NCBI RefSeq assembly: GCF_963576675.1
Contig: NC_088911.1
Span: 91,355,256-91,419,255, forward strand
Direction: 5' to 3'
From: Euphorbia lathyris
Taxonomy: Eukaryota; Streptophyta; Magnoliopsida; Malpighiales; Euphorbiaceae
DNA length: 64,000 nucleotides
Both the position numbers and the translations under genes were made by a program. Below are positions 1-64,000 of the stretch, piece by piece. The notes under the pieces are model-generated. The model had not been told where the DNA came from and made no database searches. It saw nothing but the letters and a program-made list of their open reading frames with translations. The first letter of the stretch is position 1. The number at the start of each line of letters is the position of its first letter.

Positions 1-841
1 TAAGGCCGTGACTTATTTCAGGTAATTCGGGTGCACTTTGATTATGTCGGTAATTGAACAAGAGGAAAAAGGGTTAAATGTTAAGAGGGTATTAACAAAA
101 AAGTTGGTTAATAGGCTCGAGGGGGTTTCCTAATGTTCAATGAAAACGAGAAAAATAAATTAAGAAAAATTAGCCTAAGTGGGTTCGGTTTATCATCTAT
201 TGCCTTTTTACCACAAATAAGTGTACTTAACCCGGTATTGGATGCAAATTATATGAGTCGAGTGAAGTCAAAGCTCTCGAAAAATTATGAAAGAATTAGA
301 GTTCTCGTACGAACTCTTTTAGGCTCAAAAATACCTCACAAAGATTCGGGTTTAAATTGTGTACTATCAAGTTTTCGCTAAATTCTCAACTATCCCGTTT
401 TTATTGCCTTTTTAAAGTTTATTATGGAGATAACATTTGGGTTAAGACTCAATGTCTTAGTTTAGTACTAATCCTAAGTTTTGCACAAATTCCCTAACTT
501 TAAGATCAAGACTAAAATTTCTTAATCGAATCATTCCTTTATGTTCCGTCGCTTTTATTTTTTTGATGACAAATAACGGAACTTTAATTAATTTCCGAAG
601 GAGGGATAGCGTGTCGGGAAAATTTTAAAGAGTCAATAAATGAGTTTAATTATTTTGTTATTATTAAATTTTTATTTTTGTTTTTGGTAGTGAAAACCAA
701 ACTAAAAGTGCAGGGTTGCACGTCCCTCCGCGTTATTTAAAATGACGCCTATTCCAAGGGCGTCGCAAAAAGAAGTTAAAGCAAAAACAAAAATAAAGTA
801 AGAAAAGGAAAAGAAGAAGACCCTTAGTGGTCAGGTGCCCT

Positions 842-1091
842 ACGCGAGGCGTGCCCAGGGGGGCGCCCCGCGTAGGGCGGCGTTTTTAATGCGGTTAGAG
901 GCAGAGACTCAAATACGCGGGGCGTAATAGGGGGCGCCCCGCGTGTTTGAGTTTCTGAACTTTAGGAACCCCGGAAAGGAACTCATACGCGGGGCGTAAG
1001 AGGGGGTACGCCCTGCGTAAAAGGTGTCCCTTGTAGAATTTTGGATCAGAGGCACAAAGACGCGAGGCGTGCATAGGAAAACGCCACGCGT
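842..1091 (-). repeat. Cluster of paired 11-bp GC modules, internal region of copy A
   Basis: Four pairs of the half-palindromic 11-mer ACGCRRGGCGT or its reverse complement start at 842/863, 915/934, 987/1008 and 1060/1081. Three pairs are 21 bp apart and one is 19 bp. In each pair the second member is inverted relative to the first, so the pair can fold into a hairpin. The cluster lies downstream of gag in the direction of transcription, as in the complete copy. Confidence 0.85.
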
Positions 1092-1310
1092 ATTATGTCG
1101 AATTGGGATTTGGCTTTCTTTTGATTTTATGAAAATAAAGGAAAATGGGAGAAAGTAAAATAAAGTAAAAATGAAGATGAAAATAAAATAACAATAATGC
1201 AAAATAAAGAAAAGAGATAACGTTTATAATATATATAGACAAGTGGTTCGAGGAATTCAAACTGATGCTACGTTTTGAGTCGAAGTAGCTCGACTTTCTT
1301 ATATGGCGGC

Positions 1311-2811
1311 TTATTGCAAGACGTCCGTGTTGGAGCTTGACGGGTCCGAACTCCTATTGTTGAGGAGCGTTATCACCTGTCCGGATTCCCGATTCTTACC
1401 CCGCGGGTTTTGTTCAGTGTTCGCCGGGAGGGTTCCTAGTGGCCTTTCTTGTTGTTGATGGTTTAGGTGGGCCACCTGGCGGCTAAGATCCCTGCAAAAC
1501 ACTTCGCTATCGGAAAGACGGGTTAATATGTCCTTCAACAAGGACGTGACCGATTGGTCGTGTACATTGTTGGAGGGTGGAGCGTTTCGATTACCGGGCG
1601 CGGCTTGTGATTGCCCGAGCCCGTTTTCCCGAAATTCTTGCTCAAAGCCGTATGGGGGCCTCAACACGTTATTATTATTGCCATACGATAAGTTCGGGTG
1701 TTGGTACCGAGGCCTCCATATTATTATTATTATTATGGTGAGAATAGGAGTTCGGATGGGAATTATACCTTTGGTTGCCTCCTATATAACTTACGTTTTC
1801 GGTATCATCGGCGAAGGGGCTACCGGTTTTGCAATTAAACGCATCATGGTCTCCACCACAGTGAGTGCACATCAGGACCTGCACACTTTTATTGAGGCTT
1901 AATTGGGCGATCAACGAGTCAAGTTTCTTGTTCATTTTCGCTATGGAGCTTTTCGGAGCCTCCTTCTCCATAGCGAACGTCTGGTGTCGCGACGGGCCGG
2001 CAAGCCGATCCTCTTGCCATTGCACACTTTTCCTTGCGAGCTCGTGAATGAGCTCATAGGCCTCACTAGCTGACTTCCGAAATAGATCCCCACCTATAGT
2101 GGAATCAACAGTCGCACGGTTAGTGGGGGTTAACCCGTGGTAAAAAGTGCTTACCAAGTCGTGCTTTGGGATGTCATGGTGGGCGCAGTTTCAGAGCAAC
2201 TTTTGGAACCTAGCCCAAGCTGCGTGAAGGGCCTCGCATTCCAACTGCCTGAAGGATGTGATATCGGTCCGTAACTTGACTGTTTTGGACGGCGGAAAAT
2301 AGTAGGAAAGGAACTCCTTTTCGAGCTCTTCCCATGACGTTATGGATCCCGCCTCCAATGAGTGTAGCCATTCCAACGCCTGTCCTATCAATGAAAAAGG
2401 AAACAATTTCAGTCTTACAGCCTCAACGGGAACACCATTTTGCCGAGAGGTATCGACACACATAAGAAATTTATCCAAATGCTCGTTGGGGTTCTCATGG
2501 AGTTCCCCTCCGAATTGACCACATTGTTGTATCAATTGGATCATTCCGGTCTTGATCTCGTATGTATTGGTCGGGATCGTGGGGGCGATAATGCCATTAC
2601 GATTTTGGGGACGATGCGGAGCAAGGATCTCCATCATCGAACGTGTATCATTGCCCCTGCGAATGTTGTTCACTTGCGGCCTTGGGTTTCCATTGGGTTG
2701 GTTGACCTCGGCGTTGGGGTTTGCCATTTTCTCTTTTCGAATCCTACAAAGAGTACGTTCAATTTCAAGATCAATAGGAATAAGAGAATCACTTTTAGAT
2801 CGGGTGTGCAT
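1311..2811 (-). pseudogene. gag of copy A (broken)
   Basis: This is a Gypsy-type capsid and nucleocapsid precursor, which would package the element's RNA in cytoplasmic particles. The start is taken as the ATG at 2809-2811 because copy C begins at the same residue (MHTRS). A retrotransposon gag core with QALEWLHSLEAGSITSWEEL lies roughly at residues 120-190. A Cys-Cys-His-Cys knuckle (CTHCGGDHDAFNC, about 1831-1869) is intact here, unlike in copy C. The frame is closed by a TGA at 2191-2193 where copy C has CGA (Arg), and it slips near base 1730 in an AAT-repeat (Asn) run. The C-terminal part continues in another frame to the TAA at 1311. An Asn-rich linker follows the knuckle. Confidence 0.85.
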
Positions 2812-2946
2812 AAAGTAAAACAAGTATAAAAGAATTATCCACAAGAAAGAATAATGTTAGTAAGAGTATATATAAACAATTTATACAAAAAGAATGCTTA
2901 AACTAACAATGAAACGTTTTTGTCTAATATTGTAGGAGATTATAAA

Positions 2947-2964
2947 TCCCCGGCAACGGCGCCA
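2947..2964 (-). other. Primer-binding site of copy A (tRNA-Asp)
   Basis: Read on the minus strand, TGGCGCCGTTGCCGGGGA lies six bases inside the 5' LTR. It is complementary to the 3' end of plant tRNA-Asp(GUC) including CCA. It fixes the orientation and the LTR boundary of this copy. Confidence 0.9.
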
Positions 2965-3996
2965 AAAACTTGATAGCGCGGCGCCTAGTGGTAGAGTTTC
3001 TACGACGAAATATATATTATGAGTGCGGACTCTATGTCTATGGATGTGATCTTTTAAATGTTCTTAACTCTACTAGACGCTACGACTACTTAGGGGCAAG
3101 TGTACCCCGTCGTATCAAGTAATAATCCGGTTAAGACCGGGTATCGAATCCATGGGATTTATAATTACAAGTATTAGACGACTCGGTTTCGTATGTTATT
3201 TAAGCGGCAATTACTTTGGGGGTGAAGTAAGATACAACTACACACTATCCTAACTATTGGCGACTCAGATTTGTGTAGCTAAAACCCTATGAAGTGGGAT
3301 GAATATCGATAAGTTATAACCACGATAAATAATGACTCTAAATGTATACGGATAATAATTTACTCTTGCAAAGACGACTAAGTATAGTAGGACCGACCCG
3401 TGAAGCACTTAGACTACGTAATTCCTAGTCAAGGCGTGTCTAATGCGGGGGAATTAGAAACTAGGGCCCGTAAGTTCCGTGGCTTGTTAATTCCTACGGT
3501 TTCCGGTTTGTCACTTCCGGTAGGGCAACTCCTATATAACTCCCTAAAGATAGCCCGAATGGCGTCGGAAATCGCGTTCTCCTACACAATAGTCAATTAT
3601 CAATATCAAAACAAGTAGCAAATACTAACACGTAAAGGGAAATAGAGATTATAAATCATGAAATTATAAATATGAAATGTATATAAATGGGATACAACCA
3701 AGCCTAGTACATAGGAAGAGTACAAGCTAATTAGCACGTAAAAGGGGAGAATCCGCCCTTGAAACTAGCTAACCGGACTCAAAGCCGTCTCCTAGGTCGT
3801 GGAGGTGGAACTCTCGAGCTTGGTGACGAATGGTGGAGCGGAACTTCGATGGAATGCCGGAACAACCGAACAAGCTCTCGAGGTGGAGAGTTTAGCTACA
3901 AAAACTGAATCTATACTACAACAAGTAACAAAACAAGTATAGTAGCTCTCTAGTGTGTAATTATCTCCTGGTATCAAATGAAGTTCAAGAGCTTCC

Positions 3997-4004
3997 TATT
4001 TATA
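3997..4004 (-). promoter_or_regulatory. LTR TATA box, copy A
   Basis: TATAAATA on the minus strand lies just downstream of the GC-module array. The same octamer sits at the matching place in the other two LTRs (7056 and 13038), which supports it as the core promoter of the family. Confidence 0.65.
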
Positions 4005-4083
4005 GACATCAAGCAAGGGCAAGTTTGTAATTTCACAAAGCACAAGTATAGAGCAACATTATTTGGTGCAGAAATCCCATGAT

Positions 4084-4532
4084 ACGCCCCGCGTGAAGTG
4101 GTCTACGCCCCACGTAAATGCCCATTCCGTTAGAAATCTCCTGCATGTGGACCAATTCGTTGTCTTGTTGTCTCAAGCACGCCCTGCGTAAAGGATTGTA
4201 CGCCCCGCGTGTTTGAGTCTCTGAAGTTTTATTGCTTGAATTGGTGCTTTTACGCCGTGCGTAGCTGAAGTACGCCCCGTGTAAATGAGTCTCTAATCTT
4301 TTTATATTGAAGAACTGCCTTTTACGCCCCGCGTATATGGTGATACACCCCGCGTATGGAGAGTTGACTCCGGGAGACAGTGCAGTCTGACTTTCAGGAT
4401 TAGGCCAATTATTTCCGACATGTGTCATACGCCCCGCGTATGCTGAGTCAATTCCACATGGCATCTGCGGATAAGGCAATTATTGCTGACACCATGTTTC
4501 ACGCCCCGCGTAGAGGATGATACGCCCCTCGT
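4084..4532 (-). repeat. Paired 11-bp GC modules in the LTR of copy A
   Basis: Motif pairs start at 4084/4105, 4179/4200, 4252/4272, 4324/4345 and 4501/4522. The spacing is 21, 21, 20, 21 and 21 bp. A single motif at 4429 stands where the plus-strand LTRs have a pair, so one member was lost. On the minus strand the motifs read ACGCRRGGCGT in direct orientation. Confidence 0.85.
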
Positions 4533-4769
4533 ATGGAGTGGATTTTTGCTCCTTTCTCGTACCTGAAATACAAAACTTGCGAGCCGAGTTAGCTTGACGT
4601 TTGTATTTCCTAAACTAATAAAAAACGAGGAAAATTAACTGAAAGTACGAAATCTATTTTTATTTCTTTATTTTATCAAAATGCTTTATTTTTGTAATTA
4701 AACTTATTTATTTTATCTGAAATCAACCCGTAAATCACGCAAAAATTTAGGGGTAAAATACCCCTATCA

Positions 4770-4912
4770 ACTCTTCCATACTCCAGGCTCCGGTCCTGCC
4801 AAGCAGCTTGATTCCACGATTGGTTGCTTTCGGCGCCAACAACCGCTTACGTCGCCATGAGGTGTCCACCCCCCGGTCCGCCCGGGCGAGGCCGTCGGCA
4901 CCTTATCTAACA
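4770..4912. other. Short GC-rich segment between inverted copies
   Basis: These 143 bp separate the LTR end of copy A from the stub of copy B and resemble neither. They are GC-rich in an AT-rich setting and show no stable reading frame I can assign. They may be a leftover of the pre-insertion sequence. Confidence 0.4.
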
Positions 4913-6268
4913 GCCGTGCAACCCCGCACTTAACGTTTGTTTTGCACTAACAAAAACAAAAAAAAAATAAACAACAAAAAAATTAAACTAATTTATTGAT
5001 TCTTTAATTTTTCCGACACACTACCCTCCCTCGGAAATTAGCTAAAGTTCCGTTATTTGTCGTTAAAGGTAAATACCGTCGGAACACAAAGGATCGGTTT
5101 TAGTGAGAAATTTTAGTCTTAATTTTGAAGTTCTAGAATTTATGCAAAGCCTAGGTTTATACTAAACAAAAGCATTGAGTCCTAACCCACATGTCATCTC
5201 CATAATGAAATTTAAAAAGGCAATAAAAACGGGATGTTTGAAAGTTTAGCGAAGACTCGATAGTACACAATTTAAACCCGAAATTTTGTGAGGTAATTTT
5301 GAGCCTAAAAGAGTTCGTACGAGAACTCTATTTCCTTCACAATTTTTCGAGAGCTTTGACTTCACTCGACTCATAGAGTTTGCATCTAATACCGGGTTAA
5401 GTACACCTATTTTGGTTAAAATGGCAATAGATGAGAAAACGAACCCACTTAGTCTAAATCTTCTCTTAATTTATTTTTCTCATTTTTATCAATCTCTAGG
5501 AAACCCCCTTGAGCCTACTAACCGACTTTTCTTGTTAATACCCTTTTAACAATTAACCCTCTTTTTCCTCTTGTTTAAATACCAACAAAATCAATTCGCA
5601 CCCGAAATAAGTCAAGGCCTTAATAAGTGAGCACCACAAGTTCTCGAGATCGTTTTTGTGCCGCTCTCAAAACAAAAAGAAAAAGAAAAACATAATAAAG
5701 AGCAAAAAGGCATTCTCAAGCTCCACCCGAGCAATTTCGAGTTATATTTTACAAACTTACTAAGGCCAAAATAAAAACGCGGTGCGATCATCAAAATGGT
5801 ATTTAAACTCGAGTTTCCAAAAATTAACCACTAAAAAGCCACCCGCATTACAACCCCCCTCCAGGTTCATTTTTAATATTGCCTAGACCATAACATAGGA
5901 GGAAAAACCTGGATAAAAATGCAAACTCAAAGTGATCTCGAGTAAGTGCAAAGAAGAGTGCCAAAACACCGACCCACCAAAGTTTGAGCGTAAGAGTGAA
6001 ATCCCTTACTGAGGTACTATCAGGTTCTCAAAAGATAATCAACCCCCCGTTAATATTGCCTATTAATTTTGATCATGGAGGTTTCAAATAAGTTTTGGTC
6101 ACTCGATTGTTTGCGTAGGTACTTACCGAAAACTTTGCATAAAACTTTAACTTTGAAATCACGCACTTGGTAAAACCAACCGACGGTTTGTTTCTTAATA
6201 ATCTCAATCCCTTGTCTTTCGATTTCTTTTACATGAGGACAAGTAAAACTTTAAAGTCCAAGGAGGTT
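4913..6268 (+). mobile_element. Truncated 3' internal region of a gag-only Gypsy copy (copy B)
   Basis: This segment is nearly identical to 10888-12250, the non-coding 3' internal part of the complete copy. It ends in the same purine-rich tract (ending AGGAGGTT) directly before an LTR. It therefore belongs to a second copy whose 3' LTR is the LTR at 6269-8096, which is also the 5' LTR of copy C. Its left part is missing. The small minus frame at 5612-5794 recurs at 11594-11776 because the sequence recurs, not because it codes. Confidence 0.85.
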
Positions 6269-6505
6269 TGATAGGGGTATTTTACCCCTATCTTTTAGCG
6301 TGATTTACGGATTAATTTTAGAAGAAATGAATAAGTTTAATTGCAAAAATAGAGTGTTTTAATAAAATAACGAAATAAAAATAAATTCCGCACTTTCGGT
6401 TAATTTTCCTTGTTTTTGATTAATTTAGGAAATAAAACGTCAAGCTAACTCGGCTCTCGAGAATTGTATTTCAGGTACGAACAAGGAGTGAAAATCCACC
6501 ACAAT

Positions 6506-6975
6506 ACGCGGGGCGTCTCATTCTTTATGTGGGGCGTGAAACACCAAGTCAGAAATAATTGCCCTATCCACAAACACCACGTGGGATCTACTCAGCATAC
6601 GCGAGGCGTATACCACCATACGCGAGGCGTATGACATATGTCAGAAATGATTAGCCTAATCCTGAAAGTCAGACTGCATGGTCTCCCTGAGTCAACTATC
6701 TATACGCGGGGCGTACCACCTTACACGCGGGGCGTGTGAGGGAATTCTTCAACCTAAAAGAATCAGAGACTCATTTACGCGAGGCGTGCTTCAGCTACGC
6801 ACGTCGTAAAAGGACCAATTCAAGCAATAAAAAGTCAGAGACTCAACCACGCGAGGCGCATCCTAGTCTACGCGGGGCGTGGTTGAGACAACAAGATCTG
6901 GATATGGTCCACATGCAGGAGATTTCTGACGGAATGGGCAAACACGCAGGGCGCATACCACCATACGCGAGGCGT
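6506..6975 (+). promoter_or_regulatory. Six paired GC modules upstream of the LTR TATA box
   Basis: The 11-mer ACGCRRGGCGT (or a 1-3 base variant) starts at 6506/6527, 6599/6620, 6704/6725, 6777/6797, 6849/6870 and 6944/6965. Pair spacing is 21 bp in five cases and 20 in one; successive pairs lie 72-105 bp apart. Sequence just outside a pair is often complementary (for example CATACGC with GCGTATG), so each unit is also a small foldback. The array ends about 80 bp upstream of the TATA box, the usual place for U3 enhancer repeats. A regulatory role is inference. Confidence 0.8.
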
Positions 6976-7055
6976 ATCATGGGATTTCTGCAAAAAATCA
7001 TGTTCCTCCATGCTTACACCTTGTGGAATTACAATTTTACCCTTAGCTTGATGTG

Positions 7056-7063
7056 TATAAATA
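7056..7063 (+). promoter_or_regulatory. LTR TATA box (5' LTR of copy C)
   Basis: TATAAATA lies in the middle of the LTR, downstream of the module array, and is conserved in all three LTRs of the family. Transcription would start some 30 bp downstream. Confidence 0.65.
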
Positions 7064-8102
7064 AGAGTGACTATCACTCATTTCAGACACTTTTTGACAC
7101 ACCTTGTAACATATACCATCTTGAGATTAAATTCTTACCATTTGTAGTTTTAGATTTTGTTTTTAGGCTTTATATAGCCAAACTCTTTCACCTTAAGAGC
7201 TTGTTCGTTGATTCCGGCATTCCATCAAAGTTCCGCTCCATCTCCGTGCACCAAGCTCGAAAGCTCCACCATCCAAGTCCTAAGAGACGGCTTTGAGTCC
7301 GGTTAGCTAGTTCTGAGGTTGGATTCTTCCCTTTACACTTGCTAATTAGCTTGTACTCATCCTATGTACTAGGCTTGGTTGTAATTCATATTTGCATTCT
7401 CCATATTTATAATTTATGATTCATAATCTTCTTTTCTATATATGTGTTGATGTTTGTTACTTGTTTTGATACTCGTAATTGATTATTGTGTAGGAGAACG
7501 CGATTCCCGACGCCATTCGGGCTATCTTTAGGGATTCATATAGGTGTTGCCTTACCGGAAGTGATGCTCCGGAAACCGTAGGAATTGACAAGCCACGAAA
7601 CTTACGGGCCCTAATTTCTGGTCCCAAGCATTAGACACGCCTTGACTAGGAACCACGTAGTCTAAGTACTTCACGGGTCGGTTACACTACACGTAGTCGT
7701 CTTTGCAAGAGCAAAACATCAACCGTATATGCATTAGGAGTCATTATTTGTCATATTTATACCTTATCGCATCCACATCATTTCATAGAGTTTCGTTATA
7801 TAAATTCGCCTCACCCATAGTTAGGAGTAGTTTGTAGTTGGTCCCTATATCAACCTCAAAGTATTCACCGCTTAAATAATGTATAAAACCGAGTCGTTTA
7901 ATACTTGCAGTTATAAATCCCGTGGATTCGATACCCGATCTTAACCGGATTATTACTTGATACGACGGGGTACACTTGCCCCTAAGTAGTGGCGTCTAGT
8001 AAAGATAAAGCATTTAGAAAGATCACATCCATAGTCGTAACGCACTTATCATACATATTTTGTCGTAAAGAACACTACACTAGACGGTACGCATCAAGTT
8101 TT

Positions 8103-8120
8103 TGGCGCCGTTGCCGGGGA
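8103..8120 (+). other. Primer-binding site of copy C (tRNA-Asp)
   Basis: TGGCGCCGTTGCCGGGGA, six bases after the LTR end, is complementary to the 3' end of tRNA-Asp(GUC). It is identical to the site of copy A. Confidence 0.92.
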
Positions 8121-8254
8121 TTTATAATACCTTGCAATATTAGACAAAAACGTTTTATTGCTAGTTTAAGCATTCTTTTTGTATAAATTGTTTATATGTA
8201 CTTTTACTAACATCATTCTTTCTTGTTGATATTGTATTTTATTTCATTCTTTTT

Positions 8255-9759
8255 ATGCACACCCGATCTCGGAATGATTCTCTCGTTCCTATTGATCTAG
8301 AAATTGAACGTACTCTTTGTAGGATTCGAAGAGAGAAAATGGCAAACCCCAACGCCGAGGTCAACCAGCCCGAAGGAAACCAAAGGCCGCATGTGAACAA
8401 CATCCGCGGGGGCAACGACACACGTTCGATGATGGAGATCCTTGCTCCGGATCGTCCCCAAAACCGTAACGGAATTGTCGCCCCCACGATACCGGCCAAC
8501 ACGTACGAGATAAAGACCGGCATGATCCAGCTGATACAACAATGCGGTCAATTCGGAGGGGAACTCCATGAGAACCCTAACGAACATCTCGATAAATTTC
8601 TTATATGTGCCGACACCTCTCGGCAAAATGGTGTTCCCGTTGAGGCTGTAAGACTAAATTTGTTTCCTTTTTCTTTGACAGGGCAAGCGTTGGAGTGGCT
8701 ACACTCGTTGGAGGCGGGATCCATCACGTCATGGGAGGAGCTCGAGAAGGAGTTCCTTTCCTACTATTTCCCGCCGTCCAAAATAGTCAAGCTACGGACT
8801 GATATCATGTCTTTTAGGTAGCTAGAATGCGAGGCCCTTCATGCAGATTGGGCTAGGTTCCGGAAGTTGCTCCGAAACTGCCCCCACCATGACATTCCAA
8901 AGCACGACTTGGTAAGTACCTTTTACCACGGTTTAAGCCCCACTAATCGTGCAACCGTTGATTCCGCTGCAGGTGGGGATCTATTTCGGAAGTCAGCAAG
9001 TGAGGCCTACGAGCTCATTCACGAGCTCGCGAGAAAAAGCATGCAGTGGCAAGAGGATCGGCTTGTCGGGCCGTCGCGACATCAAACGTTCGCTGTGGAG
9101 AAAGAGGCTCCGAAAAGTTCCATGGCGGAAATGAATAAAAAACTTGACGCGTTAATAGCCCAGTTGAGCCCCAACAAAAGTGCACAGGTCCTGATGTGCA
9201 ATCACTATGGTGGAGACTATGACGGACTCCATTGCCAAGCCGATAGCCTTTTCGCCGGCGACACCGAAAATGTGAGTTATATAGGAGGCAATCAAAGGTA
9301 CAATCCTAACCCGAACTCCTATTCACACCACCACAATAATAATAACAATGGATGGAGGCCTCGACACCAGCACCCGAACTTGTCATATGACAATAATAAT
9401 AATGTGTTGAGGCCCCCATCCGACTTTGATCAAGAATATCGGGAAAACGGGTTTGGGCAATCACAAGCGATGCCCGGTAATCGGAACACGCCACCCCCAA
9501 TAATGTGCATGGCCAGTCCGTAACGTCCTTGTTAAAGGATATCTTAACTGGTTTCGCCGATAGTGAGGTGTTTTGCAGGGACCTTAGCCGCCAAGTAGCC
9601 CACCTGAATCGTCAGCAGTAAGAAAGGCCACTAGGAACCCTCTCGGTAAACACCGAACAAAACCCGCGGGGTAAAAATAGGGAGTCCGGACAGGCGATAA
9701 CACTCCTGAATAGTGGAAGTTCGGACCCGTCATGTTCCAACTCGGACAACTTGCATTGA
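8255..9759 (+). pseudogene. gag of copy C (broken)
   Basis: This Gypsy-type Gag precursor starts at the ATG for MHTRSRND, 135 bases after the primer site. The capsid-like core occupies roughly residues 80-190. A TAG at 8819-8821 replaces the Gln codon that copy A keeps, and the frame then continues to the TAA at 9521-9523. A small deletion near 9500 shifts the C-terminal part, whose natural stop is the TGA at 9757-9759. The zinc knuckle is destroyed: the second Cys (about residue 318) and the His (about 322) are both Tyr, from TGT to TAT and CAT to TAT. His- and Asn-rich runs follow. RNA packaging by this product is unlikely. Confidence 0.87.
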
Positions 9760-9835
9760 GCCGCCGCATGAGAAAGTCGAGCTACTTCGACTCTAAACGT
9801 AGCATTGGTTTGAATTTCTCAAACCCCTTGTTTAT

Positions 9836-10060
9836 ATGTATCATAGACTTTTTTTTATTTATTTACCCTTTTATGTAGTTTTAGTTTTCCCCTTTGAGTT
9901 GTTGTTATTTTTAATTTTAAATTTTATTTTCATTTTTATTTTTACTTTTATTTCTATTTTTATTTTCATTTTATTTTCATTTTTCATTTTATTTTTATTT
10001 TTTTATTTTTATCATTTATCATAAATTTAAAGAAAAACAAATCCCGTTTTTAAATAAAAA
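9836..10060 (+). repeat. Pyrimidine-rich low-complexity tract
   Basis: Repeated TTTTATTTTCATTTT-like words follow gag in copy C. The reverse complement occupies 1090-1210 in copy A, so the tract belongs to the element. The open frame at 9836-10024 is an artefact of this composition. Confidence 0.8.
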
Positions 10061-10075
10061 AAAAAACCTTTTTTT

Positions 10076-10771
10076 ACGCGGGACGTCCACACGGATACGC
10101 CCCGCGCATCTGTGTGTCTGCCCATCTTTCTCAATAAAAGACACACTATGCGGGGCGTCCCTCCTACCACGCCCCGCGTACCCTTCGGAAATTAAAACCC
10201 CTTCGAATAAATGCCACGTGGGAGGACACGCGGGACGTGCCCTAGGGCACGCCTCGCGTATCCTCGGGGAGTTGTGAATTACAACTCCCCATGGCAGCCT
10301 TTTCCCTTCTCCACTCTTCCCATTACTCTTCCCACTTCCCCATATATCTTTCCCACTTCCACACTCCACCTCCTCTCACCTCCAATCACATCACCTCCTT
10401 TCAAATTCAAATCCTTTCACCTTCCCTCCACATTAATTCTATCTAAACCACCTTCTTAAATAAACTTAAAAATCATAAAAATCATTAAATACTCATTAAT
10501 AAACCATAAACCACCAAATTAAAAATAAAAAAAAAAACTGAAAACTTGTTTCAACTTCTATCTTTTACGCGGGGCGTACCCCTATGTACGCCACGCCACG
10601 CGTACACCCTTGTACGCCCCGCTTGATCGCTCTTTTTTCTGGCATAAAAAGTCCAGAAACTCAAACACGCGGGGCGCCCCTCTTACTGCGCCCCGCGTAT
10701 TTGAGTCTCTGCCCAAAAAGAGCTCACATCGCACCTCCTACGCGGGGCGCCCCCCTGGGCACGCCTCGCGT
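10076..10771 (+). repeat. Cluster of paired GC modules, internal region of copy C
   Basis: Motifs start at 10076/10097, 10148/10169, 10228/10249, 10567/10588 (with a further step 10593/10614 created by a 5-bp duplication), 10667/10688 and 10740/10761. Every pair is exactly 21 bp apart. Here the second member is inverted, unlike the direct pairs in the LTR. At 10228-10259 the ten bases between the motifs extend the foldback almost to the centre. At 10655-10710 flanking CTCAAA/TTTGAG extends the arms to about 24 bp around a 10-base loop. The setting is otherwise AT-rich and non-coding. Confidence 0.85.
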
Positions 10772-10887
10772 TGGACCAAACCTTCAAAGGGTCTATTTTT
10801 AATATCATGTCTCTTTTTGTTTTTGTTTTTGTTTTTCTCTTCTTTTGCGACGTCATTGGAATAGACGTCATTTTAATAACGCGGAGG

Positions 10888-12250
10888 GCCGTGCAACCCC
10901 GCACTTAACGTTTGTTTTGCACTAACAAAAACAAAAATAAAAAATAAAATAAACAACAAAAAAATTAAACTAATTTATTGATTCTTTAATTTTTCCGACA
11001 CACTACCCTCCCTCGGAAATTAGCTAAAGTTCCGTTATTTGTCGTTAAAGGTAAATACCGTCGGAACACAAAGGATCGGTTTTAGTGAGAAATTTTAGTC
11101 TTAATTTTGAAGTTCTAGAATTTATGCAAAGCCTAGGTTTATACTAAACAAAAGCATTGAGTCCTAACCCACATGTCATCTCCATAATGAAATTTAAAAA
11201 GGCAATAGAAACGGGATGTTTGAAAATTTAGCGAAGACTCGATAGTACACAATTTAAACCCGAAATTTTTTGAGGTAATTTTGAGCCTAAAAGAGTTCAT
11301 ACGAGAACTCTATTTCCTTCACAATTTTTCGAGAGCTTTGACTTCACTCGACTCATAGAGTTTGCATCTAATACCGGGTTAAGTACACCTATTTTGGTTA
11401 AAATGGCAATAGATGAGAAAACGAACCCACTTAGTCTAAATCTTCTCTTAATTTATTTTTCTCGTTTTTATCAATCTCTAGGAAACCCCCTTGAGCCTAC
11501 TAACCGACTTTTCTTGTTAATACCCTTTTAACAATTAACCCTCTTTTTCCTCTTGTTTAAATACCAACAAAATCAATTCGCACCCGAAATAAGTCAAGGC
11601 CTTAATAACTGAGCACCACAAGTTCTCGAGATCGTTTTTGTGCCGCTCTCAAAACAAAAAGAAAAAGAAAAACATAATAAAGAGCAAAAAGGCATTCTCA
11701 AGCTCCACCCGAGCAATTTCGAGTTATATTTTACAAACTTACTAAGGCCAAAATAAAAATGCGGTGCGATCATCAAAATGGTATTTAAACTCGAGTTTCC
11801 AAAAATTAACCACTAAAAAGCCACCCGCATTACAACCCCCCTCCGGGTTCATTTTTAATATTGCCTAGACCATAACATAGGAGGAAAAACCCGGATAAAA
11901 ATGCAAACTCAAAGTGATCTCGAGTAAGTGCAAAGAAGAGTGCCAAAACACCGACCCACCAAAGTTTGAGCGTAAGAGTGAAATCCCTTGGTGAGGTACT
12001 ATCGGGTTCTCAAAAGATAATCAACCCCCCGTTAATATTGCCTATTAATTTTGATCATGGAGGTTTCAAACAAGTTTTGGTCACTCGTTTGTTTGCGTAG
12101 GTACTTACCGAAAACTTTGCATAAAACTTTAACTTTGAAATCACGCACTTGGTAAAACCAACCGACGGTTTGTTTCTTAATAATCTCAATCCCTTGTCTT
12201 TCGATTTCTTTTACTTGAGGACAAGTAAAACTTTAAAGTCCGAGGAGGTT
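10888..12250 (+). other. Conserved non-coding 3' internal region of copy C
   Basis: This stretch recurs at 4913-6268 and, inverted, at 1-730. It has no open frame shared by the three copies. Its conservation in a coding-poor element suggests cis functions such as packaging or RNA export, but recent common origin explains it equally well. Confidence 0.75.
12235..12250 (+). other. Polypurine tract of copy C
   Basis: AAAGTCCGAGGAGGTT lies directly before the 3' LTR. Nearly the same tract lies at 6253-6268 before the shared LTR. It would prime plus-strand synthesis. Confidence 0.7.
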
Positions 12251-14078
12251 TGATAGGGGTATTTTACCCCTATCTTTTAGCGTGATTTACAGATTAATTT
12301 TAGAAGAAATGAATAAGTTTAATTGCAAAAATAGAGTGTTTTAATAAAATAACGAAATAAAAATAAATTCCGCACTTTCGGTTAATTTTCCTTGTTTTTG
12401 ATTAATTTAGGAAATAAAACGTCAAACTAACTCGGCTCTCGAGAATTGTATTTCAGGTACGAACAAGGAGTGAAAATCCACCACAATACGCGGGGCGTCT
12501 CATTCTTTACGCGGGGCGTGAAACACCAAGTCAGAAATAATTGCCCTATCCATAGACACCACGTGGGATCTACTCAGCATACGCGAGGCGTATACCACCT
12601 TACGCGAGGCGTATGACATATGTCAGAAATGATTACCCTAATCCTGAAAGTCAGACTGCATGGTCTCCCCGAGTCAACTATCTATACGCGGGGCGTACCA
12701 CCTTACACGCGGGACGTGTGAGGGAATTCTTCAACTTAAAAGAATCAGAGACTCATTTACGCGAGGCGTGCTTCAGCTACGCACGGCGTAAAAGGACAAA
12801 TTCAAGCAATAAAAAGTCAGAGACTCAACCACGCGAGGTGCATCCCAGTCTACGCGGGGCGTGGTTGAGACAACAAGATTTGGATTTGGTCCAAATGCAG
12901 GAGATTTCTGACGGAATGGGCAAACACGCAGGGCGCATACCACCATACGCGAGGCGTATCATGGGATTTCTGCACAAAATCATGTTCCTCCATGCTTGTA
13001 CCTTGTGGAATTACAATTTTACCCCGTGCTTGATGTGTATAAATAAGAGTGACTAGCACTCATTTCAGACACTTTTTGACACACCTTGTAACATATACCA
13101 TCTTGAGATTAAATTCTTACCATTTGTAGTTTTAGATTTTGTTTTTAGGCTTTATATAGCCAAACTCTTTCACCTTGAGAGCTTGTTCGTTGATTCCGGC
13201 ATTCCATCAAAGTTCCGCTCCATCTCCGTGCACCAAGGTCGAAAGCTCCACCATCCAAGTCCTAAGAGACGGCTTTGAGTCCGGTTAGCTAGTTCCGAGG
13301 GTGGATTCTTCCCTTTACACTTGCTAATTAGCTTGTACTCATCCTATGTACTAGGCTTGGTTGTAATTCATATTTACATTCTCCATATTTATAATTTATG
13401 ATTCATAATCTTCTTTTCTATATATGTGTTGATGTTTGTTACTTGTTTTGATACTCATAATTGATTATTGTGTAGGAGAACGCGATTCCCGACGCCATTC
13501 GGGCTATCTTTAGGGATTCATATAGGTGTTGCCTTACCGGAAGTGACGCTCCGGAAACCGTAGGAATTGACAAGCCACGGAACTTACGGGCCCTAATTTC
13601 TGGTCCCAAGCATTAGACACGCCTTAACTAGGAACCACGTAGTCTAAGTACTTCACGGGTCGGTTACACTACACGTAGTCGTCTTTGCAAGAGCAAAACA
13701 TCAACCGTATATGCATTAGGAGTCATTATTTGTCATATTTATACCTTATCGCATCCACATCATTTCATAGAGTTTCGTTATATAAATTTGCCTCACCCAT
13801 AGTTAGGAGTAGTTTGTAGTTGGTCCCCATATCAACCTCAAAGTATTCACCGCTTAAATAACGTATAAAACCGAGTCATTTAATACTTGCAGTTATAAAT
13901 CCCGTGGATTCGATACACGGTCTTAACCGGATTATTACTTGATACGACGGGGTACACTTGCCCCTAAGTAGTGGCGTGTAGTAAAGATAGAGCATTTAGA
14001 AAGATCACATCCATAGTCGTAACGCACTTATCATACATATTTTATCGTAAAGAACACTACACTAGACGGTACGCATCA
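12251..14078 (+). repeat. 3' LTR of copy C
   Basis: It is the same length as the 5' LTR and keeps all landmarks, with the module array at 12488-12957 and TATAAATA at 13038-13045. Many differences between the two LTRs are C/T or G/A changes, some inside module CpGs. Confidence 0.9.
12488..12957 (+). promoter_or_regulatory. Six paired GC modules in the 3' LTR of copy C
   Basis: These are the positional equivalents (offset 5982) of the modules at 6506-6975, with the same spacing. Individual motifs differ by single bases from the 5' LTR while the spacing is unchanged. Confidence 0.8.
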
Positions 14079-14559
14079 ACAACCCCCAAACACGACGGAG
14101 GACCGCACTCACCGGTAGAGTTCAAGGGCGACGTCGGCTGGAGATCGCGACGTCGATGGTGGTAGCGGCAGCTAGGTCACAAACTGGGCGGCGACGGTGG
14201 CCCTTTCTTCATCGCACGAGAGGCACTGTATTTTATCTATTATGGAAAATGACTTCCTAGATACTTAATTTATAAATTTTAATCCTTAAAATATATTAAA
14301 AATACTGATTTTACTAGTTTAATATAATTCAAAATCATTACGTTGTAAATAATTTTTCAAATCTGAATTTCTCTAAATTTCCCTATTTTTTAGGTAAAAT
14401 AATAGTATTATTTTACTAATTCATTATCCTATTAATTAGTCTTTCAAATGGTATGCATCCTAGATTTTGAAATAGAAAAATATATCTGAAGAATATTTTG
14501 AAATAAAAAAAATTAATCCATTAAACTAATTTGGAACAAAATAACTAGGTATGAGAAAA
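14079..14559. other. Intergenic segment, GC-rich then AT-rich
   Basis: The first 140 bp after the LTR are GC-rich and include several GCGACG words. The rest is AT-rich. I see no frame or repeat I can name. The GC-rich part may be a host or older-element remnant. Confidence 0.4.
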
Positions 14560-14574
14560 ACAAATATCTAAATT
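14560..14574. repeat. Target-site duplication of LINE 1, 3'-end copy
   Basis: ACAAATATCTAAATT here recurs at 30304-30318. It touches the T run (14573-14581) that is the LINE poly(A) tail on the minus strand. The pair brackets the whole nested structure. Confidence 0.85.
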
Positions 14575-14602
14575 TTTTTTTGAAAGGAACTTGAGAACTT
14601 TA

Positions 14603-16306
14603 TTAGAAGAATACGTTACTGGAAACAATAACAAAATTGGGGGGATGGTGGAACCAGGAACCCCGATCAGACCCTGAAATCACCGCTCGCGCAAACACAT
14701 GGGCATAATGATTCGCTGACCGTCTAACAAAAGAAACCTCACAGGAATCTATATCTCGTAACAGAGATTTACAATCGCCTATTATAACGTCTACTACTGA
14801 GGAAGTACTAGAAGCTCGCTTAAGGGCAAAATCTACCAATTGGGAATCAACTTCAACCAAAGTGCGAGTCCAGCCCTGCTCTTTAATCCAGCTGAGAGCT
14901 TCCCGGCATGAGAGGGATTCGATGAGGAATAGGTCAAGCGGGCAGAGCAGCTGTCCATTTTTTGTAGCGATGAAGTTACCCACTTCATTCCGGGCAACTA
15001 TACCAAAACCTGCAAAACCTTCATTCACAAACACAGCCCCGTCGACATTGATTTTCAGGAAGTCCCGCGGTGGAGGGGACCAGCACGATACCGCAGGCTG
15101 GAGTCCGCGACCTATCCGATGATTCTGGGCAGCTTTCCAACCCGACAGTGCAGCAACAGCCGAACTGAAGATGACCGCTGCAGTAGAATACGTGTTTTGC
15201 CAAACTCTTCTGTTCCTATTCATCCAGATTTCCCAGCACAAAACAACAGCCAACTCAATAACATCCTTAGCCTGAGACCGTACCACCTGTTCCCAAAACT
15301 CAGAGAACGACCTTGCTTGAGAACCCGAGCTACCATACACCGATAGGGTCCAGACCTGCAGTGCAAACCGATAACCCACCAGATTATGCACCGTCGACTC
15401 CGCCTCTCTGAAGCACATTGGGCAATTGACAATTATAGGGACTCGTTTTTCTCTTAGCGCAGTCCGCGTCGGAAGACTGTCAGATAGAGCATGCCACAGA
15501 AAATTCCAGACTTTTGGGGGAACCTTTAATTTCCAGATAGAGTTCCATTGCACTGTATTTATCCCCTGATTCGCCACAGTGCCAGCAGCTCTCAGAGAGA
15601 GATACGAACACTGAACTGACCCGAGCTGGCATCAGCCCAAGACCAAGCATCCTCGACATTTCTTAGACTCAACGGGATTCGGGCAATCAACTCGGCGTCC
15701 CTATCACAAAACAGACCTCTTACCAACTCTAAATCCCAGGCCGCTCTTCCCGGAATACGCAGCATATTCACAGATTTAATGTCGACCCCCTCGACTCTCT
15801 CACTCATCACATACAGGTTCTGCATGTCGGGGAGCCAGGGGTCCTCCCAAATGTCAATTGTTGACCCATCCCCCACCACCCGTCTAGCATGCTGTCGCAG
15901 CACCTCCTGAGCATCCATCAGGCTTCTCCACACAAAACTCGGATTCGCACTTATCTCCTCTTCAAGGAACGAAACCTGGGGGAAATATCTAGCTTGGAGG
16001 ACCCGCGCTGCTAGGGAGGAGGGGTTATTAAGCAGTCTCCACCCCTGTTTAGCGAGTAACGCCACATTGAACTGATGTAGGTTCCGGAAGCCCATACCGC
16101 CTGCTTCCTTTGGAACGCACAGTCGTTCCCACGACTTCCAACGGATCCGTCTCCCCTAACTGCTACCAGAGCCCCACCAGAAAGAGTTCATCATCTTTTC
16201 TAATTCATCACACAGGGATCTTGGGAGGATAAAGAGACTCATTGCGTAAGCCGGAAGGGTTTGTAGCACCGACTTGATAAGCACCTCCTTCCCTGCTCGG
16301 GATAGC
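14603..16306 (-). pseudogene. LINE 1 ORF2, 3' half (RT end, zf-RVT, RNase H)
   Basis: This is the continuation of the reverse transcriptase that is cut at 26648 by the Copia insertion; joining across one ATAGC copy keeps the protein similarity. It reads through the late RT and connection region, then zf-RVT (motif KVPPKVWNFLWHALSDSLPT) and an RNase H with VDGA, the acidic residue before SCREAL, VEVDSQ and ANHYAH. A TAG at 16156-16158 and a frameshift near 15592-15600 break the frame. The last stop is at 14603. RNase H would remove RNA from the cDNA hybrid during target-primed reverse transcription in the nucleus. Confidence 0.87.
16302..16306. repeat. Target-site duplication of the SIRE Copia element, left
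   Basis: ATAGC at 16302-16306 is repeated at 26643-26647. Both copies lie within LINE coding sequence, which proves that the Copia element is the later arrival. Confidence 0.9.
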
Positions 16307-17656
16307 TGTTGGTCCCTTGTAAGGTTGCAAATATAGTTCCAAATGGGGGGTTAGGAACTATTTGACCTTTTTTAATTGATTAGGGCAAATTTCTTTTTCT
16401 TAAGAAAAGATTATATGACAGCGGCGCTGATCAATCGACAAGACACTGGCTTAGTCAACTAGTGACTAGGTCAGTTTCGTTGCTTAGGTCAGGAAATAGC
16501 ACTTGGAGTCTATTCCTGAACTAATTCGTTGACAGCGCACAACTCAGCTTGACCTCTTTTACTTGGTCAGTTTTAGTTTGTTTTAAGCAAGCAATATAAA
16601 TAAGGAGTTAAGGTTTAGAAATACTTCACTCAGCAGATTTATCCAGGTTCGGCTTCTTCCAAGCCTACGTCCTGTCCCCGGAACACTTTCGAGATTTCAA
16701 ATCCTCTACTGAGCTCTTTAAAGGTAGAGCCTAAAACCTTTTACAATATCAGCAATTGAGTATGATAAGAGTACCTTCCTCTATACTTCTACTCAATCCT
16801 AATCTCTCCGCTGAGTACTTAAAACCGAGTACTCAGCCTCTCCTTTCTATTCCTAGAAATGATTAAGATTTGTCCTAAACAACAATTGCTAGAACACCTT
16901 AGATGATTGAGGATCAATCACTCTAGACTTTTACACAAATGAATAAGCTTGTGGTGTAAGAATTTGCTTTGCTTTTGATGGAGAACTTTTTGTACACGTT
17001 TGGTCAGCGTAACGGCTTTTGCTCAAAGTTCTCTATTGAATGTGGATTCTGAATGCTCTATTTATAGAGAGCTGTGAGAGCTTCTGGTTATTTCGAATTT
17101 CGAAATAACCGTTGGAGGGAAACGGCTTCATGTCGCTTTCACTCAGTCTGTTCAGCAGTTCTCTTAGCCAATCAGATTCCAGCATCTTCTGTTCTTCGAT
17201 CAGTGTGGTAGTATGTTCCTCCAAATCGGGTAATGTCAAACAGACAGCTTCCTGCGTCTTCTGTTCTTTACCAACAGAGGAAATACTTGGTCTGGAAGTT
17301 GCTTTGTGGTCAGCGGCTATCTTGTACGTTTTGTCGAGACAGCTCAGCAGCTTCATACTGAAGTTGTCTACGTGGATCTTCTCGATCCTTCATTGGTGAG
17401 CTCCGTTTCAATACTCAACGGCAGCGTTTTGAAATACGCGGGCTGAGTGATCTTGGGCTTGTTTGACTTGGGCTTTGACTTCCATATAGAGCTTGGGCCT
17501 TATGATCTTTATGTCTTATAACAATTATGAACTCAACATTGAACAAACACATTAGTAACAATAAATCAAAGCATTTAAACTTAGTGTGTTGTAGAATATT
17601 TAATTTCACTTAATTAACTTTGTCAAATCAAAATCCTGTGGAAAGGTGTTTCAACA
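16307..17656 (-). repeat. 3' LTR of the SIRE element
   Basis: It runs TGTTGGTCCC to TTTCAACA and has a TATA box at 17059-17066 (minus strand). Just upstream of that box lies a near-perfect 25-bp palindrome at 17086-17110 with TTTCGAA core words. The frames at 17033-17609 inside it are not genes. Confidence 0.92.
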
Positions 17657-17753
17657 AACTCCCCCATTTTGATGTTGGCAAAACTAATCAGCAAGGAACT
17701 CAGCGTTGAGCTCCCCCATGATAGTTGACCTTTTTGATTAAGTGAACTCCCCC
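17657..17753 (-). other. Multiple polypurine tracts of the SIRE element
   Basis: On the minus strand AAAATGGGGGAGTT (17657-17670) touches the 3' LTR. Two further GGGGGAG tracts lie at about 17711-17716 and 17745-17753. Repeated polypurine tracts next to the 3' LTR are a known signature of the SIRE lineage. Confidence 0.75.
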
Positions 17754-18135
17754 GTCAGGGCTGAGCTACTGACTTAGTTTTATTCTAAACATTCTAAGGT
17801 TTAATTGAATAAGTCTAAGATCAGTTTTCAGGTATAGGTCAGCTTATGGGTCATATTCTATTTTACTCAGTATTCAGCGGAAGTAATGTATAGTGACAGA
17901 GCATAGCGCTGAGTAATTTATTTGTTCAATGGTTTATATTAGACAAGTTCAAACATTAATTTTTATACGCAGCATGCATTCAGATAATACTTAGCATGTA
18001 GGATATATAACCAGGATAAGTAACCAAAAGAAGTTAGGCATATTTAATTGCTTTCAAAAAAAATAAGAACAAACACATAAGGAATTCTTAACTACTTCTA
18101 AATTCCTTCCTAACTTCTTCCCTAACTTCTAACGT

Positions 18136-19872
18136 CTAACGTTGAGTTCCTTCTCCTGAATTGCCACTTTTCTCCCCCGTTTTGCCAGCAGCAGTAGGCA
18201 AATTGATGGATGGGGCAGTGGACTTGGTGAGTTCTTGCAGCATATGAATTTGACCCTCCAAAGAGTTCATGTGATTGACCATAGTCAACATGAGTTCGGT
18301 CATTTTGGTCATTTGAGCTTGGGTTGGTTGCTGCGTCTGAACCGAAGAGAAGTGGTTGATCAAGTCATGAATTTCACGCAGAATTTGGTGAGTTACAGAT
18401 GGATGAGAGGACTGATCGTGAGTGGACTGGTTATGGTTTGGTGGAGAATGAATTTGTTCTTGAAGCAGAGTGTCAACTGAGGCAATGACACGCCGTCCTG
18501 ATTCAGTAGCACCTAGGTGTGCAAATTTGGTAGGAGTGGGCTCGCACTGAGTGCCTTGAGTAGCATCAGGACTATGGGGTGTGTTGACTTCAGGTGCTGA
18601 GTTGCTCTGGTATTGAGTTGGAGGTGGGATTTGAGCTTCTTTTGGACTAGCAGGGGTTTTGGCTTGTTTCTCACTTTGAGGAATAGAGGCTTGTTTTTGT
18701 GGAGAACCCTCTTGGGTAATGTGGGGCTCAAGAACAGTTTCTTCTTCTGTTCTCATTTTCTTCTGAGCTGACTCAGCTAGGTCCTGATCAACTTTCTTCT
18801 TGTTTCTTTCCATTAGCCTTACCTTTCTTGGGACAGTACGAATATCCTTCGAGCAGGTTCCCTTTTTCTTCTTCTTCTCAGTTTGAGCAATCTCAGATGG
18901 CACAGTAGAAATATACTCAGTTTGAGGTTCATGTGTTGGTTCTGTACCCTCATCAGATTGAGCAGTTTCAGCCATAACATTAGCTATAGCATCATCCAGA
19001 TCTGTTAGATTTTCCATTTCTCCAATGGGTTGCTCAATCTCAGCCATAATATCCTCCTTCTCAGTGCTTCCATTTCCGTCATATCCTTTCAGGGGTTGAC
19101 TATGTGATAGTCCATTCAGCAGACCTGCAGTGATAACATTTCCTGATGAACTTATTTCACCTACAGTCTCTATATTCTTGTCCTGTATTATCTTTGTGAT
19201 GAGAGAACCCAAACGGAGCTGCCGTCCACTTCGTTGAAAAGCTCCGACCAAAAAGACAGGAAGATTGAATGGAGTGCTGGTCAGCATGTGCCAGATGAAG
19301 CATTGTTCAAAGTTAGAGGCGGATGAGGGTGAGCTGAGTTTAGGAAAGATGAAGTTGGTCAACATGAAGTGGACCATCTTCTGATTTTTGCCCATGCAGG
19401 TGCTGGGTACTTCTCCTTTGTAGTCTCTGGGTTTACAGAACCCCTTCATCTTTTCTGCGATGGCTTTTGGTATTGGCTCCTTTGTTGTCCTGAACCGGAT
19501 CCCTGTATTTGGTATATCTAGCAGTGTTGCTAGATATTCAGGATTTATCACTATCTTTTGACCTTTAACTATAGTCTCTAAGTAGTCAGAGTCATCTGCA
19601 TCAACGTGCAGGTTGGAGTAGAACTCTCTCACTATCGTGGGATAGGTTTGTCCGGAAAGAGAGAAGAGACCTTTCCATTTGTTCTTTTTGATCCATTCAC
19701 AGAATGGTTTCTCAGAAGAGACGAAACCAGAGTGAAAGTATCGACTCCTTAGTACTTCTTGATTCTTGGCCCAAGAATGTACCTTGATCATCCTTCTTAC
19801 CATACTAGTTGAAGGACCAGCCTGATCAGTGGATTTGAGGGTTGGAGAGAAGGTACTTTTGTTTAAGGACAT
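18136..19872 (-). CDS. Envelope-like ORF of the SIRE element (intact frame)
   Basis: This 578-codon frame lies downstream of pol, in a different frame and about 470 nt past the pol stop, so simple readthrough of the pol stop would not reach it. The first half resembles the domain often labelled envelope-like or putative plant transposon protein in plant elements: charged start, Ser-Pro-rich lead, then about 170 ordered residues. The second half is low-complexity (Lys-rich run, Pro/Gln/Ser/Thr-rich stretches), with a short helical, coiled-coil-like segment near residues 525-565. I see no signal peptide or clear membrane segment, so envelope function is unproven. Start chosen at the first ATG. 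Expression would need a separate or spliced RNA. Confidence 0.75.
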   Translation of the reverse strand: MSLNKSTFSPTLKSTDQAGPSTSMVRRMIKVHSWAKNQEVLRSRYFHSGFVSSEKPFCEWIKKNKWKGLFSLSGQTYPTIVREFYSNLHVDADDSDYLETIVKGQKIVINPEYLATLLDIPNTGIRFRTTKEPIPKAIAEKMKGFCKPRDYKGEVPSTCMGKNQKMVHFMLTNFIFPKLSSPSSASNFEQCFIWHMLTSTPFNLPVFLVGAFQRSGRQLRLGSLITKIIQDKNIETVGEISSSGNVITAGLLNGLSHSQPLKGYDGNGSTEKEDIMAEIEQPIGEMENLTDLDDAIANVMAETAQSDEGTEPTHEPQTEYISTVPSEIAQTEKKKKKGTCSKDIRTVPRKVRLMERNKKKVDQDLAESAQKKMRTEEETVLEPHITQEGSPQKQASIPQSEKQAKTPASPKEAQIPPPTQYQSNSAPEVNTPHSPDATQGTQCEPTPTKFAHLGATESGRRVIASVDTLLQEQIHSPPNHNQSTHDQSSHPSVTHQILREIHDLINHFSSVQTQQPTQAQMTKMTELMLTMVNHMNSLEGQIHMLQELTKSTAPSINLPTAAGKTGEKSGNSGEGTQR

Positions 19873-20344
19873 TTTTGAAGTTCTGAAGCTCTTAAGTGCT
19901 TAAGGAAAATTCTGAAGCTTTCTAAAGTTCAGTGCGCATGAAGAGAAGGTAGTGGGTTAATATCCACTATTTATAGATTTTTAACTTGGATTTCCATTTG
20001 AATTTTGGTCGGTTTTGCCCTTGGGTTGTCCAATCGACAGAAAATCTGACATTTATGACACTTTAAGACGTATTCGGCGCATGCGCAGTACAGGTGTCAT
20101 TACGCGTGTGGTGGCATTAAATGTTAATGATTACTTTTACTCAGCGTTTGTTGTTATAAACGTTTCATATTCTGAGTAGTCAGTTTTGTTCAACGGATAG
20201 TTATAGAGGTTAGTTACTCGGCATGAGATAACTCACACAGTGTGCATTTATTTCTAGGCATGTGATTTTGACAGATACTCTTTAAAACACTCAGCATGTT
20301 AACATTCATTCAGCATGCATCATATCACATTTTTACTTAGGAAT

Positions 20345-22387
20345 TTAAGACAGTGGATTAAACATACCAATGGCTTCTCTCAGTATGCTGAGTTGCTCTC
20401 GTGCTAGAGGCTTTGTAAAGATATCAGCGAGCTGCTCATCGGTTGGTACATAAGTCAGCTTGATTTCTTCCTTGAGTACATGATCTCTGATGAAGTGATG
20501 TCTTATGCTGACATGCTTCATCCTGCTATGCTGAATTGGGTTCTTTGAGAGGTCAATTGCACTTTTGTTGTCGCATTTAACTTCAATTGTCTTTGTTTGA
20601 ACACCATAATCTTCAAGCTGTTGCTTAATCCATAGGACTTGAGCAACACAGCTTCCAGCAGCAATGTACTCAGCTTCAGTTGTAGACAGGGCTACTGACG
20701 CCTGCTTCTTGCTGAACCAAGATACAAGACAGCTTCCTAGGAAATGGCATCCTCCAGAGGTGCTTTTTCTTTCGAGCTTGTCCCGTCCATAGTCAGCGTC
20801 AGTGTATCCAATGAGTGTAAAGTCATGAGTATTTGGATACCACAAACCTGCATTTATTGAGCTTTGCAAATATCTAAGGATCCTTTTTACAGCTATGTAA
20901 TGGGATTCCTTAGGGTTAGCCTGATATCTAGCACAATAACATACTGAGAACTGAATGTCCGGCCTACTTGCTGTTAAGTAAAGTAAAGAGCCAATCATAC
21001 CTCGGTACAACTTGCTGTCTACTGACTTACCATTCTCATCAGCACAGAGGACAGTGTCAGTGCCCATAGAAGTGGATATTGGCTTACAATGTTCTAGTTC
21101 ATATTTCTTCAATATCTCCTTGGCATATTTAGCTTGACTGATGAATATGCCATTCTTTCCTTGTTTAATTTGAAGTCCAAGGAAGAAGTTGAGTTCTCCC
21201 ATCATTGACATTTCGAATTCAGTCTGCATTTGCTTGCTAAATTCCTTGCACATAGATTCATTAGTAGCACCAAATATGATGTCATCTACATATATTTGTG
21301 CCAGCAGGGTATCTTTACCCTTTCTCTTAATGAATAAGGTTGTATCAGCTTGACCTCTGACATAATTTCTAGTCAGTAAGAAGTTGGTCAGCCTCTCATA
21401 CCAAGCACGTGGTGCTTGCTTGAGACCATACAGAGCCTTTTTGAGTTTGTAAACGTGGTTTGGGAACTTAGAATCCTCAAACCCTGGAGGCTGATTGACA
21501 TAGACCTCCTCGTTTATTACTCCATTAAGAAATGCACTTTTAACATCCATTTGAAATAGTTTAAAATTCATATAAGATGCATATGCACATAAAATCCTAA
21601 TTGCTTCTAGCCTTGCCACTGGGGCAAAGGTCTCACCATAGCCAATACCTTCTTGCTGACTGTAGCCCTGAGCTACAAGTCTTGCCTTGTTTCTGACTAT
21701 GTTTCCTTGTTCATCCAGCTTGTTCCTGAAGACCCATCTTGTTCCAATGGTCTTTTGGCTTCTTGGATGTGGCACTAGCTCCCATACATTATTCCTCCTG
21801 AATTGGTCGAGTTCCTCTTGCATGGCATTCATCCAGAATTCGTCATGCTCAGCTTCGGCAAAGTTCTTCGGCTCCTGAACTGAGACGAAAGCTACATTGC
21901 CGAGATACTTCCTTAGTTGATTCCTTGTCATCAGCGTATTTCCAGCTGAGTCAAGAATTGCATTTTCTAAATGCCCTCTTAGGACTCTTATCTCCTTGGG
22001 TAGATTCATGTCTTGTTCTACTCGTGTTTCAACATTCTCTGCAGAAGTAGATTGGTCAGTGAAAGTAATTTTAGGTTCACTCTTACTCTTGGTCAGCCGT
22101 TTTGTGAAGGACTCAGTAGCTGGTTCTTGATCAGCAGTTGCTGAGTTTGGTTCATCTTCTATCAGCGGCTGGTATCTTCCTGCAGGGTCAGTTTCATCGA
22201 ATTGCACATGTATAGATTCTTCTAATACTTGGGTTCTTTTATTAAAAACTCTGTATGCTTTGCTGTTTGTTGAGTAGCCTAGAAAGATAGCCTCATCAGC
22301 TTTTGAATCAAATTTGGCTAAGCTATCTTTGGTATTTAAAATAAAACATCTACAGCCAAAGGCGCGAAAGTATCCAATGTTGGGCTT
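20345..22387 (-). pseudogene. SIRE pol, reverse transcriptase and RNase H part
   Basis: A 620-codon frame starts at the ATG at 22207, and similarity continues upstream in the same frame to the TGA at 22388-22390. It contains a Copia RT core: [10 protein letters not shown] at residues 220-229 with catalytic Asp 221, [13 protein letters not shown] at 258-270, and YVDD at 306-309. RNase H follows with [15 protein letters not shown] and CDNKSAI, ending at the TAA just before 20345. All visible catalytic residues are kept. The TGA upstream stands where relatives have Arg after ELWKG, most simply CGA to TGA. In the element this enzyme copies genomic RNA to DNA in cytoplasmic particles. Confidence 0.9.
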
Positions 22388-23478
22388 TCATCCTTTCCAA
22401 AGTTCATAAGGGGTTTTCTTAAGTATAGGTCTGACTAGAGCCCTATTTAGAATATAGCATGCTGTGTTAACAGCTTCTCCCCAAAAATACTTTGGAAGCC
22501 TATGCTCATCCAGCATTGTCCTGGCTATTTCAACCAAAGTTCTGTTCTTCCTTTCTACAACCCCATTTTGCTGAGGTGTTCTAGGAGCAGAAAAATTGTG
22601 GTCAATGCCGCTGGCTTCACAGAATTCAACAAACTTTTGATTTTTGAATTCTCCACCGTTATCACTACGGATATGAGCTAATTTTAGGTCTTTTTCATTT
22701 TCAATTTTTCTAACCAAATTTGAAAATGTCTCAAAGGTCTCATCCTTGCTGGTCAGCAAGATAACCCACGTATACCGAGAGAAATCATCTACAATGACCA
22801 AGGAAAATCTTCTTCCACCCAGACTCAGCGGCTGGACTGGACCAAAGAGATCCAAGTGTAGTAATTCTAACGAACGTTTAGTTGAGACAATGTTTTTACT
22901 GTGAAAAGATTGTTTGGTTTGTTTTCCAGCTTGGCAAGCGTGGCATAATTGATCTTTTTGAAATTTAAGTTCAGGCAGTCCCTCAACCAATTGCTTTCTT
23001 GCTAGTTTGGCCAGGAGGTCCATGCTTACATGACCAAGTCTCCTGTGCCATAGCCAGGAATTTTCTTCCTTTGTTACTAAGCACACAGTTTTTGAAAACT
23101 TTTTCTCTAAGTCTAGCATAAAGACATTATCTATCCGAGGGGCAGTTAAAATTAACTCATTAGTTTTACCCTCGTATATTTTACATCCAGTAGCATCAAA
23201 TATAACTTTTCTTCCATTGTCACATAGCTGAGCTACGCTGAGTAAGTTATATTTGAGTCCGCTGACTAGGGAGACAGATTCAATAGTAGGGTTACCTCCG
23301 ATGATTCCTGAGCCTACTATCTTACCCTTCTTGTTGTCTCCAAAACTTACACTCCCTCCTCATTTACGTTCAAACGTGATGAACTGAGTTTCATCACCCG
23401 TCATATGCCTTGAGCATGCGCTGTCAATATACCACATCTTTGACTTCTCGGCACATCTCAGGCTTACCTGCATTGTAA
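22388..23478 (-). pseudogene. SIRE pol, protease and integrase part
   Basis: The stretch opens with the protease signature WYIDSACSRHMTG (Ala in place of the usual Gly after Ser, a variant I believe also occurs in related elements). A TGA at 23360-23362 interrupts it. The 243-codon integrase frame starting at 23119 has a zinc-binding H-H-C-C region (WHRRLGH with CHACQAGK) and the D, D, E catalytic residues in LDLFGPV, RSDNGGEF and NGVVERKNRTL. The frame closes at the TGA at 22388. Relative to gag the frame is shifted by one base near 23479, where a single-base loss best explains the change. Integrase would insert the cDNA with 5-bp staggered cuts, matching the ATAGC duplication. Confidence 0.88.
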
Positions 23479-25245
23479 CTAGTTACTTTTAGGTACCCAA
23501 TTCTTTTTGGGTCCTGACTTGTTAGGTGCAACAGGTATAGCATCATATTTTATTTTATGGCAACATACATGGACAGTATGGCCATTCTTTCCACAGAAGT
23601 CACAACTGACCTTCTGTTTAGGATTTTTTACTGACTTGTCAGCACCCCAGTGCTGAGCGTGCCAGCACACTTTAGTAGTGTGTCCTAACTTCCCACAAAA
23701 GTCACATTGGACTCTTCGCTGGGGATTTCATCTCTGCTGAGTACCTTGGTACTGTGTACCTTGATACTGAGTTCTCAACGGAAAATTGTTTTTGTTTGGA
23801 ACCTTTAATTGGTTCTGAATGGTTGTGACATCCTTCCTCAGTTTCTTTGAAACTGACTGGACTTCAGAGACAGACTCATGAATGGTTTTCATATTTTCAT
23901 GCAAAACTGAGTTGTCCTGAAGAAGATATCTGAGGTCACTCAGTTTGACATCTTCTACTTCATCACAGCGCCGGCTGAGTGCTTTAATCTTCCTGTTACA
24001 CTTTTTAACAAGTGTATAGAGATCACTTAGGGCGTTACCCATTTCATTTCTGAGTTGAGAGAATGAGATTACCTCATTAGATTGCTCTTCATTATCTGAC
24101 TCATCAGATTGGTCAGCATGCTCAGAAATGCATGGCTCAGCAAGTTCGTCAGCCATAAAGCATATCTTCGCTGACTCGGTGGCCTCAGTTTCTGTTGATG
24201 AAGATTCATCACTGTCACTCCAAGTAGCCACCATTGCCTTCTTCCCACTTTTCTTGTCTTTCCTCAGCGTGGGGCAGTTTGACTTAATATGGCCATCTTG
24301 ATGGCACTCAAAGCATGTAATGGGCTTTGAGCTGTCCTTTCTGTATTTGCTGTCGCTTGACTCAGCCTTATACTTATCAAACTTTTTGTAAGGCTTTTTA
24401 GAATATTTGTCGTTCTTCCTAAACAGCCTCTTCATCTTTCTTGTGAACATGGCCATCTCCTCATCATCAGTTGAACTCCCGTCAGTGGAGTCAGCCTTCA
24501 TGACAAGTGACTTCTGCTTCTTGTCATCAGATTTTTCCTTCACCTCAAAGTTTTTCATGGATATCTCATGGGTCAGCAATGAACCGATGAGTTCGTCATA
24601 TTTGTAGGTGGTTAAATCCTGAGCTTCCTCAACTGCTGTCTTCTTTGCTTGCCAGTCTTTTGGAAGACTCCTGAGTATCTTTTTGACTTGTTCTTCCTCA
24701 GTGAAGATTTTCCCAAGTCTCTTGAGCTCATTAATGATGTTGGTGAACCTTGTGTTCATGTCTGAAATGCCCTCATCATTGTTCATCTCGAACAGCTCGT
24801 ACAGTCTCATCTGCTGATTCACCTTGGATTCTTTTACTTTGTTTGTTCCCTCGTAGGTGACTTCCAGCTTCTTCCAGATCTCTTGTGCCGACTCACAACC
24901 TGAGATTTTGTTATATTCTGCAGCATCGAGTGCACAGTGAAGCATATTGATAGCCGAAGCATGGTTTTGAAGCTTCTTGAGATCATCCTCTGTCCATTCA
25001 ACCTCAGCTTTAACAACTGACTGGCCAGCAACAACTTTCACAGGTACAAACGGGCCTTGGACTATAGATAGCCAGACACTCATGTTTGTAGCTTGAATGA
25101 AGTTCTTCATCCTATTCTTCCAAAAGTTATAGTTTGACCCGAAGAATAGGGGAGGCCTAGTAATGGACAGCCCCTCAGGTAATATCTGAGTTGTCTGGTT
25201 TCCAGGGAGAAACCGAGTGCTGTTTTCACCCATGGTATGGATCAA
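23479..25245 (-). pseudogene. SIRE gag with three zinc knuckles (one internal stop)
   Basis: The frame opens at 25245; a better start may be the ATG four codons later (25233, MGENSTRF). Residues about 25-230 form the Copia capsid domain (DUF4219/UBN2 type). A classical knuckle CFECHQDGHIKSNC has Cys 311, Cys 314, His 319 and Cys 324. Acidic-Ser/Thr and Lys-rich linkers and a helical stretch follow. A TGA at 23728-23730 stops the frame, but it continues in phase with two more knuckles (CDFCGKLGHTTKVC and CDFCGKNGHTVHVC) to the TAG at 23479. The TGA probably came from CGA. Gag would form the particle and bind genomic RNA. Confidence 0.88.
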
Positions 25246-25281
25246 CTCAAGGTTGTTAGACCTTTAGTAATGAGCTTTTAG

Positions 25282-25293
25282 GCTCTGATACCA
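25282..25293 (-). other. Primer-binding site of the SIRE element (initiator Met tRNA)
   Basis: TGGTATCAGAGC on the minus strand lies two bases inside the 5' LTR. It is the standard plant Copia primer site, complementary to initiator tRNA-Met. Confidence 0.93.
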
Positions 25294-25295
25294 CT

Positions 25296-26642
25296 TGTTG
25301 GTCCCTTGTAAGGTTGCAAATATAGTTCCAAAGGGGGGGTTAGGAACTATTTGACCTTTTTTAATTGATTAGGGCAAATTTCTTTTTCTTAAGAAAAGAT
25401 TATATGACAGCGGCGCTGATCAATCGACAAGACACTGGCTTAGTCAACTAGTGACTAGGTCAGTTTCGTTGCTTAGGTCAGGAAATAGCACTTGGAGTCT
25501 ATTCCTGAACTAATTTGTTGACAGCGCACAACTCAGCTTGACCTCTTTTACTTGGTCAGTTTTAGTTTGTTTTAAGCAAGCAATATAAATAAGGAGTTAA
25601 GGTTTAGAAATACTTCACTCAGCAGATTTATCCAGGTTCGGCTTCTTCCAAGCCTACGTCCTGCCCCGGAACACTTCCGAGATTTCAAATCCTCTACTGA
25701 GCTCTTTAAAGGTAGAGCCTCAAACCTTTTACAATATCAGCAATTGAGTATGACAAGAGTACCTTCCTCTATACTTCTACTCAATCCTAATCTCTCCGCT
25801 GAGTACTTAAAACCGAGTACTCAGCCTCTCCTTTCTATTCCTAGAAATGATTAAGATTTGTCCTAAACAACAATTGCTAGAACACCTTAGATGATTGAGG
25901 ATCAATCACTCTAGACTTTTAGATAAATGAATAAGCTTGTGGTGTAAGAATTTTCTTTGCTTTTGATGGAGAACTTTTTGTACACGTTTGGTCAGCGTAA
26001 CGGCTTTTGCTCAAAGTTCTCTATTGAATGTGGATTCTGAATGCTCTATTTATAGAGAGCTGTGAGAGCTTCTGGTTATTTCGAATCGAAATAACCGTTG
26101 GAGGGAAACGGCTTCATGTCGTTTTCACTCAGTCTGTTCAGCAGTTCTCTTAGCCAATCAGATTCCAGCATCTTCTGTTCTTCGGTCAGTGTGGCAGTAT
26201 GTTCCTCCAAATCGGGTAATGTCAAACAGACAGCTTCCTGCGTCTTCTGTTCTTTAGCAACAGAGGAAATACTTGGTCTGGAAGTTGCTTTGTGGTCAGC
26301 GGCTATCTTGTACGTTTTGTCGAGACAGCTCAGCAGCTTCATACCGAAGTTGTCTACGTGGATCTTCTCGATCCTTCATTGGTGAGCTCCGTTTCAATAC
26401 TCAACGGCAGCGTTTTGAAATACGCGGGCTGAGTGATCTTGGGCTTGTTTGACTTGGGCTTTGACTTCCATATAGGGCTTGGGCCTTATGATCTTTATGT
26501 CTTATAACAATTATAAACTCAACATTGAACAAACACATTAGTAACAATAAATCAAAGCATTTAAACTTAGTGTGTTGTAGAATATTTAATTTCACTTAAT
26601 TAACTTTGTCAAATCAAAATCCTGTGGAAAGGTGTTTCAACA
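25296..26642 (-). repeat. 5' LTR of the SIRE element
   Basis: It is 1347 bp, with ends TGTTGG and CAACA as in the 3' LTR. A TATA box lies at 26047-26054 on the minus strand. The palindrome upstream of it is shortened to 23 bp (26074-26096). The RNA of the element would start in this LTR. Confidence 0.92.
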
Positions 26643-26647
26643 ATAGC
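26643..26647. repeat. Target-site duplication of the SIRE Copia element, right
   Basis: ATAGC matches 16302-16306. The LINE reverse transcriptase frame resumes immediately on the right. Confidence 0.9.
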
Positions 26648-28993
26648 AACTTTGCCTTCCAACTTCGGAGCCGCTGCGCGACTCTATCTCTAATAAAACT
26701 GAAAACCATGGATTTATTCCGGCCAACAATGGAGGGAAGACCGAGATACTTACCATGTCCCGTGGCAATAGACACCCCTACCGCTGTTGCAATCGCAGCA
26801 CATGTACTTGGTAAAAAGTTTTTACTAAAACGAGATAGAGCTTTTATCAAAATTAACCTTCTGCCTTGATGCAAGCTCATATCTTTTCAGGCAATCTCTC
26901 ACACACAGGCTCTCCTTAGTGTTAGCTTTGAAGAACAAGTAACTGTCATCAGCAAAAAATAGGTGAGTAATAGGCGGTGCCAATCTGGCAATACGGCAAC
27001 CATGTAAAAGGCCCTGTCCTTCAAGGCTAGATAAGGACGCAGACAAACCCTCAGCACAAAAGAGAAACAGATACGGGGAGAGTGGGTCACCTTGCCGAAG
27101 CCCTCTACTGGGTGAAATTGGGCCCACAATATGATTGCCACTCACAATGTTATAGGTAGCCTGTGTAACACATTGCATTACTAGTTCAACCCATTGGTTC
27201 GAGAATCCAATTTTCCTCATCATCAACCTGGGGAAGTCCCATTCCACCCTATCATACGCTTTAGCCATATCCAATTTTAAAGAGACATAGCCTGCGTTGC
27301 CCTGGGATTTCCTGTTCAGATAATGGTTAATTTCATATGCTAGCAAGATATTGTCTGTGATAAGCCGGCCTGGGACAAACGCACTCTGATACTGGGAGAT
27401 AAGTGATTCTAACATACCCTTCATCCTGTTTGCAATGGTCTTGGCCAGTATTTTGTAAATGACGTTACAGAGTGCTATAGGCCGAAGGTCATTGACCTGC
27501 TCCAGATTTGCAACCTTTGGGATTAAAATAAGATTCGTTTCATGAATGTCCTTCGGAAAGATTCCTGAATTTAACCACTGTAGACACGATGTCACAACAT
27601 CCGGACCAACTAGATCCCAATAATGCTGATAAAAGCACGGGTTGAAGCCGTCAGGCCCCGGGCTCTTGTCAGGGTGCATAGAGAAGACTGCTTTCTTGAT
27701 TTCCCCAGCTTCAAACGGCTTTAGCAGATCCGTATTCATCTTCGGCGTAACCTTTGTCTGCACATTTTCGATAATGCTACCAGCCACGCAACCATTAGAT
27801 TCAAAGATATCAGTAAAGTAATTGAAGAGAAGAGGTTTCAAACCTGAATCCCACTCGACCCAGGCTCCATTCATATCCTTCAAGCGAACAAGCGTATTTT
27901 TCTTCCGTCTATTACTCGCAGCCGTATGGAAGAAACGCGAATTGAGATCGCCGGCCTGAAGCCACATCTTCTTCGCCCTCTGAGCCCAAAAGATCTCATG
28001 CTGAAGTAACAGCTCGTCAAGCTCAATCTTAGCTAATCGGAACTGCTCCTGCGCTAGTCTGTCATACCGCTGTCTAAACCAATTAAGGCGATTTCTGCAC
28101 TCCCTGATGCTATTCCGGAATTTCGCCCTTACCCGGGTTCCCCATCTAAACAAAGCCGACCCACAAATCCGCTGCCGCTACAACAAATCGGAATCTGTGG
28201 CATTACCCCAAGCCGCACGAACCTGGGAATCACAATCCGCCTCGCCTAACCAGGCGTTCTCAAAGCGGAAGCCGTGCCTTATTTGCGCTGAGTTATTTAT
28301 TAAGGATAACACTAGCGCCGAGTGATCAGAACAAGCAGCATCTTCATTCGATACGGAAGCCGAGGGGAAGCGAACTAACCAATCCGCAGAAGCCAAGACT
28401 CTATCAAGTTTCTCCTCAATGCAATTAGCCGACCCATGACCTCTTTCCCACGTGAACGGGTGCCCCATCATCTTTACTTCAGACAACCCGTAAAAATTAA
28501 CTGCTGCGGAAAACCCGCTAATAAGAGCCTCAGGGTGCCGATTCCCACCCCTCTTCTCCTCTTGGGCCAATAAGTCATTAAAGTCACCCATGATAATCTA
28601 AGGGCTTGTGGAAGCCGCCCCTAACGAACGCAGAAGGTCCCACGAGTCCCTCCTATGAGCTCTTTCAGGATACCCATAGAAACCGGTTAATCGATACTCC
28701 GGCAGACCTTGGAAACAAATAGAGACATCTATGTAATTTGTATCATACGCACGCAGGCGAACAGTATTCTTAACTTTCCAAAAGAGGGCGAGGCCGCCAC
28801 CAGAATTAATAGGATCAACAATAAACAAGCCATCATAGCGAATTTGCTTTTTTATTAATTCAACTTTTGCACGGTTACACTTCACTTCCATCAAAAAAAT
28901 AAGAAAAGGATCAAAACGGGAAATAATACTTTTCAAATGACGAACTGTTCGGGCGTTTCCCAGGCCCCGACAGTTCCAGCTCAGCACTCTCAT
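26648..28993 (-). pseudogene. LINE 1 ORF2, 5' half (endonuclease and reverse transcriptase)
   Basis: The start ATG at 28993 overlaps the ORF1 stop in ATGA. The AP-type endonuclease shows SWNCRGLGN near the start, MGDFND and SDHSALV. Reverse transcriptase follows with LIPKV, LRPIALCNV, FVPGRLITDN, LDMAKAYDRVEW, GLRQGDPLSPYLF and FADD (FADD for the usual YADD or FADD of plant L1s). Stops are TAG at 28598-28600, where relatives have Trp, and TAG at 28178-28180. One extra T at about 26827 shifts the frame at VNFDKSSISF. Coding is then cut at 26647 by the SIRE insertion. The complete protein would nick chromosomal DNA and prime reverse transcription there. Confidence 0.9.
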
Positions 28994-30249
28994 TGCTTCT
29001 CCCAGGCCTGTCCGCCAGGCCCTATCTCAAAATGCATGATGTTCTCCTCATCCATAAACTGTATTGTAGCATCATTTACAGCTGAGCTGACGGTCGTACC
29101 TGCCACCAACCCCTCCTCCTGGCGGTGAAGTTTCGGATCAATAACCTCAATACCCTCATCTGTCCCTTCCCCTGTCAGCTTACTAGGTTCAGATGATGGG
29201 CACCCTGACTGCCCTGCAGCTTCCCCCGCGGCCGCGTGACCCTTTCCTCATATTGAGATGGATGTAGCAGCCAATTGACTCACCACCTGCGAGATCTTTG
29301 GAGCTTGGTACCGATTTGCCACTGTGGGAATCGCAGGGCCGCCCCATTTGCACATTCCTACCAGAACAGACTGAACCGACGGAGCAGATAGAAGGAATCT
29401 TGACGACGGGGCAGCGTTCATCCGTCTACTTGATGCTCGCATCCAGGGCCCAAACACACGCTCGACGGAGCTAGGGTCTGCAACCTCCAACAGAGCCGGG
29501 CAAAACTTGTCAGGGTGTCCAATGCAACCACAAACAAAATAGAAAGTTGGCAGTTTCTCTTATTTGAACAACACCCAGGATACTGAACCACCCACCTTAC
29601 TTATCTTCATCTTACGTTTCAGGGGATTAAATACATTAATCGATGCTTTGATCCTCATATAAGTCTGAACGGGGCCGGAGAAGTTGTTCGGGTCAGCTTC
29701 CACAAAACTACCCAGGAAGTTACCAATACTTACAGCTACTGCCTCCGACATGAACCTAGCCGGGAGCTCAAAAATCTGTACCCAAAAGTCCACATTGGTC
29801 ATGACAATATCTGCCGGGTTTTGTTCCTGTTCTAGCCCTTGCATAACAAAAAGGTACTGATCAAAGGTCCACGGCCCTCCCTTCAGGACCCTATCCCGCT
29901 CAACAGGATGAAAAAACTCGAACCTAAATAGGTTAGGGCCAAGTTCGACAACGCACATACCTTTACTAGGTCTCCAGACATCAGCTAGGGTACTCTTCAT
30001 GAACTGAACCTTGACTGCTCGGTCAGTGACAAACGAACCCAGTATATTCCACGATTTCAAGCTTTCTGTGCTAACAAGATCAGTCGGCTGGAGGACCAGG
30101 CTAGGGATCGCTTCTTCCTCCACCATTACGAGTGCACTCTGATCAGGGAAGTCAGCCATTCTGGGGAGTCGACGGACGGAAAAACGACGGGGAATGAAGG
30201 GCGGCGGCTCGACAGATGTGAGAGTAACAGTTGGCGTAGGACTCTTCAA
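28990..30249 (-). pseudogene. LINE 1 ORF1 (DUF4283-type Gag-like protein, two stops)
   Basis: From the ATG at 30249 to the TGA at 28990-28992 there are 420 codons in one frame, broken by TAA at 29560-29562 and TGA at 29248-29250. Residues about 45-225 match the DUF4283 nucleic-acid-binding domain of plant LINE ORF1 proteins (FEFFHPVERDRVLKGGPWTF and VDFWVQIFELP). A zinc knuckle follows the first stop, but its first Cys is Tyr (TFYFVCGCIGHPDKFC). The tail is Gly/Ala- and Glu-rich. The stop overlaps the ORF2 start (ATGA), suggesting termination-reinitiation. ORF1 would coat the LINE RNA. Confidence 0.85.
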
Positions 30250-30303
30250 CTGAGAGATTTTCTTAATATTTGTTCAATAAAAGTAAAGGTTAAACAACAT
30301 ATT

Positions 30304-30318
30304 ACAAATATCTAAATT
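30304..30318. repeat. Target-site duplication of LINE 1, 5'-end copy
   Basis: ACAAATATCTAAATT matches 14560-14574. It lies about 55 bp beyond the ORF1 start and marks the 5' end of the LINE. The following 244 bp to 30562 are AT-rich with no recognisable feature. Confidence 0.85.
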
Positions 30319-30562
30319 GTCCTTATCGTTTTTTAATAACTATAAATTTATATATAACCTACAAAATTGTGTAATTGTATAAGATCAATTATATCATCAC
30401 CTAACAAAAAAAAAATTAAACACATAGATTTACTGTTATTGCATTCATTATTAAATTATCACATTAAACCTTTCAAACATCAATTATATCTAAAATATTA
30501 ATTTTATTACTAACACAGTTACAAACAACCAAAATGTTCATATTTAAATCTATCAGATATAA

Positions 30563-31625
30563 GGTGATGTTACAATATGAGATGAGCTTGTTGTGATCTT
30601 TTAAGCGCCTGAAATAAGATAAAGAAATGATCAAGGAAGGGCCAGGGATTGGTGACCCTACTCCGATGCTTAAATCAGTGAAAGAAGATACTGAGTGGTA
30701 TGAAGATTAGGTGGGCAAAATGGATGAATTGAGTACCTTTTAGTGTAAGTGCACCTACTACTAATACAAGGATCAGGTTACGTGTCGTAAATAAGAGCTG
30801 AGGTCCACATGACAGTCCATTAATAGTGGGAGCCTGATGTCAACCAAAAACGGTTGTAACAGCTGCACAAGTGATTCGAAGATCACGACATCTGACGAGA
30901 GTATGAATATGCATGACATTGAATTCTCTTTTGACTAGTCCATATGGCTTCAACGGTTACTGTTGAGGAAGGGAGTGTCTCATTGGTCCATGTATAATAT
31001 GGTTAATTATGTGATATCAAATGTCCCTCATCAAAAGATCTAGACTAAAGTGCTTTAGGTTTTTGTTGTGGTGGATGACCGAAGGTTGAATTTTTTAGTT
31101 AGGACTTTAGCCTATACTAAGCTGAAGTTATCCTTCGATTGAACTGTTGAGAATTCCTATTCTTTTTGGTAGATTTTGTAACCATATTACACATGGACCA
31201 ATAAGACACCCTTTTGCTCAAAAGTAACCTTCGAAGCCATGTGGACTAGTAAAAATAGACCTCAAGGTCATGCATATTCATATATGTGTCAAACACCATG
31301 ATTTTCGAATCATAGGTGCAACTGTTACAACATTTTCTGGTTAATAACAGGCTCTCACCATTAAATAACCGTCATGTGGACCCCATCTATAGTTTAGGGA
31401 GCACAACTTGATCCTTCTATAAATAGAAGGTACAATGTACACTAAAAGGTATTGAAATCATCCTTTTTTTGCTCAACCAAGCTTTATACTAATTATCTTT
31501 CTTCAAAAACTTAAGCATGAGAGTGGGATTACTGGTCCTCCTCGGCCCCTCCTTGATCCTTTTTCTATCTTATTTTAGGCACTTAAAGGGTCCCAACAAG
31601 CTTATTTCAGATTATATCACATCAA
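30563..31625. repeat. Long foldback: two inverted arms of about 440 bp around a 175-bp loop
   Basis: The left arm (about 30563-31004) is the imperfect reverse complement of the right arm (about 31179-31625). Matching blocks include AGCTTGTTG (30585-30593, inverted near 31595), TGATCAAGGA with TCCTTGATC, TCCACATG with CATGTGGA, and GGTCCATGT with ACATGGACC. Similarity looks near three quarters by eye. The right arm holds TATAAATA at 31418-31425 and the left arm does not. It could be a foldback transposon with long terminal inverted repeats, or two LTR fragments in opposite orientation; gag-like codons just downstream favour the second. I found no target duplication. Confidence 0.7.
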
Positions 31626-32444
31626 ATTAGTCAAGTGTGTATGGATTTGAATGATCGACGTCATGACTCAGTTGAATAGCTTTGTGATTCCAATATCATC
31701 CAACATGCCTTCGACATCAACTCAACCAAGAAGGAATAGAGCCCTTGTGGATGAAAATTACAACCCGCTAGAAGCTCTATAGGTTTCACCGGAGTTTGAC
31801 CAACAACTGGAAGCATGTTTGAGCTCTTTTTGGATCCAGAACCGCGGAAGTTTATGGATGAAATCATTAACCACCTCCTCTACAACCATAATTCAGTCCA
31901 AGATTCAATGGACATTCTCATAGCTGAATATGCAATGGAGATGGAAGATGTTAGAGCAAAACTAAAAGAGCCAAGGGAAGCTAACAAATCCGCTGATAGA
32001 AAGGACTTCATTACTTGCTATATCAGACACCACATCGTCTGAACTTGCCCACGAATAAGAGATTTATCCTTAGATTCTTAGTAGGATGAAATAAGGGGAA
32101 GATCTATATGATGATATTCGAACCCTTGTCACTGAAGATGACATCATTCCAAGACACCACCTCAAAAGCATCGTTATTACTCCGACGTACTCCCAATGTC
32201 AAACCTACTCACCCCATATAAGATCCCCTATGCTCGCAAGGAATACCATACATCTGACATGGCCATTCACCACCTAGGGCATCGATATTAAAATAAGATA
32301 ATCAACTTTGTGGAAAAATCCATGCTTAGCAGATTCAGGATTCCTCTCACTAGGGTCGATCTTGAGATTTTAGAGGACTAAAGATGAAGAACCAAATGAG
32401 AGTTCTAATAAATAAATGCAAGTAAAAAATAAAGTAAAAAAGTC
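31626..32444. other. Possible decayed gag start and unassigned sequence
   Basis: An ATG at 31663 opens a 39-codon frame rich in Ser, Thr, Asn and Gln, ending in TAG at 31780-31782. The amino-acid style continues afterwards in a shifting frame, including 31815-32042 with an acidic helical stretch. This looks like the remnant of a polyprotein N-terminus following an LTR, but I cannot name a family. Confidence 0.3.
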
Positions 32445-32613
32445 AATTTTATACAAGAAAATTGCTTAAAAATGACAATTTTATTACATCTAATCAATAT
32501 AAGCATCATAAATATGTAACACATTTGGTACATTTTCATAGTCATTCAAAGTAATTTTATACAAGAAAATTGCTTAAAAATGATAATTTAATTTTATTAC
32601 ATCTAATCACTAT
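32445..32613. repeat. Direct repeat of about 56-61 bp
   Basis: The block 32445-32500 recurs at 32553-32613 with a 5-bp insertion and few changes. Both contain ACAAGAAAATTGC and TTATTACATCTAATCA. The copies start 108 bp apart, upstream of the hAT pseudogene. Confidence 0.75.
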
Positions 32614-32719
32614 GGTTACCCGACAAACGTTGCTAAGAAAAATAGCATCTTCTGTTCTGCTCCTTTTCTTTCTTTTATTTTTTTCAGCTCTCCACTCATC
32701 ATCTCTCAAGATTCTTGAG

Positions 32720-33087
32720 GTTAGCATTTTCTTTGTCTTTTTGTCCTTTTCTTTCCTTATATATTATTTGTTTGTCTCATTTAGTTAATTGTGCTAAATA
32801 CTTATTTATTTTGTTATTTGTTTTTTTTGACCTAGAATTTAAATTAAGCAAAGTATTGTTTTTATTTAGTTATATTTTAAGTGAATTGATTATTTGATTG
32901 TGTATTATTTGTAGTTTTTCTTGTTGATATTGATAGTTACAATTAATTGAAATTTTGGTAGTTAAATTTTGATTAGGTCAATTGATAAATTGGGGGTTTT
33001 ATAAATTGGTCCCCAATTTTTCAATTTGCTATATAATATACTTGTTATATACTTGATTTGATTAAATATAATCCTTTTACATGTTAG
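32720..33087 (+). other. Possible 5' UTR intron of the hAT pseudogene
   Basis: A plausible donor (TTGAG then GTTAGC at about 32720) and an acceptor after a T-rich stretch (ATGTTAG at 33081-33087) bracket AT-rich sequence directly before the transposase start. Frames inside it are T-rich noise. This is inference from splice-site appearance only. Confidence 0.3.
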
Positions 33088-33098
33088 GAGTCTTAAAT

Positions 33099-35583
33099 AT
33101 GAAGAAATATTTTTCTACGTTAGTACCGAATAAAAATCCGATTGGGCCATCCTCTTCCAATATTAATTTGAGACCAATTGAGCAAGAAAGTGATAAAAGA
33201 GCGCGTATTGAAGTTGAAGTTAGCAATGAAGATATAATTGGTGATCCGGGATTACGTAAACCAATTGATACTTATCATAGTGACATTAGAGATACATTGA
33301 GGAGACGGTATGTGGCTAAAGGCCCTTGTCAACCATTTGAGCATAATTTTCCATTTACTCTCATTGGTGGACATAATAGAAAATTTCAAAGTAAATGGTT
33401 TGAAAAATATCAGTGGCTAGAGTATAGTGTGTCTAAGGATCCTGCATATTGCTTATGTTGTTATTTGTTTGCCACTGGTAATAAATATGGGGATACTCCC
33501 TTTACACAGACGGGTTATACTAATTGGGAAAAAGCTTTAGAAAATTTTATTGGCCACGAGGAAGGTCAGAACAGTGCACACGGTTATGCTAAACAAAAGT
33601 GGTTGCAATATCAAAATCAAAGGGAGAATGTTGATTATGTGTTATCATCAAAATGTTCTGCAATTGAGGTTGATTATCGTACTCGATTAACATCAGTTGT
33701 ACATGGCATTCGACATCTTTTGGAAGAAGGTTTGCCTTTTCGGGGACATAATGAGTCTCCAAACTCAATTCTTCAGGGTCACTTTCTTGAACTTAGTGGA
33801 TTTAAATGCTCCAGGAAATAATCAATTGACTTCTCCCACAATTCAAAGGGAAACTATAGAAGCTTGTGCAAGTGAGATGAGAAAAGTTATTCTCAATAAG
33901 ATTGGGGGTAAATTCTTTGCTCTGTTGGTTGATGAGGCTCGGGATTATTCAGTAAAGGAGAAAATGGCTGTGGTTTTGAGATATGTGAATAATCCAGGAG
34001 AGGTGATCGAACATTTTATTGGGGTAGTACATGTTAGTGAAACTACTGCAGAGTGTTTAAAACAAGCTATTGATGATTTCTTTATGAAGAATGGACCATC
34101 ACTATCGAGACTAAGAGGTCAAGATTATGATGGGGCTTCTAATATGTGTGGCGAGCTTCATGGTTTAAAGACACTCATTTTAAATGAAAACAAGCATGCA
34201 TTTTATATTCATTGTTTTGCTCACAACTTCAATTAGTTGTTGTGGCTGCTGCAGCACAAAACGGAGTAGTGAGTGCCTGTTTTGATTACATTCCTATGAT
34301 AGTGAATATTGTTGGAGCTTCCTGTAAAAGGAAGGATTCTCTTCTGAAACTACATCATGAGATGATAGTAAACAAAATACAGAACCATGAAATTTGTACA
34401 GGAAAGGGCAAGAATCAAGAAATCAATTTAGCTCGACCAGGTGATACACGTTGGGGTTCCCATTATAAAACATTAGTCCGTCTTTTTGACATGTGGGATT
34501 CAATAGAAGAAGTGCTTAAAACTATACATGTGGATGGATATGATGAGAAAAGTCGAGGGGGTGCTGGGAATGTGCTTGCAAAAATGGTGACATTTGAATT
34601 TATGTTTGTTACAAAACTGATGTTGAATATTTTGGGAATGACAAATGAATTATCAGAAATCCTACAACTAAAGGATCAAAATTTAAGAAATGCTATCCGT
34701 ATGATTGAATTGGTGAAAAATAACTTGGAAGCATATAGGGAAGACGGTTGGGATAATTTGTTGAAAGAAGTCACTGATTTTTGTAATGCACGAGAAATAG
34801 ACGTACCTAATATGGATGATGCCATTAAATGTCGTGCTAGACGTCTTATTGATGGAGTACAAAAGACGTATCGCCACCATTTTCGTGCAGACACTTTTTT
34901 GAAGGTATTTGATTTCTCTTCATTTATATAAATTATAATGAAATAATAATATAAATGACATATTTAATCATTTCATGAACTATTTTATTCTAGGTAATTG
35001 ATGATATTTCTGGAGCATTAGACAAACGTTTTACCGAGGCAAGTTCAGAGCTACTTAGGTGCAAAACAAGTCTTGATCCTTCTGATTCTTTTGCTACTTT
35101 TGATCATGAAAGACTGCTTTATTTTGCTGGGTTGTATTCGGAAGATTTTTCCTCCTCTGAGTTGATTGAGCTTCACCATCAGCTTCAAAACTACATTACT
35201 GATGTAAGATTGAATGAAGCATTCTATGGCCTTCATGATATTGGTAAGCTTGCAAAGAAGTTGGTGAAAAATAAATATCACACCACTTATCGTTTGGTGT
35301 ATCGACTTATCGAGTTAGCATTGGTCTTACCTGTTGCAACAACTACAGTTGAAAGATATTTTTCTGCAATGAACATTATCAAGACCGATTTGCGCAACCG
35401 AATGCGAGATGAGTTGCTTGGAGATTGCTTGATGTGTTATATTGAGAAAAAAAATTCATTAATATTGATCATGAGCTGATTTTGCAAAATTTTCAGAATA
35501 TGAGATCTCGAAGAATATTCTTGCCACCTATTGGTAGTTCTAAAGTTATTAGTAGGTCGTTGCCTTCTACTAATAGGAACTAA
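33099..35583 (+). pseudogene. hAT-superfamily transposase pseudogene (TTF zinc finger type)
   Basis: It starts MKKYFSTLVPNKNP at 33099 rather than the upstream ATG at 33081, because related proteins start MKKYF or MKRYF. Domains in order: TTF-type zinc finger (WLEYSVSKDPAYCLCCYLF, FTQTGYTNW), DUF4371-like catalytic region (FALLVDEARD, RGQDYDGASNMCG, HCFAH, TRWGSHYKTL) and the C-terminal hAT dimerisation domain (LVLPVATTTVERYFSAM). An intron remains at 34905-34993. Lesions: a deletion and frameshift near 33795, a one-base loss near 34225 giving TAG at 34234, and a slip in an A run near 35455. Without them the protein would continue to the TAA at 35581. The expected role is cut-and-paste transposition with 8-bp duplications. 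Confidence 0.88.
34905..34993 (+). other. Intron of the hAT transposase pseudogene
   Basis: It is 89 bp, AT-rich, starts GTATTT after CTTTTTTTGAAG and ends TTCTAG before GTAATTGATGATATT. Removing it joins FLK to VIDDIS in frame, as in related transposases. Confidence 0.75.
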
Positions 35584-35865
35584 TTAGTGGTGTATTTTTT
35601 AACTATCTCTTATTGGAATTATTGGTATAGCTACTACTTTTTATATCGTTGCTTTTTTTTAACGTTTTCGCTTGGTGTAAAATTGGTCCGCTCGGCTTGG
35701 TGTTAAATTGCCCCCCCCCCCTAGATAGGGGGTCCGGGCCCCTCCGGCCGCCAGAACCACTTGACCACGGGTAGTTTCGGCCCCACTGTCTCAGATTTTT
35801 TTTATCGGATGTTGAATTAGCCCATCCAAGATGGTCCATTAAGTGTAAGGTTTGTCCAAAATTTA
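35584..35865 (+). other. Likely degenerate 3' end of the hAT element
   Basis: After the transposase stop come a C run and a GC-rich stretch, CCCCTAGATAGGGGGTCCGGGCCCCTCCGG (35713-35742, overlapping blocks). Such C-rich ends are usual for this hAT group. I could not find a matching 5' terminal repeat, so the outer boundary is open. Confidence 0.4.
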
Positions 35866-35869
35866 AAAT

Positions 35870-36115
35870 TTTAATATTTTGGGCCTATTAGGTACTCTCT
35901 TAATTTTTTTGGGACTGTTAGGTCTCTCTAAATCCAAATTTCTAATTTTTTAGTCTTTTAGGCCTCCTAAATCCAAATTTTTGATTTTTTTGGACCTGTT
36001 AGGCCATCCTTAAATCCAAATTATTTGGCATGGTAGGCCATCTCAAATCAAAAATTTTAATTTTTTTACCTGTTCAGCCTTCCCTAAATCCAAATTTTTT
36101 TTACATGTTAGGAAT
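35870..36115. repeat. Degenerate tandem repeat, about 50-bp units
   Basis: Roughly five units combine CCTAAATCCAAATTT with a T run, GGACCTGTTAGG or similar, spaced 45-60 bp. Units differ considerably. The following 190 bp to 36304 show nothing identifiable. Confidence 0.6.
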
Positions 36116-36304
36116 CTTAAACAAAATATAGCTTAATTTTGAGAAATTTTATATTAATACTTAAAAGTTGGTTCTTGACCACTCAAATTACAACACGCAT
36201 ATATACAAAAAAAAGAACAAGTTCAATTTAGTAAAAAAAATTTTTTTTACTAACGCACGTGTAAAATCGGCCCCCCAACCGAGAAATTCTGTATTCGATA
36301 CTGG

Positions 36305-36314
36305 TGTGGTGTAC
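36305..36314. repeat. Target-site duplication of LINE 2, 3'-end copy
   Basis: TGTGGTGTAC (plus TTT) precedes the T run 36315-36322 and recurs at 38555-38567. The right copy is itself interrupted: its first bases also occur at 37717-37723 because a hAT element landed in it. Confidence 0.75.
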
Positions 36315-37716
36315 TTTTTTTTAGAACACATGACTTCTATTCATTATTAAAATTTGTGGCATCATTACAGATCAGAATTCAAACAATAGCAGGGGCATCC
36401 TCAATCAAATAAACTGGGCTCGTTAATCCCTTTGCCCATTTTGCAATCCCATGAGCTACACAATTGCCAACTCTAGATACATGCACAAAAGAACAACTAA
36501 TAAAGTTTGAGGCTACTGTAATTATGTGTATATAGAGTTCCTGCAAAGCCGTATTTGGGAGGGAGTCGGAGTTAATTGTGTCAATAACCACATTTGCATT
36601 GGATTCTATAATGATAGCAGAAAAACCACAGTCCTACGCCCAAATTAAGGATTCAAAGACCGGACGAGGCTGTTGAAATATTTGGACCGATAGGTACACC
36701 TACAGAAGCCATAACCGAGCCATTTGAGTCTCTCGCGATTAACCCGACCCTGCAATCCCGGTCAATATCCCCCATGGAGGCATCACAATTAATTTTGATG
36801 ACACCAAGCAGGGGGCGACACCAAGATTTTTTAGGATCAAGAGTTTGGTCGTGTGAGACAATGTTGTTGACCGATTCATTTGCAGTAGGCGTTCTTGTCT
36901 GGTGCCAATCAGTAAGAAATTGCTGAGCTTTCAATACAAGGGTCTCAGTAGGTATCCACGAGTGATCATGTCTCCAAACGTTACGTCGGTACCAAATCCA
37001 CTAGGTGAGAATAGCAACCGTTTTAAAGTCCGTCCATCGTAGCTGGGCACAACAGTATTCCAGCCAGCAGAATAGATCAGCAGCTCCCACTTTGTCAACA
37101 CAGAAAGGTAACGGTGCTCTGCGCCATACTTCCTTTGAATACTGGCACCAGAGGAGGCAATGAGCTAGGTCTTCACGTTCGTAGTTACAGCAGTGGCATG
37201 TCAGCTCGTTGGACATTCCGCGTCGACCGAGAGCTTCGCCTGTCCGGAGCTTGTTTCGAATCAGCCGCCAGAGGAAGTGTTTTATTTTTGCTGGTAGATT
37301 GAGAGTCTAGAGTTGCTTGAAGAATGAGTGATTCCGTGGTGTGCTGGAAGCCGAGCTAATGTTTGAAGTCCGAATACTTTCTACAAGATAATAACAAGTT
37401 TTAACAGAAAACATACCAGAAGGCGTGAGGCCCCAATACATTTTGTCTGGAGGTGATCGAAAGCTGATATTAATCTTAAGGATCTCAGTAACATCATCGT
37501 CTTGAAAGAATTGGTGGAGGGTATCTCTATTCCAGCAGCAGTTCGCTTGATCAATGAGCTCAAGAACCAGTACCGGTCTAGGAGCAGCCAGGGAGAGAAG
37601 CGCGTGACGGGCATTCAGTGAGGGGACCCAATAATCAGTCCAGATATTTATGTTAAGCCCATTTCCTACCCTCCAGAAGATACCTTTGTGAAATATATCC
37701 CTTGCATTGAGTACAT
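36315..37716 (-). pseudogene. LINE 2: 5'-truncated L1 fragment (zf-RVT and RNase H)
   Basis: The minus strand encodes the C-terminal part of ORF2. It begins within the RT-to-zf-RVT connection (WRVGNGLNINIWTDYW near 37660), passes AKIKHFLWRLIRNKLRTG and the zinc finger CHCCNYEREDLAHCLLWC, then an RNase H (INCDASMGD, IIIESNANVV, VSRVGNCVAHGIAKWA). The poly(A) tail is the T run at 36315-36322. TAG stops lie at 37307-37309 and 37001-37003, with a frame change near 36653. The 5' truncation with a flanking duplication is typical of incomplete LINE insertion. It is not closely similar to LINE 1. Confidence 0.85.
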
Positions 37717-37723
37717 TGTGGTG
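37716..37723. repeat. 8-bp target duplication of the hAT element, left
   Basis: TTGTGGTG recurs at 38554-38561, directly outside the terminal inverted repeats. Confidence 0.9.
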
Positions 37724-38553
37724 CAGTGGCGGAGCCAGGACTCCAAGCTCGGAGGGGCTCCATCATATGTAGAAAAAAAATTTGTGCATCGACTTAAGAA
37801 TTTGATTCCTATTAAAAATGCATTTATAATATCAACAAAATCATTAAAGTAAAATCACAAAATCAATAAACTCATAAAATCACAAAATCATCAAAGCATT
37901 ATATCCCTAAACCCTAAATTTGTGCATTATATCCCTAATATATAATCAATAAAATTATCAACACAAAATCACTTAATTAAATATAAAATTATTTAATTAA
38001 ACACAACATCACTTAATTAAACACAAATCAATAATTTAGAAAATTTAAATTAAAGAAACCCTAATTATAAATGAGGGATTTAAATTGCAAAACTAACCTT
38101 GGATAATCTTTGTTTGAATCTTTGTATCCGTAATTTCCGTTGATCTTTATTCTATTTTGTTGCTTACTCAAAGAAAAAGTGAAAGAAAAGAAAGAAAAGA
38201 AAAGAAAATAAACCAAAAAGAAGCAGAGAAGTGGGGCAAGAAATAAGAAGTAGAGAGTACGCAAGAGAGAAGAAGAGGGAGTGGTGGAGAGCAACGACGT
38301 ATTATTAGGTATGTTTTGTTTTTTTTTTTTTTTTATTCACTTAAGTCCAAAACGGCGTCGTTTTGGACTTAAATCGATTCATTTAAGTCCAAAACGACGC
38401 CGTTTTGGACTTAGAAGAATTAAAAAAATAAAAACAGAAGAAGAAAAGGGGCCCAGATAAACTAATTATCAGGGGTGGAAAACACCCCTAGTGGCGGTTT
38501 CCGGAGGGCCGGAGGGTCGGGAGACCCTCCCCTACCCCCTGGCTCCGCCCCTG
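37724..38553. mobile_element. Non-autonomous hAT element (830 bp)
   Basis: Terminal inverted repeats CAGTGGCGGAGCCAG and CTGGCTCCGCCCCTG (one mismatch), together with a perfect 8-bp duplication, identify a hAT-superfamily element. The interior is AT-rich with no transposase. The TGGCGGAGCCAGG end is common among hAT elements with TTF-finger transposases, such as the pseudogene at 33099. It carries a purine-rich tract (38160-38290) and a compound palindrome (38343-38412). The frame at 38061-38294 is compositional. Confidence 0.92.
38343..38412. repeat. Palindrome made of two palindromes
   Basis: Two 28-bp near-palindromes (38343-38370 and 38385-38412), each AAGTCCAAAACG, four central bases and CGTTTTGGACTT, are exact reverse complements of one another and sit around a short spacer. 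DNA or RNA could fold into a cruciform or a double hairpin. It lies inside the hAT element. Confidence 0.85.
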
Positions 38554-38561
38554 TTGTGGTG
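38554..38561. repeat. 8-bp target duplication of the hAT element, right
   Basis: TTGTGGTG matches 37716-37723. Confidence 0.9.
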
Positions 38562-38567
38562 TACTTT

Positions 38568-39141
38568 CTACATACATCTAAAATACTTTGTTTGAAAATA
38601 ATTGTGAGTAGCCATGACTGAGTTGTTCGGTTTAATTATCTTTTTGCTTGGTTACCTTTGTATAAAAATAAAATAAAAGAGAATAAATAAATAAAAATAC
38701 TCTCATAGAAAAAAGAACAAAAAGCTAATACTTTTAATGCATTTACATATTATTAACAAAAAAAAGGAGTTTGAGTTTGACTAGAAGACTATTATTAGAT
38801 TTATGCTTACCCTAATAAATCAGAATACGTATCCATAAATTAAATAAAAAATCAGAATATGTATAATAATAGCTAGAAATGCAGACTAAAACCCCTACCA
38901 TTATTATAATTATTATACTTTATGTAAGACATTACGCTACAACGTATTGTCCCCATATTCTGGGGCTGCAAAATTACACTTTAATATAAATATGAATGTC
39001 ATTGATGAACTCATACTCATCCTTCAGAAACTTCTTCAACTCCTTATTCCAATTGGTCCACCTTTCCATTTTTATTAATACTAATTTTTTAAGCATATAA
39101 ACTTCTTCTTTATAAATTATTAAGCATATATTAATAATAAT
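38568..39141. other. AT-rich sequence without recognised features
   Basis: This is short A- and T-rich words and scattered stops in all frames. I see no gene, repeat or element end. Confidence 0.6.
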
Positions 39142-39860
39142 TAGCCCTATTCATGGATCGGGCTCGTGCCAGACCTACCGGACTTTTATAAAAAAAAATG
39201 CTCAGTCCAAACCCAGTCCAACACAACCCATTATTAATTTAGGCGGACTCGGATTGGACTAGGTTCGGACTTAAAAATAAAATCTCAAACCCGATCCATA
39301 TAAACCCATCTAAAAATATATACATAATGTTTACTTATAAAAAATAAAATTTATACTTAAAATTAAATATTTAATATATAAAAATATAAATTAATAATTA
39401 ATATTAACAGGGGGACCGGTCCATGCTGTTTTTATCAAGAGAAAATTACACAGAAATACATGTTTGATTTTTTTTTTACAATTAACTATTCTCTATTTTT
39501 TATTTTATCATCACATGGTATTTTTATTTTAAAATAACAGAAAATCATATTTTTAATTATTATTTTGTCAAACAGTACTTAATTTATCATTTCTGAACGG
39601 ATGTCTCTATTCATATAAAAACTACTTATTTGACATTATTGAAATTTTTTTGACAAGTATAAAACAGTTGTAAATATTGAACATTTTTATTATTTTCATA
39701 TAACTGACCCTATTATCAATCCCAAGCCCATCCAAAAAATTGGTGGGCTTTAGGGACTGGCTTTAGGGACTAGGTCCAAACATATGACCAATTTTTATTG
39801 TCCAATCCCGATCTAAGAGATGCGGGCCTGGGCGGGGCAAGCGGATACCCGGATAGGTCT
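39142..39860. mobile_element. Possible terminal-inverted-repeat element (about 720 bp)
   Basis: The left end TAGCCCTATTCATGGATCGGG and the reverse complement of the right end (AGACCTATCCGGGTATCCG) are similar but imperfect. Subterminal sequence on both sides uses words like AAACCCAGTCC and CCAAGCCCATCC, typical of a widespread plant MITE group. AATAATAAT flanks both sides, but it is a simple repeat and weak evidence as a duplication. Confidence 0.4.
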
Positions 39861-40237
39861 AATAATAATAATATATAAACAGGCTGGTTTTTGGTGTTGG
39901 AAAATATATTCATACTCTAAAACCATATTCCTGACATTATACTATGATTTCCGTCATGATTGATTATAAAAAGTCAATGTTTATTAATTCATATGTATTT
40001 AAAGAAAATTAAGTATATATAGTTCAATTAAGACCATACATGTAATTAGATTTTTCATCTAAATTGCATAGATGCTATGTCTTACATATTATATATTTGT
40101 ATGCTTCGTGAAGCTACATCATACATCATCTTATAATGAGGAATTGTTAATGTATTAGGTAGTCCACCAATTTTGTGTATATTGTTAAGACAAGATAGCA
40201 TTGATATATATATATAAACTTGTGCATCAGAAAAACC
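39861..40237. other. AT-rich sequence without recognised features
   Basis: It has no open frame of note beyond a short chance frame at 40082-40270 and no repeat that I can define. Confidence 0.55.
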
Positions 40238-40955
40238 TTTACGGCCGGTTTCGTATGCCGTATACTGCAATGTAATGTAATCAAAATTGTAATATAATCA
40301 AAATTGTAATAGAATGGAATTATAAAATAGTTATTCCATTACCATGTTTGATTGCCAAATTAAAAAAAAATGATAAATTGTAATTTTAATTATAATACCT
40401 ATATTTGATTAATGTCTTTTAAATATAATCATAAAATTTTATTTACAAAATTAAAATCAACTAAAAACTTGAACACTTGAAAAACGTGAAATTATAGTAT
40501 AAATTTGTACATTTCATATTTTATTTTAGATTTTTCTCGTTTTTTTTATTTTCCATTTTTTCCATTTTTACAATTTTCACTATTTTTTTATTTTCTCTTT
40601 TTTCTGTTGTTTTCATTATTTTCATTGTTTGCATTTTTCTGTTTTTTGCTTTTCTTTATGTTGTTTTCAGTTTTTCACGCTTTTTTATTTTATTTTTCAA
40701 GTTCTTTAGAAGGATGAGAGGTTAGATAGAACTTTAAAAATAAGATTTAGGATTACATGCTCTGAATGTAATGAGAATTTAAGTCATTTTCTTATGTAAT
40801 AAGATTACAAAAGTTGTTGAATAAAAATTAATCCATGGATTTCTCATGCCGTTACAATAAAATTATAATATGCAACCAAACATGGCAATAATCTTTTATG
40901 TAATGAGTACTCCATTACAAAGATCATTACATCTTATCGAACGAGTCCTTAAAAA
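40238..40955. mobile_element. MITE-like element with GTAATG-rich ends
   Basis: The left side (GGTTTCGTATGCCG, then CAATGTAATGTAATC) and the right side (CATTACATCTTATCGAACGAGTCC) are imperfect inverted counterparts. Inner blocks mirror too (CCATTACCATGTTTGATTGCC with GCAACCAAACATGGCAAT). The T-rich centre explains the frame at 40505-40717. Exact ends and duplication are unclear. Confidence 0.45.
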
Positions 40956-42611
40956 TATAATACAAAGGCTTACCACATGGAGCATTTTAAGATCTGATTC
41001 TTGTTATAACCAATATGGTAGAATTATACTTTTATAGATTAATGTTTATATTATATAGCTAGCTCCCACCAAATACAATGACATTGATGGGGTCCACATC
41101 TCTATGAAAAGATCCGCTAAGAGGAGAAGATTCGTGAAGGACCGGACCAATGCACTAGAAGGGTGGAGATCCAGTAACGCTCCTAACGTATTGTCGACTA
41201 ACAAGGATGGAGAGTTCAGTCAGAACGATCGAAGGAGGAGGATCTAGATAAATAAGGAGGAATCTAATGTTTTCTTAAGAATGAGACCCGAATTCTAGCA
41301 GATTCCTTTACAAATAATATAGGTCATTTCATTATTTATTTCCTCATGAAGTATTTTTTTTTTATATTTTTTTTTATCATTGCTAGCCTATTTTTCTCTT
41401 TTCATATTTGTTGCCTAGAGTTTTGAACGAATCCTATAAATATGTAAGTTTAACCCTTTGTAATAACATTGTATCTTTTATAAATCAAAAGTATACTTAA
41501 AGGTTAAACCCTTTGTTTTGGATAATCGCAATTGTTATGTATTTCAGGATTCTTAGTAATTCCTTCAAGTTCTAGCTTGAATTTGCTCATTTTAAGTTAA
41601 AGTTTGCTCTTTGTTAGTTTTCGATCAAAACCTTCAAAACTCTTTTTCTTAACCCCAAAAAACTGGAAAACTTAGAGAAGAAGATGGAAGATTTGAGGCA
41701 ATAAACTAAGGCTAAAACTTAAACCTTCAAGGAGAGCCTTGATGCAAGATATACTGTGCATATAAAAGCTGGAAGATAGCCCGTGCTTAACTGATTTAAT
41801 AGGCTGGATATGATTAAATAGATATACTTATCGAATGAATTGTATTTTTTAGGCCCAATAGCATGTAATGGACGAATCTACCCATATAAGAATGACTTGC
41901 CGTAAAGAGCTAGTCGGCACGGATTGTAGCACGGAGGGACACGATGTAAGGAGCCTGTGTAGTTAGTGAGGTGGCAGCCTCACCTATTGAACAATTCTGT
42001 TTTATCTAATATTGCGGCAGACATTATGCTGTCTGTTTTAGTTTATGTTGATACAATTTTATCATTCTCTTAAAAGAGGAGGTTTTGTTTTTTCCCTACC
42101 AATGGGTAGGGCTATTTATAAGGCACTTTTGGCCTTTGCAAAACATTATTAATTTTGGATACTAATTTTTATTTATCTCTATTTTCCATGGTCGTCTTCT
42201 CAAGCGAGCTAGAAGCTATGAGTTTACTATCTTTGGTATGAGGTTGTCCATAAGCTCTTTATGATCTTTGTATCATGAAAAGTGAGTAGACTAGCCTACA
42301 TGTGATAAACCGTAGCCGTGGGGGAAAGGTAAGCATCGTGTCCCGATATGAGGGTATTCATCTGTTTAGCATCTCTAAGTTGTGTTGTATGAAATGTTAA
42401 TAGGGCATTAACATTGTATGTTATTAAGAGATCTGTTCGAGAGAAAGATTTCTCAATCGAAACATTAGCTTAGGGTGTTTAGTTATTAATTAGGCAGGGA
42501 TACTAATCTTGAGCTAGATAGACTATGAATAAGAGTAAGAGATTATTTATATACTATCCATTGTGCTCTGTTATTTAGGTAAATGTCTAAGATGGATAGA
42601 GATATGGCTTA
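40956..42611. other. Unassigned sequence, possibly old LTR debris
   Basis: There is no coding frame. A TATTTATAAGG box at about 42110 sits in sequence that looks like a retrotransposon promoter region, with GAGGCAGCCTCACC-type short palindromes nearby (41970-41990). I cannot assign a family. Confidence 0.35.
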
Positions 42612-42616
42612 GACAT
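42612..42616. repeat. Target duplication of the solo LTR, left
   Basis: GACAT is repeated at 43203-43207. Confidence 0.85.
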
Positions 42617-43202
42617 TGATAACATCTAAATATTATCCTCTGGACAAAATAATAAAAGTCCACAAATAAAAGGATCTATTGGCACAAAGCACTGTCGTGT
42701 GGCGAAAACCATCGATTCAAAGATATGGCAAACGCCAGATGAACTTAGATACACCACGTGAATCAGACACACCAAAAAGGACCTACGTCTGCCAAAAAGG
42801 ATCAGACACGCCAAAAGGGACCTACGTCCGCCAAGAAGGATAAGACATGCCAAAATGGACCTACGTCCGCCAGGAAGGGGGCAGATATGCCATTGTTACC
42901 ATTGAGCTATTTTCCAAGAAATTGCTATGACCATTGGCATTAAAGCTCATTAAAGACTCTAATGGTTGAGCCTGAAGAATGTATAATAAATACATTAAAA
43001 GGCACCAAATCCAAGACTGTTCGAATACCACTTAGATAGTTACAGAATCTAGTATAAATACACCAGCTCCAAGGAGTATTAGGTATGCTTATCGATTCCA
43101 TAATATAGTGCTTCTGAGTTTATTCTTGGAACTACTAATGACTTAGGCATCTGAGTGTCCCTCGCCAATCCTAACAGCAAGAAGATTTTTCACAAGTTAT
43201 CA
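42617..43202 (+). mobile_element. Solo LTR (586 bp) related to the element at 57736
   Basis: The ends TGATAAC and GTTATCA form a 7-bp inverted repeat, and perfect GACAT duplications flank the unit. No internal region is present, so two LTRs recombined and deleted the rest. The 3' end (43141-43202) aligns with the minus-strand 3' end of the LTR at 57736-58511: GCATCTGAGTGTCC against GCATCGGAGTGTCC, and CACAAGTTATCA in both. The two belong to the same broad Gypsy family. Confidence 0.85.
42763..42879. repeat. 39-bp tandem repeat, three units, inside the solo LTR
   Basis: Units start at 42763, 42802 and 42841 and share ACCTACGTCYGCCA. Because 39 is a multiple of 3, an open frame with 13-residue repeats appears (42758-42943). 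It is not a gene. Confidence 0.85.
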
Positions 43203-43207
43203 GACAT
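43203..43207. repeat. Target duplication of the solo LTR, right
   Basis: GACAT matches 42612-42616. Confidence 0.85.
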
Positions 43208-44520
43208 AGCATGAACTTCTTTGACTATAGACATGTGGGAAGAATGCCTTTTGGATGTCTTGCTTATGAGATGTGTGATAGGCTTAAATCGCATATGTCA
43301 ATTAAGAGCAAGTGGACTCTATCGTATCAAGTAGTAAATATTCTGAAGAACAATATCGATCTCACAGATACTAGTATCTAATCCCCTATTCGTACCCAAA
43401 TTCTATATTATCTAAGGAATAATAAAAGTGTATTGATTTTGTCACCTTAACTATAAAGTAATTTAAACTAGCAAGCAATTGAACAGTTAATATGTTTAAC
43501 ATATGAATGGTAGACTAGGATTTAGGATCCCCGTTCTAAATCCTATAGATCAATAAGTGTATGTTGTGTGAATTTAAAGGTTAACTCAAGACGGTGATTT
43601 TCCATTAGGAAATGGTAATTCTGGTTAAGAACTTAAATCTACCTCAAAACATTATTAGGCCGATACTTGGTTAGGAAAAATCCTAATAGTTCTTGAATGT
43701 ATAAGATGATATGAAAACGAAGGCTAAGTTGTAACCTAGACCATGAAGCCGCACTATCCGATTAAGGTATAAGATTAACTAATGTGCTAAATTGACTCGT
43801 TTACCTGATTAGGTTTCACAATTCAATTTCTCTACCTAATTACTTGGTTAGGTTTGTTAGATAGAGGTAAGCAACACTTTTAGTTAATTCTCTAGTTAAT
43901 CCTACACAACCTAAACATCTATTTAATGATCCATATTTGTTAAACACGGTTCACGGTCATCCTTGCCTATAGTGTTTTTAGCTCATTTTTGAGCTAAGAC
44001 ACGAAGGCATAATGGGATGGATTGATGATGAACTCATGTCCATCAAGTTGGGTTTATTAATTCAAGAATAAAAGATGAAAATATTGTGAATGGAGAGGAG
44101 ACTTGAATTAGACAAACTGAACTTGTGAATAAGAGATGAGAAACAAGTTAACGTCAAAGCTTGCTTAACTATATAATAATGGAATAAAAACAGTAAATAT
44201 AAACTGAAGTATAAAAACAGAAAGTGAAAGTAAACTACGACTAAGTTAAACTAATGATTGTTCGATAATTCAATGATTAGCTTAAGCCTCCTATTTAAAA
44301 TGCTTGGGATCGCCTTCCTAGTCCATTTAGGTCTTTTTTCGCCTCTTCAAAGTCGGGTCATGATGTTTGAGATTGAATCGGAACGTAGCTCTCGGAGAAA
44401 ATAAACCTTGATTCATTTGGGAAGGAGAAAGAACAATGAAAGCTCATTCAGAATTGAGAATGGCTTGAATGACCTTCCTCGAAGTCATTTTCTTTATTTG
44501 TCAAATTAGAATAAAAATAT
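43208..44520. other. Possible diverged Gypsy LTR fragment
   Basis: The stretch 43300-43400 (GAGCAAGTGGACTCTATCGT, then ATCAAGTAGTAA and ATCGATCTCACAGATA) resembles the LTR motif of the gag-only family (GGCAAGTGTACCCCGTCGTA, then TCAAGTAATAA, at 3099-3125). The remainder is AT-rich and unassigned. No coding frame is visible. Confidence 0.35.
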
Positions 44521-44526
44521 CATTTA

Positions 44527-45205
44527 GGTGCTGTTTGATAAAACTGAAAATTAATGGTTAAAAAATTAAGTGCTGAATTTTAAGTGATGAATATTATAAA
44601 GGCTGAAAATGTTAAACCCTCAAACTGTTTGATTTATATTAAAAATTAAGTGTTGAATATCATCAATCTATTTGATAACTATAATACGGGAAAATATAAA
44701 ATAATAAATTGTACAATTTTATCCTTATTTATATATATATTATAAAGTTTTATCCTTTCATATTATTCAATTATTCTAAGGAAAAAATACAATAAATTTT
44801 TTTTTGTCCATTTTCTAGTTTCAGTCTTGATATGGGAAAATGCATACTATTCAAGACATTCTGATACATTATTTTTTCCTTTTTTTTGCATGAGTTTTAT
44901 TGGTTTTCTTCCATTATTTAATATTTAAAGAATTACAATACCCAAAACCCATTTTATTTAATATATATGAACCCTATTATGTTGATAACAGTAGGCATAA
45001 TAGTCAATTTGCTTAAAAATAATTAACTACCTACTACTCAACGTGTTAAGTGATAATTTTAAGTCAAAATTTTTTACTTAAAAAGTGCATTTCAACTTAA
45101 TTCAATAATTTAAGTGGTTAATAAAAAGTGGTTATCAAACACACTTATTTAATTTAAGTGTTGAAGATATTAATTTAAGTGTTTTTTCATTTATCAAACA
45201 AGGCC
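44527..45205. mobile_element. Tourist-like (PIF/Harbinger) MITE
   Basis: The ends GGTGCTGTTTGATAAA and TTTATCAAACAAGGCC are imperfect terminal inverted repeats flanked by TTA on both sides (44524-44526 and 45206-45208). TTA duplications and a GG....GTTTG end are typical of this superfamily. It is 679 bp, AT-rich, with no transposase. Confidence 0.75.
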
Positions 45206-45439
45206 TTAGTCTTCCAAGTTTTTAATTTTTTTCATTTTATCAACATGTATATATTAATTTTATTAGTTAAACACATGAAGAACAATCTCTCATGCTTCAA
45301 AAAAAAAAAAAAAACAATTGTTACTCTCATATTTATTTAGAGCGAAATTTATAAGTACGATAAATACGTTTAAGCCTAAATCAGTAATTTAGGTTATTTG
45401 GTAAATTTAATTAATTTTAAAATTCATGTTTAGTTAATA

Positions 45440-45525
45440 AATTAGTCATAAATTTATTGTAATTAAAATTAATTAGTTGATGAATTAAAATTAGTCATAA
45501 ATTTATTGTAATTAAAATTAATTAA
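45440..45525. repeat. Tandem duplication of about 48 bp
   Basis: ATTAGTCATAAATTTATTGT followed by AATTAAAATTAATTA occurs twice, starting at about 45442 and 45490. It sits directly upstream of LINE 3. Confidence 0.7.
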
Positions 45526-45541
45526 TAATAAAGTTTTATTA

Positions 45542-47101
45542 ATGAAACACCTTTGGCGTATGTGGCAATGCCCCTCCTCTCTCTGGGTTCGCCTTCTTTG
45601 TGGTAAGTATCGAAAAGATAAGATCTTTGGGGGCCCGAAAGAGAGAGTTATCAATTGTTCCTTCCTCTAGAAAGGGCTTAGCGCCGTTTTTGCTGAGTTT
45701 TGCTCAGGGGTTGGTCTGGATGTGGGTAATGGTAAGTCCATAAGCTTCTGGTTTGATACCTGGATTGGGGATAAACCTTTAGTGGATGTGTGCACTTCCC
45801 CCTCGCCTAGTGATATCCAAAACTGGAGGTTAGCCGATGTGGTGGACTCTGAAGGGGACTGGGTTTGGCCTAAATTTGATTCTTTCTTTAGCCTTGAGAC
45901 TCTCCTTAGAATTAGAGGAGTGAAGGTGAGTAATCAAGAGGAAGACATGGATAAGCATTGCTGGGCGCTGACTAATAATGGAGTCTATTCTTGCAAATCT
46001 GCCTTTGAAGCTTTTTCCCTTAACAGGATTGATAATCCCTCGGATATTTGGAAGACCATTTGGTCCCTTAAAATCCCCTACCGCATAAGGAGCTTCCTGT
46101 GGCTGGGCGTTAAAAACAGATTACTTACTAACTCAGATAGATACAGAAGGCATTTGGCGACCTCTGGAGCTTGCGGTAGATGTAGAGGCCATGTTGAATC
46201 GTTGTGCCACGCTCTTAGGGATTGCCCTAAGAGTGAAGAGGTTTGGAAGAAAATTCTCCCTTATCATACTTTCTCTTCCTTCATGTCCCATTCTGTGAAC
46301 GACTGGTTCTCAGATGGTATTAGGGGAAAGTTATTGTCTTATATGGAGCATGGGGACGTTTTCTTTGCCATTATCTGTCATCAAGTGTGGAAATGGAGGA
46401 ACGAGGAGATTTTTGATAATAAAGCTGTGCTTTTGCCTAACTTAGCTGAGTTCTTCTTGAAGAAACTCTCCTCTATTATTGATAGTTTCAAAGGTGAGTC
46501 CCTTGCCAGATCTTCCCCGAGTAGTGATGTCCACCTCGTGAGCTGGAGCAGGCCGAGAGAGGGGGTTGTGAAGCTGAATACTGATGGTTCCTGCCTCAGT
46601 AATGGTAAGATTGCTGCCGGAGGTGTTCTTAGGGATGCGGGAGGCGCCTGGCTTTCTGGGTTTACCTAGAATTTGGGTTTGGGTTCTTCCTTCTCTACGG
46701 AGCTCTGGGGCATTCTCTCTGGGATCCAGCTGGCGATTAGGCTGGGTGTTAAGAGGCTTTCTGTGGAGTCAGATAACTTGGAGGCCATCAATATGATTTT
46801 GGGTAGTCATGCCATGGGTCTTCATAGCCGCAACCTTATTAAAGCTATTAAGAGGCTTAGCCCCTCATTTGATATCCTTGAGTTCAGCCACATTTTCCGG
46901 GAGCAGAACCGTGTTGCAGATCACTTGGCGGCGGTAGGCCATGAGGGGGTGTTAGGTGTTTCTACCCTTACCGTTCTCCCTATTGCTCTTTCTCCTTTTC
47001 TTTTAGAGGATAGGATTGGGGTTAGCTTTTCTAGGCTAATCCCGGTGTAGTTACTTGTTTTGCTTTGCTTTCCTTTCCTTTTCTACCAAAAAAAAAAAAA
47101 A
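45542..47101 (+). pseudogene. LINE 3: 5'-truncated L1 fragment (RT end, zf-RVT, RNase H)
   Basis: One frame runs from the ATG at 45542 to the TAG at 47048-47050, broken by TAG at 45668-45670 and 46667-46669. It shows the connection region (GNGKSISFWFDTWIGD), zf-RVT (SLKIPYRIRSFLWLGVKNRL, CGRCRGHVESLCHALRDC) and RNase H (LNTDGS, TELWGI, VESDN, REQNRVADHLAA). A poly(A) tail of 14 As (47088-47101) ends the insertion. I could not find its target duplication. It is a different subfamily from LINE 1 and LINE 2. Confidence 0.87.
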
Positions 47102-47541
47102 GGCTAAAGGCTAAAGATGGTTATATAGAGAATTGGAAGTTACAATACACGTGGTTTTAGTTTTAAAGTAAGTGAAAGAGAGTCATTAGTCATGATCCGC
47201 ACATGCACACAGTTAAGTGGGATAGTTTTTTTTTTGTAAATGGAGAACTTGAGTTTATTGGCGGTTATTAGCCAACCAATCAAACAAATTCAAATCAAAC
47301 CAAAACTCTTTCAAATATTCGTCCTTTCAGGTTTTAATGTCGCTGTTTAGAAGTCATTTAGATCGTTTTGCAAGTTTTCCACAAATATTTTGGCATGCTC
47401 AATCTCATCTTTGCTCAAAAGGCAAGAAACACTTTATGTTTTATTCATTAAAAAGAAAACTACTACTTTGGGAATTTAGACATTGCATTATAATTAGAAA
47501 AATATAGTGTTTTAAAATTTTGCCAAGGATAAGTTTTTTAT
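47102..47541. other. Unassigned sequence with a possible LINE 3' tail
   Basis: A T run at about 47227-47237 is followed by GTAAATGGAGAACTTGAGTT, which resembles LINE 3' ends seen on the minus strand elsewhere in the window. No coding sequence follows that I can recognise. Confidence 0.3.
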
Positions 47542-48038
47542 AGGCCTAAACCATACGTAGCCCCCTGAACTTGTCACTTTTAGTCATTTTGCCCCCTGAA
47601 CATACGGGACGGTCTATTTGTCTCTTTAACTATTTAAAAGTGGTATTGTCAACCCCCTGTTTTCATTATAACGGAAACAATTATGACATTTCTCATTGCA
47701 AGCACCAAAGTCGTAATAAAAAGGGTTGTGCACTACTAAAATAAGCTGCAAATGAGGTTAGTATAGACAATACACAAGTTTCTTGTAAAAATTGCAAATA
47801 TGGTTATGCACTACTAAAACAAGCTGTAAATGAGGTTAAATATATGCATGCTGGTTCAAATACTTCCATGAACACTTGTACTAATGTTGGAATTTCATTT
47901 TGTTTCTGTTATAGTAAAAATAGAGGGTTGCTAATACCACTTTTAAATAGTTGAGGGGGCAAATAGATCGTCCCGTAAGTTCAGGGGGCAAAATGACCAA
48001 AATTAACAAGTTCAGGGGGCTGCGTATGGTTTAGGCCT
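47542..48038. mobile_element. MITE with about 130-bp inverted repeats, Mutator-like
   Basis: The left end AGGCCTAAACCATACGTAGC and the right end (GCTGCGTATGGTTTAGGCCT) are long inverted repeats, extending through CCCCCTGAACTTG and GACGGTCTATTTG blocks. The flanks GTTTTTTAT and TTTTTTTAT form a 9-bp duplication with one mismatch, in line with Mutator-like elements. The T-rich flank makes the duplication less certain. It has no coding content. Confidence 0.75.
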
Positions 48039-48045
48039 TTTTTTT

Positions 48046-48605
48046 ATAAGATAGAGTAGCCAAAGGCTACAAGGGGCACAACCTAGGGAAGGAGACGCAC
48101 ATGACATCTTGGAGGAGGATTTCAGGAATTACATTGGGGGGTTGATCAAGGATATGCAATCCCAACGAGAGATCATAGGCAAGGTTAGCCAAGCGGTCCG
48201 CATTTTTGTTTCCTTCACGGTACGTGTGGGATATTACCACCATCTAATCTCGGTTCAGCAGCTCCTTAATAGCGTCAATCAAGTTACAAAACTCATTTGG
48301 ATTGAGATCCTCTCATTCCACAAGGCTGATCGCAGTTTGGCTATCAGATTCCACCTCCACAAATCTTAGACCCTTAAACCAAGCAAGCGAGAGTCCTTCG
48401 TAAATCCCCCAAAGCTAGTGATTAAACAAGATCCAATATTTTTAGCAAAGCTTGTGATCCACCTGCCATTGTGGTCTTGGATCAAACCACCCGTAGAAGC
48501 ACGGAGAGAGTGACCTTTAAAGGCCCCATCCACATTAAGTTCAAGCCATTGGTATCTCGGTCTCTTCCATGAGATTAATTGTTCAGCTTTGGGAAGGTAC
48601 TGGGC
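48046..48605 (-). pseudogene. LINE 4: RNase H fragment of an L1 element
   Basis: The minus strand encodes an RNase H piece (LNVDGAFKGHSL, GGLIQDHNGRWITSF, then VESDSQTAI and YREGNKNADRLANLA downstream) with stops and frame changes. The T run at 48039-48045 is probably its poly(A) tail. The MITE at 47542-48038 ends exactly there, so the MITE may have inserted into the tail or shares the T run by chance. Confidence 0.75.
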
Positions 48606-48629
48606 GCCTCTCAGCATACAGTTATTAGT

Positions 48630-48830
48630 TTGTTCCAGCAGAATACTTATATTGTTCCGACAGTGTGTGAAATTGTTCCAAATCAGTGTACCATTTGTTT
48701 CAACATAATATTTATATTGTTCCAACAGAATAAATCAGTGTATCAATTGTTCCAAAAAAATAGTTATATTGTTCCATCATAATACTTATATTGTTGTAAC
48801 ATAATTAATCAGTTTACCAATTGTTCCAAC
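48630..48830. repeat. Degenerate TTGTTCC repeat
   Basis: Three imperfect units of 50-85 bp combine TTGTTCCAACA, AATACTTATATTGTTCC and AATCAGTGTACCAA. The frame at 48579-48782 is a product of this repeat. Confidence 0.65.
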
Positions 48831-51239
48831 TCAATTTTATTGTCTCTCGTCTTCAATTTCATTTTTGTTTTTTAGTATTTAATATAGTATCTTCAAATTT
48901 ATATTATCTAATCGCCGGATTCCGTTGATTTGGGACTAAACCGTAAGGATTATCACTTTGAGTCAGAATTAAAATTTCTCAGAATGATGTTTTACATTTT
49001 TTGGAATTTTTTTAAAATTTTTTGGGTATTTGTTTTCTCACAGAAAAACAGATCGTCGAATTTCCTTATTAATTTCATTCATTTTGATAAACAAAAATTA
49101 ATAAATTATTATTTGTTAATAAATTATCAAATGAAAGTTTTGGAGAAGGGGGAATAAATAAAATATATCTAAAATCAAATTGTGAATGTGCTAGATAGCA
49201 ATATGGAGTATGTTTTGCAATGTTGAATTTGACTTTTGTCTATATATATATACATGTTAGAATGCAATATTTAAAGAGTCCAAAGCCTAATCAGTCCCTT
49301 ATTTTCCATGACATGACATGCATGTTTCAAACTCTTCCTTGACAAGAAAAATACCAAACAAATATTGAAATCCCTTTACAATAATTGATATTATATATAA
49401 AGAAGAGAAAAATATGAAATTCCAACCTATCTATCTCTATCATTCATCAATTATTGGAATATGTAACATTTGCTGCCTCAATCCATGATAATTCCATTGA
49501 AATTTTCTCTAAATTATCACAATTTTTCATTCAAAATAAAATAAAATATATATAGTCCTTAATTGATACAATTTCAATTTTATTCATTTTTTTTATGTGG
49601 AATTCACTGCACATTACGTTTTAACATGATGATTTCAACCATTAATTAATAAAAAAAACAAAGTTAATTGACTGAAATAAAATTCAACCAAGCTTATAGA
49701 ACAAAAATATTATTTTGCCTAATCGATGGAAAACCGCGAATTCCTTCTTCAACTGATCAAAATCGAGCAGTCTGGGAACGATGCAATGATAGGGATACAG
49801 TTTAGTCAGTTCAATAAACTCATTTAAAGCCTAATCAATCTAACACAAACATTATACAATTACATCCACAACCTAGTTTATAGTCGGTTTAATATTTCTG
49901 GAAAGATCAGAATACCCTTTATAACCCAGATTGATATTAATTCCATACGATTACATACTAAAACATATAAATACAAAATATTTTTTTTTACCGAAAATGG
50001 AACATTCCTGCTCTACCCGGACCAAAACAAGGTTCTGCTGGTCCGACTCTGTTGCCGATCGGCCACGTAGGTAGCCGATTTGGCAACAGGACATAGCCGA
50101 TCGGCGACATTGCAGACAACAGAATTTTGCTTCAATGAAGACAAACAATGGCATGAAACCCGAAACAACATCAAAAATAAATCAATCAAGTTGCAAATTA
50201 AATGGGAAGGTTTTTAAAACCTTTCAGAATATACTTTAGAGTTATAATCCATTTTTTAGTACAGTAAACTCACGAACACGAAATTTTAGAAACCCGAGCA
50301 GTGACCCAAACCCGTGCGTTTATGATCAAAATGACTCGAAAAGTTAGAAAGATGATTCTATATATGTTTAGAATCAATCCGTAGTAGAAATAGTTAATGA
50401 ATTCCAAGCAATAAATCCCTTCTTTCTTTCCTTTTCTCTTTTTTTTTTTTTTTTCACACAAAACCTTTATCTTCTCTCGAAAAACTGTTTTCCCTGTAAA
50501 TGGCAGTTTCTACCCATTTTGTTTGAATTGTGAGCAAAAAAACTACCATAATTCAAATTTACAACTGTTGAAAGCAGTACCTCATAGCCGATCGGCAAAA
50601 GCCTTCCCTCATAATTTGTAATGATTATTCTCGCATTATTCCATATAGGTTGTTAACATGCCTTTCAGGGTTTAAAATTTTTTATTTTCTATTTTTTTAA
50701 ATAATATTTGGATCAGATTGTTTAGGAGTCCCAAAATCTAATTGGATGTTTGAATTCTTCGGGTTTTTACTAAAAAAATATATAAATAAAGTGGGGAGTT
50801 AAAATGAATGTGTAGTATAGGGTGTATTTGGATGTTGATTGAATAATCTTTTAGAGTAGACTAAATTAAAAGCACCGACTTCCAGTTCTAAGTGATGATT
50901 AAAGTACAGTGAAAACAATTAATTGATATATACAGATGCATGTATATGTATATATATACTTAATTAGCAACTGTCATGGAGAATAATATTATTGAGGCAC
51001 AAGGCAAATAACATATGGATCTTGATGCCTAACTTGCAATGTGCATTTCACAATCAAATTCAGAAAAAAACAATACTAAGATTGATGGTCAATAGTCAAG
51101 ACTCTTGAAATTGTGAGGTGAGGGAGCAACATGCCCTTATTCCCTCATTCAACACCACAAGCTACATTGTCTTGTCTCAGGCTGCTACAAGGAAATCATA
51201 TTTAAAGTTTCAATTTTTGGGTTATTATAGTCTTTTGTT
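48831..51239. other. AT-rich intergenic sequence
   Basis: There are no convincing genes or element ends. GCCGATCGGC occurs at 50054-50063, 50096-50105 and 50587-50596, the last two inside CATAGCCGATCGGC. The short frames here have no recognisable product. Confidence 0.5.
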
Positions 51240-51393
51240 CTGTTATATATAATAAGGAAAATCAAATAAGGTCGCGATATCCTTTAAAGTTGTCTATTTT
51301 GGTTACTTTGTCCTCCGATTTTAAGGAACAATTCAAACCACTCTAACTCACTAAAAGTGACATAACCCGCCCCTTATTTTTTCCAATTGGATG
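51240..51393. mobile_element. Left part of a MITE split by the Copia element
   Basis: GTCTATTTTGGTTACTTTGTCCTCCG matches, inverted, CGGGAGGTAAAATGACCAAAATGGAT on the far side of the Copia insertion (about 56735-56765; overlapping blocks). It is a diverged relative of the MITE at 47542. GGATG at 51389-51393 is duplicated at 56468-56472. Confidence 0.65.
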
Positions 51394-51855
51394 TAATACA
51401 CAACAAAACTCAAAACATCAACTACTCATCATTTGCGAAAGAAATACAGAGAAATAATAAGAAGAAGAAAAAGTAAAAAGAAGAAGAAGAGGAGTTGTAC
51501 AGTTCAAACTCAAAGCTTTAGACTTTGTCTACTTTATCTCCACTTATTGCATTTGTCGAAGACCTTTGGAATAGCTAAAGGGCCCTTTTTGTCTTTCTAC
51601 CAATAGCACACTCTAGAAGCAGATCCACCACAATATGGTACACCACAACCTTACTTGATCAAATACCCAGACCATCTCAGCCACTCATCACAATCCATCC
51701 TGATCAAAGGCAATGATTGTGTCACTTGTGTTCTGTCCTTTTTATCCTTTACTTGTTGAGCAAACCTAAATTAGTATAAAGATGTAGTCACTATTTCAAA
51801 ATGTTTTAATGAGAAATTAATACAAAAGCTTTGTTTACCTCATTCAATATTATTA
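51394..51855 (+). repeat. 5' LTR of the TAATA Copia element
   Basis: It is 462 bp, from TAATACACAACA to CAATATTATTA, with a 5-bp inverted terminal match TAATA/TATTA in place of TG/CA. It contains a GAAGAAGAAG purine stretch. Confidence 0.88.
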
Positions 51856-51875
51856 TGGTATCAGAGCAACTCTGA
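51856..51875 (+). other. Primer-binding site (initiator Met tRNA)
   Basis: TGGTATCAGAGCAACTCTGA begins on the first base after the LTR and matches the standard plant Copia primer site. Confidence 0.92.
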
Positions 51876-51896
51876 TTTTATGCTTAATCATCAAAG

Positions 51897-52861
51897 ATGG
51901 TTGGTCCTATGATCACCTCCAGCAGTCCCTATCACCTTCCACAAAATGAGACTCCAGCCCTAGCCTTAGTCTCACAGGTCCTCATTGGACCCAACTACCA
52001 CCAGTGGTCATGTTCCGTCAAGGTGGCCCTCATGTCCAAAAACAAGTTCTCCTTTGTTGATGGAACCATTCAAGCACATGCATTGGATGATAACATGTAC
52101 AGTCAGTGGGAGAGATGCAACAATATGGTTATGTCATGGATCCACCATGCTCTCTCACCTTCAATAGCCAGAAGTATAATGTGGTTAGACAAGGCGGATC
52201 AAGTTTGGGCAGATCTGAAAGAAAGGTTTGCTCAAACTGATTCATTGAGAATCCTGGCGTTGCGGAGAGAAATCCATATCCTGAAACAAGGAAATGGAAG
52301 TGTTACTGAGTATTATACAAGCTTGAAGATATTGTATGATGAGTTAATGAACTTAAGACCCATGCCTAAGTGTACTTGCAGGGCTGCTTGTAGCTGCAAC
52401 GCCTTCAAGATCTTGCGAGATCAGCAGGATGCGGATCAGGTGATCACCTTTCTACAAGGGCTGAATGATTCCTATTCAACTATCTGCTCCCAGATTATCC
52501 TCATCAAGCCTCTACCTTCACTAACACACAGAACATATTTAACAATAACCGCAATAACCCGAGGTATGCAAATCGCAAAAACACAAACAAAAGCTCATCT
52601 TTGCGCACTTTCTATGGGAATACAGGACATACTGAGGATATTTGCTTCAAAAAGCATGGCTATCCCCCAAGTCATGGAAACAGAAGCAAAGGAAGCAACT
52701 ACAGAAATGCACAACCAAAAGCACATGCAACCACAAATCAACACAGAGAAAGCGGAGATTCAGGGGAAGAAGACGACAGACACGCCGGTGTTGAACCTTT
52801 CTCTCTTACCAAAGAGCAACACCAGACCCTTGTCGCATTGTTACCGCAAAACGGCTCATGA
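51897..52861 (+). pseudogene. gag of the TAATA Copia element
   Basis: Gag starts at the ATG 22 bases after the primer site (MVGPMITSSS). It shows the Copia N-terminal domain (YHQWSCSVKVALMSKNKFSF), the UBN2-type capsid region (WADLKERFAQTDSLRILALR, VTEYYTSLKILYDELMNLRP) and CTCRAACSC. A frameshift near 52560-52600 moves the knuckle into another frame, where CxxC is lost (RTFYGNTGHTEDIC: the first Cys is Arg, the second Tyr). A TGA at 52859-52861 then closes the frame, which continues in phase into the protease. No functional nucleocapsid could be made. Confidence 0.85.
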
Positions 52862-55800
52862 AAATCCCCAGCAACCAACAACAGTATCAACACCTTTTCA
52901 AAAGGGGAAAATTCTGGTATGATCCCAAATACTATTCCTAGTAAAATTGCTAGACCATACTGGATAATAGATACTGGGGCTACGGACCACATAGTGTGCA
53001 ACGTTAAGTTTTATAGTTCATACACCAAGATTGATAACTGTTGGGTCAACTTACCAAATGGAGACAGGGTAAAGGCAGAATATGTTGGCACTGTATTGTT
53101 AAGATCATCACTAATCCTATATCGTGCACTGCGTATCCCTAACTTTGATTACAACTTGATATCAACCAGTAAATTGCTAGACACTAGCAAGATGTGCATG
53201 ATTATAACTGGGTCGACGTGTGTGATATAGGATACCCAAAATTGGACAAAGATTGGCTGCGCTAAAGAGTATGAGGGCCTCTATTACCTAGAACATCTTA
53301 TCCCTAGCATAGTGAATGATCATATTGTTTGTTCAATTAAAGCCAGCTTGTGGCATTTACGTTTTGGCCATCCCTCCTATGAGAGGTTGAGGGGCCTCCA
53401 TCTATCATGTAATGATTTCAATTCAATCAAAGATGCACAATGTGACATTTGTCAAAGAGCCAAACAGAAGAAAACATCATTCACACTAAGCAACAATATA
53501 GCTAAAAACATCTTTGATATCATTCACATAGACATTTGGGGACCAGTCAGGGAATTATACTCCAATAAACATTATTTCCTAACTATACTCGATGACTATA
53601 GCATGTATACATGGATTTCACTCATGAGCACCAAATCCGAAGCCAGCACACCATTACAACATTTTTGTAGCTATGTTAACAGACAGTTCAACAAGAAAGT
53701 GAAAATCATACGACCTGATAACGGCCCTGAATTCACTGTGAGAGACTTTTATGCAACTAATGGAATCATACATCAAACGACGTGCCCAGAGACACCACTA
53801 TAGAATGGCCGAGTAGAATGAAAGCATTTAGACATTATGAACACCACTCGTGCCATCATGTTCCAAAGTTCATTGCCTAAGTCCTACTGGCCCGAAGCAG
53901 TCAGTCATGTCGTATACCTAATCAACAGATTGCCCTCGACACCAGTTTAGAAACAAACACCCTATAAATGCCTTTCTCGGATACAGACATGGCATCAAAG
54001 GTTTCAAATTATTAAACCTAAACACTAACATGATCTTTTTTCCAGGCATGTCAAATTTTTCGAGCAGAGTTCCCCTTTTTCAGACAAAACACAAACGGCG
54101 GATGCATCATTCTGTAGTGAAGAAAACTTAGACACAATTCATGCAACAATCATTCATGATGAAGAAGATACACAGTCAGACCTAGAGGAAGAGGAACAAA
54201 TACCAGATACACTACAAGATATGGATGCAACACAAACAGGCAATGACATTGACAACGATCAAACAATTCAACCACTAGAACAAAGCTTGGGCAGACCAAC
54301 CAGAACTAGAAGGATGTCGAGATACCTTCAAGACTATCATATAGCCTTAGCAGCAGGTTCCCCTCTACCTTGCCTTGAAAACTCGCCTCACGATTTCTCT
54401 AAGCACCTATCTTATTCCAAGTTATCACCCGCCAATAGAACATTTTCCATCAATGTCACATGCCATAAAAAACCTGCAACATTCAAAGAAGCACAATCAG
54501 ACAAAAACTGGAAGCAAGCCATGAATACATAATTATTAGCTCTAGAGGCTAATCACACTTGGGATTTAGTTCCACTACCTCAAGGCAAGAGACCCATTAG
54601 TTGTCGGTGGGTCTACAAGTTGAAACACAAATCGGACGGTAGCATTGCACGCTTCAAGGCACATCTTGTGGCAAAAGGATACACCCAGCAAGAAGGAGTG
54701 GACTTCACCGCTACATTTGCACATGTAGCCAAATTCACCACCATTAGAGTTATCTTAACAATTGCTACTGCAAGGAATTGGCACATATTACAACTAGACA
54801 TTGATAATGCCTACCTCCACGGTGACCTTCAAGAAGATGTGTACATGTCCCTACCACCAGGGGTTCCTAAATCCACTCCAACACAGGTCTGCAAACTCCG
54901 AAAATCCCTTTATAGTCTCTGATAGGCCGGACGACAGTGGAATGCCAAGCTCATTCCAACTGTTCAGAAAATGGGGTTCACCCAGTTTATAGCCGATCCC
55001 TCTCTTTTTATCCTCATCCAAGGCCATCACAACACCATCTTGCTCATCTACGTCGATGACATCATCCTTGCAGGAGATCACTTGCCTACCCTCAACCTCA
55101 CAAAGCACATCCTTTATAGTTCCTTTAGCATTAAGGACCTCGGCCCCCTGCATTACTTTCTTGGTTTCGAGTTCTCTCGCAACTCGCACGACATGCACAT
55201 GTCACAAAGGAAGTATATCTTAGAACTCTTACAAGACACAAATTTTCTAGAATGTAAACCCGCCTCTTCACCAGCTTTGCCCAACCAAAAACCCATCCCA
55301 CATGCCACAAAGCTACCTGATCTAACCCTATACAGACAATTAATTGGAAAGCTCCTATATCTTACCCACACCAGACCCGATATCTCCTATATCGTCAATC
55401 ACCTCTCACAATATCTCACCCAACCCACATCAGATAATATAAACAATGCTCACAGGATACTTCGTTACCTCAAAGGCACCATCGGTTTGGGCCTTTTCTT
55501 TCCTGCATGCAATGATCTCCAGCTACAGGCTTTCTCCGATTTCGACTGGGCCTCTTGCTCCACTACTCACAAGGCGATCACCGGCTACGTCGTGTTCCTC
55601 GGTTCTGCAATTGTCTCTTGGAAATCCAAGAAACGTAGTACTATCTCCAGAACTTCCTTAGAGGCTGAATAAAGGGCTATGACCCACTACCTCCTGCGAA
55701 CTCCACTAGATCACCAGCCTCCTTCGCACCTTAGAGCTTTTACACACTGCTTCCTCCCTTCTCTTTTGCGACAACACCAGCGCTATGCACATTGCTCAGA

Positions 55801-55990
55801 ACCCGGTGTTTCACGAACGGACCAATAACATTGACATAGACTGTCATGTGATTCGTGAACGAGTCTAGTCCGGCCTCATCAGGTTAATGCCCATCTCCTC
55901 GGCTCTCCAGATCGCCGATCTCTTCACCAAACCCCAGCATGCACCACATCTTCGATTTCTTGTTGGCAAACTCGGTCTGCGCAATCCTTA
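52862..55990 (+). pseudogene. pol of the TAATA Copia element
   Basis: Domains in order: protease with WIIDTGATDHIV (52958-52993); GAG-pre-integrase WHLRFGHPSYERL and CDICQRAKQKK; integrase with HIDIWGPV, RPDNGPEF and NGRVE; RT with [23 protein letters not shown] and the intact YVDD of LLIYVDDIIL (about 55040-55070); RNase H with FSDFDWASC and SLEAE. Stops include TAG at 53228-53230, 53801-53803 and 53947-53949, TGA after NGRVE, TAA at 54530-54532 and 55670-55672. Most are one transition from Gln, Arg or Trp. A block between integrase and RT appears deleted. The RNase H tail decays towards 55990. Confidence 0.87.
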
Positions 55991-55999
55991 CGCACGTCC

Positions 56000-56013
56000 A
56001 GTTTGAGGGAGGA
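56000..56013 (+). other. Polypurine tract of the TAATA Copia element
   Basis: AGTTTGAGGGAGGA lies directly before the 3' LTR and confirms that this LTR starts at TAATA. Confidence 0.8.
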
Positions 56014-56467
56014 TAATACACAACAAAACTCAAAACATCAACTATTCATCATTTGCGGAAGAAATACAGAGAAATAAAAGAAGAAAACGTAAAAAGAAGA
56101 AGAAGAGGAGTTGTACAGTTCAAACTCAAAGCTTTAGACTTTATGTCTACTTTATCTCCACTTATTGCATCTATCGAAGACCTTTAGAATAGCCAAAGGG
56201 GCCTTTTTATCTTTCTACCAATAGCACATTCTAGAAGCAGATCCACCACAATATGATACACCAAATCTTACTTGATCAAATACCCAGACCATCTCAGCCA
56301 CTCATCACAATCCATCCTGAGGCTATGATTATGCCACTTGTGTTCAGTCCTTTTCATCCTTTACTTGTTGAGCAAACCTAAATTAGTAGAAAGATGTAGT
56401 CACTATTCCAAAATGTTTTAATGAGAAATTAATACAAAAGCTTTGCTTTCCTCATTCAATATTATTA
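56014..56467 (+). repeat. 3' LTR of the TAATA Copia element
   Basis: It is 454 bp, collinear with the 5' LTR apart from short indels (AG-repeat, GATCAAAGGCAATG block). It ends ATTATTA and is followed by the GGATG duplication. Confidence 0.88.
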
Positions 56468-56800
56468 GGATGCAAATGCAATATGGTTTTTCCCTTCAAA
56501 AAAATTAATCTTCTTAGATTAAATTTTACAATAACCTTTCTAAATTCATAGACACTTTGAAATAACATCCAGAAAAGTTTACAAATTTTTATAAAAGGAA
56601 AAACTATATTGCATATAGAAAGTCAAATGGAAAGCAAGTGGTTTGCACGGGTTAATATTTTCTCCAATTGAGAAAAGTAAAAGGTGCATTATATCAGTTT
56701 CAAGAAGTTTGAGTGGCTAATAGATTATCCCTTAAGTTCGGGAGGTAAAATGACCAAAATGGATAATTTTAGAGCACTCTGTATAGTTTAGGCCGAAAAA
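56468..56800. mobile_element. Right part of the split MITE
   Basis: It starts with GGATG and ends with GTATAGTTTAGGCC (about 56784-56793), the same kind of terminus as the MITE at 47542-48038. GAGTGGCTAATAGATTATCCC mirrors the left part. With the Copia element removed the MITE would be about 480 bp. Confidence 0.65.
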
Positions 56801-57236
56801 ATAATTGTAACGATTATATGGTTTTGGTAATATTATTTCCATAAATAGTGATAGAAATTATCACGGCTTAAGAATAATTGGAAGGGTGTACTTAAAATTT
56901 TAGTGTTGAAATATAAATTTGAATCCCATGGGAATTAAAATTGAAATAATGGCCACTGGTAAAGCAAAAAACAAATGTTTGAGCGACCAACAGGCGAAAA
57001 TTTGTTAAGAATTAATCATTTTTAAAGGATTAAACCTGCATAATTTTGGCACCAATTAAGTCAATGAATCTAAATTTGATGTATAGACGTGCAAAAAAAA
57101 ATTAAAAAATTATAGTGTTCAGTACGAATTGGAATTGGAGAAAAAAATCTAAATATTTTATCGAATTTAAAATATTAATATTTAATTTTATTATGAAATT
57201 ATAAAAATATAAGAAAAATAAAAATAAAACTAACTA
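56801..57236. other. AT-rich sequence without recognised features
   Basis: It contains no frame, repeat or element end I can support. Confidence 0.6.
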
Positions 57237-57420
57237 CAGTAAAACCTCTATATAGGAATACTTTATATAAGAATAACCTCCAATTTGTTATAAAAAATTT
57301 CGGTCCCAACTTGGGCCGGTTATAAATAAGAATAACCTCCCAAATGTTAATTGTTATACATAATCCAAGTCCCACCTTTAGAAACTATACCTCTATATAG
57401 GAATAATTATGTAAATAATG
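57237..57420. mobile_element. Pogo/Emigrant-like MITE fragment
   Basis: CAGTAAAACCTCTATATAGG after TA, with repeated CCTCTATATAGGAATA and a CCCAACTTGGGCCGGTTATA block, is the recognisable end of Emigrant/Lemi-type pogo MITEs. A second CCTCTATATAGGAATAAT lies near 57390. The right end is not clear. The following 300 bp to 57735 are AT-rich, with a direct repeat of AAACTCAAAACTCTTCCAAT (about 57568 and 57655). Confidence 0.55.
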
Positions 57421-57735
57421 TATATATGTATTAAGGATTTAAACAAAATTTATTAAAAAATTTAAAAATTATTGAGATTAAATATGAGTTGGCACACAAA
57501 TTCCAACTTTAACTATAAATTCTTTCCATTTTCCCATAAAACTCTTTTCTTTATGTATTGGAAACTAAACTCAAAACTCTTCCAATTCTTTAGGTATTGG
57601 AAATAAAACTCGTAGACTTGATATGCTAAACATTAATTTGTTTTATTAAACTAAACTCAAAACTCTTCCAATTAGAGAGTTCTTATTGTTGTTAAATTTA
57701 TAAACTTTAAGTGTTGATTTTTTTTTTTTGGGTAC

Positions 57736-58511
57736 TGATAACTTGTGGAAAAATCCTTGATCGGAGCCCTTCCCTGTGAGGCGCCGTTGGGATCGGCCGG
57801 GGACACTCCGATGCCAAAGTCAGTATAGAGGAACAAGAGAGCAAACTGAATTGACAAAGGTTGTGAGAATGTGTACCTTGATAGCCTAGGGATGTAGGCT
57901 ATATATAGCTAGGAAGTCGTAACCTTCAGCAACTAGAAGGTCTCCATTAATGCTCTATTAATGGCGGTTACTGGTTACCTTTAAGCTGGCGGTTACTGGT
58001 TACCTTTAACCTGGCGGTTAGCTAATTGATAGCTCATTAATGGTCTTTATGGCCGAGTCGGCGGCTAGCCGTTACTGTGATGAATCAAGTGAAAGAGGAG
58101 ATTCGCCTCATAGGTTCGCCAGCGGATCTCACTGAGCTGAACCGTGGAGATCCGCCATCCGGTTCTTCTTGCGGCGTTCTCAAGGTGAATATCCCTTTTG
58201 GTCCTTGGGATAATATTCTTTGATCCGTCAAGGCGTATGTACGCTCTCCTTGAGAGCTATGGCGGGTCTCCGCCACTCGCTCTTATCGGGCGTATCTCGT
58301 TATGGCGTATCTCGCCATGGTCCACGTGGCGTGGCATAATGCTAGAGACTCCTTCCTTTTCCTCATTATTTGCATATTCGCCCCTGCATTAATTATCATT
58401 AATTCCACATTAATCATGCATAAATATCTCTTTTAGAAGGAATAATGGTTTGCCATTATTTCTATTTATTTTCCCTTATTCCTTATTCAAGAATAATTTG
58501 GGTTGTTATCA
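57736..58511 (-). repeat. 3' LTR of the right-edge Gypsy derivative
   Basis: It is 776 bp with TGATAAC/GTTATCA ends. TATATATA at 57900-57907 is a candidate TATA box on the minus strand. GGCGGTTACTGGTTACCTTTAA is repeated in tandem at about 57963-58012. The LTR is related to the solo LTR at 42617. Confidence 0.87.
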
Positions 58512-58530
58512 GAAGCCCCCCCTAAAGGTA
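58512..58530 (-). other. Polypurine tract of the right-edge element
   Basis: On the minus strand TTTAGGGGGGGCTTC immediately precedes the 3' LTR. It supports the orientation given by the primer site. Confidence 0.65.
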
Positions 58531-58983
58531 TAAAAAGCTCTTTAGGGCTGTTTAAATGGTGTTTATTTTTCTATCTTGGAGGAAAGTGGACCCGCCCTAG
58601 ATGGGGGATCATATATGGAAATGATGCGCCTTTTGGGGCTTCCTTATGCGGGATCTTATGAACAAGATCCGCCCTATGTGGGATCATATATGGATATGAT
58701 GCACTTTTAGGGGTTTTTGCTTCCTTGTGGATAGGTGGCCAACCGTATCCATTGTTAGCCTCTAGGGGCTTCTTGAGAGTTATATTTCCTTTAGAAAGGA
58801 ATAACCTGCCCTTTATGGGACCATTTGTTCCTACCCCCTAGGATTATGATTCGCCTTTAGGGACTTATTTTCTTCAGTTCTGCCATATTGAGGAGAATGA
58901 CCCGCCCTTAGGGATCAGTAAGAATGATCAGCCATTTAGGGACTTTTGTGCATTTTGTGGAGGCGAGACTTTGTTATTTCTAT
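58531..58983. other. Non-coding internal region with dispersed GATCCGCCC words
   Basis: Short diverged repeats combine GGGATCATATATGGA, GACCCGCCCT and TAGGGACTT. Similar words return at 59760-60150 beyond the minisatellite. No protein similarity is seen. Confidence 0.5.
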
Positions 58984-59582
58984 GATGAAGATGAGGATTC
59001 ATTACTTTGATGAAAACGAGACTTCATTGTTTGGATAAAGATGAGGCTTCATTGATTGGATGAAGACGAGGCTTCATTGATTGGATGAAGACGAGGCTTC
59101 ATTGATTGGATGAAGACGAGGCTTCATTGTTTGGAGATGAAGACGAGGCTTCATTACTTGGAGATGAAGACGAGGCTTCATTATTTGGAGATGAAGACGA
59201 GGCTTCATTGATTGGATGAAGACGAGGCTTCATTGTTTGGAGATGAAGACGAGGCTTCATTGATTGGATGAAGACGAGGCTTCATTGTTTGGAGATGAAG
59301 ACGAGGCTTCATTACTTGGAGATGAAGACGAGGCTTCATTGATTGGATGAAGACGAGGCTCCATTGTTTGGAGATGAAGACGAGGCTTCATTACTTGGAG
59401 ATGAAGATGAGGCTTCATTATTTGGAGATGAAGACGAGGCTTCATTGATTGGATGAAGACGAGGCTTCATTATTTGGAGATGAAGACGAGGCTTCATTGA
59501 TTGGATGAAGACGAGGCTTCATTGTTTGGAGATGAAGACGAGGCTTCATTACTTGGAGATGAAGACGAGGCTTCATTAGTTG
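58984..59582. repeat. Minisatellite, 23 units of 25 or 27 bp
   Basis: Each unit has the core ATGAAGACGAGGCTTCATT. Short units begin GGATGAAG and long units GGAGATGAAG, followed by a variable four-base end (GATT, GTTT, ACTT or ATTT). The core is itself an interrupted palindrome (ATGAAG with CTTCAT). The first three units are the most diverged. The short frame on the minus strand (59257-59445) is an artefact. Confidence 0.93.
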
Positions 59583-60299
59583 GATGAACCCTTTGCTTTC
59601 CAGAACTATTTTTACTAATGCATTATATCTTTTAGCAAGTAATTTTCTAGGATCTGGTTTAGGATTTCTCTGATTGTTTAGGGTAGGTGGCCAGCCGTAC
59701 CCTAATGTATGAACCTTTGTGAAGGTTTAGAAGCTGTTCTATTCCTTCTAGAGGAAGTAAAGCTGCCTAGGGGATCAACTTGCTACCTATCTTTGAGGTG
59801 AAGCGATCCGCCCGTAGGACTTGTGAACCCTTCTTTGGGAAGGGAGTGAGAGAGTGTAAAGTCCTTGCGTCCAAGGAATGTTTTAACTCTTTCTCGAATG
59901 GTGATCATCTAAAGATGGATCCGCCCATGAGAATGTTCTCCTATCTTTGAGGAGAAAGTTGAGGGTGTAATGATCTCATGTTTGAGACGATTTTAACCCG
60001 CTTTTGATGGTGGTCAATCCTTTTCATGTCTTTGAGGAGAGAGTTGAGCTCATTTGAAAGCTCCTGAGGGTCTGTGCTTCTTATCTTTGTGGAAAGGGGA
60101 TCCGCCCATGATGGGATCAATTGTCCTATCTTTGAGGTAATTGATCCACCTGTGGAACTTTTCATTCGCCAGCCACTGGGCGTATATCAGCACTAAAAGC
60201 TAGGCAAATGAATATAAGAAGTATGGCGAGAAAGAATAAATTATAAAATATAGGATACTATAACAGTTTAATGCACATATAAGAATATGTAAAAATACT

Positions 60300-61478
60300 G
60301 ATTTTTAGGCCCATGGTTCCGTCTTTTCTGAGCAACTAGAACCGCATCCTCAATGATGTTTAACTTATGAGTAATCACATCTGGGTTTACTCCTGTGGGG
60401 ATCTCATTCTCCTATGTAAATACGCTTTCAAACTCAATGAGAACTTTTTTTAACATCCTCTTTGATCTCAAGTTTTAATCCTTTGGCGATCCGCACCCGC
60501 TTTCCATCAGCAATAAGGAGCGTTTTTGTGTCGCCCAAAGCTGTAGTGACAAGTTAATATTTCTCACCTTCGTCCTCTTTGGATTGTGGGCGGATTGATA
60601 GTGACGCCGAGTATAAGTCTCTTTAGCCACCTTTTGGTTCCCGCTAATCATTACTCCTCCTTTGCTGGTGGGAATGTACATTGTCAGACGACGGATGGAA
60701 ATTAGGGCTGCAACCTCTGGCCCTTGGTCTGGATAGTGTGACCCGTCACTCCAATGATGTCAACAATGGTTGTTTCTATTTGGATCGGATCAACCTTTAG
60801 TTTGGCGAATGCACCTTTGGTGATGACATTGCGAGAACTGCCCGTGTCTTTACTCGCTTTATTTTATCTCCCATCCTTGAATCGCCATTGTTACTACCAA
60901 TGCATCTGCATGTGGAGAGATTACCGGACCTGTTTCTGCAAAAGGAGCAATGGAGGGATGTTTTATCCAGAGCGGATATTTTTGCTTTTTCCACGGGTGG
61001 CTGATACACTGGTCCATCTGCTATGACATTAATGACACTTTTGAATTTATTTTTGGGATCTGTCTTCTGCTTGTCATCTTGTTATTTGTTATTCTGGACA
61101 AAGCTATCTAGTTTGCCAGCTCCCAGCAAGCTTCAGTGTGGTGGCCAACCAATGTGGTGGCCAACCTGTAGTACGCTTTGGCGTTTCTTCCAACGGTTAC
61201 ATGCTCCCCTCCTTTGGGTTCGGGATATGTAATGTCCCGCTTATATTGAATCTTTTCTTTTATATTGTGGCAAGTTGGAAGCTTTAAACATTCTGTCCGC
61301 TTCGTACCCCAGGATCCGTGCTGTGAATGGCGATTTCATGTTAACTTGATGGCGTACCTTTCTGCATTGTTCTCTTGTCTATATAGAGCGGTATGCACTC
61401 GCCTTTCAATCTCATCATTCGTGTGTTCAATGTTGAATCATGATGGTGAAGCCGGTTCTTGATCTTGATCTCGATCAT
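60300..61478 (-). pseudogene. Gypsy gag, protease and RT-leader remnants
   Basis: In minus-strand order: a gag piece (QDQEPASPS near 61470, SPFTARILGYEADRMFKA near 61330, a HHTEACWEL motif like the Tat-type gag end near 61140), a protease-region piece (TKGAFAKLKVDPIQIETTIV and GVTGH near 60740-60830, then MISGNQKVAKETY near 60640) and the linker before RT (LLIADGKRVRIAKGLKLEIK, GVNPDVITHKLNIIED, near 60350-60530). Stops and frame changes occur throughout. The pattern fits the Tat branch of Gypsy. RT proper does not follow; the sequence passes into the repeat region. Confidence 0.65.
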
Positions 61479-62025
61479 GTTGAGGTTATGCTTGGAGATA
61501 TGGTTTAACGCGGATGGATGTTGTCACAACCGTGGGAGCCATTTTATCTAACTTCTGATATCTTGTCTCCGCATCCTTCAACATTTTGCTAACATAATAG
61601 ATGGAGAACTGCTGACCTTCTTCTTCTTAAATAACCACGGTGCACATATCTTTATCCATGACAGATTGATACAAATGCAGGTCTCCCCTTCAGATTGGTC
61701 TGCTCATCAAGGGTGGTTCTGCTAGGAATTTTTTTATACCTTGATATGCTTGTTGACAATCTTTCTAGTATGATGATCCGCCCGTTCAACCTCTGGATCT
61801 TTCTCACCCATAGTGGGGCTTTCATTTAGGCGCTCTTTTCACCTTTTTCCTCGCATGGCTTTTATTTAGGCGCTCTTTTCACCTTTTTCCTCGCAAGGTT
61901 TTTATTTTATCTGGATTTGCTCTAACTCCTTTTTGGCCAATGACATAGTCAAGGAATTTTTCTGAAGTGACTCTGCATATACACTTCTTTGGATTGAGCT
62001 TTATTTTTCATATCAGTGTTTGCAC
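61479..62025 (-). pseudogene. Gypsy RT C-terminus and RNase H remnant
   Basis: Minus-strand reading gives KLNPKKCICRVTSEKFLDYV followed by GVRANPDKIK (about 62015-61900), the end of a Gypsy RT. Connection sequence (VRKIQRLNGRIIILERL near 61770) and RNase H (EEEGQQFSIYYVSKMLKDAE, TRYQKLDKMAPTVVTT, near 61540-61625) follow. A short duplication of GGCGCTCTTTTCACC lies at about 61830 and 61868. This pol piece sits upstream of the gag piece, the reverse of normal order. Confidence 0.65.
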
Positions 62026-63826
62026 TGGTTGTAGTATTAGCAACTCCCTTGTACCTGTGGGTTAGCACTAAAAGAACTCCAGAAGTGGGGCATGCTATGT
62101 CCATTATTAAAAGATTGTGGTAAGTCATAAAAGCTATATTCACTTACCTTGGGGATCAATGGCTTAATCCATGGAACATACTTCATAGCAAAAGAATGTT
62201 TGCATTTGCCTTGTTGGCAAATATCATGTATGATGCAATGTCTCTTTATGGAATTTTTAGTTCATATTGGAATCAACTTAATAATTCCTTCACGTTGGTC
62301 CCTGACTCTAGAATGAGCTTAGTCAAAGGATAAAACTGAGTAAATATTATATGTCAAACAAATTCATAATAGAATTTTAATCGTGCTTGTTTTAATAATA
62401 ATATCACGTATAACGGTCATAACCATAAAGATTGCTACTGCACATGAATATCATAATGAATTCTTAATAAATAACCATAATGAGAATGGTTTAAGAATAA
62501 TGTCCTTTTGTATTTCAATGCGCATTAATATCCAACAAGATAGCATATTTATTTTAAACGTCATAAAAGTTATGGCATTCTATATTGGGTAAGATATCTT
62601 ACATAGTTGCTATTTACTTGCAATTAATATTGTGCATCCATAGATTAATGGCATTCAGAGATCATTAAAGCCTCATTTGAATGAGGTGTAATTAAAGAAA
62701 GGTAAGTGATGATTTAATAATATAGTTATATATAAAATTATTCTTATATCATTTCATTTGTACGAATAAAATAGAAGAGAAAGGGTAATTTTAGAAGAAA
62801 AATACATGTACCATGATTCTCCTCCAATCTTTAAGGAATTCTCATGTATATCCTAAGAATTTTGCATAAATTAATGTTCTGATCCGAAACTGACACTTGC
62901 ACTATTTTGTAGTTAGCTCAGGACATGAAAGTTTTGTTTATCCAATTTGGTAATTCATCAGCCCATAATGGCCTTAATAGTTAGGGACAATTACAGGATA
63001 ATTACAAATAGACTCAATATTTTTCAAGTCTCTTGTGTTGGTAACAGAAATTCTAACAATATCAAATAAACAGTTTTTATATGAATAGACACATCCTTGT
63101 AAAAAAGGGAATGAAATAACTGTTTGACAAAACAATATTCAAAAATATGAATTTCTGATATTAAAAGTACTATATAGGAGAAAAGCCATATATAGATGGT
63201 GAATTGTACAAGGAAAAACAAATATGATCTTTTTGTAATTTCTTCTAATAGTTATATGCATGTTCATCCAAAAGACCGACCAGATCTAAATCATATGTAA
63301 TTACATGAGCCCTTTTATGATATTTTAATATCAAATGACAAAATCACATTGAATGGATGAATTTTTTTTGTAAATCCTAAGATTACGGGTCTTATACATG
63401 TGTTTTGTACTAATTCAATGATAATATCATATTACACTTGTCATGCATAAAAATATGAGGGCATAGTAAGCATGCAAGATTTAATGAAAGATTTGTGTCC
63501 ATGACTTCATCTTTCATAGTTTATTAGATTTATCATAATAACATGTAACGATATTCATAGCACTTTATAAGAGTGAGGGATCTCAATTTTCTTTAATTAA
63601 AAATGGAATAAGAAAGGGTAGGAAACTTATCTTATTTATCATAAAACTCCAGATTTAATGTAGAAAACTCTTTCCCACCAATATATGGAGAAGCCTATCT
63701 TTGGATAGATTTGATGTATTGATTGAGCCAAAGTTTGAGATTGAGATTTCTATTCCATTGACTCCATTATTTTGTTCTTTGTGAAACTCTATACAATCAA
63801 GATTTTGTGATCTTCTGTTTGTTAGA
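62026..63826. other. AT-rich internal or leader region without coding capacity
   Basis: It lies between the primer site and the first pol remnant. It has only short chance frames and no repeat I can define. In a normal element this would hold the leader and gag. Confidence 0.55.
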
Positions 63827-63846
63827 GATCCACGTTCACCGCACCA
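63827..63846 (-). other. Primer-binding site of the right-edge element (tRNA-Phe)
   Basis: The plus strand reads GATCCACGTTCACCGCACCA, which is how plant tRNA-Phe ends including CCA (from memory, at most one T-arm difference). Two bases separate it from the LTR. It is a primer site on the minus strand and not a tRNA gene. Confidence 0.65.
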
Positions 63847-63848
63847 AT

Positions 63849-64000
63849 TGATAACTTGTGGAAAAATCCTTGATCGGAGCCCTTCCCTGTGAGGCGCCGT
63901 TGGGATCGGCCGGGGACACTCCGATGCCAAAGTCAGTATAGAGGAACAAGAGAGCAAACTGAATTGACAAAGGTTGTGAGAATGTGTACCTTGATAGCCT
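63849..64000 (-). repeat. 5' LTR of the right-edge element (partial)
   Basis: The visible 152 bp match 57736-57887 with no difference that I can see. Confidence 0.88.

Follow-up and report, generated by a model that had tools for sequence, protein, structure and literature searches.

Paired ACGC-N3-GCGT palindromes at a fixed spacing in LTR retrotransposons of Euphorbia lathyris

Palindrome arrays in two copies of one retrotransposon family

The 64,000-nucleotide stretch of E. lathyris DNA analysed here (the window) contains two copies of a single LTR-retrotransposon family, F1: copy B on the plus strand and copy A, diverged and truncated, on the minus strand. The 5' LTR of copy B (4913–8097, plus strand; ends approximate) is 97.9% identical to the 3' LTR with which it pairs (10888–14079, plus strand). 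Five base pairs past the 5' LTR, at 8103–8119 (plus strand), lies a primer-binding site that fits tRNA-Asp, judged by what we take to be the 17-mer at the 3' end of that tRNA. The gag gene follows at 8165–9523 (plus strand) and is of Ty3 type. Retrotrans_gag (PF03732) is found on both sides of a single in-frame stop (8819–8821), scoring below the gathering score in the piece after the stop, for which a protein search returned no homologue. Gag aside, the 2.8-kb interior of copy B has no stop-to-stop ORF of at least 150 aa on either strand. No env-like ORF was seen in copy B, though an internal array precedes its 3' LTR, and no reverse transcriptase was found among its two ORFs and 20 ORFs scanned from the fetched stretches described below.

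With its LTRs, primer site, gag and no other ORF of at least 150 aa, copy B resembles TR-GAG, a non-autonomous type of element that has LTRs, a PBS and gag and lacks pol. Unlike TR-GAG, some F1 stretches show Transposase_32 ORFs, and the family may not be gag-only throughout. The primer site 5 bp past the LTR is also reminiscent of the Ty3 elements Athila/Calypso, for which a passage of PMC1142308 places a tRNA-Asp primer site a few bp past the LTR.

A motif scan of the 5' LTR finds six pairs of ACGC-N3-GCGT dyads at 6506–6975 (plus strand), with starts at 6506/6527, 6599/6620, 6704/6725, 6777/6797, 6849/6870 and 6944/6965 and member spacings, in pair order, of 21, 21, 21, 20, 21 and 21 bp. 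The original prediction had described six pairs of ACGCRRGGCGT. The pairs and their spacing hold up, but only eight of the 12 members are the exact 11-mer: 6849 and 6944 have one mismatch each, 6527 has two arm mismatches, and 6797 differs in both arm and centre. The ten inner bases were said to vary while the spacing stays fixed, and they do vary, although the decamers of two of the six pairs (6599 and 6944) are identical and the six are slightly more alike than shuffles (P = 0.009). The same spacing had also been claimed for the other LTRs. All six pairs are kept in the 3' LTR of copy B (12488–12957, plus strand), while in the LTR of copy A (4084–4532, minus strand) five pairs are present and the second pair, which lacks 21 bp, is reduced to a single site. 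Over the whole window we count 35 ACGCNNNGCGT palindromes against 0.11 expected, all inside copies A and B, and 53 occurrences of the 11-mer with at most one mismatch against 0.73 expected.

The array ends 80 bp upstream of a TATA box (TATAAAT, 7056–7062, plus strand), in agreement with the predicted distance of about 80 bp. A second short motif, CAGAGACTC, lies in the 41-nt linker preceding the fourth pair (6764–6772, plus strand) and again at 6836–6844, and occurs in varied forms in other families. The same LTR holds a 23-bp palindrome, GATAGGGGTATTTTACCCCTATC, at 6270–6292; the alignment of copy A stops within about 2 bp of it (4770).

Further arrays, absent from the original prediction, lie between gag and the 3' LTR. 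Copy B has one at 10076–10259 (plus strand), with three inverted pairs in which a GRG centre is followed by a CYC centre at a spacing of 21, and one at 10567–10771 (plus strand), also of inverted pairs at 21 bp. Copy A has four inverted pairs at 842–1091 (minus strand; 21, 21, 19 and 21). The centres are inverted, yet the spacing stays at 21 bp, apart from the 19 and an odd 5/26-bp step at 10588/10593 in copy B, which lacks sequence that copy A has there.

Other features of the window include a Copia element on the minus strand (16307–26643), with LTRs 98.7% identical, gag, pol (thousands of matches in a protein search) and, between pol and the 3' LTR, a Transposase_32 (PF20167) ORF where Sireviruses carry an extra ORF. 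We considered this Sirevirus-like element as a carrier of such a cluster, and no palindrome cluster was seen in its LTR. An unrelated second palindrome array, at 58984–59588, is a tandem array of period 79 and 7.7 copies, built of units of about 26 bp that each form an ATGAAG...CTTCAT dyad. Two 152-bp stretches (57736–57887 and 63849–64000) are 100% identical, the second ending at the window edge; possibly they are the LTR ends of a young element that extends beyond the window.

Spacing, conservation and helical phase

The fixed spacing of the original prediction is borne out genome-wide, where the distribution is narrow rather than broad. In the 1.02-Gb assembly containing the window, 13,636 direct 11-mer pairs have a gap of 0–30 bp, and 12,448 of these (91.3%) have exactly 10 bp between the members. 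Among the matches listed, nine direct pairs are off ten, and in seven of these the gap is nine bases. For inverted pairs the count is 2,284 in forward and 2,264 in reverse reading, largely the same places (about 2,280), with three off the 10-bp gap among the matches listed. The reversed-pattern control gave zero in each of these searches. These counts are for the whole genome, and the listed places are the first ones on contig C1. A pattern scan of viral contigs gave at least 120 stretches. All the stretches that we fetched lie within the first 4.5 Mb of a single contig, and they include cases of two LTRs from one element. In these and the window, 211 of 247 distinct pairs are direct and none is everted (CYC then GRG). 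Of 250 distances of up to 130 bp between neighbouring sites in the first 20 stretches, 240 are 20–21, 51–52, 71–75 or 83–84 bp.

For conservation, length and covariation we used 33 of 41 F1 arrays, leaving out L130, the third array of L133 and six that span at most 430 bp. Mean pairwise difference is 0.075 in the arms, 0.180 in the centre, 0.357 in the inner bases, 0.187 in the linker and 0.161 and 0.202 in the flanks, the arms being lower than the linker (p = 4e-5) in stretches picked by exact pairs and hence biased to intact arms. Each arm position is a single base in 0.94–0.98 of the arrays. Inner length is ten throughout slots 1–3 (33/33, 29/29 and 32/32 arrays) and only ten or nine in slots 4–6, with 10:9 counts of 10:23, 27:6 and 32:1. 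Length changes per substitution are 0.38 for the inner bases, 0.51 upstream and 0.95 downstream, a difference given without a significance test; in inner slots 4 and 5 alone, length varies about as often as in flank blocks. One of the five linkers is constant (41 nt in 33/33), one is nearly so and three vary in length. The array also has the fewest pairwise indels per substitution (0.035, against 0.046–0.058 in the surroundings), as counted over 260 of the 528 possible, non-independent pairs of the 33 arrays.

Between copies A and B, the arms differ at 9/88 and the inner bases at 17/49 (p = 0.001). The same comparison shows no significant slowing of the arms relative to the remainder of the element (p = 0.14), and the motif CpGs are kept no better (26/33) than those elsewhere in the LTR (42/51).

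Recent copying of whole 32-bp units with identical inner bases can be ruled out as the source of the spacing, since the inner decamers are the fastest-evolving class, diverged by 36% across the 33 arrays. Conserved arms, fast inner bases and a held length are together the pattern expected of spaced protein sites, for which unit copying alone is insufficient; judged from the alignments, the conservation looks like that of such sites.

Helical phase beyond the single pair is harder to separate from inheritance. The positions of the 5' LTR array fit a period of 10.4 bp best (R = 0.94; with random inter-pair gaps of 45–95 as the null, P = 0.003, a value that is optimistic because the arrays are related 73-bp tandem units whose phase is partly inherited); at exactly 10.5 bp, R = 0.77 and P = 0.016. 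Phasing of the whole array, inseparable from unit inheritance, is suggestive only. The two arrays of copy A also fit 10.4 bp. Part 1 of the internal array of copy B fits 10.15 bp and is poor at 10.5 (R = 0.30), and part 2 fits more weakly (R = 0.71). Distances of 53–83 bp in the first 100 matches listed are 72–74 (88), 83 (4), 80–81 (4), 70–71 (2), 62 (1) and 55 (1), of which most, not all, fit multiples of 10.4 bp. Other multiples (31, 42, 63 bp) are rare, though pure phasing would allow them. Indels beyond 1–2 bp within the arrays are mostly of 9–12, 19–22, 31 or 42 bp, and the downstream flank has many of 3–8 bp; these sizes come from comparisons of non-independent pairs, and repeats that exchange with one another should in any case give rise to the 21-bp class. 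Some variants break the phase: L155 has 69 bp in place of 74, L149 is shifted by more than 100 bp, and family F3 has gaps of 70–71. Nucleosome phasing was also considered and set aside: no rotational signal would be expected from GC-rich stretches that alternate at a 21-bp and not a 10-bp period.

The module in other LTR families

We counted a site cluster as an LTR array when at least 85% of its sites pointed the same way, which leaves 47 of 62; the 15 mixed clusters were set aside, including L157, which is the partner LTR in the F4 element, and L143, which was assigned to no family. These 47 arrays, from 40 fetched stretches and the window, comprise 41 of F1 and six of other families, namely F2 (L131, L152), F3 (two in L151, one in L161) and F4 (L158). 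In the LTR parts downstream of the array, blastn (E ≤ 1, one representative each) finds no match between F1, F2 and F3/F4; F3 and F4 are mutually related. The array parts themselves give matches between families (best E 6e-9, F1–F3). The tRNA-Asp primer string occurs 1,050–1,145 bp past 17 of the 41 F1 arrays and past none of the six others; behind an array that sits in a 3' or solo LTR, no such string would be expected. F3 has a 738-bp LTR with TGGTATCAGAGC directly after it, F4 has a 757-bp LTR followed by a near-match to TGGTATCAGAGC, and F2 has a candidate primer site only, different from those of F1 and F3/F4.

Common to F1–F4 are the pairs and the 41-nt linker, which often carries the second motif CAGRRRCTC. 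Linker identity across families is 0.38–0.45 against 0.27–0.30 for shuffles, and inner decamer identity is 0.22–0.35 against 0.22–0.29, the linkers being those where dyads that have no more than one mismatch follow each other at a step of 51–53 bp (four in F2, five in F3, two in F4). Some right members of the LTR arrays in F2–F4 have inverted centres. A TATA-like box lies within 400 bp downstream in 46 of the 47 arrays, a count made without a chance control, which is in line with the predicted promoter-proximal position. Its distance is 77–99 bp in F1, 157 in F2, 192–215 in F3 and 224 in F4; in AT-rich DNA a match of this kind is not unusual over 400 bp, which makes the boxes of F2–F4 weaker evidence.

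A PF03732 gag is also present in fetched F1 stretches and in F4, where it is weakly similar to that of F1 (24% over 118 aa, E = 0.006). F2 and F3 gave no Pfam match among the ORFs scanned, and no shared protein beyond the gag class was detected between the array-carrying families. A small F3 element (L151:1677–5073) has 738-bp LTRs, a tRNA-Met primer site and a 736-aa stop-to-stop ORF (2371–4578) that extends into the second LTR; this ORF matched nothing in Pfam, and a protein search gave no homologue at E ≤ 1e-5. Beside F1 arrays, Transposase_32 ORFs lie antisense at L153:2–1441 and sense at L136:2915–4999 and L148:3537–5000, a strand difference that possibly reflects nested insertions.

As far as these alignments go, LTR families that cannot otherwise be aligned have a 73-bp cis-module in common. 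It may have reached them through recombination or shared descent, or may be a slowly evolving relic of common descent.

A candidate promoter-proximal platform

Palindromes of maize Sireviruses reportedly include CACCGGACNNNGTCCGGTG, in work of 2016 attributed to Bousios. A portion of PMC10760457 describes maize Sirevirus palindromes as attracting small RNA and as occurring in Helitrons too, which parallels the sharing of the module between element types here. The Sirevirus RM of Ty1/copia elements consists of GC-rich dyads clustered upstream of the LTR TATA box and bordering CpG islands, with more copies internally, the extra ones in the internal linker upstream of env; an element carries 8 to 32 copies, a CGG-CCG core is present in 12 of 13 published RMs, and function is unproven (PMC2829016). 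This is the closest described equivalent of the array, and the original statement that none had been described has to be given up. Both are GC/CpG-rich dyad palindromes that form an LTR cluster upstream of the TATA box and have further internal copies. However, the core here is ACGC-N3-GCGT and not CGG-CCG, and the carriers, unlike Ty1/copia Sireviruses, have a Ty3-type PF03732 gag (window copy, F1 stretches and F4) and, in F1, a tRNA-Asp primer site. The RM section of PMC2829016 contains no fixed pair spacing or 73-bp module, both of which are present here, and the module, unlike the RM, is common to LTR families otherwise unalignable. Because neither the copia lineage nor the CGG-CCG core applies, we regard the array as a variant of the Sirevirus RM kind and not a member of it; the Ty3-type carriers, the other motif, the fixed pair spacing and the sharing across families are new.

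Portions of PMC11963269 and PMC6317226 describe tandem repeats between pol and the 3' LTR in Retand and other OTA (Tat/Athila) elements. Similarly, the internal array here lies between the coding region and the 3' LTR of a Ty3-type element and is built of diverged tandem units that gain and lose copies. Unlike those repeats, its units are conserved dyads at a fixed spacing, shared with the LTR promoter array, and the window copy has no ORF of at least 150 aa after gag on either strand. Ty3 Del LTRs, with CpG islands in their 5' part, likewise show a CpG-rich variable stretch in the LTR of a Ty3 element, but the passage of PMC4029996 that describes them gives no palindromes or spacing. The literature at hand, mostly without subscription papers and partly in excerpt, holds no description of ACGC-N3-GCGT in an LTR or of a fixed pair spacing. 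Text searches with six 11-mers gave matches in nine papers, such as a lettuce FISH oligo with TACGCGGGGCGT (excerpt of PMC11598091), none with a second dyad at 21 bp in the text returned; five degenerate motif forms gave no match. None of the known plant motifs was matched to the dyad.

We think it reasonably probable that the array provides, close to the promoter, a platform for a DNA-binding factor that recognises the dyad. Lying in U3 of the LTR, it would work in cis as a regulatory platform on which every ACGC-N3-GCGT dyad is a site for a symmetric (dimeric) DNA-binding protein. Two sites 21 bp, or two helical turns, apart could then place two dimers or one tetramer on the same DNA face. 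Five to six pairs would recruit several complexes upstream of the TATA box, with CAGRRRCTC in some of the linkers, and these complexes might drive or modulate retrotransposon transcription. The module would have spread by recombination or shared descent through several LTR families of the genome, with an inverted-centre variant placed between gag and the 3' LTR. The original prediction had proposed a platform for a dimeric host factor; a dyad-recognising factor is still the best reading, while its host origin we infer.

The palindromes could instead act folded, as a series of RNA or cruciform hairpins, for example as Dicer substrates yielding siRNA, as proposed for maize Sirevirus palindromes. 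The U3 of the 3' LTR would belong to the element transcript. The internal inverted pairs at 10550–10790 (241 nt) are very stable (−111 kcal/mol, z = −10.9) and fit this alternative, and the 501-nt LTR stretch as a whole also folds more stably than its shuffles do (z = −3.7). The folds of single LTR pairs are patchy, with three of six more stable than shuffles (z −2.8 to −4.4), two like shuffles and one borderline (z −0.72, −0.59 and −1.62). The F1 LTR pairs are direct, with GRG facing GRG, as are most pairs overall, and a hairpin needs no fixed 10-bp loop of free sequence. Flank complementarity within slots equals the shuffle (26.81 vs 26.96), although pooled over pairs it exceeds the pooled shuffle at the first three positions and position 9. 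Within-slot covariation is confined to one slot of six, slot 5 (6849/6870), with a two-sided change (AT16/CG9). This fifth pair sits inside a long inverted repeat at 6839–6890 (CTCAACC...GGTTGAG), kept across the family, where a long stem is possible, unlike the other five pairs. The folds and the covariation in the LTR argue against the hairpin alternative that the original prediction had allowed for that array, and against hairpins as a principle common to both arrays. The feature that the LTR and internal arrays share is the dyad and its spacing, not a stem, and we consider a hairpin series unlikely.

It is also conceivable that the array is a neutral by-product, a 73-bp minisatellite grown by unequal exchange and passed among families, its spacing a matter of unit inheritance. 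This would agree with linkers that are homologous within and between families, with the 21-bp gains and losses that recur in copy A, L133, L151 and L165, and with the tandem repeats before the 3' LTR that a portion of PMC11963269 presents as usual in Retand-type Ty3 elements. Yet the arms evolve at less than half the flank rate and the inner bases fastest (33 arrays), the flanks change length, per substitution, 1.3 to 2.5 times as often as the inner decamers, and the spacing is the same in direct and inverted pairs; we therefore give neutral growth little credence. Binding by an element-encoded protein, such as an anti-silencing or packaging factor of an autonomous partner, in place of a host transcription factor seems to us quite improbable. 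Three F1-array stretches do have a Transposase_32 (PF20167) ORF near the LTR (3 of 10 ORFs scanned), and Retand elements encode TRP28, predicted to bind DNA in a passage of PMC11963269. However, the same array occurs in families whose primer sites differ and for which no common protein outside the gag class was detected; a host factor or sharing in trans accords better with this.

It is tempting to think, though we hold this tentatively and at somewhat less than even chance, that several lineages of one plant genome, with different LTRs and primers, acquired a two-turn-spaced dyad module that places thousands of elements (estimated from the 12,448 exact pairs) under one host DNA-binding complex, as a shared enhancer spreading independently of coding regions. 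The arrays bear on how plant LTR retrotransposons recruit the host transcription machinery, and on why GC-rich palindromes persist despite inviting silencing. The distinct rates of arms, inner bases and spacing, together with thousands of natural variants, make the question of recruitment testable with one probe and one reporter. A module common to otherwise unalignable families would show that promoter modules move between transposons.
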